NCBI GenBank assembly: GCA_015178975.1
Contig: WHVD01000009.1
Span: 310,001-374,000, forward strand
Length of the DNA stretch: 64,000 nt
Source: Hysterangium stoloniferum
Taxonomy: Eukaryota > Basidiomycota > Agaricomycetes > Hysterangiales > Hysterangiaceae
Direction: 5' to 3'
Part shown: positions 1 to 64,000 of the stretch, one piece after another
Layout: the number at the start of each line of letters is the position of its first letter
Position numbering within the stretch: the stretch's first letter is position 1
Translations under genes and position numbers: made by a program
Notes under the pieces: generated by a model
Told to the model about the DNA's origin: nothing
What the model saw: the letters and a program-made list of their open reading frames with translations, nothing else
Database searches by the model: none

Positions 1-40
1 ACCCAGACTGAAGGACTCAGTGAGTGCTATGGCTTTTGAG

Positions 41-184
41 AATGGGACTTCCAAATATTCTGGTAATGGGATTTTCAACGACCAGACTAATGGGACTCCA
101 AATCATTCCACTAATGGGACCTCGAATCCTACCTATAATGGAGCTTCCAAGCATTCAAGTGATGGGACTTCAGGTCACTCAATT
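41..184 (+). repeat. 24-bp tandem repeat, six units
   Basis: Six consecutive 24-bp units begin with AATGGGACT or close variants. In the frame open from position 20 they give an eight-residue repeat starting N-G-T/I/A, with serine, threonine and histidine. The unit length is a multiple of three, so the frame stays open. The stretch is cut by an LTR at 221. It may be the end of a low-complexity or retrotransposon-encoded protein; no family was recognised. Confidence 0.7.
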
Positions 185-220
185 ATTCATCATGTGAGAA
201 ATGGGACATTATGTTGTGCT

Positions 221-1029
221 TGTCACGACCGGATTTCCCGCCAGACTCCAGGCACTAACTTATATGCACCCACGCCCTATACACACCCATTGTCAGTTTA
301 CTGGAATTCCCGCCAGACTCCGTACGTCAGACTTGTCTACGTTCAACTTCATTACCTTGCGTATCAGTCACCGGAATACCCACTGGACTCCATCCCTGTC
401 TATGTCCGACCTTGTCCCATGCATCAGTCACTGGACCCTGCTCGGAAAACCCGTCATCCCTCTAACAGAGCCCCATTCCCATTTTAGTCAAATGACCTGT
501 CACAATTCAGACTCCACTCCTGCTCTGTTTCCCATTATGGTTTATGATTTGTCATGATTTGGACTCCACTCTGTTCTGTCCCATTCCTAACACAAAATTT
601 GGTGTTTACTATTCTTGTTTTATGTTTTGCTAGTTTTATTTCATTATTACTGGATTTGGTATGTCATTCATTCCACGGTCTATATAGTCTGGCAGATGTT
701 GTACATACAATCCAGTCAGAAAATTGGCTTAGATTCCCCCCAGTAATCTAATACATTTTCTGCTCTAAACTCCTACTTGAATCACACCGCTCATGCTAGT
801 CGGAGCCCACGGGCTCCAGTGCATCTATCTCTCTTATCTATCTCGACTCACAACCTCCAAGCTACGACCCCTCGACCCATGAACCCCACCCGGACTCCCC
901 GGGATTCCCGTCCACCTGTCTGAAATTGGACAACATGATCTCATGAGGGCACAGCCTATAAGTTGAAGCCAAGTCCTACCAGATATCCCATGGGTTTCTC
1001 TGGAAACCCACCGTGTACATACCCTAACA
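221..1029 (+). mobile_element. Solo LTR, family LTR2 (copy a)
   Basis: An 809-bp unit starts TGTCACGACC, ends CCCTAACA, and is flanked by the exact 5-bp duplication GTGCT (216-220 and 1030-1034). TG...CA ends, a 5-bp TSD and no internal coding region mark a solo LTR of a retrotransposon. A copy in the opposite orientation, 814 bp long with its own TSD, lies at 44707-45520; a shorter divergent relative is at 2170-2748. Inside are degenerate units of about 70 bp and a perfect 7-bp inverted repeat around GGAGCCC/GGGCTCC near 800. The small open frames here are not supported as genes. Confidence 0.88.
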
Positions 1030-1122
1030 GTGCTTAATGTTGGGATGCTGGATTTGGGCTGGCATAGGACCTTCTGTGACTGCACAGCCATCAGCTCAGC
1101 TCCAGCTGCTTTTCCTCACGCA

Positions 1123-1875
1123 TGTTAAGAACAGAAAACTGACTGATGTCAGTAGACTGACAGAAACTGAACAGAAGGACTTGGCTTCAGCTTATATGCT
1201 GCACCCTCACAAGTTACCGTCGGGTGTCCTTAAATTTTGGGCAGGCAGAAAACCTAGTCCTGTTGAACAATCTTCTCGGTAAGTCACTGATCAGAAGCCA
1301 AAGGATAAGTTGAAGGTCAGTTGAAGGGTCAGGAGCCGAGGGTGAGCAAGTACACACAGGGGCGGAGGGCGGGATATTTAGAGTGTGACTATGAGAGATG
1401 TATACAAGTGTTCTGAGTCAATATTCTGATTGCCTTGTAGCTACATTACAGTTGGACTTAAAGACTAGTTATTGGTGTCTTGAAATACAAAGCTAAGAGC
1501 AGGAATGTCCAATTAGTGACAAATAAACTTTGACTAGAAACTGGAGGGTTACAATATGATCAGAAGCCGTGATTAACCAAGAGTGGGATTACAAGAAAAG
1601 GAAATAGTCTGAGAGCTACAAGTATATACGATATACGGGCATATGTGAAACATAGAGTAGAATGGATCATCATAATAAAAAGAGGATGTATCAAAGCATA
1701 ACCAGATGGTACGAGTATAACCTGACAGGGGTGTAAATGGGGTTTGATTGCCATGAAGGTATACGTCAGTGTCAGTTTGCTGACAGTTGCCAATACAATG
1801 ACTTGGCCAGTAACTTGAAACACAGGCAGGTGATAATATCATTGGGGACCATTGGGTTGCAACACAATTGTAACA
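1123..1875 (-). mobile_element. Solo LTR, family LTR3 (copy a)
   Basis: On the minus strand this 753-bp unit begins TGTTACAATTG and ends CTTAACA. The flanking pentamers are ACGCA (1118-1122) and ATGCA (1876-1880), a near-match consistent with an aged TSD. The same sequence recurs on the plus strand at 47526-48267, where it is followed by a gag relic, which identifies it as a retrotransposon LTR. Frames at 1560-1995 on the minus strand are inside the LTR or run out of it and are not treated as genes. Confidence 0.78.
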
Positions 1876-2169
1876 ATGCACTTGCTGATTTTTTGTGATT
1901 TGTAGAACATTGCTGGTAAAAGAATAAGGAGGTTGATGCTGAGTATTGGCAGTTCCAAATGGTGTCTGCAAGTCTTTGTGGATGTAATTGACCATGGTGG
2001 AAAGAGAAGTGACAAGAAGGGAAGTATGAAATTAGATTTAAGTGCAAGATAAAGACCACCTTTGGGTTCTCTGGCTTGGACTGGCCATTCTAAAATTGAT
2101 TACACAATGTTTATTTTTATTTATTTTTAATTTTTTTTGTGGAATAAAAAATAATATTGTCATGCTAAT
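1876..2169. other. Unassigned spacer between two LTRs
   Basis: About 290 bp separates two solo LTRs. A minus-strand frame reads through part of it (near 1880-2059), but it continues into LTR sequence and matches no family I recognise. It may be the interior of an older repeat. Confidence 0.4.
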
Positions 2170-2748
2170 TGTTAGGACCAGAAAACATGCTGGGCTCTGG
2201 ACCCTATCCTACATGCACCCAACTTGTTATATCAAGGTACAGCTAAACTGGAAAACCTGCCAGGACCCAGACATCAAGCCTATCTATGCCCAACCCCCTG
2301 TGTCTCACACATTAGTCACCAGACCCCACTGGGACCAGCGCACATCAAAGCCTATCTATGTCCGACCCTGTTCCACACCAGTCACTGGGCTCAGCTTAGA
2401 TTCCCCCAGTAATCTCAGTACTTTTTCTGCCCTATTTCCTCTCTTTGAAACACACCACTATTTACCTCATTGGAGCCCATGGGCTCTGACCTATCTCTCA
2501 CTCAACCTTATCTCTTGCTCAACCTCCAACCCATCACCACCTGACCCCCTGACCTCATTGGAGCCTGTGGGCTTCCCAACTGGTCTTTCAACCTATCAAC
2601 CCCCGACCTATCAACTACACCCAGACTCCTGGGGTTTCCCATCCACCTGTTTGAATTTGGACACTATGATCTCACAAGGATGCAGCCTATAAGCTGAAGC
2701 CAAGTCCTACCAGAAACGCTCCACTAAGCCTTGCATGCAAACTTAACA
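2170..2748 (+). mobile_element. Solo LTR, divergent LTR2 relative (copy b)
   Basis: A 579-bp unit starts TGTTAGGACC and ends ACTTAACA, flanked by the exact 5-bp duplication CTAAT (2165-2169 and 2749-2753). Its 3' third closely resembles LTR2 copy a (the stretch ending in AAGCTGAAGCCAAGTCCTACC). Its middle has about 70-bp repeats containing CCTATCTATG, also seen in diverged form in copy a. It is shorter than the other two members and is probably a different subfamily. Confidence 0.82.
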
Positions 2749-2753
2749 CTAAT

Positions 2754-3183
2754 CCTATACAGGTGAAATTGGAATCTATGTGAGTGGCAGGTTAATAGAG
2801 AGCCAGTTGTTGGTGGTTATGTGGCTTGAATGAAGCTCCACAATGTGTAGCCTCTGCAGTGTAGTTGTAATTTTAACTTTCTTATGTATTTTGTATTAGT
2901 AATCTCTCTTGGTTGCCCATTCAATTCTCATTTTAAACAATTATAATATTTAGCCTGTATGTATTCCATTTGGGCACCTATAGTACCTGTATTAAGTGGG
3001 AATGGGGTCTAGACCCATTCAAATGAGGGTTCCCGAGACCCCTGGCTTTCATTTCATTGGACAGCATGTGTGCCTTGTCCAAGCCTGGACAGGGTACATC
3101 ATGCTGATCAACCATCTAGTTCCCTGGTCAGGACCTGCTCTAAACTCTGAACTAAATCAGGCCTGATCAGCCACTCAACTAAC
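2754..3183. other. Intergenic, downstream of the NLR gene
   Basis: No gene or repeat was recognised. This is the 3' flank of the minus-strand NLR gene and should hold its 3' UTR and polyadenylation site, which I cannot place. Confidence 0.4.
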
Positions 3184-6100
3184 CTAAGCACCTGATTGGC
3201 CTGTGAAGACATGCTCAGGCTTAATTAGGGCTTTTGGATTTTTCTGACATGCTGCAACACCAAGTGCTGTCCCATAAAACCCCTCCTGGACATTGGGATC
3301 AGCACCATGGGCAAGTAGTGCCTGGACCACATCCAAGTGACCCTGTACTGCTGCAGTATTCAGTGCTGTCCCATGGGAACCCCTCTGGACATTGGGATCA
3401 ACACCATGGTCAAGCAGTACCTGGACCACATCCACATGACCATGCACTGCAGCACTGCTAAGTGCTGTCCCATGGAAACCCCCCTGGACATTGGGATCAG
3501 CACCATGGTCAAGCAGTGCCTGGACCACATCCAAGTGACCTTGTGCTGCTGCACCACCAAGTGCTGTCCCATAAGAACCCCCCTGGACATTGGGATTAAT
3601 ACCATGGTCAAGCAGTGCCTGGACCACATCCAAGTGACCCTGTGCTGCTGCACCACCAAGTGCTGTCCCATAGGAACCACCCCAAACATTGGGATCAGCA
3701 CCATGGTTAAGCAGTGCCTGGACCACATCCAAGTGACCCTCTGCTGCAGCACTACTAAGTGCTGTCCCATGGCCACCCCCCTGGATATTAGGATCAGCAC
3801 CATGGTCAAGCAGTGCCTGGACCACATCCAAGTAACCTTCTCCTGCACTACTACCAAGTGCTGTCCCATGCCACCCCCCCTGGACATTGGGATCAGCACC
3901 ATGGTCAAGCAGTGCCTGGACCACATCCAAGTGACCCTGTGCTGCTGCACCACCAAGTACTATCCCATAGGAACCCCCCTGGACATTGGGATCAACACCA
4001 TGGGCAAGCAGTGCCTGGACCACATCCAAGTGACCATGTGCTGCTGCGCCACCAAGTGCTGCCCCATAAGAACCCCCCTGGACATTGGGATCAATACCAT
4101 GGGCAAGCAGTGCCTGGACCACATCCAAGTGACCTTGTGCTGCTGCGCCACCAAGTGCTATCCCATAAGAACCCCTCTGGACATTGGTATCAGCACCATG
4201 GTCAAGCAGTGCCTGTACTACATCCAAGTGACCCTCTGCTGCTGCAATATTAAGTGCTGTACCATGGGAACCCCTCTGGACATTGGGATCAACACCACAG
4301 CCAAGCAGTGTCTGGACCACATCCAAGTGACCCTGTGCTGCTGCACTACTAAGTGCTGTCCCATGGGAACCACCCTGGACATTGGGGTCAGCACCACAGC
4401 CAAGCAGTGTCTGGACCACATCCAAGTGACCCTGTGCTGCTGCACTACTAAGTGCTGTCCCATGGGAACCACCCTGGACATTGGGGTCAGCACCATGGTC
4501 AAGCAGTGCCTGTACTACATCCAAGTGACCCTCTGCTGCTGCAATATTAAGTGCTGTCCCATGGGAACCCCTCTGGACATTGGGATCAACACCACAGCCA
4601 AGCAGTGTCTGGACCACATCCAAGTGACCCTGTGCTGCTGCACTACTAAGTGCTGTCCCATGGGAACCACCCTGGACATTGGGGTCAGCACCACAGCCAA
4701 GCAGTGTCTGGACCACATCCAAGTGACCCTGTGCTGCTGCACTACTAAGTGCTGTCCCATGGGAACCACCCTGGACATTGGGGTCAGCACCATGGTCAAG
4801 TAGTGCCTGGACTATATCCAAGTGACCCTCTGCTGCTGCACCATCAAGTACTGTCCCATGGAAACTCCCCTGGACATTGGGATCAGCACCATGGTCAAGC
4901 AGTGCCTGGACCACATCCAAGTGACCATGTGCTGTTGCACCACCAAGTGCTGTCCCATAGGAACCCCCCTGGACATTGGGATCAATACCATGGGCAAGCA
5001 GTGCCTGGACCACATCCAAGTGACCCTCTGCTGCTGCAATATTAAGTGCTGTCCCATGGGAACCCCTCTGGTCATTGGGATCAACACCACAGTCAAGCAG
5101 TGCCTGGACCACATCCAAGTGACCCTGTGCTGCTGCACTACTAAGTGCTGTCCTATGGGAACCACCCTGGGCATTGGGGTCAGCACCATGGTCAAGCAGT
5201 ACCTGGACCACATCCAAGTGACCCATTGCTGCTGCACTACTGAGTGCTGTCCCATGGAAGCCCCCCTGGACATTGGGATCAGCACCATGGTCAAGCAGTG
5301 CCTGGACCACATCCAAGTGACCCCCTTTTGCTGCACTATTAAGTGCTGTCCCATGGAAGCCCCCCTGGATACTGGGATAAATACCACTGTCAAGCAGTGC
5401 TTGGAGCACGTCCAAGTGACACTGTGCTCCTGCACTACTAAGTCCTATCCCATGGGAATCCCTCTGGACATTGGGATCAGCACCATGGTCAAGCAGTGCC
5501 TGGACCACATCCAAGTGACCCTGTGCTGCTGCACTACCAAGTGCTGTCCCATAAGAACCCCCCTGGACATTGGGATCAATACCATGGTCAAGCAGTGCCT
5601 GGACCACATCCAAGTGACCCTGTGCTGCTGCAACACCAAGTGGTGTCCCATAAAACCCCCCCTGGACATTGGGATCAGCACCATGGGCAAGTAGTGCCTG
5701 GACCACATCCAAGTGACCCTGTACTGCTGCAGTATTCAGTGCTGTCCCATGGGAACCCCTCTGGACATTGGGATCAACACCATGGTCAAGCAGTGTCTGG
5801 ACCACATCCAAGTGACCCCCTTTTGCTGCACTATTCAGTGCTGTCCCATGGAAACCCCCCTGGACATTAGGATCAGCACCATGGTCAAGCAATGCCTGAA
5901 CAACATCCAAGTGACCCTGTGCTGCAGCACTACTAAGTGCTGTCCCATGGAAACCCCCCTGAACATTGGGACCAGCACCATGGTCAAGCAGTGCCTGGAC
6001 CATATCCAAGTGACCCTTTGTTGCAGCATCACGAAGTGATGTCCTATAAAAACCCCCCTGGACATTAGGATCAGCACCATGACAAAGAAGTGCCTGAACC

Positions 6101-9100
6101 ACATCCAAGTGACCCTGTGCTGCTGCACCACCCAGTGCTGTCCCATAGAAACCCCCCTGGACATTGGGATCAGTACCATGGTCAAGCAGTGCTTGGACCA
6201 CATCCAAGTGACCCTCTGCTGCAGCACTACTAAGTGCTGTCCCATGGCCACCTCCCTGGACATTAGGATCAGAACCATGGTCAAGTAGTGCCTGGACCAC
6301 ATCCAAGTGACCCTTTGCTGCTGCACTACTAAGTGCTGTCCCATGGAAGCCCCCTGGGACATTGGGATCAGCACCATGGTCAAGCAGTGCCTGGACCACA
6401 TCAAAGTGACCCCTTTCTGCTGCACTACTAAGTGCTGTCCCATAGACACCCCCCTGGACATTGGGATCAGCACCATGGTCAAGCAGTGTCTGGACCACAT
6501 CCAAGTGACCCCCTTTTGCTGCACTATTCAGTGCTGTCCCATGGAAGCCCCCCTGGATACTGGGATCAGCACCATGATCAAGCAGTGCCTGGACCACATC
6601 CAAGTGACCATTTACTGCTGCACTATTAAGTGCTGTCCCATGGGCATCCCTCTGGACATTGGGATCAACACCACCATCAAGCAGTGCCTGGACCTCATCC
6701 TCATGACCCTGTGCTGCAGCAGCACTGCTAAGTGCTGTCCCATGGAAACCCCCCTGGACATTAGGATCAGCACCATGGTCAAGCAGTGCCTGGACCACAT
6801 CCAAGTGACCCTGTGCTGCAGCACTACTAAGTGCTGTCCCATGGAAAACCCCCTGAACATTGGGATCAGCACCATGGGCAAGCAGTACCTGGACCATATC
6901 CAAGTGACCCTTTGCTGCAGCATCACTAAGTGATGTCCCATAAAAACCCCCCTGGACATTAGGATCAGCACCATGGCAAAGCAGTGTCTGAACCACATCC
7001 AAGTGACCTCGTGCTACCACACCACCAAGCACTGTCTCATGATGACCCCCCTGGACATTTGGATCACCACCATGGAGAAGCAGTGCCTGAACCACATCCA
7101 AGTGACCCTGTGCTGCTGCACCACCAATTGCTGTCCCATGGAAACCCCCCTGGACATCAGGATTAACACCACCTTTTAATAGCACTGCTGTTACTTTGTA
7201 CAACCCATAGTATGCAGCAATCACTAATTGTGGGACTGGATATTTTCCCCAGCTCTCCTGCTTCCAAAATTCATATTGCTGGCTTCCCTGTTCAAACAGT
7301 TTCATTATTAGATTGTGATACACTTCCAATGGTTCACATCTACCAGCTCGTGCATGAGACACCCATTGTGTGGCACTGTATCCTGCCAAAGGATGGTCAT
7401 ATTCAAGATCTGTCCCACTTTTTATACAGGTCATTAAGGACTTTTGAAACTGAAGTAAATAGATCAAACACATTTTTGTCATGTGACTGTGTGCCACTTG
7501 TTCCTCAAGATGAAAGTTAGAAGGTGGTCCTCCCATTGAACTATCTATCATAAGATACTCTTTCACTGAAAAATGTGCCAATTTGATTGTCTCTACCAAA
7601 GTCAAATTAATACACTATTGCTATTTTTATTGCAAATAGGCAATACTAACCTTCTGACTGAAGGACAAGTCCAGCACAGACACCTAGGATATTTGTTGGA
7701 TCATTGTATACAGTGCGGGAATTGAAGGGAGGTTTTGAACCATCAATTATATAATCCATATTTATTCCAATGATTTGGGCCAATTCTTTGGCTTTCAAGG
7801 GCTGCAAAGAAAAGGCCAACCACTGTAAGAATTTCAATGCATTCTCTGTATGTTTCTTGGGAATCTTCAGTATCATCTTCCTGTAACTTCCAAACAACCC
7901 ATCTGGAATTGTATTCAGCTGCTTCTCTAGTTCCTCATCACTATGACAAGCTGAGAGCTCTTCAAGTTGCAATGCTACCCATCTGAACCTGAAAAATAGT
8001 AGAATAAGTCAATGCTGGAGATGACCAAATAGGAATATATCACTTACATCCCTTCAGCACGCTCATTAAGAGTTCTAAAGATATTATCAAGAAGATTTTC
8101 ATCTTTTGAGGAAAAAATGGTCTTGGATTGCAATTTGGCATAAATGTAGGTTTTAATATCATTATTTGCATGTTGTCTATGCAGAAACAGGTGTTCTGGG
8201 TTTAGATTATCCAATTCTCTTTGAATGGATACTTCTGGCCGAGTTGTTACTAGAATGTGTAGTCTTGAACTATTTTGACTGAGTAACTTGTTCAGCCACT
8301 TAATGACCTTTAGATATTCTGAGCATTCATCAAGGGCATCTAAAATGATGTACACCTGATCAAACATAGTGAGTAATTCACAAACTATCTTCTCAAGGTC
8401 TTTGAGAGATGGTTGCTGTGTGCCATTCCTATAGATCTGAGAAAGACATTTGGGAATATTAAAGCAGACTGAAGCTAGTTGTTTTATGAGAGATCTGATT
8501 AAATAGTGATGTGATTGAAAAGCTTCTTGTGAGTCTCTAGAGTCAAAAAAGAAATAGGCAAGAGCTTGTGATGAGTCATTTTCACAAAGACTTTGAATGT
8601 TAGCAATGATTGATGAACTGGAAATATGCATGTCAAAATTCAGCCAAATATGTTGCTCAAAAGTGTTACATAAACCCACCATAAGATTGTCTTTCCAGAT
8701 CCAGCTGGGGATTAAGCAGTAAGGCAGTGTAATCCAGAAAAGTCACCAAACATACAGATACCATAGATCCAAAGATATTGATTGACATCTTCTTTCCATT
8801 TTATAAACTCTGTGCTATTGAGGAACCAAACACCTGTATTTGTCATACATTGTTCTTGTGCTGCATTTAAGTTGCCTGATGGATCTGGGGCAGATAGCCA
8901 GTTATAAATATTTTGACGGTCCTTCTCAGTCTCTAAAGATTAATGTTACTTCAATAGATCCTCCCAGGTGTTAAAAACAATACCTGGATTGTTAAGTAAT
9001 TGATTTTGTCTGCCCAAAGATACATAGTGATCCTCCCAATTTTTAAGAATAGCAGATGGTGCCTTTTCAATCATTTGCAGTAGACGCTGCATAAGAACAT

Positions 9101-10144
9101 CATATTCATTATCATCATGTGATGTAAACTGTGCCAGTCCCATGTGTGTCTTGTGGATTGCAAGAGCTTCGGTATTAATAGCTCCCTGAACAACAGCAGA
9201 GAAGGCGGGAACATGCTTCAGAATGATAGAGATAAAGCTTTAAAAAGAGTCATCGGGCCACAAAAAACTACTTACATCCATTGGCGAGTCACTTGACCTT
9301 GCGGTGACATATGTCTCGTAACAAAAGACAGTGTGATATTTACCACTGATGGCATTATATTGAGCTATCTGTTGCTGTAGGGTCTCAGAATGTAAGTTCA
9401 AGTGCTTTGTTATTAGATCACTAGTCTGGATGGTAGTCGAAAGAGATCTGAAGAGGGATTTGGTCCAGCTTGTGAGATCAACACCCTGGTGAGGTGTCCC
9501 CAAGTAAATGATACCATAAGACGACACTTCAATAGCTTTGTGTGCGGGTAGATGCTTGTTATGGGTTGTGTGTGCATGTATAAGAGCCTTACGTGAATAG
9601 GTAAGCTGTGGCGGACTAATCATTTAAACAGTGACATACATTTTTCAGCATAATACCTCCAAAACTATGTGCAATGAATATCAATGGCCGCTCCTACAAT
9701 TGATGAATGAGGTCGTCAAGTACAACCCGGGCAGCATGAATCGTAAATAGCATACATCACTCTTCGTGTAAACTCTAAAACTTGACAGTTTCCCGACGAA
9801 GTCGGTCGATAAGTCATACAAAGTTTGACTGGACCTATTCTCGCCATGGGTACGCGCATCATAGCCATATGTCAGAATCCTTGCAGTAGGAAGTGCTTTC
9901 GGCAACAGATCACGAAGCCAAAGAACGCCGTTGGGAGCTGTGAAGGACGCCTCACGATGTCCGTCGAGGCCATGGATGGCGACAATGCTAGATGTGGGAC
10001 CTGTGACGATTGTATACGAATTGATTTTGCTCAAATGACTCACTCAACGGTGGGAAAATTCCCACCACGTGCAAGTTCTTTCACCCCGAACTGGGATCCA
10101 TCCTTAGGTAGGATATTTGAAGGAGGTGAGAGGACAGTAGTCAT
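3184..10144 (-). CDS. NLR-type receptor: alpha/beta-hydrolase, NACHT, ankyrin repeats (intact)
   Basis: Predicted STAND/NLR receptor of 2143 aa, probably cytosolic, from ten exons: 10044-10144, 9774-9987, 9640-9693, 9276-9587, 8984-9215, 8756-8932, 8680-8704, 8048-8617, 7651-7988 and 3184-7592; all junctions keep phase. Residues 1 to about 230 form a PGAP1/DUF676-like serine-hydrolase domain: IVAIHGLDGH, nucleophile elbow AHSFGG with Ser115, and GTPHQG at 153-158. The NACHT NTPase follows: Walker A GISGSGKT at 362-369, Walker B YIILDALDE with Asp465/Asp468/Glu469, then a VTTRPE motif. After a winged-helix-like segment (KLAHFSVKEYL) about 40 ankyrin repeats of 33 residues run to near the C terminus. 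In the family, ligand binding by the repeats is thought to drive NACHT oligomerisation and activate the N-terminal effector; that role is inferred here. An inverted copy lies at 37410. Confidence 0.9.
3230..7180 (-). repeat. Array of about 40 near-identical 99-bp ankyrin repeats
   Basis: The last exon of the NLR gene is a head-to-tail array of 99-bp units, each coding a 33-residue ankyrin repeat built on GTALSSAAAQGHLDVVQ and ALLDHGADPNVQ. Most codons are shared between units. Differences concentrate at a few positions: residues flanking GT (F/S/W/G then H/Y), the pair after TAL (SS, GG, NS, NI, GS), the residue before GHLD (Q, E, K, M, H), and the segment before DPN (DHGA, AHGV, CHGA, GCGA, AHGI). 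Because 99 is a multiple of three, other frames also stay open for hundreds of codons on both strands; those frames (for example plus-strand 3337-4803) are artefacts. Confidence 0.93.
4218..4799 (-). repeat. Recent duplication of a three-repeat block (297 bp)
   Basis: Segments 4218-4502 and 4515-4799 are almost identical and offset by exactly 297 bp, i.e. three 99-bp ankyrin units. This indicates a recent in-frame duplication by unequal exchange or slippage within the array. Confidence 0.85.
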
Positions 10145-10214
10145 ATTTATCGGTAAGTAGTCAAAGCGTAATCGATGATTGCAAGAGCGTTAAGCGATGG
10201 CGCCTAACAAGCTG
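10145..10214 (-). promoter_or_regulatory. Conserved 5' flank shared by both NLR copies
   Basis: The roughly 70 bp upstream of the start codon are nearly identical to the 67 bp upstream of the second copy (37343-37409), including CTCTTGCAA and ATCGATTACGCTTTGACTA. Similarity stops abruptly at CAGCTTGTTAGG in both copies (10203-10214 and 37343-37354). Only this short leader was duplicated with the gene, so any shared promoter elements must lie here or within the gene. Confidence 0.6.
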
Positions 10215-13200
10215 GCACGGCCGGCAGCATCTTAAGGCTGATTGGCACGCTGCTTACCTGTACGGATACAATGGAACTAGCCACCCCAGAAAATCAGTGA
10301 GCAAAAAAATGGTGGACATACTACTGTAAAAACATGTATACCTCGTCCGAGGACCTGCAACGGCGAAACACCTCCGCATCTGGTGTTAAGGATATTGTCA
10401 AAGAAAAGCGCCTCAAAAGTGCCCAGTACTAAACTCACTCCATATCCTGAGTAGTATTCGTTGTGATTGTTGTAGTCAAGAATACGCCACGTCTAGGATA
10501 ATCAAACGTACATCAAACAGTACATGGGACCGTCTCTGAGCGACGGTCAGGTCCTCTGTATAAAAAAGCCGCGTGAAAATAAGACACCTGAAGAAAACCC
10601 TCAACAGGGATGACATATGAGTCAGGAGACGGAACGTTCGGGTTCGTCGGAACAGAATATATAGACTGGATGCAAGATAGATGCCATCGTAAACTGTTAG
10701 TCGTTCACAACACACGCATAAACTTTTATGTTACACTTATATCTTGAAAGGGAATTGCCAAGCCTCTGATACCATGATATGAAGCTATGTTGTGTTTTTA
10801 ACAAAACAACAGTTCAAGCTCACCCGCCACGCAAAGCCACCTCACATATGAAACGTGTCGCGGGAAAACAATCGGGTAAGACGCCAGGCAAGGGATTAGG
10901 GTCGACAGCAGTAGAAAGAATCCCTCCGTAACAAGAGCAAGTATGATCTACAAAAGTCAACTCAGATGTATAAGGCTGAATATATAGCTAATCGCAACTC
11001 ACGACCGTCTCAGCTGGAAATATAAGGTGTCAGTATTAATTGAGCAAAACATTTTACTACGGACCTATCCACATAGATGCCAGAAGAACGGCCACTGTTA
11101 GTTACCACTGTAAGTGAACCTTCATGTACACAAGTGGCACGAATACGGTGGCAAGCTATATGCATGGCTTGATAGGAAACTAGGTCTGACTAGATACTAA
11201 ATGGATAATCTTCCTCCCAGCTACACAGTTTTAAACATCTTTCAGTACCCCAGATGTTACAGAATGCCTCACAACTTCATAGAACAAATTAGGGGAGAAT
11301 AACTGAAAGAAAGACGATGTCTTACAGTGAGTGATAAATGAGGGTTTATGGAAGCGTCATTAGATATCATATTAAAAGTAGCACTTTGACGGGAATACCA
11401 TAAGCCTCCATGACCAGATGAAACAACGCATAATAGTAGATAATGATGTGCAATGCCTTGATAATGGGCCACGATTATCTTCAAGTCGTTGTTAGTTTCA
11501 GGCAATTATACAATGAACAATAAGGGCATTCCTCCTATTTCGTCTCCAACAGTAAGTAGTGTATCATATAGTACAAAACAACATGCTGTCACTTGAAAGG
11601 TCGCCAGTAGTAAGTAAACATAAGGGGCATCAAAGCAGACCGAGCAGACATGAATTGAACGCAACAATTTTGCTGTCCTCCAAGATATCGAAACGTTGTT
11701 GGATATCATTCATAGAATATTTGCGTGCGGGCTCAGGGAGGGGAATCTAGACTGTAGGAACTGAGTTAAAAAAGTCAGGAGACCTCGGTATGTAAGGGAG
11801 CCCATACTACCTGAAGCTGTTGGTAACATATACATAATAAACTATCGTGGGGCGATTCGAGCCGACACTTGCGAGAGCGATGTGTCAGGGAAATGGGAAG
11901 CACATCAGGAAAGTGGGAAGATATGCCGTCTATATTGTCTAGAGCCATCTAGGAGAGCTAGCTAGCTAGACTCGGCTAGACGCACTACTTTCGCGAGATC
12001 CCTATTTACTAGTCGGTATAAAAGCTTACTATAGATCTAGGGAGGCTAGGGAGGCTAGGAAGTCTACATAATGGGTGTAGACATTCCCAAATCCCTGATG
12101 CAGCTCGTTAGTCTGGGTAAGGCGGGCACTGAAGCTATCCCCGGTAAGCAGTGGAGCGTTGTATGTAGCCAGACGAAGTAAGTACGACGGGCTAGGCATC
12201 TCGCTAGGCAAGTCCTATCCAGCTAAAAACTGTTTTATAGCAATTTTTTAAAATACTTAGTATTGTTCTTATAACAAATATTTGTGGTCGGCCTCGTCAA
12301 ATCATTGAGTATCGTTTGCGAAGAAGAATGATTGAAAAATGAAGGCATCTTATCGCCTAGTTAAGATTACTTTATATGGGAGGGGCTCTGATACTCACTG
12401 ATTGACGAAAAATACCCTAAATACAGGCGGTAGCCCATCAGACCAACTCCCCGCTGGGCTCATGATCACGCGACTCGGAGTGCAGCGGAATGAATTTAAG
12501 ACTGAAAGAGAAACAATGGATTAATCGTCACGGTGAGGCCCTCCCGCCGATCGAGCTTTGCCATTTGTTCACATCCCGCCGTATACGTAATCTCTTTTTT
12601 TATTATCAAATTACTGGCCTCGGGACAAAGAGGCATATCAGTGTTGTTCAAAGTCTGTGGAAGCCGTGACAACATTATTATGATCGTTGCTAATTTCTTA
12701 TCATCAACTCCGATATTACTGAAGTGTAAGTCCGCGTAGTTATATCCCAACTATTATCACTCATTAGTTTGTCAAAATCTATTATGGATTCTCTTGACGC
12801 TGATATAAAAGGACCTGCACGCTGCTGTCTCGGATATGGTGGGTACCGACGACGAATTCGGGACACTTCAGCACTGATCTCAAACTTGCAGACCAAGCTG
12901 ATCAGTTTATGGCAACACGATATTAACTGCTCGTAACTAGGTCCTGGTTCACAAAAAGTTTAAGACGCTGCGCCACACACATCCCGGGCTGTTCTAGTTT
13001 TCTGGCGTGGGATGAGCGGTGTTCATCTACAATAGCAATCATGGAAATAAGGGACAGACCTTGGATGCCGGAAAACATTATGAGTTGGACAAGGTAAGAC
13101 TTGTTGTGGAAGTGAGAGGTGCACTGAGAATGTGGGACTAGAATGTTGTATTCTGCTTTGATAAACACGCTGGGTAAATCTTCCCCCCTCCCCCCGTGAA

Positions 13201-14160
13201 AATTTGTTGATCTTATAGACTATGAAACTCGGGTAAGCAGAAGGTATGGCTCCTATGACGGTGTGCGAGATTATGTCTGATGGGGTCATGGGAGGTGTCG
13301 ACCTGGATTCTACTCAAAGATGACGAAGCGTGCCATTGCCAAGTTGGCCAAGAACGTTTCGTAGTAACGCGTGGTGTTTTTGTATGATGAGAATACTGCG
13401 ATATTTGTTTTGTTATTTAAAGACCATTTTTGTCACAGTATGTTGAAATATTTGAATCACGAGCGTCTGCACAGGATTAAGTAGATTCATGTTCAAAACA
13501 TAACATGCAATATAAGAGATCATAAACAATTATGAACGTTTCAAACGTCCGGAAGAACGAACACAGGCGCCCCCCACTATGACATTTGCCAAAAAAGGAA
13601 ATTATTACAAACCCAAACAATCTGAACCAAACAACGCGTCTACAAACACTATCTGAACCAAACAACCAAACAACATGTTGGATGTCTGACTGTTCGTCCT
13701 TCGCGTCGTCACAACATTAACAGAATACTAACCCAATTATATATGTGGTTTTCACATACTATAGACACCCTACAACGTGTGCTCGAGGATCTGCGCCCTG
13801 TGTAACTTCTTGTCCACAGCGAAGTGTATGTTCATACTCACCTCGTTCCAGGATAGGACCCAAGCTCAAGGAGGAGCAAGGAGCAAGGATCTTCCACAGC
13901 TAAAAGGGCACCTGTCTCAGTCAGCAGAGGAGGTGGGTGTCCCCTGAGATGCTTCCTATTCTACTTCCAACTTGTAAATTTCACAGGTACTTACCAATTC
14001 TCCTTCTTTTTCCGGAAGAACGAGCCCCACACAGTACTTGTAAAGGTGGTTCATACGTCCTGTAACAGCTTGTGGCTGTTAATATTTTCATAGACTCGCA
14101 ATTTCACCCCTGTCTCAACACCCAGGCTGGTACAATCAGATTCTCAACAGTCTGAGTTGA
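10215..14160. other. Long intergenic stretch, no gene recognised
   Basis: Nearly 4 kb without a frame I can assign to a family. Open frames are short (under 130 codons) and overlap on both strands. No LTR ends, tandem repeats or tRNA-like sequence were noticed. It could hold lncRNA or lineage-specific small genes that I cannot support. Confidence 0.4.
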
Positions 14161-14600
14161 TGACTCCGAGTAACTCCAATAAACGGAAATGTGCAAGGGC
14201 AAAAAAAGGCGACAAGGCTACCTGCAATAATTGCGCAAAGGCATACAACAGAGAAGGCTTCAGTTGAGATAGAAGACCCTACAAACGAAGTTGCTAATGA
14301 CTCGGAGCACGAGCACGAGCTAGAAGAAGATAATGAAGAGGCGGGATGTTGGCGTTCGGACGGGCTCTCAGTTTAATGCGTGATGATCGAGCCAGAAGTG
14401 TGGATGAAGATGAAAATGAAGGAAACGCATTCCTGGGAGACGCAGATGAGAGGAGGGGAGGCCTCTAGCCCAACTCTTCGTGTTCTCTATGATATACGTG
14501 TATCTATCTATGTCCTTCCAAGCTCTTTGAGAATTTCATATTTTCTTGCTTCCCCGACCTCCCTGAAACCATCGCCTATCATCTCAAAAGTGTTATGACC
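14161..14600 (+). pseudogene. Possible relic of a coding sequence with a Lys/Cys-rich and an acidic segment
   Basis: From 14161 the plus strand reads a short basic stretch with Cys-x2-Cys spacing (CNNCAKAYNREGF), ending in a stop. A second frame follows with a Glu/Asp-rich segment (EHEHELEEDNEE) near 14290-14340. The two could be exons or frameshifted pieces of one gene. I do not recognise the family and no complete reading frame can be built. Confidence 0.2.
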
Positions 14601-14927
14601 CCCTGATAATGCCCGTAATTAGTCAAGCATCTGGCTTAGCGGAGCAATAGCTTGGATGGAACACTTGAGACAAATCTTATCGATTATCCCACCGTATTTG
14701 TAATCACTACCATTTTGGGAATGTCATAGTGGGCGCCAGTGGTACTTGTCCGAAGATAAGGTTGGCTTCCGCGGACGGCGCCGGTTGTTGGGGCTGGGCG
14801 TCTGAAAATTCGTACGCAGGTAATTCGTGCTTTTGGAGATTCATTGGTGGAGAATGCGATTAGGTTCGCCAGGCCGGTCATGTCTATTTCTAATCCATTC
14901 ATCTCCAACTAAAATTTCCAAACCATC

Positions 14928-16016
14928 GTGTCCGTCCGCCCGGCGACGCCAAACCCGCAAGTGTACGTTTTTTTTCCCCGAAAACGCCTCAGATTCTTAA
15001 GCCATCTCAACAAACAATTTGCTTCTATTACTCTAGTTTCACAGGCGTCGGTGGACACCTCAGCTTCCCATCAATTTCGTACACCTTTGCGGCCAAATTC
15101 CGTTGGGCACTCCCCTTTGAATCCCATTAGCATATCACCCGCAGATGCTGTAAACCATCTCAGCAAAATATTCTCACCCCTCATCTTCCCAGAAGACGTG
15201 GCTCAGCGGATGACTACCCATGTTAGCTGGGAAAGAGGTGTCCAAGGTCACAATGCCCGGTTAGGCTTTGTCGGTCGCCGCGTGCTGCACACGTATCTCC
15301 TCCTCTTTCTTCACGAGTGTTCATTACCTCCCCCTTCATTTACACCTCCGAAAAATGCCCCGATTCCACCGTCGGCGCATCTAAGGAACTCCGCACTTAA
15401 TGCCGGCGGTTCGACACCGTTGACTCAACCCTATGAAGATATATCAGAAAAACTTCTTAATACCTATGTTTTAGGAGAACATGTTGGAGCCGTATGGGAA
15501 CTCGAACGTGTCATGCGGTGGACACCAGCAATTGCGGAGATGGATACCCTTAAAGCTGAAAGGCCAGACACAATATTACGCAGTTCAGGTCTATACAAGG
15601 TTCGTGGCGCAACTGTGGAAGGTATCATGGGGGGGATATTCCACCAATTCGTGCGTATTCTCCTGTGATGGTCGTTCAAGGTCTCCATGATTAAACTGGC
15701 CGTGCTTTAGGGTGGTTTCGTCGCCCATCGAGTCTTCCACACTCGTGTCCTGCCTCATATCTACCAGTTTGGACTACCAACATCTCTACACGAAAAAATG
15801 CGCGAGGCGTGTGATCGATTGGGTGGTGAAAATGCAATCCTTTCAACCCCCGAAACTCGGTCTGAAAATTCATCGAAATTAGTAGAAACTCCCCCTGCAC
15901 CTGAGGAGAAGCAAAGTCGGCCACGGAAAAGCTCGAGATTATCGGATGATGGGTACATAAAGGTTGATCCGGAGGACCGGATAGTGGAGCGGAGGCGGAT
16001 GGGCTCTGTTGGTTGA
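14928..16016 (+). CDS. RNase III-like mitochondrial large-subunit ribosomal protein (mL57/MRPL15-like)
   Basis: Two exons, 14928-15650 and 15711-16016, joined in phase 0 across a 60-bp GT-AG intron. The domain starts about residue 70 (ISPADAVNHLSKIFSPLIFP), continues through TTHVSWERG and HNARLGFVGRRVLHTYL, and ends with GLYKVRGATVEGIMGGIF joined to GGFVAHRVFHTRVLP. This order matches the catalytically inactive RNase III fold of mitoribosomal mL57; the acidic catalytic signature is not seen. The basic, hydroxylated N terminus would suit mitochondrial import. Oddity: the open frame has no ATG before the domain and begins at a GTG, with an in-frame TAA at 14910. Either a short upstream exon was missed, a near-cognate start is used, or the start was lost. 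mL44 is an alternative name within the same fold. Confidence 0.65.
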
Positions 16017-16394
16017 TTTACCGCTATTTGCATAAATACAAATTGGTTTATTCTCCTGCTCGCGTGGTCATTGGGACTGACGTTTCCGTAATGCCTGAAT
16101 CAGAAAAAAAACCCTATTTTTGCGAGGAGGCCTCGTTAGCAGGGGCTACACTTCATTGAATGTCCCAATAATGAAATAAGGAACACTTCATTTGCTTGCA
16201 GTTATAATACGAATCAACTCACGCTTGTCACGCGTTGTCACAGACTCTGAAGCGGTCCAAATCATAAGATCTTCGAGATCATCTCGGTATGGTCCATAAT
16301 TTGTATATAAGTAGATTTAATGGGACAACCTCATCTTTAGCTGATATTAATACCAACCACAATTCCATTGATAACACCCGATTAGTTGAACCCG
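16017..16394. other. Intergenic between mL57-like and Glomulin-like genes
   Basis: About 380 bp between two plus-strand genes. A TATA-like TATATAAG occurs about 80 bp before the next start codon; nothing else was recognised. Confidence 0.4.
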
Positions 16395-18451
16395 ATGGCC
16401 TCTAAGGACGAACCTAAATTTCGAGTGAAACAGGACCTTGTCTACGCCTTGAAACAGGCCCAAGAAGCTGCCGAGACGGTATGTTCGCATATCGTGTGTT
16501 AAATTTAAAGATATATCATGTGACAGGATGAGAATTACTTTCTGGTTATGCGGGTCACCGAGGCGATATACGATGAAAACGCAAAACATACGTTGAAAGA
16601 ACTTTATGCGGCCCTTCTGGCTTCGAAGACATGGAACATCCTGGTACTATTACCTCATTGTGCTCTGGTTGTGACCTAATGAGCCACAACAGGATTCTGT
16701 AAACGTGCTCCCTCTCTTGGTTCCGGCAGAGAAAGAAGGTGCCTCAGAACTGATCCAATTAATTACACGTGAAGACAACGCAAAGGAATGCCTCATGGCC
16801 ATACAATTATGTTTGGAGAACCTACATAGGGACGATCGGAGGGAAATCTCTGATGCCCCTTACTCAGTTCAAGTAATTCGTATGTTAAAAGCATGTTACG
16901 AATGTAAGCATCCATTCGTTCCATTTGCCATGAGTTTATTTATGATGTTTTGATATGTTCGAAGTTATACCCCGGTTACAACTTCGCAAAAAGGGGCCGG
17001 AAGAAACACTCCGACCTCTTTTAAAACAGCTTAATACAACCATTGATACTTTCGCACCACATGCCCAGGAGGAGGACGGGAGAAACATCATTTTGTCTGT
17101 GTGTGAACTTATCGATGGTACCTTGAATTGGTCAACGCAGAATGCAAGTGCTGATGATTCTCAAAATAAACGCACCGCCGTAGGCATCGAGTTTTACAAT
17201 TTTGAAATGTCTGTTATTCACCTTTATCATTTACCAGGACCCTCTCTCAAATCTTCTGTACACCACTCTAGGCTCGTGTGCCCCATATATAAAAGCATCG
17301 CTGGCCCAGCGTAGGTTTGATATTTACCATCCTAGACTTATATTCAGGTCAAACATTCCCACCGAATCTGAAGAGGGTATCGTCGTGATACAATCGGCAA
17401 TTGTACGGCGTCTTACGCGTCCTAAATCAAATATGAACTTACCGTTATGCGAGTAGAAATCAGCCCAATTACTAAATATAACTCCTCAGAACCTCGCTTC
17501 CCAGCCGTTATCACTCGGGAAACTAATACTTATTGCCTACCACGAGCCCTCAGCGATTCCACATAGCTCTGAGACCTTCCTAGATCTGCTTCCTATCCTA
17601 ATATCATCTCTACAGCAAAATGTAGCAACCGACGAGTCATTGGCGCTACTTCTAACCCTCTTACACTCTTCCTCACATCAACTGCAGCAAGAAATTGTCG
17701 ACCCTCTCTCTACAGTCCTCACACCACTTGCATCAACCCATCATCAGCCGCTCGTTCGGCATATAGCGTTTCGATTACTTGCTACTCTTCTCTCTCGCGC
17801 GCCTCCACCTGTCCATTTAACGCATATTTCATCTTTACTCTCTGACTGTCCATTTCCGCAAATGAGGGTGGCGGCTGTAGGACTTGTCAAGGAAGCCTTT
17901 TTGAGGGATATTGATTCCCCGGGTAAGGAAACCTCGCCGTTCTCCTCGTCAACACTTCTTCGCGCTTTGGGGTCCAAGCTTTTCAGACCAGATCCCCCGG
18001 AACTGTTTGCTTCCCCCACAGATAAGTCGCTTGAAGCTTTCTTGGATTCGTCAGAGCCAGCACGGCTCACGGAATGTCTCGCGTTCTACTATGTTCTGAT
18101 CATGCGTGATCGAACGAATTCGGTATGTACTCTAGGGTCGACGCCTTCATTGCTGACATGTCACTGGTTTGACGTCCCTTTTTCTGACCGTTAGACGGGT
18201 ATACGTGATCGTGATACGATTCGCACCGTTGAAAATGGACTAGTTGCGCCGCTGAGGAAGGCATTGGCCGTGTGGATGAAGGATACCTCCCATCTAGAAG
18301 GCGAGTCTATTGATCCAAGTGTGTGAAGAGAGCTATTAAAACTTACGATGCGTGGGATACAGACCCTCATGCCCTTATGCCAATTGCAAGCCTGGAAACT
18401 TCCGTGGAGCGTGTGGATAACGCCATTGCGTCCATTCACAACACTTCATGA
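16395..18451 (+). CDS. ARM/HEAT-like protein of the YAP-binding/ALF4/Glomulin type
   Basis: A multi-exon gene. Supported exons: 16395-16478, 16527-16643, 16693-16903, 16965-17179, one from 17238 to about 17450, one from about 17491 to 18122, 18195-18318, and 18363-18451 ending at TGA. The last intron (18319-18362) is only 44 bp but has GTGTGT, a CTTAC branch site and ACAG. The protein (about 560 aa) is mostly alpha-helical Leu-rich repeats. The segment RHIAFRLLATLLSR then CPFPQMRVAAVGLVKEAFL near the C-terminal third is typical of the fungal family related to Glomulin and yeast Ybp proteins, linked to cullin-ligase or kinetochore/stress regulation. Function here is inferred from family. Oddity: the junction near 17450-17490 is unresolved; both sides are in the same frame but separated by an in-frame TAG at 17454. 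Confidence 0.55.
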
Positions 18452-20237
18452 ATTTATTCCCGACATGTAGTTGTACTTGGGCTTTCAAGTTTCCGAAAAA
18501 AATTTAAAACTGCTCATTCTGGTTTGTTCCCGAGGCTTGGGTTTGGTGCGAATATCCGATATCCTTCTTGTACGTGAGTTGGTCAGAGCACTGAGGCCTG
18601 CTACAGTAGTCTTCTTGCGTTTCATAGCACTTGTAATGTATAAATATAGGGAGTACAAGACTATGGTTCACTTTCCAAAAGTCTTTTCTTTTTAAGAAAA
18701 ATCATGACACTCGAAAGAATCGAAATATAAAATTATTATTCCTAATGTAACGTGGGCTCTCCACGCAGTCTTTCCTGGATCTCGTACTTGCTATCAACTC
18801 TCAATGGACTGGCTCGATCATTTCATTTCGAATAACTTCCTCGTGGCAAGGATTGTAGGGCCGCTGTTCGGTCCCTTCAAAGACAAATCGAAAATCCCAA
18901 GCGCGACTGGAGAGTATTACATTTCGTGGCGTATCAACATGAATTCGAATGTGAAGGTGGAGACTGACACCTCTCAACGTTACTCTTGTGCCCACTACTG
19001 AGTGAGACTTGTTCGGTGGCGTCCTCACTGCAAAGCAGGACCATCCTCCCTCTATGTTCAATAAGATACTGGGAGAAGCGGAGGCTACTTAAATTCCATT
19101 AATTTGTCGAGACGTCGACGGCTGAGCAATTCGGGGAGTCAGTTCATCAGACAATGGAATTCAAAACCGCTAGTCCCACTGGGCGTCGCCGAGCTCGTTT
19201 GTCTAACAATGCTAGATTGACTACTTCCCTAGCGCACTTCGAACACTTTAGACCAATTGTTACCGCATCGTCTAGGTGGTCTAGGTAGTCAATACAGTCA
19301 ATACAGCTGACATACTTGTCATAGATTTTTTCCATGCTCGTTGGTCCCCAAGTCGACCCCCAGCACAGTATAGCGTTTCGACCGAGGCGAGCATTCGCGC
19401 TCTCGGCCTGGCGTTACTGGGCTTTGGCTTCCTTCAGAGCGTTCGTCATCTGAGAGTCTCCATCGTCGATCATCTGAATAACATACCCGAACGGCACAAT
19501 GCGCTAGTGTGGGTAAATGGATGATTTTCACTAATCACCAACGAGTCGATGAACTCTGGGGAGTCGTGATGAAATTGGCTGTATGGGAAGAGGGGGTTGT
19601 GAACTATCCACGGCAATAACAGCGGTGAGCATGTTATTTGTGCATATATGGACGACTACATAAGATTCTGAAAATTCTGAGAGGTGAAAGCTGTTAGTCA
19701 ATGACTTCGGCGTATTGGTGCTACTTGGAAAATGTCGTTCAAGAACATATTCGTGGATATATATTCAAAACCCGTTGGAATGCTCACCCTACTCGAGATT
19801 TAACTTAGTGTGAAAACGCCTTTGGAAAAATTCTGCCACGTAAACTTCACTCTGCCCTATTGCTATGTTTAGTGCAACATTACAGATTTTATGACGTCTA
19901 CCTTCCCTAGAAGCAATGCGATGGCGGTGCTCAATGCGAATGCATTATCTATTTACGACGACAAGGTTTGCAGTATCTTGTAATGCTTGCGTCTATGTAT
20001 ACGTAATGTGCCTTCAGTGTTCTGTACAGCCTTTGTTTTCAAAGGGCTGTCTGTGATTGGTCCGTGCTCCCACTATCCCCAATATGGCCAGGTCCCCAAC
20101 TGCAAATTCAATATGTGGGGATTTGACCCCGTTTATAAATACCATTCCGCTATATATATAAGCTCCTCTCCCAAGCCACTTTCACTACCTCCTGCTTATA
20201 TATTCTTCCACAATCATTGGCACCTCAGTGGCACACT
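18452..20237. other. Intergenic stretch, no gene recognised
   Basis: About 1.8 kb. Short frames exist (for example 18804-19001 plus, 19147-19335 minus), but none has a recognisable domain or supporting splice structure. The 3' part (20120-20237) contains the core promoter of the small gene at 20238. Confidence 0.4.
20130..20237 (+). promoter_or_regulatory. TATA-type core promoter of the small gene
   Basis: GTTTATAAATA at about 20129 and TATATATAAG at about 20153 lie 80-110 bp before the ATG at 20238, followed by a CT-rich leader (CTCCTCTCCCAAGC). This is a typical fungal core promoter layout and supports the start chosen for the next gene. Confidence 0.5.
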
Positions 20238-20558
20238 ATGACCCGCGCCATATATATGATCACTTCTCGCCCTACATTGCTCAGAGATGATGATGATCTG
20301 TGCCTCTGGGTACCGAACGCCACATCCAACGTACCGAGCACGCCCAATCCAGGCGATACTTACGAGCTTAAAGGTGGCTATGGCCACATAATCCAGGCGA
20401 GGCGCACTAAAGCCGGCTATGGCTATCACCTAGAGCGACAATATTATTTCAAAACGACAAATTTCCGTTTCTTGGGCGGTGTCGGTGACAATATTGACGA
20501 CGACGCCTTGGATGCATTGGCCAAGTCCGTGTCTCTTCCGGTGAGGCTTAGAACTTGA
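20238..20558 (+). CDS. Small protein of unknown function
   Basis: A 106-aa single-exon frame beginning MTRAIYMITSRPTLL and ending in TGA at 20556-20558. It has an acidic patch (RDDDDLCLW), a Gly/Tyr-rich middle (GGYGHIIQARRTKAGYGYH) and a C-terminal segment NFRFLGGVGDNIDDDALDALAKSVSLP. There is no signal peptide or membrane segment. Two TATA-like sites and a pyrimidine-rich leader precede it, which favours a real expressed gene. I do not recognise the family. A downstream exon is possible because GTGAGG occurs close to the stop. Confidence 0.5.
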   Translation: MTRAIYMITSRPTLLRDDDDLCLWVPNATSNVPSTPNPGDTYELKGGYGHIIQARRTKAGYGYHLERQYYFKTTNFRFLGGVGDNIDDDALDALAKSVSLPVRLRT

Positions 20559-21062
20559 ATTCACGGTCGCCGAGTCTATGCTGACTGTGCTCACCATTTC
20601 TAAATCCAGACTGTGAGGAGCAGTAACGCCACAATGTGGACTTTGGACTGTGCTCAAAAAATAATAACACAGATGTTTTCGCCTGACACTAAGACTCAGG
20701 CACTGAGCGTGCTGCAGACTGAGCGTAGATTTCTGAGCGGTTGAAAAAACCGTAACAATCTTACTACAGTTATGGTTATAGTTCTTCAGTGTTATCTCCT
20801 GCTTTCTCGCCACTTCCTTTGTTCAGAATTTGAATGCATTGATGTTTGTATGCCTTGAAATGAATAATAACATCGAGGTGTTTGCTCTGCCACTGCAAGA
20901 GCGCTTCAAGTGGATTTCCCGGACAAGGTCTGTATAAATTTATCCTTACATCCTGGACTACAAGGCAGTTATCAGGTCACTGTTACGATATGAGTGGGTA
21001 CACATCCTACATCTACACAAAATATAATATAAAGCTATAATTCGGAGACTTGATTCCAGAAC
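20559..21062. other. Intergenic, convergent gene ends
   Basis: About 500 bp between a plus-strand and a minus-strand gene, expected to hold two 3' UTRs. No gene recognised. Confidence 0.4.
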
Positions 21063-23485
21063 TCAGAAACTCCGTCCACCAACAAGTACATTGCCCTCAA
21101 AAGGCAGCCCGCTCAAAATCAATTCGTTACCTTCCAGTCTTGGCCCAGTAACCGGAGCCCGAGCGTCGGCCCGAGTCTGAGTCGTCAAACCTGGAATACT
21201 GACCCCAACAGCCACAAACCCACGGACGCCTGCGGGGACGGGGTTGGCGGAGAAAAGAACCTGGTAGACACGAGAGTAAATTGGAAACATATGAAGTTAG
21301 TGGCAAAGATCAATTCAAGCAGAGATAGGGAGGTTGGATTACCTTTGTGACAAATCTGGTGAGGTCGCCTTGACGGCCAGGCAAGACCTGAAGTGGAACA
21401 TCAACCACCTGCGCGGTGACGTAGACGCTTGTCCCCTCCTCTGGCGACGTGGTCACATTCGTATGGGGCGTAATAGTGCTCGTGGCGTTTAACCACGTGG
21501 TCGGCGTGATCCTCCCAAATGCTCTGGGTGGCAATGGGTCCGGCAAGGGAAACGGTTCAGGAACCGGCGGTTCACTCTCAGTTCCAACCGAAGGACTGTA
21601 GTCAGAGGGAGGGCCAGACTGAATGAAGAGCCTTTCCTCGACGCCAGACTCTGCAGTTACTGCCCCATCATACACTAGACAATCGACCCAAAGACGTATA
21701 ACCCGCAAGTCAACGTCAAAACCACGGGGGAGAACAACCCGTGCGTGGACAGTCCCGGAAGCGACTACGTCTAATAGACCCAAATTCCCGTCCAATAAGT
21801 TGAACACCGAGCCAGGGCGTATGTTCATGTTCTCGATGGAGACATCTCTGAGAAGCTGTAGTCGGTGCTGGGGTGGGGGGAAATTGGCGTTGATAGTGAG
21901 TGAAGGATAGAGTGGTGTCGCGATTGAAATGGGAGAGGGGAGGTAGGAAAGATACGAGCTGACGAAGGCGGAAATCGCGCCAGGGAGATCGGGTGAATTG
22001 GATAATGGTAATACATAGCCCCACAGAGGGATGATGACGTGGGTTTCGTTAAACTCGGGAGATGTGTATACTTTTACTACAGGGATTACATCTAGGGATG
22101 AAGAATTATCGTGTCTCCCTTCCCCGGATGGTACAGGTAGCGAGATTGTAAAGGGCAAGGGGGGAAAGCCTTTTCCTAATCCTACCTTTGAACCCAATGA
22201 CTGGAAGGGGTGTGGAAGTGAGGCACGTGCATTTATTAGAAGATCCCAAGCTTTCGGGGTGACGAATTGTGAAGGTGACTCATGAGCTAGTACGCTTTGA
22301 CCGGTTTTCACGGCTTCCTTGTTATCAGAATATTCGTCTGATGGGAGTGGGAAGGGGGGAATGGGAGATGATGGTGTAGAAGTAATACTGAATGATTCAA
22401 GAACCAATAAATCAGCAAGGTTCGGTAGGTCGGATCCTGGCTGGCTTGGAGGTTTTGGAATCTGAAATGTTGGGACTGAAATAAAATTGTACGATTGTTT
22501 TAGAAGTGAATGATATAAGCCAATATAAGCGATACGCACTGGATAAGCTCAATTGCAATCTCACATCAGGCCTTGCAAATGCCAGCCAATTTCTCCACCG
22601 ACTAAATTCCCATAATTTGGGTGGATGATCATGAAGCTTACCCCCCGATACCCACAAGTCCGATGCCCGAACGCGAACACTAAAAAAGCCCTGACTCCAA
22701 CTCTGCTTAATGAATTCTAATAGCAACGTCGAATTTTGCGACGGATAAATTGAAATCGGCACGGATAAAGACTGAAGAGAAAGAGACGAGGTATCTCGTC
22801 GTGCAGAAACACCAGGAAGAAGCGGCACAGTAATGGGCGAACAAAGCTTGGCTTCAACGAGGGGCTCCGCGGCGTCCGAGGGGTATATTGAAACGTCGTC
22901 AACGACCATAGTGGCAATTTCTACCTTCGAAACACCCCACCTCCCCAAGTCCTTCCATCTCTCCCGCCACCACGAAGGCTCATCGTCCCCCTTGTCCTCC
23001 CGAAAGCCCATGATAAAGTCCGTGTCCACCGCTACTCGTGCAGTCACAGTCAGATTCAACTCCAACCGCTTGGCACTACCGTCGGAGCTAGGGACACGCT
23101 GCACACCCGTCATCCGCACACTATCTGGCCCCTGAAAAACAATCGCCTCGTTCCAGAACTTATCGCTTCCCACAGAGTCCGACAACGCGCCATTTACATT
23201 TTTCAGCGCTGGAGCAGCATATGAGTCTGCTAGCAGAATAAGAGCAAGAATTGCCCCGAACAAGAGCGTTAAGAAGGCCAATGCCGCGGTTATGAGGTAG
23301 GACTGCCAGGCTTGACGAAATGAAATGGGAAAGGGGCGTGGTGAGGGTTGCAGGTCGCCCGTGGTTGAAGGCTCACCAGAAATATTATCATGAGTATCTG
23401 GTGATTCTGGATCAGAATTTGTCGAAGGAAATCTTGCTGTTGCCCTCCCCTTGCCTTTACTAACTGAGGCACTGAGTGTAGGCAT
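21063..23485 (-). CDS. Single-pass membrane protein with large lumenal/extracellular domain (Tag1/DUF3712-like)
   Basis: Three exons: 22540-23485, 21343-22475 and 21063-21260, with phases that close exactly (758 aa). Residues 1-60 are hydrophilic and Ser/Pro-rich, presumably cytosolic. Residues about 62-86 (SYLITAALAFLTLLFGAILALILLA) are the only strong transmembrane helix. The rest is a long beta-rich region with repeated segments of the kind VPLLPGVSARRDTSSLSLQSLSVPISIYPS, a C-terminal VAVGVSIPG block and several N-x-S/T sites. A short cytosolic tail, one helix and a large lumenal beta domain match fungal vacuolar proteins such as yeast Tag1 and the DUF3712 group. The gene call is secure; the family name is tentative. 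Confidence 0.8.
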
Positions 23486-24498
23486 GAGGTGAGGTCAGTG
23501 CCCGGTTTGATTCCGCCGGTGCATCGTTATCGGAGGCGCTGTTATTTCAGTCACAAGCGAATATTACCTATGCGAATTTAAATTCGACCATAGGTAAGAC
23601 TCATTATTCACTAACAAGACACAACCCTCGTATGAGGACGACAAATTAACTTGAATTCTAAGATATACTATCGCATCGTTACATATAAAGACAAATATGA
23701 GCGGGAGGAATGATAAATCGATGATAGTTCTTATAGCAGATGTCAAGCATAGGTGAGTAAATTGTGCAATGTCGTGCGGATGAAAAAAATGTCCAAAGAT
23801 TTCGGAAATGAAAGTAGGTGTTAGACGAACAATGGAGGGTGGGGGACGGGATAGTCAGTGGTCTGGAAGGATCCTCGATGCATGTAATGTGAGATTGTTA
23901 CAATTGCCAACGTCATTTACTGCCGACATCCATAACCTTCATCCGTAGCGAGACATGGCGCAGAAACAATGCAATAAATAATGACAAACAATCCAAATTT
24001 AGGACAAGAATTGAAAGGGGGGTTTGTCGTGACGTCAAATGAACGTGCACGTATTGCCGCAATAGGCCAGCAATTGAAATGAGACAGTTTTTGATTTTAT
24101 TAAGGCGTCGTCCAATGTAGATGGGTTGCGACTAATTGATTGAAGGAACAGATGAGCAATGCATAAATGGCGTGACAGCGGGCTAGAGCTACGCGTGGTT
24201 GATAATAATATCGATGATGATCCTGGCCAAGTTATAATTAGAAAAGAAAAAGGCGAAAAATACTTCAAGGCACCTTGGTCGAAAAGCATCCGCAACAAGT
24301 TTCCTCACCGACTGCTGCGGCTCGTAGACATCTTCGCCCAGCGAATAATAAAGAGTGTGAATAGGTCCTTACATTGTTTCCCATCATAATGGCCAGGCCC
24401 AGGCCCAGCTCAGTTACCCCGATCAACCTCTCAGTTGAAAGACATAGCCCATCTAAAGAAAGCCCAGTAATGCATACCGTGCATTATGGACACTAGCA
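23486..24498. other. Intergenic, no gene recognised
   Basis: About 1 kb between two minus-strand genes. It should contain the promoter of the membrane-protein gene at its left end. Short frames near 24035-24389 on both strands are not supported. Confidence 0.4.
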
Positions 24499-25117
24499 TC
24501 AACAGATAACGCATGATGCACAACATCCCGCCTGCTCGCCATCAGTGTCAGGGTCATTCTGCGACGCTGTGCCAATGCGCCTTTTCTTTTTCTTGAGGTC
24601 GTCTTTCTCACTCGCTGGTGGTATGGGACGAATGGAGAGGTGTACAATGGTCGAGTGCACGGTGGGCGACGCAGACGGGTCTACCACGTGGCTTGCTGCA
24701 GGATTGTGAATGGTTGCTAGGAATCGCAAACATAGTCAGCTATAACCCTGTCTAGTCCACATACAACAGCATACTTTGTAATACGTCTTCATCTTGAAGC
24801 ATTTTACCCAGATACAAGATGCGTAGGTAATTGGGTGCGGGGGGGCGAACATCCGTCCAATCTGTGGGCCAGGAATTCCATACGAGCTCTTTGACTCTGC
24901 CCACTGTCGTAGACGAGGGAAATGACATTGTACGTCGCCGACCGGAAATGAGAAGAAAAGTGAGGGAAGTCTCTGGCATGAGGGTCGGAAGTGAGGGATT
25001 TTGGACTAGATTTGTAGCAATCGGAGAAGGTTGAGCTGTTGAGCCGCCGCCGCTCTCCGTTCGAGGAATCTCAAGCATCAAGGGAGGCGATGGGTCAGCG
25101 TCGGTGGGTTCAGTCAT
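24499..25117 (-). CDS. Membrane-anchored ubiquitin-fold protein (MUB/UBL3 family)
   Basis: Two exons, 24775-25117 and 24499-24716, joined in phase 1 across a 58-bp intron (186 aa). After a Ser/Pro-rich N terminus (about 50 residues) comes a ubiquitin-like fold: LTFLLISGRRRTMSFPSSTT, GRVKELVWNSWPTDW, APNYLRILYLGKMLQDEDVLQ, then TVHSTIVHLSIRP after the splice. This order, including the WP-x-DW motif, matches animal UBL3 and plant MUBs. The C terminus ends CCASCVIC: CVIC fits a CaaX prenylation box, with extra cysteines that could be acylated, so membrane attachment is expected. Known relatives bind E2 enzymes or sort proteins to vesicles; the fungal role is unknown. The Lys-rich stretch KKKKRR before the tail could help membrane binding. 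Confidence 0.88.
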
Positions 25118-25416
25118 GGGAAAGAGGAGATGGTGGTGGTAGTAATCAAGATAGCTGTGAACCTTTGCATCCCAACTCGTGGGACGAGGCGTCCAATGTA
25201 TCTAAAACAGTGTCTCTGTTCGGCCATTTCACACGCTTGTGATTGCCGCTGGCGCAAACTGAACTTTAGTTAAATCACACGACTGGGGTAAATAATTAAA
25301 AATCTGTGAAGGCATAAAAGGTGCATCGAATTCGGCGTGGGAACTTCCTAGTGACATAATATGGCCAGGCAATTTTTATCTAGCCAGCATAAGTATATAC
25401 CAGTAGCATATGTTCC
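25118..25416. other. Short intergenic
   Basis: 300 bp between the MUB/UBL3 start and the eL20 stop, both on the minus strand; nothing else seen. Confidence 0.4.
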
Positions 25417-26092
25417 CTAGAAGGTTTTCGGCCTATTTGCAACAAAGGTCGACTTGACCTTGGAGACACGGTGGGGGAGTGGGAAGCGCAGACCGGGAAC
25501 TAAGAGCTGCTTGATGTATGGACGGCGCACATCCGCAGTCTTCTCAACTTCGACAACACGGAGAATCTGACAAAAGCGGTGTGAGAGAAGGAATATGAAT
25601 ATGATCAAGTCACCTACGTGGATACTCCGGAAACGAGCACGATGCCTAGCAGCCATGTCTTGGTACATGCTGCGGACGGCGTCTGCACGGGTGAGTTCAC
25701 GGAATTCCTATCCACATCTCATGTTCATGAACCGTCCAAGATCGAAAAAACAACCACAAACCTTGTACATGTTGTGGGTTCCCGAACGCGAGTCGTAGCG
25801 CAGCCAGATACCAAAGTTCTTGGGGCGGATGGGCCTCTTTTCGCTAATGACATTTACGCCAACAATTTCACCATTGGCCTTCTTGACCTTTTTAAGTTGT
25901 CTGAGCACAGTAGTCACGTCAATATATGGTCCAATCTAATGCTAATATGCCAGCACACCTCAAGAAGTACCAGAAACGACTCTTAGCAACAACTTCATTT
26001 TTGGCAAAGATACGCATGCGGTAAATCTTTGGGTTGGGCTCTGCCTCTGTAGGCAAGTGGCGACCTAGCACCTGATATTCTTGAAGGACCAT
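25417..26092 (-). CDS. 60S ribosomal protein eL20 (L18a/L20)
   Basis: Four exons: 25959-26092, 25762-25900, 25618-25707 and 25417-25566, 170 aa, close to the usual size. Diagnostic blocks appear in order: [108 protein letters not shown] and [16 protein letters not shown]. eL20 is a structural protein of the large cytosolic subunit. The start is the ATG opening the conserved N terminus. An acceptor about 30 bp upstream and a donor at 26267 suggest a further 5' exon (26268 to about 26391), likely 5' UTR. It shares an upstream region with the divergent OXLD1-like gene. Confidence 0.95.
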
Positions 26093-26267
26093 ATCTGATG
26101 GATGGATGATAAAAGTCTATGAGAGAAAGAAGAGTCAGTCAAAACGTCCATAAGCCTCATCCAGTTCATTCAACATGCATCCATCCCTAATCCAGCTTGT
26201 AACCATTACAAATGACTCTCAACAGCATCTCTGTGACTAGAGCAACGGAATAGCAAAGTGAACTCAC

Positions 26268-26464
26268 GTATAGATGCGGATGGGGACGCGCTCGTCGTGT
26301 GGCTCGACGGTCTTGCGGCGCGGTGTAAAGTTTTGACGGCGTTTGCCGGGTGTGGGAATATCTTACTAATGTCCACTATCTGGACTCCCACCTATGTGTT
26401 TATTCGATTCTATTTTATTCTCGATAACTTTCAACTCTAACTCGATATATCTAGCTAGATTTAC
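26268..26464. promoter_or_regulatory. Shared divergent upstream region of eL20 and OXLD1-like genes
   Basis: The eL20 coding start (minus, 26092) and the OXLD1-like start (plus, 26465) face away from each other over 372 bp. The interval contains a probable 5' exon of eL20. One reading frame of that exon has strongly coding-like composition (IPTPGKRRQNFTPRRKT, HDERVPIRIY), but it does not splice in phase into eL20. The AT-rich part at 26400-26464 is probably the bidirectional promoter. Confidence 0.45.
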
Positions 26465-27056
26465 ATGACTGTTCGCGTGCCATTAGCGCAGTCTACGTTT
26501 GCACGACCTGGCAGAAATCTTGCAGACAGACATGCTCGTCTCATTCGAGAACCTGTCTTTCCTCAAGACAACGTGAAACCTTGCCATGATCGTCAAACCA
26601 CACTCCACATATTTCGAGGCCTGCTTATCCCACGGAGACCTCGTCCTCCTTCAGCAGAAGGTACGTTCATTTGTCTGCTTCACATGGTGGAGCTGGTTAT
26701 TTACAGGCACGATTATCATTGGTTTAGATTGCTGTATGGCGCGCTGTAAAGTATGCGTGCACGATCTGTATTTTGCATCGCTGCAGCAACATCATCGGAA
26801 TATTACCCAGTTCCGCTCCACCCTCGATGATTTGCAAGTCCCACGGCAAGATTGGCCATCTGAGATAAAGGGTGGGGACACATATACCGACGATCGTGTC
26901 AATATGAAGGAAGAAGAGCAGGCGGCTGCTGCTTTCGCTCAGCGAGCATTTCAAGCTATGGATAAATCGGCCAAGGATCCGAGTACGAAGCTTCAAGATG
27001 TTGCCTTAGAAGCTGCGAAACTCGTACTTTGGGTGCTGAGAGGATGTCCAGGGTGA
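26465..27056 (+). CDS. OXLD1-like (oxidoreductase-like domain) protein, probably mitochondrial
   Basis: Two exons, 26465-26660 and 26728-27056, joined in phase 1 to give 174 aa. The splice creates RRPRPPSAEDCCMARCKVCVHDLY, the hallmark of the oxidoreductase-like N-terminal domain: Pro-rich lead, then D-C-C-M-x2-C-x2-C-V-x-D-L-Y, with Cys67, Cys68, Cys72 and Cys75. The following helix FRSTLDDLQVPRQDWPSEI is also typical. The basic N terminus (TVRVPLAQSTFARPGRNLADRHARLIR) suggests mitochondrial targeting. The C terminus adds an Ala-rich helix (EEEQAAAAFAQRAFQAMDK) not general to the family. Animal OXLD1 is mitochondrial and poorly characterised; no enzymatic activity is claimed. Confidence 0.75.
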
Positions 27057-27852
27057 TTTGGAGCAAATAAACATTCGGAAATGGGGCGTCCCTACCTGTA
27101 TTCTCCATTAACGTAAGTTCCTTTCCCGTTTGACTTCATATTGCTGTAGGGTTTTGAAGAGTAATGGATTCCTAGTGTTTAATCCAGGTTCCATTGAGGG
27201 CCAACATAGTCACCGCTCTCGCACCTCCTGCATTCTGTCAAGGGTACTTAAGGCCGATGTTTATCCTTATACATCAGAAATCAATTAATGGCCCCCTGTC
27301 TCTCTCGGCTGGAGCGGTATGGATACTCCACATCCCTTCATAACTATGCTCACTATCTCGTAGATCCGAGAGGTGGAATTTGCATAGGAGTGTGGGGTTC
27401 TTGTTAGGGTCTTTTCACTGTTTGCCCTCGTGATTCCCATCACGGGAGGGCCGACCTAGGATCCGATACTCTCGTGCCAACTGGTTAGTAGATAGTTTAT
27501 CCATTGTCATTTGTTTGTCTGCAGACATCATATACAGCCATTAACTTGAGCTTAAGGTTTCGCTACCTATCTGACATCGTTTTACTTGTACTAGTAGGGT
27601 AATATGTTACTGTTATGAATATAGAGTTGCTGTTGGCTCTGTCATTTTTTGATATTCGTCTCCGATTTTGACTTCCTTGTTTTGGCCTTCCACTGCTACT
27701 TGCAGCTTCAAGTTCAAAAGGACGCAGTTAAAATGTACCCAACTCCGAGTCCAATCTGCCAGTAATAGCCTTCGAAGTTCAGACTTATACTTATAACCTG
27801 CGAACGGGTATTTAAAATACTCCCTTGAACTGAGTCGTTGACGCGAAACACC
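27057..27852. other. Intergenic, promoter of the PrpF-family gene at its right end
   Basis: About 800 bp. No gene recognised. An AT-rich TTTAAAATAC at about 27811 lies 40 bp before the next start codon and may be its core promoter. Confidence 0.4.
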
Positions 27853-29199
27853 ATGTCTCTATATAAGCGCAGTTTCACTAGAATAACACACCTGAATCCC
27901 GATCAAGCATTCCGAGCGAAGAGCATGACACGGCCTTCAAGCTCGAGCTCAACACCACCAAACCCTCTGCCAGCCACATTCATCCGTGGCGGAACCTCAA
28001 AAGGGATATTCATAAACCGCAAACACCTCCCCGTCTCCCGCTCAGAATGGGCCTCAATCTTCCTCGGAATAATGGGTTCTCCAGATCCAGTACATGCCCG
28101 CCAACTAAACGGCATGGGCGGGGGCGTATCATCGCTCTCAAAGATCATCGTTGTCGGCCCACCGTCGCCTTCTCAGGCCGTGCTGGGAATCGATGCGGAG
28201 TACACGTTTGCACAGGTCGGCATTAAGGATGCGGAAATTGATTATTGGGGTAATTGCGGGAATTTGTCGAGTGTTGCGGGGGTTTTTGCTGTCGATGAGG
28301 GGCTGTGTGTTCCCCGCCTCAAGTCGTCTATTTCTGGGGACTCAATCGGCACAGTGCGTTTATGGAACACCAATACTGACAAAGAAATCCATACCACATT
28401 CCCTGTGAGCGGTAATGACTCGCACGCAATTCCCTCGTTGGATTTAGAACAAGTATCTATCGCTGGTGTACCGGGCAAAGCATCCCAAATAATCCTCGAT
28501 TTTGTAAATCCCGCTGGAGCCAGGACTGGAAAACTTCTCCCGACCGGGAAGGCGGTTGATCAAATAACCATCCCTTCTAAAACAGAAAACAAAGGCGTGG
28601 CATTTACAGTATCCCTCGTCGACGCCACAAACCCCTCCGTGTTCGTCTCCTCCGAGGACATATTCGGCAGCATATTTCTCCCTAGCGAAGCTGCATATGT
28701 GCCAAATACGTCGACCCCTAATGAACTACTAGAAACAATCGAGCAAATCCGCAAAGCAGGCGCAGAGGCCATGGGGCTCGATCCTACAGCCCAGGCCCAG
28801 CCCAAAATTGCCATCATCGGATTGCCATCCCGAGATTCAGAGCCGTCCCCATCCCCAGAATCAGACGGCATCCCCGTTGACATGGAGGTGCAGGCCATGT
28901 CCATGGGCGTACTCCACCGCGCAATCCCAATGACAGTCGGACTGGGACTAGGCGTGGCCGCCGCCATCGAAGGCACGGTAGCGCATCGGATTGTCTCTCT
29001 GGCTCGTGCCCGCTACGGCGTCAGTGATTCCGGGGACATTGGGAGCGGTGAGAAGAAATTGAAGCCAGGCCTCGTACGAATCAGACATCCGAGCGGGGTT
29101 GTTGATGTAGGTGCGGAGTTTGCGCCGGATGGGAGTGTGACGAGTGCGAAGGTTGTAAGGACGGGGAGGCGGCTTATGAAGGGGGAGGTGTGGTGGTAA
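27853..29199 (+). CDS. PrpF-family isomerase (DUF453)
   Basis: Single exon, 448 aa, starting at the first in-frame ATG after the promoter. The family signature is complete: FIRGGTSKGIFI (Lys50), GSPDPVHARQLNGMGGGVSS, then YWGNCGNLSS with Cys135. Lys and Cys of these motifs are the catalytic pair proposed for bacterial PrpF, a member of the diaminopimelate-epimerase fold that isomerises methylaconitate in the 2-methylcitrate route of propionate breakdown. Later blocks include MGVLHRAIPMTVGLGLGVAAAI and VRIRHPSGVVDVGAEF. The N-terminal 35 residues are basic and Ser/Thr-rich and could target mitochondria. Fungal members are widespread but their substrates are not established. Confidence 0.9.
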   Translation: MSLYKRSFTRITHLNPDQAFRAKSMTRPSSSSSTPPNPLPATFIRGGTSKGIFINRKHLPVSRSEWASIFLGIMGSPDPVHARQLNGMGGGVSSLSKIIVVGPPSPSQAVLGIDAEYTFAQVGIKDAEIDYWGNCGNLSSVAGVFAVDEGLCVPRLKSSISGDSIGTVRLWNTNTDKEIHTTFPVSGNDSHAIPSLDLEQVSIAGVPGKASQIILDFVNPAGARTGKLLPTGKAVDQITIPSKTENKGVAFTVSLVDATNPSVFVSSEDIFGSIFLPSEAAYVPNTSTPNELLETIEQIRKAGAEAMGLDPTAQAQPKIAIIGLPSRDSEPSPSPESDGIPVDMEVQAMSMGVLHRAIPMTVGLGLGVAAAIEGTVAHRIVSLARARYGVSDSGDIGSGEKKLKPGLVRIRHPSGVVDVGAEFAPDGSVTSAKVVRTGRRLMKGEVWW

Positions 29200-32100
29200 T
29201 ATGTTTGTGCTGTTATTTTGTTGTTTGTCCGGATGGGAGGGGATGTAGAGTGTTTTGCTGTGGATACGGTGAGCTCCCCCCCACCCCCCGTTTTTGGGGG
29301 TGATTATTTTGACTAAATGTGCGAGGGGGCGGAACACTTTGAATTACTACCAAGTTGTTGTAAAAGTAATTGTTCCTTAATGATCAGTTTCGCATCATGC
29401 ATGGACTTAATCATATCCTCGCCCTATGACGCTTTATTAAAGCCCTCAGCATAGGGAATTAGGATGTGGGGATCTAATTTCAGTCATCAAACTATTTCAC
29501 GATTTGAACAAACCCAGGGGTCCAGCGCCCGAGCCCGTAGCCAACCTACGAACAAGAAAGCAATGTACCATCTCTGCCTTTATCGTGTCAATCATTCTGC
29601 GTAAATCGGGCTTGTTGCTACTCTATCCATGATTTTGTTTTGCAGAGCAACTTCTGGCCCATTGGATCGTTTAAATAACTCAGAATGACAATAAGTTCAA
29701 AGAGAACGCTTCGGGTTGTAATAGTTGTTCATCAATGATTGGTGTCGTCTCCCTGCCTAAGCAAACAAGTGCGTGGTCCTGATCATACCTGCATAGTGTT
29801 TTGATATATTTCCTGACGAATATCCAACTCACAGATCATTTTTATTAACCCTCGTCTCCTCCATTGCAACCAAGACTTAATAAAGATTATCTGCTCCTAC
29901 ATCTTTGATTCTGCGTTCTGGCGAATGTTATCCAACGGGTGGACGAGACACCCAAGTCACTGTCGTCTCAGCCTGGACATTCGAACCTATGCTATCTCGC
30001 TAAAGGGAAGGGAGATGTACACTCTCACGTCATTGAAGATTCTCCCATCTGGCTTGAAGGCTTAACATGGGGACAGCAACACGCTACAAACTGATAGCCA
30101 AGTGCTTCGATGCCGCATTGGCATTCACATAATGGTTACCTGTGTGCACATGGTGCTCACACGTCTAGACTGATGGGCGTGGACGCAGAGCAGGTCTGCA
30201 CTGCCAGTGCCACCCATCTGCTGCAACCTGTCCGGCACCACGGAGATGCCAATATGGATCTTATTAGCACCATTCAACTGTGCCTTCTTTTTCGGTAAGG
30301 AAGTGGATTTCCAGCTGAGGCTGAGGGCTGATCTTTCCGCTCCTTCCTTTGTTGATGTCCTCGTCAAGTATTGACAGTTGCGCTAAGCGGCTGGTTCCAG
30401 TAATTAATTAACAGTACATCCCCACTACTTTTACGCGAGTACGCTATGCTACTAGATTACAGGGCTCGACGTTGTCGTCCGTTGGTCATTGAATACAGTC
30501 TACAGCAGGCGCGGCCTGACATGGGTACAACTTGAAGGCAGCACCAGTGCAAGTTCCATAATTGATTGTGGCCATAATATTATTTATCCCCATGTCAAGT
30601 TCCATGGTTAAATTCCTCGATCGCCGATATGGTATGCACTGTTCCGGTCAAACTCATGGTCGGGCAAAGATACGACCATTCATCATTCGGGTATCTGTGG
30701 ATATATCGGATGTCTAGGAGAAACCGTCCGATGAGAATGCTTGAGAGCCTGTTTAAGGAGGCACATGTTTATAGGGAGCAACAAGAACATAATTACATTA
30801 AGACTTACGGTAATGCAACTCCTGCGTATAGAGCTGTGGACTAATTTCACCGTTAATATCGTCTCAGGTAACTTACATAAAACTAATGCTCACAGGCAAG
30901 TGCTGGTGCATCAGGAAGGGCTTATTAAGACATGACGGGCTTCCCATAATATAGAACGACTCACAGCAGAAAAGGCAAAGTCGAGAATGCCAACGAAAAG
31001 ACTAGTTCTACGTTATCCAATTAGTCATTAAGCCAGTGAACTTATAGGATGAAAACCGACATAAAGTACAAGACACCTTCAGGATTCAGGTGGTCAGGAG
31101 TTGAATACAAGTGAGGACTGTTGACAAGACTTACCGCTCCTGAGTATTAATTGGGATAATTTATTCGCTTTTACAGTCTTGTGGCTATTGGCATAGGTTT
31201 TGATCACTTCGACCAGGCAGATCATTGTTACTATAATTTCAAAAGTCAATCTCGAGCCATAAAACAGCCACGACACTGAGGTGGGTTAACGATGGCACTT
31301 TCTTTGTCGTAAAAATTTGACACACTAGTTCTAATAATAAAAGTATCGGAACATTGTACAACAACACAGCCCTGATGTGCACTCACCGCGAAGCCCTGTG
31401 AGCACTGTTCGGTGTACAACTGTATCCCGGAAATTGCGCCTAACCATCAGATGGCCATGAGTGTTCGAATACATTCTGAGTGCATCATGTCTCCTTACCC
31501 AGTCGATGCCAATGACTGAGGTGCCTAACAGCCCTACTAGTGTGAGAATGACCCTGCTGGAGTTCAATAATGCGTAGGTTCTTAATGTCAAAACGGCTGC
31601 CATTGAACGCGGAGGACTTAGTGGCGGAATGCAGGATGTCCGAAGAGTGTAAGCGTACCGACAACTGCTGTTCTTCCAACTATTCCAAGTGCCACGGTAG
31701 TTCGAAAGCCAACAGAACAGCTGGGATAGACTCAATACAATCAGTCAACAATTCTGCGAATTGGGACGCACTAGTGACTCCGTGAGTTGATAACAAGTGT
31801 ATTATTGGAGTGAACATACCTGAAGAAGTGTACTTGTACGTGGTAGCGAAATAACAACGAAAAGAATCTCCGCCACGGGCAGATACCGAACCATGAAGTA
31901 AAGAATCGTGGAGTAGCGAACTTTTGGTTGCCATATTAGATTGATCTCGGAGGGCAGAGTCAACAAGTAATCATAAATCGATGCAGCTATGTCGAATCAG
32001 TGTGCATTTCACAAGATGTAGGTTCAAAGGCTAAATTACTGAATATTCCTATTATTATATATTCATAGAATGTGCTGTTGACAAATATAAGTACGAAGAC

Positions 32101-33090
32101 TCTATCAGTAGACTGGTGAGATACAATCATTGTATCACTTACTTCCACCATCCTCCTACAGCACGGAAGGGTTCAGAGGACATACAGGTAATGGTAAGCT
32201 TAGAGGGGAAGCTGGGACTCTTATGGGGAAATAACACATGCAAAGCATTGCTAAATGAAGCGACAGGTTTCAAAGGGGTATAGCATTTCGATGTCGAAAC
32301 CATCAGGGTAATTAGGGGAATTCTCGGGATTAGTGATCGGGTTTGACACTTGGCAAATCCACCACTCACAGTCACCTTCACTAAGCGACGTCAATCCCGA
32401 GCTCAAGGGCTAAATGTTAATGCCAGTGCAGTCTCGTTTTGGTGTTGAAGGCTGTGCAAATGATATGCAACGAAGAACTTAATGGCATCACTCCCGGCAT
32501 GAAAATCACAAAAAAGGTCTTGGAAAGAGTGATGTCGACAACGTTAAATTCGGTATGCGAGCTGCAAATGGGGATATCACTAAGTAGTTACTTAGGTATA
32601 TAAGGATGAGATATGTCCTCATCCGTTTACAACGAGTTAACCGCCACTCACTCACACAAACGGAAAGTTATTTATAGGATTAGCATTTCAATAGACAAAT
32701 AACTCTTTAAACAAAAACTGGTCTATTTATTGAACAAGTACAGAGAATACTAGGCTGCTGAAACGTTGACGCTCATTGAAACATTCAGCGCTCTTGGAAG
32801 CATGCCGTCGGTGGTTTCCGGCCTAAAAACGGGTGATGCATAACGCGTGGATGCGCCAAGGTGATCCTGTTAGAATTAGTAGACGAAGTGAGTATCCGCA
32901 GGGATGGGCTTGTATGCGGATGAATGAGACACGAAGCGTGCTCTTCAAGCTATGTTTCCAGTCAGTGGATCGATTTTGTTGTAAAGTGGTAACTGTCAAG
33001 ATCCATATCGAGATTATTCTTGTGCAACTTTATGTTATCAATCACTTTTGTTATTGTGTTTTTATTTTCACGAGTCAGGAAAATGCGGCC
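29200..33090. other. Long intergenic stretch, no gene recognised
   Basis: Nearly 4 kb with only short overlapping frames on both strands. The 3' UTR of the PrpF gene is at the left. A G/C homopolymer patch lies at 29276-29300. No LTR ends or tandem repeats were noticed. Confidence 0.4.
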
Positions 33091-33830
33091 TAGCCGCCGC
33101 CGCCCTCATGGTTCCATTCTAAATCGACTGGTTTGTGTCAGGAATAGTATTACCAGTAAATTTTCCACACGACAAGTCATGTTTATAAATGGTGGCCGCA
33201 TGTATTGGTGGAGCAATGCACCAGAGCCTGCTTGTGGTGTAGAGATACGGGACACGATAAGTAAAACTTTGAATGACGTCAGAAATATAAGTATAACTGA
33301 GGAGAGAGTAATAAGATACCTGGTGAAGCTGTTATGCAGATGAGGTCCTCCGCGGCGCCTCCAGATTCGCTAACGGGACCCTCCTCCCAGTGCCGCTACC
33401 GTGCTTAAATGGTAGCACAGGTTTTGATTATTATGACCCCTTTCTCGTTTCTGATAAACACGTTTTTAGGTTCACTCGGAAGTGGCAACGGCATCGTCCT
33501 GCGTTGATGAGTTCTCGTATGACTTGAGGAAGCTGACTTACGATATCAAGAATCTCATTCGAAAGACGAAGAAAGCCAATGATAATAGGATAAAGACGCA
33601 GACGGGGATAGTTTGTATCATATGGATGACATGAGCGATGGCGAGATGGTGCTCGCTGAAGAGGAAGGAGGGGGTGTTGGTATGGCCAAGGAAGGCTGGT
33701 TCGCGAAAGACTGCGCCTTTGATAACTGATATGGGTTCGAGTAAGCTGTATTAGTGACGATGAACAGGACGTGGAGGGCGAGAAGGATGATGATATGTGG
33801 GGTGTGATACTGATCCGTTCGAGCAAGAAG
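33091..33830 (+). pseudogene. Possible degraded gene, family unknown
   Basis: Short segments in changing frames look coding: GASRFANGTLLPVPLPCLNG near 33350-33410, DEFSYDLRKLTYDIKNLIRK near 33500-33560, and acidic runs DDMSDGEMVLAEEE and SDDEQDVEGEKDDD near 33620-33800. They are split by stops that plausible introns only partly remove. It may be a decayed gene or a real gene with many small exons. Confidence 0.25.
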
Positions 33831-34355
33831 TGTAGGACTTTTATTTATTACTTTTTTTATCGGATGTATTATGTTTGCTTATAATAACATACTGAATTAA
33901 AATGCAATTACTTTGGTAATCCTCAGGTACTAAAGTGTTTAATACTTCACTTTCACAGGAAGGAACGATCATGTCCTATAAACTTCAGGTACAACTAAGG
34001 AGAGTCCGTTTGATTGTAATCCTTTCATCGATGGAGGTTATCCATAGATGCCCAATAACTGACGATCTGGCTGGAAACTGGGCTTAGGGTTGGCAAGGAG
34101 TCATCGCAGTCAGCAGTCGAGGCTGGGCCATATCCGCAGTCTTAGCCATGCGTTTGTAGCATTGTTCAACATGAACTATAAGACATACTTTATCATGAAT
34201 GACTGTTGCGTAGGCCAACGCTACGTAGTTCGGAAATGCGATACTTGCGCAGTACCACGAATATCGTCAAGAGACGCGATGCGGACTTTGTATCATCTCA
34301 GACACAACTAATACCTCCGACCCGTTTCCAACCATCCGTCCAAGCTAATCCGAAG

Positions 34356-36722
34356 ATGCAGGCAATTCGCTTGCAAAAGAAGTATCCTCAGGTATCTCAG
34401 GAGGAAATGATTGACCTAGTCAATCGATTCAAGTTGGTGCTTCTCATTTTATTATGTCTTGGACCTGACCGTGACGCTCTCAAGCTCGATTGACACAGAT
34501 ACTCCTGGACGTGTGCCAAAGCCTGCAGTTATATCTGCACTTCAATCCAGTGGTGAATCATATGATTTAGTAAGGGAGACTTTAAAGAACGTGAGCGTGG
34601 ATGCTAGTGGTAAAGTGGAGCTGGAGGACTGGGTCGAGGTGAACATAAGTTTCGTCCATTTTCTAAGTGACGTAACTGATATTTTCTTGTAGCTTATGAC
34701 CAAGCTCAGAGAACAAAAATCGGCTACGACTTTGCTCACAAAGAAGGGAAAAGTCACTGTTCAAGGATCCAATGCCAATGTGAGCCACACCATCAACGAA
34801 GATGAACGCACAGAGTTTACAAGTCATATCAACGGGGTAAAGTGGTGTTATATACTCTCAATGTATCTCTCACTGACAATATGTGTAGGTCCTTGAAGGC
34901 GATTCTGATATCGGCGATCGTCTGCCTATTCCAACAACCACCATGCAACTCTTTGATGAATGCCGAGATGGGTTGATTCTTTGCAAGCTCATCAACGACT
35001 CAGTCCCGGACACTATTGATTCCCGTGTATTGAACAAGCCCACCGCCCGCAAACCATTGAATGCATTCCAAATTACCGAGAACAATAACATCGTCATCAG
35101 CTCCGCGAAAGCTATCGGATGTTCCGTCGTAAACATTGGAAGCTCAGACATTTCCGAGGGCAGAGAGCACTTGATTTTGGGGTTAATATGGCAGATCATT
35201 AGACGTGGATTGCTGGCTCGTGTGGACATCAAGATTCACCCCGAACTGTACCGTCTTTGCGAAGACGGCGAGACTATCGAAGATCTTTTACGGTTGACTC
35301 CAGACCAGATTCTCATTAGATGGTTTAACTATCATTTAAAGGCTGCAGGCTGGCATCGGAGGCAAGTCAAATTATTCTTATTCCGTGAAGATGATGTTTA
35401 TTCTTTCTTCCAGGGTCAACAATTTTAGCAAAGACGTCAACGATGGAGAGAATTACACGGTTCTCCTTAACCAACTTAAACCAGAACAGTGCTCTCGTTC
35501 CCCTCTTCAAACTCGTGATCTTCGTCAGCGTGCCGAGCAGGTTACTTCTTATGTCTTGCGATCATCACCACAAATGTTAACTTTTCTGTCCAGGTTTTAC
35601 AAAATGCGGATGCGATTGGATGCCGGAAATACTTAACTGTCCCGTCATTGCTATCTGGCAATCCCCGTCTTAACCTTGCCTTTGTCGCAAACTTGTTTAA
35701 CAACCATCCTGGTCTCGAGCCTCTCGATGAGCAGGAGGCAAAGGACTACGGTGTTGTCGAGGACTTTGACGCCGAAGGCGAGCGTGAAGCGCGTGTCTTC
35801 ACCCTATGGCTGAACTCATTGGGCGTGGACCCTGCCGTCTACAACCTGTTCGAAAACCTCAAAGACGGCCTTGTCATCCTGCAAGCGTTTGATAAGATTA
35901 TCCCGGGCAGCGTGGTATGGCGCCGTGTTAACAAGCCCAAGGCCGTGGGGGCCAATACACCTGGATTTGTCATCCCTGCCGAGGGAGAGGAAGAGGATGA
36001 AGTCACGGCTGACCGGCCAAGATTAACACGCTTCAAAGCTGTCGAGAACACCAACTATGCCGTTGACCTTGCGAGTCAAAATAAGTTACATATGGTTGGT
36101 GTTCAGGGTGCAGATATTGTCGATGGGACAAGAACTTTGGTTTTAGGACTTGTATGGCAGCTCATGCGGTGTGTTACTTCATTCTTTGTGACTTCTATCG
36201 AGCTTATTTTGGTGGCAGACTGAACATCACGCAAACGCTCTCTAATCTCTCTGGAACGAAGCGCCCGATCTCCGACACGGAGATGCTTAAGTGGGCCAAT
36301 ACTACCGCGCAAAAACACAAACCCTCGGTGAAGCCGATTCGATCATTCAAGGACCCGTCGATCACTACCGGTGTATTCTTCCTTGAGCTTCTTGATGCTA
36401 TGCAACCTGGCATTGTTGATTTCAGCATGGTGTCGAATGTTAGCGAGAATGGCGATTACGAGGAGCGCAGACAGAATGGTGAGATAATTCTTTTACAGTC
36501 GACACGATCGACTTTGACGAGTCGTTTTTTCTAGCCAAATTGGCAATATCGATTGCGCGTAAGATGGAAGCACTTATCTTCCTTGTCCCCGAGGATATTG
36601 TAGATGTCAGACCGCGACTGGTACGTACTCGATGGTGCGAGTGCGAGTACTAAGCTTACAACTCACCTTTTATTTAGATTTTAACATTTGTCGGCAGTTT
36701 GATGAGTCTCGGTCGTGCTTAA
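34356..36722 (+). CDS. Fimbrin/plastin (Sac6/Fim1), actin-bundling protein
   Basis: Nine exons: 34356-34432, 34485-34638, 34693-34836, 34889-35361, 35414-35540, 35594-36168, 36219-36478, 36535-36620 and 36678-36722; all phases close (646 aa). The N terminus (MQAIRLQKKYPQVSQEEMID, NSIDTDTPGRVPKPAVISAL) is the EF-hand-like headpiece of fungal fimbrins. Four calponin-homology domains follow: LFDECRDGLILCKLINDSVP, FNYHLKAAGWHRRVNNFSKD, FTLWLNSLGVDPAVYNLFEN, and TEMLKWANTTAQKHKP. The C terminus is KMEALIFLVPEDIVDVRPRL plus LTFVGSLMS. Fimbrin cross-links actin filaments in patches, cables and the cytokinetic ring. Oddity: the intron after 35361 uses a GC donor (GCAAGT), needed to make RRVNNFSKDV. 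Length and order match the family. Confidence 0.95.
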
Positions 36723-37342
36723 TTAAACTTATTCAGGTTCGTTCAAGGTCGGAGGTGACTTTGTAGGCTTCTTTCTGTACGAACGAGGGTTTCTTAATGC
36801 CCAGAATGGATTGTACGTCTGTGTCAGAAACACGATCACGAATATGAATGCAATGAATTCAAGAAGTTACTTATATTTGTATTCTGAGGAGGGAATACGG
36901 AATATACCCACTGTTATATTAGTAGTCCTCGCATTATCGATGTTAGTGGTGGAGCCAACTTTGCTGTTGATTTGTCACCCCCCAAGCATTGATCGAATTG
37001 AAGTGATTCGAGGGGCGCAAAAAGGCAAGATGGCACGGATTTCGAGTATTATTGATGCAGTGGAAAGGCAGTGGTGTTCCATTGCCAGTATAAGCGGTAG
37101 TACATATAAAACAATCCAACTGTTCTAGGCCACTAATCCCACACTCCAGAAAGATCCAGATTCGAAGCGCTTTAGGGCTTTGTAGTTAGCTATCGAGTAG
37201 CCAGGGATAGAACACCAACTTACGCTCCGAGATAGAGTCGATTTACAGTCATTCGGCCTACGCAAAATAATGCTCATGCTGTCTGAAGCTGTAAATGAAT
37301 GATGTTCTCCAGTCCCAAAATTGTTACGCGAAGTGACTGTGA
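36723..37342. other. Intergenic between fimbrin and the second NLR copy
   Basis: About 620 bp with the fimbrin 3' UTR. No gene recognised. Similarity to the first NLR copy begins at 37343. Confidence 0.4.
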
Positions 37343-40300
37343 CAGCTTGTTAGGCGACATCGCTTAACGCTCTTGCAACTCATCGATTACGCTTTGACTA
37401 CCGATAAACATGACTACTGTTCTCTCACCTTCTTCAAACATCCTACCCAAGGAGGGATCCCAATTCGGGGTGAAGGTACTTGCGCCTGGAGGGGATTCTC
37501 CCACCGTTGAGTAAGTCATTTGAGCAAAATCAATTCGTACAATCGTCACAGGTCCCACATCTAGCATTGTCGCCATCCACGGCCTCGACGGACATCGTGA
37601 GGCGTCCTTCACAGCTCCCAATGGTGTTCTTTGGCTCCGTGATCTGTTGCCGGAAGCACTTCCTACTGCAAGAATTCTGACATATGGCTATGATGCGCGT
37701 ACCCATGGCGAGAATAGGTCCAGTCAAACTTTGTATCACTTATCGACTGACTTCGTCGGGAAACTGTCGAGTTTTAGAGTTCACACGAAGAGTGATGTAT
37801 GCTATTTACGATTCATGCTGCCCGGGTTGTACTTGACGATCTCATAAATTGTAGGAGCGGCCATTGATATTCATTGCACATAGTTTTGGAGGTATTATGC
37901 TGAAAAAGGTATGTCACTCCTTAAATGACTAGTCCGCCACAGCTTACATATCCATGTAAGGCTCTTATACATGCACATACAGCCCATAAGAAGCATCTAC
38001 CCGCACACAAAGCTGTTGAAGTGTCCTCTTATGGTATCATCTACTTGGGGACACCTCACCAGGGTGTTGATCTTACAAGCTGGACCAAATCCCTCTTCAG
38101 ATCTCTTTTGACTACCATCCAGACTAGTGATCTAATTACAAAGCACTTGGACTTGCATTCTGAGACCCTACAGCAACAGATAGCACAATATAATGCCATC
38201 AGTGATAGATATCACACTGTCTTTTGTTATGAGGCATATGGCACTGCAAGGTCAAGTGACTCACCAATGGATGTAAGTAGTTTTTCGTGACCCGATGACT
38301 CTTTTTAAAGCTTTATCTCTATCATTCTGAAGCATGTTCCCGCCTTCTCTGCTGTTGTTCAGGGAGCTATTAATGTTGAATCTCTTGCAATCCACAAGAC
38401 ACACATGGGACTGGCACAGTTTACATCACATGATGATAGTGAATATGATGTTCTCTTGCAGCATCTACTGCAAATGATTTGCAAAGCACCATCTGATATT
38501 CTTAAAAATTGGGAGAAGCACTCTGTATCTCTGGGTAGACAAAATCAATTACTGAACAATCCAGGTATTGTTTTTAACATCTGGGAGGTCTATTGAAGTA
38601 ACATTAACTCTTTAGAGACTGAGAAGGACTGTCAAAATATTTATAACTGGCTATCTGCCCCAGATCCATCAGATAACTTAAATGCAGCACAAGAACAATG
38701 TATGGCAAATACAGGTGCTTGGTTCCTCAATAGCACACAGTTTATAAAATGGAAAGAAGATGTCAATCAATACCTTTGGATGTATGGTATCTGTATGTTT
38801 GGTGACTTCTATACATTGCATTGCCTTACTGCTTAATCCTCAGCTGGATCTGGAAAAACAATTTTATGGTGGGTTTATGCAACACACTTTTCAGCAACAT
38901 GTTTGGCTTTTGACATGCAAAATTGCAGTTCATCAATCATTGCTAACATTCAAGATCATTGTGAAAATGATTTATCACAAGCTCTTGCCTATTTCTTTTT
39001 TGACTCTAGAGACTCACAAGAAGCTTTTCAATCACATCACTATTTACTCAGATCTCTCATAAAACAACTAGCTTCAGTCTGCTTTGATATTCCCAAATGT
39101 CTTTCTCAGATCTATAGGAATGGTATACAGCAACCATCTCTCAAAGACCTTGAGAAGACACTTTGTGAGTTACTTACTATGTTCAATCAGGTGTACATCA
39201 TTTTAGATGCCCTTGATGAGTGCTCAGAACATCTAAAGGTCATCAAGTGGCTGAGCAAGTTACTCAGTCAAGATAGTTCAAGAGTACACATTTTAGTAAC
39301 AACTCGGCCAGAAGTATCTATTCAAAGAGAATTGGATAATCTAAATCCAGAACATCTGTTTCTGCATAGACAACATGCCAATAATGATATTACAATTTAC
39401 ATTGATACCAAATTGCAATCCAAGACAATTTTTTTCTCACAAGATGAAAAACTCCTCAACAAGATCTTTAGGATCCTTAATGATCGTGCTGAAGGGATGT
39501 AAGTGACAGATTCCTATTTGGATATCTCCAGCAATGACTTATTCTACTATTTTGCAGGTTCAGATGGATAGCATTGCAACTTAAAGAGCTCTCTGATTGC
39601 CCTAGTGATGAGGACCTGGAGAAGCAGCTGAATACAATTCCAGATGGGCTGTTTGAAAGTTACAGAAAGATGATACTTAGGATTCCCAAGAAATATACAG
39701 AGAATGCATTGAAATTCTTACAGTGGTTGGCCTTTTCTTTTCAGCCCTTGAAAGTCAAAGAATTGGCCCAAATCACTGGAATAAATATGGATTATATAAT
39801 TGATGGCTCAAAACCTCCCTTCAATTCCCGAGCTATATACCATAATCCAACAAATATTCTAGGTATCTGTGCTGGACTTGTCATTCACTCAGAAGGTTAG
39901 TATTGCCTATCTACAATAAAAATAGCAATGGTGTATTAATTTGACTTGGGTAGGGACAATCAAATTGGCACATTTTTCAGTAAAAGAATATCTTATGATG
40001 GATAGTTCAATGGGAGGACCACCTTCTAACCTTCAGCTTGAAGAACAGATGGCACACAGTCACATAACAAAAATGTGTTTGATCTATTTGCTTCAGTTTC
40101 AAAATACCTTAATATCCCCTATAAAAACTGAGACAGATCTTGAGCATGATCATCCTTTGGCAAGTTACAGTGCCACACAATGGGTGTATCATGCACAAGC
40201 TGGTGGATATGAAACATTGGAAGTGTATCACAATCTAATAATGAAACTGTTTGAACAGGGAAGCCAGCAATATGAATTTTGGAAGCAAAAGAACTGGGGA

Positions 40301-40629
40301 AAAGAGCCAATCCCACAATTAGTGATTGCAGGACACAATGGATTGTACAAAGTATTAGCAGTGCTATTAGAAGGTGTTATGTATTTTATTAGTTTTCTAC
40401 CTTTTAAGTCCCCCAAAAGCCGAAATAGCCAAAATGGCTTGTGAAATGTACTTATATTGCGATGATAAAATTTGTATAAATATCTTTTAAATTTCGTTGA
40501 ATTTCTACAATTTATTTTACATTTTTATCTTAAATATTGAAGAAGTTATGAATTTATTCTTTTTTAACTAAATACTATCAAACCGGCCACCAGGCACTAA
40601 TTACACAACGCACGAGAAAATCATGTGAC

Positions 40630-40830
40630 AGTCGTCACAAAAAGGCGCGACGGTCACAAGGCGTGACGGTCACAAAGCGCGACAGTCACAAGGCGCGACG
40701 GTCACAAGGCGCGACGGTCACAAGGCGCGACGGTCACAAGGCGCGACGGTCACAAGGCGCGACGATCACAAGGCGCGACGGTCACAAGGCGCGACGGTCA
40801 CATAATGTGACAGTCACACGGCGCGATGAT
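40630..40830 (+). repeat. 16-bp GC-rich minisatellite inside LTR1 copy 1
   Basis: About eleven head-to-tail units of GGTCACAAGGCGCGAC and close variants. It is the counterpart of the 19-bp arrays in the other LTR1 copies. The open frame over it is an artefact of the repeat. Confidence 0.85.
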
Positions 40831-41089
40831 TACAAAGGCGCACGGATGACATACACGAAAGGCGCGGGAATAGATTACATCATCATGTATGCTATTGTAG
40901 AAAAAACCGGAAATTCCTGGAGCATTCCAGAAGCTTCCCCAGGAATAGCTAAATTAGGATAGTAATGATGTAATATGTCTCAAAAATGTCTCACATTTTA
41001 TTGTATATAAGGAGCTCTGCTCCAGCCGTGAAAATATAACTTATAACTTTTTATCCACCCACATCTGTGTGTTACTGCAGCAAGCAGGC

Positions 41090-41330
41090 TATTCCACCCC
41101 TATCAGGGCTGTTGGACTTTTAATTCCACCTCTATTTGAGTTGTTGGAAACCTTTGCCACCTCGGTTAGAGTTGTTGGCCCAAGTAGTTCACCTTGTCAC
41201 CTCAATCTGAGTTGTTGACTTATTTGTTCCCCCTTGCCACCTCTTAATTGAGTAGCTGGCTTTATTACTTTTTCTAACTTCTATTTAAGTTGTTGGAATC
41301 GTTGCCACCTCGGTTAGAGTTGTTGGCTAT
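41090..41330 (+). other. Array of seven covarying hairpins in LTR1 copy 1
   Basis: Seven units of form NYCA, C, CYC, 5-6 nt loop, GRG, 4 nt, TGRN. Lower stems include TCCA/TGGA, GCCA/TGGC and GTCA/TGAC. Upper stems include CTC/GAG, CCC/GGG and CTT/AAG. See copy 4 (59833-60106) for exact coordinates of each element. Confidence 0.7.
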
Positions 41331-43965
41331 CAACCAAGTAATAAATAAATTGTTTGTTTTATTGTTTGAAATTAGAATATAATTCTAATTTCTCCTGGTT
41401 TGGCTTATAATTAAATACTGAGAATATTCTTGCAGAATCATAAAGACTACATTAAGATTCTGATAAGTTAGTATCACAGTAGATCCAGTAGATTAATTTA
41501 AATAAAGCATATATTGCCAAATATTGTTTTATTCTATAGTTAATCTTTTGATCTGTTTATTAATATTTTTACTGTTTGATAAATAGTATAAAATATATAT
41601 AAACTAGCTAGAATCGAAGTTGAATCTAGTTTTGGAATCAGTAAATTGTTATTCATATTTTAGTGGTTGTTTTCACAGAAAAAGAACAAGCTTACATAAG
41701 CAGCTCTCAAAAACCTTCTTTGCGAAGTAGGGTGCATATATTCAAGTAAACTCTTGACTTCAGGGGTTCTAAGTCCATTTAGACTGCCACTGATTAATAT
41801 CAAATACTTAAATTATTTTACCTTGTTGTGAATTGAGTATTTGCACACTTTGATAGAGCATTGGACTCCTTTTTCCAGAAAATAATATTAAAATAAGTCT
41901 AATACATTACAGAAGGTGGTGTTGACCCAAATATCCAGGGAGGTTTCTGGGGGACAGCACTTAATGGTGCAGCAGCACATGGTCACTTGGATGCGGTCCA
42001 GACACTACTTGCCCATGGTGCTAATCCCAATTTCCAGGGGAGTAACCATGGGACAGCACTTAGTAGTGCAGCAGCAAAGGGTCACTTGGATGTGGTCCAG
42101 GCACTACTTGACCATGGTTCTGATCCTAATGTCCAGAGAAGTGGCCATGGGACAGCACTTAGTAGTGCTGCAGCAGAGGGTCACTTGGATGTGGTCCAGG
42201 CACTGCTTGACCATGGTGCCAATCCCAATGTCCAGGGGGGTTTTTATGGGACAGCACTTGGTGGTGCAGCAGCACAGGGTCACTTGGATGTGGTCCAGAC
42301 ACTACTTGCCCATGGTGTTGATGCCAATGTCCAGGGGGGTTTCTATGGGACAGCACTTGGTGGTGCAGCAGCACAGGGTCAGTTAGATGTGGTCCAGACA
42401 CTGCTTGCCCATGGTGCTGATGCCAATGTCCAGGGGGGTTCTAATGGGACAGCACTTGGTAGTGCAGCAGCACAGGGTCACTTGGATGTGGTCCAGACAC
42501 TACTTGCCCATGGTGTTGATCCCAATGTCCAGGGGGGTTTCTATGGGACAGCACTTGGTAGTGCAGCAGCACAGGGTCACTTGGATGTGGTCACGGTACT
42601 ACTTGCCCATGGTGCTGATACCAATGTCCAGGGGGGTTCCTATGGGACAGCCCTTGGTGGTGCAGCAGCACAGGGTCACTTGGATGTGGTCCAGGCACTG
42701 CTTGCCCATGGTGCTGATTCCAATATCCAGGGAGGTTTTTATGGGACAGCACTTGGTGGTGCAGCAGCACAGGGTGACTTGGATGTGGTCCAGACACTGC
42801 TTGCCCATGGTGCTGATTCCAATATCCAGGGAGGTTTTTATGGGACAGCACTTGGTGGTGCAGCAGCACAGGGTCACTTGGATGTGGTCCAGACACTACT
42901 TGCCCATGGTGTTGATGCCAATGTCCAGGGGGTTCCTATGGCTCAGCACTTGGTGGTGCAGCAGCACAGGGTCAGTTAGATGTGGTCCAGGTACTGCTTT
43001 CCCATGGTGTTGATTCCAATATCCAGGGAGGCTTTTATGGGACAGCATTTGGTGGTGCAGCAGCACAGGGTCACTTGGATGTGGTCCAGGCACTGCTTGA
43101 CCATGGTGCTGATCCTAATGTCCAGGGGGGTTCCTATGGGACAGCACTTGGTGATGCAGCAGCACAAGGTCACTTGGATATGGTCCAGGCACTACTTGCC
43201 CATGGTGCTGATCCCAATGTCCAGGAGAGTTCCCATGGGACAGCCCTTGGTGGTGCAGCAGCATGAGGTCACTTGGATGTGGTCCAGGCACTGCTTGACC
43301 ATGGTGCTGATCCCAATGTCCAGGGGGGTTCCTATGGGACAGCACTTTGTAGTGCAGCAGCACAGGGTCATTTAGATGTGGTCCAGGCACTGCTTTCCCA
43401 TGGTGCCAATCCTAATGTCCAGGGGGGTTCTTATGGGACAGCACTTGGTGGTCCAACAGCACAGGGTCACTTGGATGTGGTCAAGGTACTACTTACCCAT
43501 GGTGTGGATACCAATGTACAGGGGGGTTCCTATGGGACAGCACTTGGTGGTGCAGCAGCACAGGGTCACTTATATGTGGTCCAGGCACTGCTTTCCTTTG
43601 GTGCTGATCCCAATATCCAGGGAGGTTTTTATGGGACAGCACTTGGTGGTGCAGCAGCACAGGGTCACTTGGATGTGGTCCAGACACTACTTGCCCATGG
43701 TGTTGATCCCAATGTCCAGGGGGGTTTCTATGGGACAGCACTTGGTGGTGCCGCAGCACAGGGTCAGTTAGATGTGGTCCAGGCACTGCTTGCCCATGGT
43801 GTTGATTCCAATATCCAAGGAGGCTTTTATGGGACAGCACTTAGTGGTGCAGCAGCATGGGATCACTTAGATGTGGTCCAGACACTACTTGCCCATGGTG
43901 CTGATATCAATGTCCAGGAGGGTTCCTATGGGACAGCACTTGGTGATACAGCAGCACAGGGCCAC

Positions 43966-46189
43966 TGTGATGTATTAGCCTTATTTTAATACTATCTTCT
44001 GAAAAAGGAGTCCAATGCTCTATCAAAATGTGCAAATACTCAATTCACTACAAGGTAAAATAATTTGAGTATTTGATATTAATCAGTGGCAGTTTGAATA
44101 GACTTAGAACCCCTGAAGTAAGAGTTTACTTTGAATATATGTACCCTACTTCACAAAGAAGGTTTTGAGAGCTGCTTTTGCAAGCTGTTCTTTTTCTGTG
44201 AAAACAATTACTAAAATATGAATAACAATTCACTGATTCCAAAACTAGATTCAACTTTGATTCTAGCTAGTTTATATATATTTTATACTATTTATCAAAC
44301 AGTAAAAATATTTATAAACAGGTCAAAAGATTAGATATAGAATAAAACACTATTTGGCTAATATATGCTTTATTTACACTAACCTACCAGATCTACTGTG
44401 ATATTAACTTATCAGGATCTTAATGTAGTCTTAAGGATCTTGCAAGGATATTCTCAGTATTTATTGATGCTCAAAACCGGGTAGAAATTAGAAATGTATT
44501 CCTAATCTCAACAATGATAACCAACAACCAACTAGGTGACAAGTTTATGGGATTAATACCAGAAGCTCAACTAGAGGTGGCAGGGAATCCTGATTGGTCA
44601 GAAGCTCAACTAGAGGTGACAAGGGATCCTGATTGATGCCAGAAGCTCAACTAGAGGTGGCAATAAACTGCTTGCTGCAGTGACACACAGATGTGGTGTA
44701 AATGGGTGTTAGGATACATACAGGGTGGGTTTCCAGAGAAACCTGCAGAATATCCAGTAGGACTTGGCTTCAGCTTATAGGCTGCACCCTCACTAGATCA
44801 TGTTGTCCAATTTCAGACCGGCAGATGGGAATCCCAGGGAGTCTGGGCAGGGGTCATGGGATGAGGGGTTGTAGGTCAGAGGTTGTGGGTTGTGAGTCGA
44901 GGTAGGTGAGAAAGATAGATGCACCAGAGCCCGTGGGTTCCAACTAGTGTGAGCGGTGTGATTCAAGTAGGAGTTTAGAGTGGAAAATGTATTAGATTAC
45001 TGGGGGGAATCTAAGCCAATTTTCTGACTGGATTGTATGTACAACATCTGCCAGTTTAAATAGACTGTGGAGTGAATGTCATACTGAATCCAGTAATGAT
45101 GAAACAAAATGAGCAAACCATAAAATGGGAATAGTAAACACCAAATTGGTGTTAGGAATGGGATGGAACAGAGTGGAGTCCAAATAGTGATAAATCATAA
45201 ACCATAATGGGAAACAGAGCGGGAGCAGAGTCCAAATCGTGACAGGTCATTTGACTAAAATGGGAATGGGGCTCTGTTAGAGGGATGACGGGTTTTCTGA
45301 GCGGGGTCCAGTGACTGATGCATGGGATGAGATCGGATATAGACAGAGACGGAGTCCGGTGGGTTTTCTGGTGACTGAAACACAACGTAACGAAGTCAAA
45401 CATAGACAAGGCTGACGTACGGAGTCTGGCGGGAATTCGGTAAACTGATAATGGGTGCGTATAGGGCATGGGTGCATATAAGTTAGTGCCCAGAGTCCGG
45501 TGGGAATTCCGGTCATAACAATGGGTTGATAAGATGATAAGATGTTCTATTCAAGCTGGAGCTGAGCTCCTTATATACATTTTAGTCCAAGACATTTTAG
45601 AAGATTCTAGAAGATTGAATGATGTCATTTAGAATTTTCTAGAATTTTCTAAAGTATTACAGAAGATTCTAACTACTTCTAAGACATTATAGAATGTTCT
45701 TGGCATAATAGAACATTCTAGAATTTTATAGAATATTCTACAATATTCTATCTACTTGTATATATTATTAACTATTTTACCTGGAAACTGCTGGAATATT
45801 CCAGGAGTTTCTGCTACTTTTCATTGTTAGCATATATGATGACATAATGCTCTCATGCCTGTGCATGTATGACACCCTTCATGCCTTGTGACTGTTGTGT
45901 GCCTTGTGACAACTGTCACTCATTGTGATGATTTTCCTGCACATTGTGTAATAAGTTCCAGGTGACCAGTGTAAATGACATATTAATCAAAAAAGAAAAA
46001 AAGATAGAAATTCTGTAGCTTGCTCAATTTATAAGATAAAAATACAAAATAAATTGCATAATTTCAAGATAATCAAGACAATATTGTACAGTTTTATTGT
46101 CACGATATAAATACATTTAAGAACCTTTGTTAAGAATTTCATTTTGGGGAAATTGTAAAAAATAGAAAAAACCTCAAAAATACATAACA
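43966..46189 (-). mobile_element. Solo LTR, family LTR1 (copy 2), antisense, with a nested LTR2
   Basis: On the minus strand it begins TGTTATGTATTTTTG and ends TACATCACA. Its flanks are GCCAC (43961-43965) and GTCAC (46190-46194), a TSD with one change, lying inside an ankyrin unit (AGGGTCACTTGGATG). Its 2224 bp include a nested LTR2 (44707-45520 plus a 5-bp duplication), leaving about 1405 bp. The GC-rich minisatellite is reduced to a few degenerate units (about 45860-45960). Hairpin units are seen on the minus strand at about 44520-44660. Confidence 0.88.
44707..45520 (-). mobile_element. Solo LTR, family LTR2 (copy c), nested in LTR1 copy 2
   Basis: An 814-bp unit with ends TGTTAGGATA and GTCATAACA in plus orientation and exact TSD ATGGG (44702-44706, 45521-45525). 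It is the reverse complement of the LTR at 221-1029 with moderate divergence, so it is inserted on the minus strand. Because it sits inside LTR1 copy 2, it is the younger insertion. Confidence 0.9.
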
Positions 46190-46870
46190 GTCACTTGGAT
46201 GTGGTCCAGGCACTACTTGCCCATGGTGCTGATCTCAATGTCCAGGGGGAGTTCCCATGGGACAGCCCTTGGTGGTGCAGCAGCATGGGGTCACTTGGAT
46301 GTGGTCCAGGCACTGCTTGACCAGGGGAGGTTCCTATGGGACAGCACTTGGTAGTGCAGCAGCACAGGGTCACTTAGATGTGGTCCAGGCACTGCTTGAC
46401 CATGGTGCCAATCCCAATGTCCAGGGGGGTTCTTATGGGACAGCACTTGGTAGTGCAGTAGCACAGGGGCACTTGGATGTGGTCCAGGCACTGCTTGCCC
46501 ATGGTGCTGATCCCAATGTCCAGGGGGGTCCTGATGGGACAGCACTTGGTGGTGCAGCAGTAGATGGTCACTTGGATGTGGTCCAGGCACTACTTGCCCA
46601 TGGTGCTGATCCCAATGTCCAGGGGGGGGTTCTAATAGGACAGCACTTGGTGGTGCAGCAGCAGCACAGGGTCACTTGGATATGGTCCAGGCATTGCTTG
46701 CCCATGGTGCTGATGCCAATGTCCAGGGGGTTCTGATGGGACAGCACTCGGTGGTGCAGCAGTACAGGGACACTTAGATGTCATCCAGGCACTGCTTGAC
46801 CATTGTGCCAATCCTAATGTCCAGGGGGGGTTCCTATGGGACAGGACTTGGTGGTGCAGCAGCACAGTGA
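46190..46870 (+). pseudogene. Continuation of the disrupted ankyrin array
   Basis: Seven or so 99-bp ankyrin units in several frames, belonging to NLR copy 2 and separated from the rest by LTR1 copy 2. Small insertions or deletions in G runs (for example near 46625, 46730 and 46825) break the frame. The array ends abruptly near 46866. Confidence 0.85.
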
Positions 46871-47525
46871 GACTGTTCTTCTGACTATGACTATATTATA
46901 TGATGAGTTTATATTTCATTACCCTAAAATTTTTATCTTCCTTGTATGCCCTTTTAAAACATGCACAAATGTCATGGTTAAACATTTGGGTTATGACCTA
47001 ATCTTTGAGATAGGGAGTATTCTCTGGTATCCATCCATATATGTGACTTTTCAAAAACAGTAAATACAATTTAACTTTATTTTGTTCAGAAACTTGGCCA
47101 GAACAGTCTGGCCTACCAATCCATGTTGTGTGACTATTCCAAAGGGCTAATCTACAGATGATTGTTTGACTAACTTTTATCTGATGCAGAATATATACAG
47201 TATTTCCCTATTTTCCAGAGTATCATCTGATGAACTGAATCTGAATGAAGTATTAAAATTTTATGTCAAGCAATATATATACTTGATAGAGTATATAAGT
47301 TTTCAAAGTTCTTGATTATCAGATTCAAAGTTCAGGGCTATATACAGGTCATGAAAGATCAAGAAAACAAACAAGAACAGTAAGACAGATTAGAAAAAGA
47401 TCTTGAATACAGAAGATATGTATGTCTAATATTTTGTCATAAGGCAAAAGGGGATCTGAGTTATGAATTGGTCTGAAGTTGGGTTCAGGGTCATACCCAA
47501 GGTTAAGTTCAAGATTGGTCCTAAC
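46871..47525. other. AT-rich spacer, nothing recognised
   Basis: About 650 bp between the end of the ankyrin array and LTR3 copy b, AT-rich, with no coding or repeat signal noticed. Confidence 0.4.
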
Positions 47526-48267
47526 TGTTATGACCTGTCGCAACCCGACAGTCCCCGAGGTTATTGCCACCTATTGACAATTCAAGTCATCGCTCAAGTC
47601 CTCACATCGGAAGCTGTCAGTTCCCCAATGCTGATGTATGCCTTTGTGGTGATCAAACTCCGTTTATGCCCCTGTCAAAATATACTCATACTATCTGGTT
47701 AAACTCTGATATGTCCCTTTTCATTATGATGATCCATTCTACTCTATGTTTCACACATGTCTAAATATACTTGTAACTCTCAGACTTTTTCCTTTTCTCG
47801 TAATCCCGCTCTCAGTTAATGCACCGCCTCTGAACTAATTGTAACCTTCCTGTTCTTAGTCAAGCTTATTTGTCAATACCGTTTTCTGCTCTTCTCCTAG
47901 TTAGTATTTTCTAGATGTGGAATACTTGTATATTAACCAGTTGTAGTTGTAGTTACTAGGCAATCAGAATATCAACTCAGAATACCCTCTTACACCTCCA
48001 GAAGTCTCATACTAAGTACTCCACTATCCGCCTTCACGTGTGCTCGCCCACTCTCGGTCCCTGACCCCTTGGCCTGACACTCGACTTATCCTTCATTTCC
48101 AATTGGTAGTTTTGCCGAGAGGTATTCGTTAGGACTAGTCTTCACCTGCCTGAAATTTAAGGACACCCGACAGATAACTGCGAGGGTGCAGCACATAAGC
48201 TGAAGCCAAGTCCTTCCAATCGGTCCCTGTTGGCCTACCAACATTTGTCAGTTTTCAGTTCTTAACA
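47526..48267 (+). mobile_element. LTR of family LTR3 (copy b), probable 5' LTR of a Gypsy-type relic
   Basis: A 742-bp unit from TGTTATGACC to TTCTTAACA, similar to the reverse complement of 1123-1875. The flanking pentamers (CTAAC and GTATA) do not match, as expected for a 5' LTR with internal sequence on its right. Thirty-seven bases downstream a gag-like frame begins. Confidence 0.75.
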
Positions 48268-48879
48268 GTATATTCTGATTTCACACTCACATTTTCTGTT
48301 AATCATGCCTCTGAGAAAAAAAGATGCCAAGCCAAGTGGTGAAGCAGAATCTTCCACTCTCAAGTTGGTATGTATTTCTAGGTTTTTTCCAAATTTTTAA
48401 ACAATTTCCCCTAACAAATTGCAAAAACAAATATTTAAATGTACTTATATTGTGACGATAAAATTGTACCATATTTGCTTGATTTATCTTGAATTTATAC
48501 AATTTATTTTGTATTTCTATCTTATACATTGAGCAAGTTATTAAATATTTACCTTTTATTCTTTTTTGATTAAGATGTCGGCGACTCAGCGCTTATTCAC
48601 AACGCGCGAGTAATTATGTGACATTCACATAACATTTCAAACTCCGACGCCGACAAAACGCAATGTGAAATAATCGTGCATAATCAAGGCAATATTTATA
48701 TATTTATATTATTATAATAAAATATTATATTTATAACTAACTAAAAATAAATATAATAATTATATAATAATATAAAACCGGCCACTGTGCTTATTACACA
48801 GTGCGCGGGAAAATCGTCACAATGAGTGACAACCGTCACAACAGGTGACAGTTGTCACAAGGGCATGTGACTGTCACAG

Positions 48880-49475
48880 AGGCGCACAACTGTCACAGAG
48901 GCGCGCGACTGTCACAGAGGCGCGCGACTGTCACAGAGGCGCGCGACTGTCACAGAGGCGCGCGACTGTCACAGAGGCGCGCGACTGTCACAGAGGCGCG
49001 CGACTGTCACAGAGGCGCGCGACTGTCACAGAGGCGCGCGACTGTCACAGAGGCGCGCGACTGTCACAGAGGCGCGCGACTGTCACAGAGGCGCGCGACT
49101 GTCACAGAGGCGCGCGACTGTCACAGAGGCGCGCGACTGTCACAGAGGCGCGCGACTGTCACAGAGGCGCGCGACTGTCACAGAGGCGCGCGACTGTCAC
49201 AGAGGCGCGCGACTGTCACAGAGGCGCGCGACTGTCACAGAGGCGCGCGACTGTCACAGAGGCGCGCGACTGTCACAGAGGCGCGCGACTGTCACAGAGG
49301 CGCGCGACTGTCACAGAGGCGCGCGACTGTCACAGAGGCGCGCGACTGTCACAGAGGCGCGCGACTGTCACAGAGGCGCGCGACTGTCACAGAGGCGCGC
49401 GACTGTCACAGAGGCGCGCGACTGTCACAGAGGCGCGCGACTGTCACAGAGGCGCGCGACTGTCACAAAGGCGCA
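48880..49475 (+). repeat. 19-bp GC-rich minisatellite, about 30 units, in LTR1 copy 3
   Basis: Almost perfect tandem units of CTGTCACAGAGGCGCGCGA. The homogeneity implies recent expansion. All three forward frames are open through it and encode the same 19-residue cycle (57 nt is three units), an artefact, not a protein. Confidence 0.93.
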
Positions 49476-49924
49476 CGATGGTCACAAGACGTGACAGTCA
49501 CAAGACCCGAAGGATGTCATACACGTGCACAGGCGCGAGAGCATTATGTCATCATATATGCTACTACAGGAAAAACCGGAAATCTCTGGAACATTTCAGT
49601 GGCTGCCAAAGGAATAGTAGTTAATAGGTACTAATAAGAGATAGAATATTGTAGAATATTCTATAAGTTTCCAAAATGTTCTATTATGCCAAGAATATTC
49701 TATAGCATCTTAGAAAGTAGTTAGAACCTTCCATAATGCTCTAGAAAATTCTAGAAAATTCTAAATGACATCATTCCTTTCAGAATGACATCATTCAATC
49801 TTCTAGAATCTTCTAAATGTCTCAGACTTAAAATGTATATAAGGAGCTCAGCCCCAGCCTTGAAATGAAGAACATCTTTACTACATTTTATCAGTCATAT
49901 CAGTGTGCCACTGCAGCAAGCAGT

Positions 49925-50195
49925 TTATTCCACCCCTTGTTGGGCTGTTGGACAAATAAATACAAATACTTAGTCACCTCTAGTTGAGCTGCTGACCTAA
50001 GTTATCTCAGGATTCCTTTGTCACCTCTTGTTGAGCTTCTGACAATAATCCTACCAATCAGGATTCTCAGTCACCTCTTATTGAGTAATTTGACTGATTA
50101 TCACATTGCAAATAATCCTTGTTACATTTCTCGTTATTTGTACTCTAAAACTTCAGTCACCTCTTGTTGAGTAATTTGATTGTTTATTACATTAC
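49925..50195 (+). other. Array of five covarying hairpins in LTR1 copy 3
   Basis: Five units of the same design as in copy 4, with lower stems TCCA/TGGA, GTCA/TGAC and GTCA/TGAT and upper stems CCC/GGG or CTC/GAG. Loops are TTGTT, TAGTT or TTATT; the 3' internal-loop strand is CTGT, CTGC, CTTC or TAATT. Confidence 0.7.
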
Positions 50196-51250
50196 AAATA
50201 ATCCCTGTTCTATTTGCTTATTTATTGTGAATCAGTAAAGCATATTCACATAAACAAATACTGAGAATATCCTTTTGCAAGATCCTAAGATTACATTAAG
50301 ATCCTGATAAGTTAGTATCACAGTAGACCTTGTAGGTTAGTGTAAATAAAGCATATAAGCCAAATAGTGTTTTATTCTATATCTAATCTTTTGACCTGTT
50401 TATAAATATTTTTACTGTTTGTTAAATAGTATATAAACTAGCTAGAATCGAAGTTGAATCTAGATTCTGAATCAGTGAATTGTTATTCATATTTTAAGAA
50501 CATATTTTCACAGAAAAGGAACAAGCTTGCACAAGCAGCTCTCAAAACCTTCTTTGCGAAGTAGGGTGCATATATTCAAGTAAACTCTTGACTTCAGGGG
50601 TTCTAAGTCTATTCAGGCTGCCACTGATTAATATCAAATACTTAAATTATTTTACCTTGCAGTGAATTGAGTATTTGCACATTTTGATAGAGCATTGGAC
50701 TCCTTTTTCAGAAAATATTATTAAAGTAAGGCTAATACATCACACAAGTCTCCTTTCCTGTATACAGCCCGAGCTACTCTGAGAACCCTGCAACCAGGAA
50801 CCTCCAAAGAATCCCACTTTGTGGAAATTACTGGCAATGCTGAAGAAGTTACTGAAGCAACCCAACCTGAAGCACCTGAAGGGGATAACAATCAATCAGC
50901 TCCGGAACCTGAACCCGAGGATGGTGACCAACCCATACCTCAGGCCAGTGGTTCTAAGAAATCTGCAAAACAAAAACTGGTTCTCGATCTCGATGAGACA
51001 TGGGAATTGTTCTCAGGTACCCTAGGATCCCTTAACAAATTCCTTAAAAGCAATACCAAGGAAAAAGAACCTGGGCAAACCTGACTCAACAAACCCGAAC
51101 TGTTTACCAGCTCAAACCCGAAGAAAGTGCTGACATTTCTTATGCAATGTCGATTCAACTTTTGGGACCGCCCGGCTGCATTTGCAATGGATGACCAAAA
51201 GGTAAATTTTGCACTCTCTTAGCTTAAGGACTCTGCAGCAGTGTGAGGTA

Positions 51251-53780
51251 TCAACCTCATCTCATAATATTCTCTTAATTTTCTGTGGATTATTTAATAT
51301 TTTTTTGAATTTATTGTATTTTTATTATGTTTATTGTGAAAAATAGGCCTTATTCCTTTTAACTTCGCATAAATAATAGCATATATGGACTCATACATAT
51401 TATGCTATTATTACTTAATTAATTAATTATAATTTTTAACTAATTATTTATATTTTATTTACTTAGTTATTGCTTTTCGGCACCTTGCTGCAAACTTGTC
51501 TGTGCATTTTTGGAGTCACGTGACTTATTAGATAAGCCTCCAGTGTCAGGATGTCACACAAGTCACGGATGTGACTACCTGAGTCATTAATTGATTCTGC
51601 CAACTCATTGTTTGCTTCCGTCCCAGGACTGCAGCCTTGAACCTTCATGTTCAAGCAAGAGGTTAGAACCCTTGTCTCAGAGAGGGGAATCACATGGTAA
51701 ATAAAGGGTAAAATATAAGTAGAATATGAGGTCATTATGACCTAAATAATGACCTCATAAAGTAAATAAATGATTAAATATTTAGTTATCAAAATGTATA
51801 TAAGGAGGGCCAAGTTTCCAATAAAATCATCTTATCACACACACATTCTACTGCACAGCTCAGAAGCTTATCTAATCATCCTAAGGACAATAATAGCCTT
51901 AGTCTGATACACTAACTGCAAGCACCTACACTTGCAGAATCTTGAATCTTTGTCAGCAACTCTTGAACTTAGCTAATCATCTAAGTTCCCCCAGCCTCAC
52001 AGCTATCCTTAAGCTTACTAAATACATAGTAAACCTAACATAAGTACCTTTATTCGTCGAAATTTACGCCCGCGGGGCGCATGTGTGAGTAAATCCCAGG
52101 TCCAACCGTGTAAATGCAGCAGTAAAAGCCCCAAAGCCCTGGGCCACAGGGCTGCCAGCTGCCGACACCCTTTTTGCTTCCGACACGGAACCAAGCCCGA
52201 CCGCTGACGGCATTTGCTTCCGTGTCTGGGATACTTTGGCGGATGCTAAGGTGAGATTATCACGTGGGGGACAGCAATATAGTGTAGTGTCCCAACGTTG
52301 TTTACATTTCCCCAATGCAAAATTGGAGTTTCCTAATCCTTGTCTCCTTGTCTCTCTCTTCTGTCTGAATAAAATTTATTCATTCAGTGTCAGCGATATA
52401 TATATACTGTATACATGCATTTCATTATTATATGACACGGCTATATGCTCATCATCTCTCATTTCAGCTCTAGTTGACTCATCCTTGCTGCCAGACAGAG
52501 AGTGTGTGTTGTGGGGTTGTTTTGGGCAGGTTGAAAGGGGGCCCAATCCCACCCACAGAGAGTTATGCTGAAAGCACCAGAATTTCCGGCTACACAATCA
52601 GTTGCGGCAGAGTTTAAACTGGCCACAGTGATATGCAGCTGGGCAAAATATAGTTGTCCCAGTGTGATTTCTCATCGGAGCACTGATGTAATGCCATGTA
52701 AATCATCAATAATAGTGTTATGACAATGCCAGTGAAAAAAATCCCCTTCCGAGCTTGTCTTTAATCAGAATTTATGTGGTAAATTCTGGCAGTAAATATA
52801 AGCCCCACATAGGCTTATGGGCTACTTATTTTACTTATTGCGTAAATTCTCATAAATTCTCATGCTCGGGCCCATTTGATAATTTTTAAATTAGATATAG
52901 ATTGGGTCGCATATTGTAGCTGATATGGTGAGTATTTCTGAGACGGGATGAGCAGCCACTAAATTGATATCATTTCATGTATATTTTTACCGGCCAAAAC
53001 CGGCCAGTGGTGTGGGGACTGACTCATGGTGCAAGTGGAGAATATCGCAATTACTGGTATAATCTTATTAAAGGAATTTTACGGCACATTTGTGCACAAT
53101 CTTACATTGTATTCTACTATTTATTTCGCATAGACAGACACACTGCACTTGCTGGTTGTAAATTATGTAATCTTAGACTTGAAAGAGACTTGTGACATGT
53201 TGTTGTGTGATGAAACTGCATGGCTAACGCGCGCACAATGGCAACTTCGACCTTGACAAGGTCAGACTCATCCTGGACATCTTATTACAGTACGCTCTCA
53301 TAGGATCATGATTAAAATTTCATTGCTTATCTCACATAGCATTGTCGCAGAGCAGCACACTGGTCGCACATGCAACACAATGCAGTCGCACACGCAATGC
53401 AATGCAGTCGCAGTGGCTTCTCAACCTAGTGCACACCTCATCTCTTTATTACACGAATGTGGACAGACATTGCCATACTCTTTTAATCCATTTGTCAAGA
53501 CGTTCCCTTCTGATGACATTCATGAGAACCATACCCTGGAACCACTTACCTTGAAGCCCCAAGTGCTCTGCTCTCACATAGTTGTCTACCGATTTGATTC
53601 CCACTCCCAATCCAATTGCGAATCCTATCCCGGATATTACAGGCAATAATGTTGGCACCTTGGTTCAGGTCTCTTGATCAGGAAAGGAGGGTACCCCCAT
53701 ATTTAATCCTCAGCAAAAACCGTGGAATATTGAATTTTTCACCCTCTTGTTGATCACTAACCTTGGTTGTACCTGTCAGT
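51251..53780. other. Unassigned, repeat-like region
   Basis: About 2.5 kb. A GTATATAAGGAGGGCC sequence near 51790 followed by a leader-like AC-rich stretch resembles an LTR promoter, and CCTAACA at 52034-52040 could be an LTR end, but no matching start or TSD was found. Near 52064-52250 is a GC-rich patch. Frames at 53308-53658 overlap on both strands and match nothing I know. Confidence 0.35.
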
Positions 53781-53844
53781 TATCTAATGCTCTACTTATT
53801 TTTGTAATACTGAGAATCCTGTACTCTAGTTCTCATCTCGTTCA

Positions 53845-54275
53845 AGATTTGGTACACAGAACATCAAGCTTTTTCAGTGTACTGATCTGGAAGACGTCTA
53901 CTGCCCTGTTGTTATGATTGTGATTGAATCCGGGGCCATATATTCATTTTCCCTCGCAGCATTATTTGCTGACTACCTGAGTGGGAGCCCTTCTCAGTAC
54001 TTTATTATTGATGCTGTAAGTTGTATCCCCCCTGTCTTCGAGGTGAGCCAAGCTGAATGCAACTTCTACAGTTACCGCAACTCATAGTAAGTTCACCCAA
54101 CGTGCTCATAAATCTTCTGCTAAGCTTGTTACAGGGCATTGCCTTTACCCTCATTATCGTTCGGATCAGTTTGGGCAGAACAGTGGAGCAGTCAACAACT
54201 GGAATTAGTAACGGGACAAGCACAAATTCACAGAGCGTTGGAGGTTACAGATCAAGCCAATTCACCATGAAGCCA
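53845..54275 (+). pseudogene. 3' fragment of a basidiomycete multi-pass membrane protein gene
   Basis: One exon-like stretch reads NIKLFQCTDLEDVYCPVVMI followed by VIESGAIYSFSLAALF (to about 54015). After an intron-like gap a second reads GIAFTLIIVRISLGRTVEQ (54136 to about 54195), followed by a Ser/Thr tail. Hydrophobic segments with an E-S-G-A-I-Y motif and a terminal FTLIIVRxxLG helix are typical of a large agaricomycete family of seven-helix membrane proteins of unknown function. Upstream exons were not found, so this looks like a truncated copy next to an LTR element. Confidence 0.45.
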
Positions 54276-54299
54276 CTTGCTGTACATTTATCAAAGCAA

Positions 54300-54560
54300 G
54301 GAACCACCTCTGCACCCGCACCTATGGACCTGCACTATGGACCTACACCTCTGCACAGATTTAAATATTGTTTGTCTTACAGTTTATTTGAGGGTGGATG
54401 GTGCAACTATGCACGTGCACCTACACACCGGCACCTATGCACCCATGCACTGGCACCTACGCACCTGCACCTCCGCACCAGCACCCATGCACCTACACAC
54501 CCACACCAATGCACCCACACCCAACGCACCCGCACCCAACGCACCCGCACCCAACGCACC
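54300..54560 (+). repeat. Degenerate CACC/GCAC tandem repeat
   Basis: A run rich in GCACCYR hexamers, ending in three 13-bp units of ACGCACCCGCACC/ACGCACC type just before the element A LTR at 54564. Reading frames over it are low-complexity artefacts. Confidence 0.7.
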
Positions 54561-54563
54561 AAT

Positions 54564-55192
54564 TGTGAGAGGTATGGCGAAATACACTCGGGAAATATAG
54601 TCGGATGAGCTCTTACTATATCTCCTTTATTATTTCTATTTTCTCTCTTTTATTATATCTATAATTAGTTCGACGACCTATGTATGTGGTACATCGACTC
54701 TTGTGGGCACACACACGCCAGACTTATGTATTCTAGTGCCTATAGTTTAGAACTCAGACACTTTTACACTGCAACCATGACTTACTCAGACACCTGTTAG
54801 TGTCCTGTAAGTTGTGATTGGTGTATCGTCTCGACCGTCACAGACGGGCTTTAGCTACTCATTCAATCTGAGTTTCGAACTGTACCAGTCGAAACTCAAT
54901 CCTTATCTCAACCCGCGTGGACTACATCCACGCTACTCTATTATTCGACTCTCTAACTACTCTACTTGCACTCGAGCAGTCGTCCAGAATCGCACTTAAC
55001 AGTCGATTCTACTTATTCATTCTAGCTATCTACCTTACTTTAGATAGCTACTTCTCTCTACCGTATTGAACTAAGTAGTCAATATGCATGCGGTCTGTAT
55101 TAGACTTAGATAGTCAATACATCGTGGTATCGTACCTAAATGGTCGATATTCTTTGTATATAGAACGGTTAGAACTTCTACCACTCTTCACA
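54564..55192 (+). mobile_element. 5' LTR of element A (Gypsy-type, gag-containing)
   Basis: A 629-bp unit from TGTGAGAGGTATGG to CTCTTCACA. One base later comes TGGTGATCCGGGC, a TGG-initial candidate primer-binding site, and then a gag frame. Its ends and 3' 50 bp match those of the element B LTRs. It contains at least five bulged hairpins (listed separately). The matching 3' LTR would lie beyond the window. Confidence 0.8.
54870..55149 (+). other. Cluster of bulged hairpins in the element A LTR
   Basis: Five hairpins share one plan: lower stem, one unpaired base on the 5' side, upper stem ACY/RGT, short loop. (1) 54870-54897, lower GAGTTTCG/CGAAACTC, bulge A, ACTG/CAGT, loop TAC. (2) 54986-55010, AGAATCG/CGATTCT, bulge C, loop TAAC. 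(3) 55064-55084, TATTG/CAATA, bulge A, loop AAGT. (4) 55097-55120, GTATT/AATAC, bulge A, GACT/AGTC, loop TAGAT. (5) 55128-55149, TATCG/CGATA, bulge T, ACC/GGT, loop TAAAT. Perfect hairpins without the bulge occur at 54915-54933 and 55023-55050. Confidence 0.65.
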
Positions 55193-55270
55193 GTGGTGAT
55201 CCGGGCTGGACCATACTTTCTTTATGAAGAAAAAACAATATCTTACAACTATAGGCTTCTAAGCACGTAA

Positions 55271-55947
55271 ATGACTACTGGCAAGAACCAAACGTCGAGA
55301 CCTTCGATGACCCCAAGTAATTCAAAACCTCATCAAAGCCCTGCGAGTCTGGAACCACCCCATAACGTCACCATGAGGAAGTCTTTGTTGACTTTTCAAA
55401 AACCAGTTCTTCCTGGGAGTCCTCCCGGAGCAGCAGCTGGACCGTCAACGGAAGCCCCCCCAAGTCTGCAAGAAGAACATCCGCCGACTGAGCAGTCGAA
55501 CATTCCAGGAGCTAACGTCGAGACTATCCGTGCTTCCGAACCCGTTCTCTCGTTCCCGCCTAGACAGGTCATCCTTAAGCAATTCTTTAGGGGTCATATG
55601 ATTTATGCTCAACCCATTGACTTACAATGGGATGCGTACTACGCCAATCGAATCCCTGCAGATCAGGTTACTCCCTTCGTGGAGGAGTATAATTCGGATT
55701 ACCCTCTTCTACCGGTGACTGTAGCAGTCTGGTTAGGTCATTATCAGGCCATTTTATCGGCGCAAGATCTATTCACGCGACCTGGAACCCTCGAGGATCT
55801 GACCCACTTGATTCCCGAATGGTCGAGTGAGGTTACTTCTGTTATGGAAGAAGGAAGGACAATTCTTAAGCAAGAAGTGTTCTCTTCATTTCTCGAAGCG
55901 CTCCGCACACATGACGACACGTTGCAAATCCTTCATGTCCTGCTCGG
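55271..55947 (+). pseudogene. Gag of element A, 5' part, interrupted by element B
   Basis: Frame from ATG 55271 after the candidate primer-binding site. The N terminus is Pro/Ser-rich; the core reads SFPPRQVILKQFFRGHMIY, YPLLPVTVAVWLGHYQAIL and LQILHVLLG, where element B enters. A homologous frame in element B continues past this point. The remainder of this gag is found after element B, from 62289. Confidence 0.75.
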
Positions 55948-56420
55948 TGTGAGGAGTATGCTTTTACCAGAGTTTCATTGTGGTAAAACACTCCTTTTAT
56001 TTCATTTATATTTTACATATTCTATTCATATTTTACTATCTTTCATATTCTTCGAATATCGCATATTTCATTAGTTCAAAGCATTGTGTATACTTGTGGG
56101 TGCACTCAGCACCAATTAGAACTCAGACACACTTAACCCAAGAACCACCACTCGTAAGACACAAACTAGGTCTACTACAAGCGGTGATCAGGGTAACGTG
56201 TCAGCTACCACATAGGTAGCATTATCTGAACTACTGAATACTTCTGGCCTTGAACTATAACAGTCGAGGCCTCCACTCGAACCATCGCACTCGTTGACTC
56301 ATTCGTCATCTCGTGCTCTTTCTCTCACTTCCTCTTATATTGCACCGAATAGGTCAATATCCTTCCTTTCTACTCATTTCTTCGAATATAGAACGGTCAG
56401 AACTTCCACCACTCTTCACA
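55948..56420 (+). repeat. 5' LTR of element B
   Basis: TGTGAGGAGTATGC to CTCTTCACA. It contains TTTTACC/GGTAAAA as an imperfect terminal hairpin (perfect over 10 bp in the 3' LTR, where one base differs), a GCTACC/GGTAGC hairpin at 56204-56220, and two bulged hairpins at 56246-56271 and 56337-56360. Confidence 0.88.
56246..56360 (+). other. Two bulged hairpins in the element B 5' LTR
   Basis: At 56246-56271: lower GGCCTTG/CGAGGCC (one G-U), bulge A, ACT/AGT, loop ATAAC. At 56337-56360: lower ATATTG/CAATAT, bulge C, ACC/GGT, loop GAATA. Both recur in the 3' LTR at 62109-62134 and 62200-62223. Confidence 0.65.
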
Positions 56421-56503
56421 GTGGTGATCCGAGCTGGACCATACTTTCCCTACGAAGAAAATCTTTATATTCAAATACGAAATTCTAACTATACAGCTGC
56501 GAG

Positions 56504-57676
56504 GTGTCAACATTTGCAACTTCGCAAAAGGCTGTCTGGAACTCCTCGCACGCTGAGCGTTGCGAATCTGGTCAAATGGAAGGTAACTCGAACTTCGAGC
56601 AGTTGAGTCCCTTGGAAAGGCAAAATGCTCACACCTTCGTGAAGAATACCCTGGTCTTCCCGCCGAGACAAGTTATACTCGAGCATCATGGCCAATTACT
56701 TTATTCGGAGCCTGTCAATGTGAAGTGGGGCTCTTACTACGCTCCTCGAGTTTCGAAAGATAAGGTCATCACTGCCACGAAGGATTACAGGACTAGATAC
56801 CCATCCATGCCTGCAACAGTAGCAGTTTGGCTAGGTCAGTATCATGGCATCATATCAGCACACGATTTATTCACTTGGCCTGGAACTCTTGACGAGGTAA
56901 CAAAGTTGATCCCGAAGTGGTCAAACGATGTGATGTTCTTCCGAGAAAAGGGAATAGCGGGTATCAAGATGGAACTGTTCACTCTCCTCACTGATTTACT
57001 TTGTGTGCATGATGATCTGCTACAGATTATGCATGTATTGCTCGGAGGGGACCACATCGTGCCAAGGGTTGATACAGATTTCATATACATTCAAACATTG
57101 AAGGAATCCATATACGGTAAACCCTCGAATGTGTGCTTCGCCTACTTTACTCTCAGGTCGAGATTGATGCACAACCTGGAGAGATGTAACAAGATGATGG
57201 CGGAATTGCTCAATGGGTTTGATGAGCCAACACGAACACCCTCTGGTCCCTTTCATGAAGAATGTCCTGGAATCTATGCCAGATCAACCGCCAAAAAAAG
57301 ACAGTTGTCTTTCTCAAATGTGTCTGCAAAAAAGATCACATTCAAAGTCGTCTCCAGTTCCCCATCATTCTCAGGTCGAGATTCGCAGTGTCCTGACGAA
57401 TCTCACCATCCATCACCTATCCATTCTATCCCATTTACTCCGCCGAGTGGACCCTCCAATAAGTTGTCCAATAGCTCGAATGATTGGGACTGCAGTAAAG
57501 GGTTGGAAACTGGGGGGCAGAAATCAGACGATGGTTCTGACAATAGAAAAGGCTCAGAACAGGACTCACCAATGGTAAAGGCATCCCATCTTGCAGGACT
57601 CGACAAAAGCTTTCCCATGGAGATACCACCAGGAATTCATCGACACAAGCCCCTAATTCCAGAATGGGGGCACTGA
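56504..57676 (+). CDS. Gag-like protein of element B
   Basis: A 390-aa open frame. After about 40 residues the core reads FPPRQVILEHHGQLLYSEP, YPSMPATVAVWLGQYHGII, LLQIMHVLLGGDHIVP and FAYFTLRSRLMHNLE, homologous to the element A frame. The C-terminal third is Ser/Pro/Gly-rich without a zinc knuckle, unlike element A, which ends with a CCHC motif. The protein is presumed to be a capsid-type structural protein of a retrotransposon; that is inferred from position after an LTR and from homology to the knuckle-containing frame. The true start may be the later ATG at about 56577 (MEGNSNFEQLSPLERQNAH). Confidence 0.65.
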   Translation: MSTFATSQKAVWNSSHAERCESGQMEGNSNFEQLSPLERQNAHTFVKNTLVFPPRQVILEHHGQLLYSEPVNVKWGSYYAPRVSKDKVITATKDYRTRYPSMPATVAVWLGQYHGIISAHDLFTWPGTLDEVTKLIPKWSNDVMFFREKGIAGIKMELFTLLTDLLCVHDDLLQIMHVLLGGDHIVPRVDTDFIYIQTLKESIYGKPSNVCFAYFTLRSRLMHNLERCNKMMAELLNGFDEPTRTPSGPFHEECPGIYARSTAKKRQLSFSNVSAKKITFKVVSSSPSFSGRDSQCPDESHHPSPIHSIPFTPPSGPSNKLSNSSNDWDCSKGLETGGQKSDDGSDNRKGSEQDSPMVKASHLAGLDKSFPMEIPPGIHRHKPLIPEWGH

Positions 57677-57929
57677 TGAAGTTTCTGCAAATGGAAGGCA
57701 ATCACGGACACACCATGCTGGACACCTCTCAACAGACCAAGCCGAGGACGGATACATTCCCATTTGACCCAGGACGCTCCCTCAAAATTTATGTCGTGTG
57801 GGGGACAATCGTGATGTTGTGAGATTGTTCTGGAACAACAATGTCACAACAGGGGGGCAGTATAGGGGTATAGGAGAGGGCACATATGGGATCGTCACCT
57901 ATGGCCTGCAAGAGCACACTAACATCTGC

Positions 57930-58760
57930 ATCACCAGTCTCGCCGATGGACAGTCGAGAGCTGGGTGCAGTGCATGAGCACATAGGCACGACTGTGCAGG
58001 AGTATGGGTGCGGTGCATGGATGCAGGTGTGGCAGCATGCAAACGACTGCGTCACCAGTCTCGCCAATGAAATGGTCGAGAGCTGGATGCAGTGCGCGAG
58101 CATGCTGCGAGAGTTTGCGCAAGTCCGGTGCGTGGGCGTGGTTTGAAGGCGCAATTGCACGGGTGCACAGGTGCGGTGTGTGGGCGTAGTTTGAAGACGC
58201 CGGTGCGCTGCGCGACACGTGAATGTGCGCACATGCGACGCATGAAGGTGCGCGCGTGTGGCGCGTGGATGTGATGCGCGCATGCGGCGCGTGGATGTGG
58301 TGCGCGCGGTGTGTGGAGACGCGTGGACATGGTTCATGTGCGCAGCATGTGGAGGCGCATGGACGTGGTGCATGTGCACGGCGTGTGGAGGCGTGTGGAC
58401 GTGGTGCGTGCGTGCGGTGTGTAGATGTGGGCGCCCTGCAAGGTTGCGCAAGTGCGCTGTGTGCAAGCACGCCGTATGAGTGCACAAGTGCGTTGCGCGG
58501 GTGTGCAAGCACGCCGCACGAGTGCATGAGTGCGCAAGTGTGCTGTGCGGGTGTCTAAATGTGCTGCATGAGTGCGCAAGTGCATTGCACGGGAGTGCAC
58601 ACATGCCACGCAAGTGCACGAGCGCACTGCAAGCATGCGCGGGTGCACGACTGCGTTGTGCAGGGATGACAGTACGCCCCACAGGTGCACAAGTGTAGTA
58701 CGAGGGCGCAGTTTGAAGGTGTATGGGTGCAGTCCATGGGTGCGGTTCAAAGGTGTGCAA
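57930..58760. repeat. GC-rich degenerate tandem repeat region of element B
   Basis: About 800 bp of GTGCGC/GTGTGC-type words in irregular periods (for example GGCGCGTGGATGTG, CGCAAGTGCGCTGTG). All frames on both strands are rich in Cys, His, Ala and Arg and stay open by composition only, including a 323-codon minus-strand frame that I reject as a gene. Two hairpins with TCTCG/CGAGA stems lie at about 57946 and 58051. Confidence 0.75.
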
Positions 58761-58971
58761 GTCAGTATGTGGATGGCATCACCAAGCAAAATGGATGGAC
58801 ATACCTTACCCAGTCCTTCCAAAATGATGAGGATGTGAGGACGACAGTCGAGCATGAAACAGACTAAGGGGCTGACCTCCAAAACTTGTGGAAACATGTG
58901 GACGCATGGCCGTGTCACCTCACAATGAAGCCTTCACACCGTCTTCTACTCTTAGCCTTCCCCTCTGCTAA

Positions 58972-58997
58972 AGCTTCGTACTGAAATAGTCGAAGCT
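58972..58997 (+). other. Bulged hairpin in element B interior
   Basis: Lower stem AGCTTCG/CGAAGCT, bulge T, ACT/AGT, loop GAAAT, 40 bp before the nested LTR1 copy 4. Confidence 0.65.
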
Positions 58998-59328
58998 CTG
59001 TTCTTCTAAGCCTTTCAACTTACAGGTTCAGCACACACTGTCATGTATTTTAAAGGTTTTTTCATTTTTCGCAATTTCCCCGAAAACGAAATTCTTAATA
59101 AAGGCTCTAAAAATGTACTTATATCACTATGGTAAAATTGGACAGTATTCCTTTGAATTATCTTGAAATTATGCAAATTATTTTGTATTTTTATCTAAAA
59201 AACTGAGTTTTATTCTTTTTTAACTATATATCTTCAAACGGGCCACCTGGCGCTTATTACACAATGCGCGGGAATAGTCATCACAACAAGTGACCGTCGT
59301 CACAACGAGTGACCATCGTCACAATGCG

Positions 59329-59520
59329 TGACAGTCACACGGGCGCGCGACAGTCACACGGGCGCGCGACAGTCACACGGGCGCGCGACAGTCACACGGG
59401 CGCGCGACAGTCACACGGGCGCGCGACAGTCACACGGGCGCGCGACAGTCACACGGGCGCGCGACAGTCACACGGGCGCGCGACAGTCACACGGGCGCGC
59501 GACAGTCACAAGGGCGCACG
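59329..59520 (+). repeat. 19-bp GC-rich minisatellite, about ten units, in LTR1 copy 4
   Basis: Units of AGTCACACGGGCGCGCGAC, nearly perfect. The sequence differs from the array in copy 3 (CACGGG in place of CAGAGG), so each copy homogenised separately. Confidence 0.9.
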
Positions 59521-59832
59521 TGTGTCACACGCGCACTAGTGCGGGAATATTATGTCATACATTATGTCATTTGAGAATATTAAGTCATATGTTATGTCAT
59601 CTGGGAATATTATGTCATACATTATGTCATCATATATGCTACAGTAGAGAATGGCAGAAATGTCTAAAACATTCCAAGTAAAATAGCTAAAATAGGATAG
59701 AAATAATTCAATATGTCTCTAAATGTCTCACATCTCAGTGTATATAAGGAGCTCTGCTCCAGCCATGAAATACAACCAATTTTATCAACCCATTTACACC
59801 ACATTTGTGTGTCACTGCAGCAAGCAGGCTAA

Positions 59833-60106
59833 TCCACCCCAATCTGGGCAGTTGGACATCTAATTCCACCTCTATCAGAGCTATTGGAAACCCTTGCCAC
59901 CTCTATCAGAGTTGTTGGCCCAATAAGATCCCTTGTCACCTCAATCTGAGTTGTTGACTGATCTTTGTTCCCCCTGTCACCTCAATCTGAGTTGTTGACT
60001 ATTGTTCCCCCTTGCCACCTCTTAATTGAGTAGCTGGCTTTATTACTTTTTCTAACTTCTATTTAAGTTGTTGGAATCCGTTGCCACCTCGGTTAGAGTT
60101 GTTGGC
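59833..60106 (+). other. Array of eight covarying hairpins in LTR1 copy 4
   Basis: Units at 59833-59856, 59864-59889, 59896-59919, 59935-59958, 59976-59999, 60014-60038, 60050-60076 and 60083-60106. Each has a lower stem of 4-5 bp, one unpaired base 5' (C, once A), a 3-bp upper stem, a 5-6 nt loop and four unpaired bases 3'. Lower stems: TCCA/TGGA, TTCCA/TGGAA, GCCA/TGGC, GTCA/TGAC twice, GCCA/TGGC, TTCTA/TGGAA (one G-U), GCCA/TGGC. Upper stems: CCC/GGG, CTC/GAG six times, CTT/AAG. Both strands of each stem change together. Confidence 0.75.
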
Positions 60107-60717
60107 TATCAACCAAGTAATAAATAAATTGTTTGATTGTTTGAAATTAGAATATAATTCTAATTTCTCCTGGTTTGGCTTATAGTTAAATACTGAGAAT
60201 ATTCTTGCAGAATCATTAAGACTACATTAAGATCCTGATAAGTTAGTATCACAGTAGACCTTGTAGGTTAGTGTAAATAAAGCATATATTAGCCAAATAG
60301 TGTTTTATTCTATATCTAATCTTTTGACCTGTTTATAAATATTTTTACTGTTTGATAAATAGTATAAAATATATATAAACTAGCTAGCATTGAAGTTAAA
60401 TCTAGCTTTGGAATCAGTAAATTGTTATCCTTATTTTAGTAGTTGTTATCACAGTAAAAGAACAAGCTTGCACAAGCAGCTCTCAAAACCTTCTTTGCGA
60501 AGTAGGGTGCATATATTCAAGTAAACTCTTGACTTCAGGGGTTCTAAGTCTATTTAGGCTGCCACTGATTAATATCAAATACTTAAATTATTTTACCTTG
60601 TAGTGAATTGAGTATTTGCACATTTTGATTGAGCATTGGACTCCTTTTTCAGAAAATAATATTAAAATAAGCCTAATACATTACACACACTGTTCAACAA
60701 GGTCTTTCCTCAGGGTT

Positions 60718-60747
60718 AAAGCTTCGCACTGAAATAGTCGAAGCTTT
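60718..60747 (+). other. Bulged hairpin in element B interior
   Basis: Lower stem AAAGCTTCG/CGAAGCTTT (9 bp), bulge C, ACT/AGT, loop GAAAT, 28 bp after the nested LTR1. The pair at 58972 and 60718 differ by compensated outer pairs and the bulge base. Confidence 0.68.
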
Positions 60748-60749
60748 GC

Positions 60750-61809
60750 CTTTCTGACCTTCGCAACTTACAGCGTGCAACATTTTTCAACAAGGTATCC
60801 ATGGGCAACAGATCTTCGATTTCACCTCCACCTGGTGCTCTTAGCATCTTCGATGCCTACAAAATACGCTCATTGCTCGCAGTCAAATCCACCCTTTCCT
60901 CTCCACCCCTCCACTTTACCTTCATTGGCAGTCGACTAGCTACAAAAAGGTTCAATAACTCGCAGGGCAACACCTAGGTCAGATACGTCTGGACAGAACT
61001 ATGCGACCCAACCTCAGTGCTGTATTTGGGTCCATCATCACAATTGTACTGAACTCAGTCAATTTCGTGATTTTTTCTTTTTCCTCCGGACTCGCCTACC
61101 TACTTGAAGCATTACTGGACACTTTCTAGACCTGCCATGGGCTAGACCTTTCGGGAACACAGACTGCAACCTAACTGTGCACAATAATGGTTAATTTGCG
61201 AGATCGTGGTGGAATCACAATATCACAAAGTGGGGGGCGGGATAGGGGGTATAGGGTATACATCCTGGCATGCTGCTAGGTCCCATAGACTAGCAGCATG
61301 GAAAGATCCTAATCCCGAGTCTTACACTATCTCGTCACAGCAAAGCATCATAAACCTCCTCCGGTACTCATTTAAGGAGGAGGAGATTCCAATAGACTCT
61401 AATGATAGCTTACCCTCCTAACCCCAAGATGCACTGCCCAATGAGTTACATGACAGTCTGTCCGCCTACAGGACATCTACTATGAGGAATGCCTCGTGTC
61501 CTGGAAGGAGACAATGTGGCAGTGTCTAGAAGGCTATCAAGTAGTCCATTTGCTGTTTGAGGACTGAAGGAGTGCTCGACTAGGGACTGAAGGAAAAGAA
61601 TGGATCTATTTTTTTTTTTTTTTCCCTTCCCTTCCCTCCCTTTTTCCACATCGACATCTTTCCTTACTGCCCATAAACCCACCAACCTCTCTTCGAATAC
61701 TGGGGTCTTGGCACCTTGCAGTTTGGGGGGCTCCACACAGGACACCTGGGGGGCATCCCCGAAGCTTTCCAGAACTTCGTATAGCACATCCCTTCGAACT
61801 GGGGGGCAC
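60750..61809 (+). other. 3' interior of element B
   Basis: About 1 kb with short coding-like segments in changing frames (SISPPPGALSIFDAYKIRSL near 60805; SYTISSQQSIINLLRYSFKE near 61320) broken by stops. A further bulged hairpin lies at 61042-61064 (AATTG/CAATT, bulge T, ACT/AGT). A poly-T run is at 61609-61623 and a G-rich tract (CTGGGGGGCAC) abuts the 3' LTR and may serve as polypurine tract. No recognisable pol domain. Confidence 0.5.
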
Positions 61810-62283
61810 TGTGAGGAGTATGCTTTTACCACAGTTTCATTGTGGTAAAACACTCCTTTTATTTCATTTATATTTTACATATTCTATTCATATTTTACTA
61901 TCTTTCATATTCTTCAAATATCGCATATTTCATTAGTTCAAAGCATTGTGTATACTTGTGGGTGCACTCAGCACCAATTAGAACTCAGACACACTTTAAC
62001 CCAAGAACCACCACTCGTAAGACACAAACTAGGTCTACTACAAGCGGCGATCAGGGTAACGTAACAGCTACCACATAGGTAGCATTATCTGAACTACTGA
62101 ATACTTCTGGCCTTGAACTATAACAGTCGAGGCCTCCACTCGAACCATCGCACTCGTTGACTCATTCGTCATCTCGTGCTCTTTCTCTCACTTCCTCTTA
62201 TATTGCACCGAATAGGTCAATATCCTTCCTTTCTACTCATTTCTTCGTATATAGAACGGTCAGAACTTCCACCACCCTTCACA
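61810..62283 (+). repeat. 3' LTR of element B
   Basis: Nearly identical to 55948-56420. Differences include ACCACAG for ACCAGAG near the start, which completes a 10-bp TTTTACCACA/TGTGGTAAAA hairpin, and ACCCTTCACA for ACTCTTCACA at the end. Confidence 0.9.
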
Positions 62284-62288
62284 CCCGG

Positions 62289-64000
62289 TGGGGATCACAT
62301 TGTCCCTAAGGTTGACTACCAGTATATATACATCTGGATGTTGGAGGAGTCTCTTAACGGGATCACTTGGAATTCTTCATTTGCGTATTTTACCTTAAGG
62401 GGTCGGTTAAGGTGAAATCAGAGGAGGCTTGATAAGATGGTTTTGGAAGTGCTCTACCCTTATGGTGATTCCATCCAGGTACCCGATTTGCCCATCTCCA
62501 CAACCAGTTCGTTCGTTCGTACCCTGAATGGGTCTCCCAACACTCGTTTCCTTCGTTCACTCAATCGTCCCATTATTTTGCAAGATTTCCCATTGGATAT
62601 AAGGACGCAAGTCGCAGAACGTCTTCAGGAAAAGGGAATGGAAATCTGCACTCCCCTCTATCAACCTCAACCTCATCGACCTTTGAATACGGCCGAAATC
62701 GAGAGAGGTATCGCAACGGAACCTAGCCCTACCCCCCATCAGGGAATCCCCCGCTCTCGCATCACGTTCGAACAAATTCCGAGTAATCCTAACATCGGCA
62801 ATCACCAAGCTGCGACTAGGAATCGATCAGTCGCCAACAGGGGTCGACCGTATTTCTCTACTGCATTCACTGAGGGTATAGCTGGTCAAGTTGCTGGTCG
62901 AGGATCGCTGAATCCAGTTGATCCCCGCCATTCCCTGCCGAACTCCTCGAACCCCTTTTTGCCAGCAGGAGGACCCCCTAGTAATTCATCCAGGAGTTCT
63001 AGTGCCTCAAGCTATGGAGGAAATTCGGGACGTGGGGGGCGTTACGGTAGAGTACCTAACTCTCTCTTTCAAACTCCGATGCAGCCTCGAGTCAGTGCGC
63101 CTATCGATGACTTACCTAAGGATAAAAGGATCGCTCTTAACACCAACGACATCAAGATAAAATGGTCAGACCTTCCCGAATACAATGGAACTCAGTCCAA
63201 GGCATTGGATTACATCATGGATATTATGAGTCTCTCGGAGATCTCAGACTCCATGAGCACACTGTTGGGAGTCGCTCTGCCAAGACGACTTACCGGCGAT
63301 GCCAAGATCTGGTGGAGCACCCTAGACCGTGAACATTGCACTGAATTCAGTCGATCTCACGGATTGTTTCTTTGGGGTATCGTAAAATGATTACTTGGAA
63401 CTCGTTGGTGCGAATCCTTAGCTCTAGAATGGGAAGCCATGAAATTTTGACAAATCGGTCACAATCGTGAGACACCCATTCATTACATTCAGCGGAGGGT
63501 CAAGCTCTATCGATTCCTGTACGGGTTCCACCAAAACCAGAAGGATGAAACGCGCAGACTCATCCTGACGCTGCCCACGGAATGGCTTTACCTTCTACAG
63601 GGACAACCTATCAACGACATCATGAGCCTGCAGACTTATGCGAACAATTTACAAGAGGCGTTGATTAACGCTTGGGTTCAAACACATCGAGAGCGTTATT
63701 GGTTCCAAAAGCCTAGAGTCATGATCGCCGAGCAAGATGAGTCAGATCCTTGGCATGAGGAAGAACACTCTGGAGGAATCGACCCCACTAACCGAGGTCA
63801 TGTCCTCCTCGGCAAACTCAAAGATAAAACGGTCCCTAGGAGATCGAACGCTAAGCAGGGTAAGAAACACAGCAAGTTCTTTTTCGAACGAAGTGACAAG
63901 AAAAGCATTGCCAAACCTCCGAAGGAGTGTTGGATTTGTGGGAGTTTAGAGCATTTCAAGATCAACTGCCCCCATGCGGTGTAGAGAGTTCAACCGGAAA
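62289..64000 (+). pseudogene. Gag of element A, 3' part, with zinc knuckle; runs off the window
   Basis: Continues the frame broken at 55947. It reads through LRGRLR to a TGA at 62413-62415, then MVLEVLYPYGDSIQVPDLPI and a long Pro/Ser/Arg-rich linker. A conserved core follows: IKWSDLPEYNGTQSKALDYI and WSTLDREHCTEFS. Further TGAs occur at 63388-63390 and near 63449. It ends with CWICGSLEHFKIN plus Cys, a CCHC zinc knuckle (C-x2-C-x4-H-x4-C) at about 63928-63975, and a TAG. Stops fall where arginine (CGA) is plausible. No protease or polymerase is seen before the window ends. Confidence 0.78.

What the first reader, a model, noticed from the sequence alone, without database searches (positions are those of the whole stretch)
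59833..60106. Tandem array of covarying hairpins in a fungal LTR
Seen directly: eight consecutive units in LTR1 copy 4, seven in copy 1 (41090-41330), five in copy 3 (49925-50195) and some in copy 2 (minus strand) fold to one plan: 4-5 bp lower stem, C opposite four unpaired bases, 3 bp upper stem, 5-6 nt loop. Lower stems switch between GCCA/TGGC, GTCA/TGAC, TCCA/TGGA and TTCCA/TGGAA; upper stems between CTC/GAG, CCC/GGG and CTT/AAG, always in paired fashion. That is covariation expected of selected RNA structure, not of simple repeat decay. The arrays start 80-100 bp after a TATA-like site, so they would be in the leader and/or 3' end of the transcript. Role is inference: Gag-binding/packaging, dimerisation, or control of reverse transcription or translation.
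Basis: partly seen in the sequence, partly recalled or inferred. Interest (0 to 1): 0.88.

Follow-up and report, generated by a model that had tools for sequence, protein, structure and literature searches.

The report
Hairpin array in mushroom retrotransposon leader
A jumping gene in a mushroom genome carries, near the start of its RNA, a row of small RNA hairpins whose two sides have changed together during evolution, so the folded shape itself is probably useful to the element, perhaps for packing its RNA.

Summary
A covariance model of one 24-nt hairpin gives 21 window hits at E<=0.02, all in the four LTR1 copies and sense to their TATA boxes. LTR1 is a true LTR: TG..CA ends, 5-bp target duplications, and 18 correctly oriented pairs of LTR/PBS-like and PPT/LTR junctions 4.7-7.4 kb apart. 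One interior opened encodes Gag and protease but no RT; a longer one has an open RT frame. The window copies are solo LTRs.

A tree-aware test on 589 distinct units puts three stem pairs first among 820 column pairs; the summed score of all seven stem pairs beats 300 of 300 simulations, but only one pair passes alone. From 50 nt after the TATA box to the LTR end, 43 LTRs hold 16 ATG against 716 expected, with an edge at the TATA box: the array lies in a scanned leader.

Function is inferred: multivalent Gag recognition first, translation control the main rival. Single hairpins are weak, the whole array folds no better than shuffles, and conservation outside this genome could not be tested.

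The parts
59039..60685 (+). LTR1 copy 4, a solo LTR (TG..CA, 5-bp duplication CACAC)
   Evidence: Ends and duplication:
59326..59517 (+). GC-rich 19-bp minisatellite in the U3 part
59741..59747 (+). TATA box TATATAA; ATG frequency collapses within 50 nt after it
59768..60685 (+). ATG-free leader part of the LTR (last ATG at 59765-59767)
59797..59817 (+). Hairpin 0, same plan: CA-C-CAC..GTG-TCAC-TG, read by eye in this copy
   Evidence: the same type in other loci
59815..59827 (+). Short hairpin CTGC-AGCAA-GCAG in the anchor just before the array
   Evidence: anchor 441 exact copies in the genome, reversed control 1; stem pattern in 57 of 59 rows
59833..59856 (+). Hairpin 1 (TCCA/TGGA, CCC/GGG)
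   Evidence: 30.8 bits
59865..59888 (+). Hairpin 2 (TCCA/TGGA, CTC/GAG)
   Evidence: 29.7 bits
59896..59919 (+). Hairpin 3 (GCCA/TGGC)
   Evidence: 36.6 bits
59935..59958 (+). Hairpin 4 (GTCA/TGAC)
   Evidence: 35.2 bits
59976..59999 (+). Hairpin 5 (GTCA/TGAC)
   Evidence: 35.2 bits
60014..60038 (+). Hairpin 6 (GCCA/TGGC, 6-nt loop)
   Evidence: 22.7 bits
60050..60076 (+). Hairpin 7 (TTCTA/TGGAA, CTT/AAG), divergent; not found by the model
   Evidence: read; the minimum-energy fold of this stretch is -6.6 kcal/mol
60083..60106 (+). Hairpin 8 (GCCA/TGGC)
   Evidence: 33.8 bits
60143..60167 (+). A+T palindrome after the array (GAAATTAG..CTAATTTC)
   Evidence: pattern in 29 of 59 rows
40375..41911 (+). 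LTR1 copy 1, solo, duplication GAAGG; array 41093-41327
43966..46189 (-). LTR1 copy 2; flanks GTGAC/GTGGC (4 of 5); another LTR nested in it; array 44558-44661
48539..50744 (+). LTR1 copy 3, solo, duplication CAAGT; array 49929-50180

Best explanation
LTR1 is the LTR of a recently active Ty3/Gypsy-type retrotransposon of an agaricomycete. Its RNA begins just after the TATA box and runs, apparently unspliced, through about 0.9 kb of LTR and (in the one copy seen) 0.3 kb of further leader to the gag ATG. In this AUG-free leader lies a tandem array of 2-15 copies of one small RNA hairpin kept by selection on its fold. The array grows, shrinks and shuffles by unit duplication while pairing is kept. 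Most likely mechanism (inferred): each hairpin is a weak site for the element's own Gag, whose conserved CCHC knuckle reads the C / YNNY internal loop between two short stems; many copies in a row give avidity, so that Gag picks this RNA for assembly. Shown: LTR identity, covariation of the stems taken together, Gag with knuckle. Strongly indicated by ATG loss but without RNA data: leader position. Inferred: that Gag is the binder and packaging the purpose.
For: Full-length C1 element with 5-bp duplication, PBS-like stretch and PPT; 26 and 31 such junctions, controls 0, forming 18 pairs. In both elements whose two LTRs I compared, the array regions are identical (595 of 595 and 547 of 547 bases). 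Stem pairs L2, U2 and L1 rank 1, 2, 3 of 820 column pairs; summed score of the seven stem pairs 799 against a tree-simulated maximum of 377 in 300 runs. 96.4% of cells paired, against at most 48.2% when slid and 0 of 500 shuffles. On branches shared by three or more loci, 9.3 double changes end in Watson-Crick pairs against 2.5 that do not, and changes to sense G-U outnumber changes to A-C 13.2 to 5.6; over all branches the latter two are 42 and 46, as for neutral decay (means of 20 draws). ATG: 16 found, 716 expected in 43 leaders, edge at the TATA box. The internal 3' strand is YNNY in 55 and the opposite base C in 63 of 69 recurrent units. Knuckle residues invariant in 8 aligned proteins.
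Against: Nothing here tests binding, packaging or transcription. Only L2 passes E<0.05 alone; U1 ranks 77th and L3, L4 and U3 hardly vary. On the shared branches, single changes that break a pair (5.6 A-C and 10.7 other) still outnumber those to G-U (13.2). Shuffles reach as many pair types as observed in 494 of 500. Hairpins are weak and the array is no more stable than shuffles. Frequent units have a T-T mismatch at the outer pair. The model finds no such hairpin in LTR2 or the other LTR type of the window, so such elements do without it. No relative outside this genome could be examined.
Confidence: 0.45

Rival explanations
1. Translation control: the array slows or meters scanning ribosomes, or binds a protein that does, so that the same RNA can switch from translation to assembly.
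For: The array sits in a long AUG-free leader upstream of gag, which scanning must cross; single hairpins are weak enough to be crossed.
Against: Simple scanning drag would not need a conserved C / YNNY internal loop and conserved inner stem pairs; with ATG almost absent there is hardly a uORF to regulate.
Confidence: 0.25
2. DNA-level cause: short palindromes duplicate by slippage and are kept perfect by template switching or as protein sites on DNA, without RNA selection.
For: Unit number and order differ between copies; imperfect palindromes can be corrected by template switching (recalled). The antisense strand folds no worse than the sense strand.
Against: The internal loop is asymmetric and conserved; in lineages that transposed, sense G-U is commoner than A-C (13.2 to 5.6); the array lies in a region that ATG loss marks as a transcribed leader.
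Confidence: 0.13
3. Dimerisation or RNA-RNA contact through the loops.
For: Many loops per molecule; one recurrent loop, TTAATT, is a palindrome.
Against: Other common loops (TAGTT, AATCT, TATCA, TTGTT) hold no palindrome, and loop sequence varies widely.
Confidence: 0.07
4. Shared descent only: a few unit types that arose by chance are counted many times.
Against: The null was simulated on the tree and none of 300 simulations reached the stem total; 77 cores seen in two or more loci give the same three top ranks.
Confidence: 0.06

Closest known systems
Ty3 of yeast and its leader RNA (PMC11381356, PMC4974528; found passages only)
   Same: Gypsy-type element with Gag and LTRs; the end of the LTR1 polyprotein matches Ty3 Gag-Pol (7q5b, E 4.9e-16) and integrases. 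Cis signals are described near the 5' end of the Ty3 RNA.
   Different: Ty3 5' UTR is 193 nt; LTR1 has about 1.2 kb with a tandem array of one hairpin. The word 'tandem' has 0 occurrences in both papers.
Retroviral packaging signals with several stem-loops, such as those of murine leukaemia virus (recalled)
   Same: Several hairpins in the leader; proposed binder Gag.
   Different: There a few different stem-loops (recalled); here up to 15 copies of one unit, the number differing between copies. Binding not tested here.
LTR elements derived from small RNA genes: Cassandra, Helenus, Ajax (PMC10886601, search listing and start of abstract only)
   Same: Structured RNA sequence inside an LTR.
   Different: Cassandra has a 5S rRNA-like sequence; the LTR1 array matches no Rfam family.
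Retrozymes with hammerhead ribozymes (PMC4918200, search listing and start of abstract only)
   Same: RNA motif carried by an LTR-type element.
   Different: No Rfam ribozyme match in 59000-60750, and LTR1 elements encode Gag.

Membership tests
LTR retrotransposon | Direct terminal repeats with TG..CA ends | tested here: met
   C1 element: both LTR ends seen, array regions identical
LTR retrotransposon | 4-6 bp target duplication | tested here: met
   41 of 59 rows exact 5 bp (rows are not all separate places); full-length C1 copy GTCTC
LTR retrotransposon | Polypurine tract before the 3' LTR | tested here: met
   AGGGGATTT before TGTTATGTATTT at 31 places, control 0
LTR retrotransposon | Primer-binding site after the 5' LTR | tested here: inconclusive
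   ATTGGTGGACG follows the LTR at 26 places, control 0; no tRNA with the matching acceptor pattern was found (an intron or mismatch would hide it)
Ty3/Gypsy | Gag with CCHC, protease, RT, integrase | tested here: inconclusive
   Pieces met, but in two copies: L192 has protease (26.7 bits, Pfam cut-off 28.2), a CCHC motif (Pfam model far below cut-off; residues invariant in 8 proteins) and a stretch matching Ty3 Gag-Pol and integrases by sequence, without a Pfam integrase match; RT in L193 from another copy
Ty3/Gypsy | Order protease-RT-integrase | tested here: inconclusive
   Protease then integrase-like stretch in L192, which lacks RT; in the longer copy RT is placed only by position
Solo LTR | One LTR with its own target duplication, no internal part | tested here: met
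   Window copies 1, 3, 4 exact, copy 2 with 4 of 5
DNA transposon with TGT..ACA ends | No LTR pair, PBS or PPT | tested here: not met
   18 pairs of LTR junctions, C1 copy with LTR pair
Packaging signal | Bound by Gag and needed for RNA incorporation | not testable with these tools
   Needs binding and particle experiments
Known RNA family (Rfam 15) | Match at or above a family's gathering score | tested here: not met
   Three weak hits in 59000-60750, all below the gathering scores and none in the array

The most novel reading that the evidence does not exclude
A retroelement has built its Gag-recognition region from tandem copies of one hairpin: a repeat-made packaging domain whose valency changes by unit duplication between copies and can be read out from genomes. 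It would be a new architecture for a retroelement leader.
Probability: 0.3. Interest if true: 0.78.

Novelty: new variant of a known kind. Interest (0 to 1): 0.6.

Why it matters
A 2024 paper says that the cis signals for RNA packaging in Ty3 are not precisely defined (PMC11381356, passage). Here many natural variants with 2-15 copies of one unit exist in one genome, with paired changes that name the fold. That makes the question of what the hairpin binds directly testable with short RNAs. The ATG-free zone is also a simple way to place transcript starts in LTRs without RNA data.

Tried and rejected
DNA transposon: considered because no copy of the first sample showed an internal part and because some fungal DNA transposons end in TGT..ACA (PMC12730594, passages); rejected when LTR pairs with junctions were found. 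Spans between one 5' and one 3' end of up to 10.6 kb looked like autonomous elements: 7 of 10 opened have exact duplications, among them all six of 3.7-10.6 kb. The one read inside (L181) is a solo LTR1 with another Gypsy element inserted near its 5' end. Known RNA: no Rfam match. Global stability: no signal. Relatives in viral contigs: none. Hairpins in the 5.85-kb interior L192: none. Primer tRNA: not found. Literature: no description of a tandem hairpin array in a fungal LTR among the listings; these are word searches of open-access papers only.

For one search, units with more than 3 mismatches to the motif or without 8-nt flanks were left out and identical rows collapsed (1329 kept, 589 distinct); the divergent CTT/AAG type stayed misaligned there. 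For one search, units with more than 2 mismatches were left out (473 rows). Model R1 uses 32 units chosen by hand among those listed at least twice.

Full report
1. Observation. The window (C544:310001-374000 of a 111-Mb assembly) holds four LTR1 copies. I read the array regions and built a covariance model from 32 hand-picked hairpin units. It gives 21 hits at E<=0.02 in the window, in just those four arrays, all sense to the TATA box; the next hit has E 0.88. One unit in each of copies 4 and 1 is a divergent type that I read by eye. The plan is 5'-NYCA-C-NNN-loop-NNN-YNNY-TGRN-3'. The lone base is C in 63 of 69 recurrent units; the opposite strand is 3-5 nt, 4 nt in 56 of 69. A segment just upstream of the array follows the same plan with a CAC/GTG stem.

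2. Sample. An exact 15-mer just before the array occurs 441 times in the genome, reversed control 1. I hold 94 of the first 100 listed places; six at the end of the list were not fetched. Added are best hits of three LTR queries, 30, 18 and 20 places, and two pattern hits. Choice of places by the 15-mer does not depend on pairing, but the sample is only part of the family. 161 loci carry arrays, 149 of them distinct; some loci are the same place. They have 2-15 strict units each, arrays cut by a locus end included, with median spacing 41 nt.

3. Covariation. Units were cut out by closeness to a fixed motif that leaves the two outer pairs free and treats compensated and uncompensated changes alike. 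On 589 distinct rows I compared a G statistic with average-product correction against 300 simulations in which the inferred substitutions were redealt along the same tree (my own script, modelled on R-scape as I recall it). Of 820 column pairs the first three are stem pairs: L2 (E 0.003), U2 (0.19), L1 (0.82). U1 is 77th; L3, L4 and U3 hardly vary (ranks 160, 405, 271). The sum over all seven is 799, null mean -6, maximum 377. With the 77 cores seen in two or more loci the ranks are again 1, 2, 3 and the sum 159 against a maximum of 91. By a single-pair threshold of 0.05 only L2 passes, so the case rests on the joint result. A first pass on 343 rows was weaker: best E 0.155 and 0.085, and with a tree from all columns only 5 of 12 double-change branches ended in a standard pair (18 of 27 with a tree from unpaired columns). 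Named-structure counts on the 32 hand-picked units: 96.4% of cells paired, 0 of 500 shuffles as high, slid versions at most 48.2%; but the number of further pair types is reached by 494 of 500 shuffles.

4. Strand. Over all branches, changes from Watson-Crick to sense G-U and to A-C are alike (42 and 46). On branches shared by three or more loci, which must have transposed, they are 13.2 and 5.6, with 10.7 to other mismatches. That is a modest sign of a fold in sense RNA. Folding energies do not help: the stretch is not more stable than shuffles on either strand, and the antisense z is slightly lower.

5. What LTR1 is. Ends are TG..CA with an imperfect 11-bp inverted repeat. 41 of 59 rows have an exact 5-bp duplication around a single LTR; rows include the same place twice in a few cases (L001 and window copy 4, L019 and L062, L031 and L047, and a second 3' row in L010). 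In the part of the flank comparison that I saw (its output was cut), the only pairs at true ends were loci of one place, so I considered a DNA transposon. A full-length element then turned up on C1: duplication GTCTC, LTR followed by AATTGGTGGACG, a polypurine tract before the second LTR. Genome-wide there are 26 LTR/PBS-like and 31 PPT/LTR junctions (controls 0) that form 18 pairs in the right order and strand, 12 about 5.77-5.82 kb apart, 4 shorter, 2 longer. Against this stand 641 exact 3' ends, control 19. These exact-match counts are lower bounds, but they say that most copies are solo LTRs. In both elements whose two LTRs I compared (C1, C26), the array regions are identical, so insertion was recent. 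The model finds no hairpin in the C1 interior.

6. Proteins. The interior opened (L192, one of the 12 of common size) has a 1174-codon frame with a CCHC motif, a protease (26.7 bits, Pfam cut-off 28.2) and an end that matches Ty3 Gag-Pol and solved integrases by sequence, though no Pfam integrase model. Neither of its two frames over 110 codons matches RT. The longer copy opened (L193, a 1.3-kb piece of one of the 2) has an open 433-codon frame with RT (84 bits). The knuckle C, C, H, C and protease DSG are invariant in 8 aligned proteins. A host gene in the window points to the same group: 63-65% to Sphaerobolus, Gautieria and Clathrus.

7. Leader. In copy 4 there is no ATG from 59775 to 60685 (expected 16.7). 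In 42 LTR rows measured from the anchor to the LTR end, 35 have none and 7 have one (expected mean 15.6), while the antisense triplet CAT is present 6-16 times. A profile over 43 LTRs drops from 2.2 ATG per 50 nt just before the TATA box to 0-0.1 from 50 nt after it, up to the LTR end. ATG is the most depleted of the 64 triplets, 16 against 716; the lowest without a CpG after it is AAC at 0.53. The 292 nt from PBS to gag in L192 also have none (expected 3.4). This is what a scanned 5' UTR looks like. It puts the transcript start between the TATA box and the array and argues against splicing of this region. It is not unique to LTR1: from LTR2 to its Gag-like frame there are 2 ATG (expected 6.9), and the Gypsy element in L181 has none for about 380 nt after its TATA box region.

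8. Mechanism. The array is in the leader upstream of gag, multiplied, kept in shape, and present in both size classes of full-length element examined. The element makes a Gag with one knuckle. I judge multivalent Gag recognition the likeliest use (0.45), translation control next (0.25). That the fold is real and selected in RNA I hold at about 0.85. Poly(A) signals AATAAA are commonest about 375 and 525 nt from the TATA box, mostly after the array, so the array may also lie in R and hence at both RNA ends; this is inference.

9. Known or new. Passages on Ty3 give a 193-nt 5' UTR and say that packaging sequences are not precisely defined (PMC11381356). A review on Ty1 and Ty3 packaging has neither 'hairpin' nor 'tandem' in its text (PMC4974528). 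I found no report of such an array in the searches named under Tried and rejected. I file it as a new variant of a known kind: a structured retroelement leader, here made of tandem copies of one unit.

Noticed in passing
window 3250-7171, 41917-43973, 46190-46867: 99-bp tandem repeats; they look like ankyrin repeats of 33 residues (recalled, not scanned). LTR1 copies 1 and 2 sit beside or inside them.
   Followed up: no
window 55948-56420 and 61810-62283: 474-bp direct repeats, 98.3% identical (LTR2), on either side of LTR1 copy 4. A Gag-like region with a weak CCHC match (19.4 bits, cut-off 20.8) follows at 62437-63984.
   Followed up: partly
window 44707-45521: A stretch 86.7% identical to 220-1029, similar to the LTR of the Gypsy element in L181, nested inside LTR1 copy 2.
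   Followed up: partly
window 48869-49486, 40642-40845, 59326-59517: GC-rich minisatellite with units of 16-19 bp in the U3 part of three LTR1 copies, about 10 to 32 copies of the unit.
   Followed up: no
L192 and L193; 12 of 18 junction pairs share one interior size, about 5.8 kb. The one opened shows no RT yet has identical LTR arrays, so such copies may use RT supplied by longer ones.
   Followed up: partly
window 27838-29199: Host gene of the PrpF family (PF04303), best named relative Sphaerobolus stellatus at 64%.
   Followed up: partly
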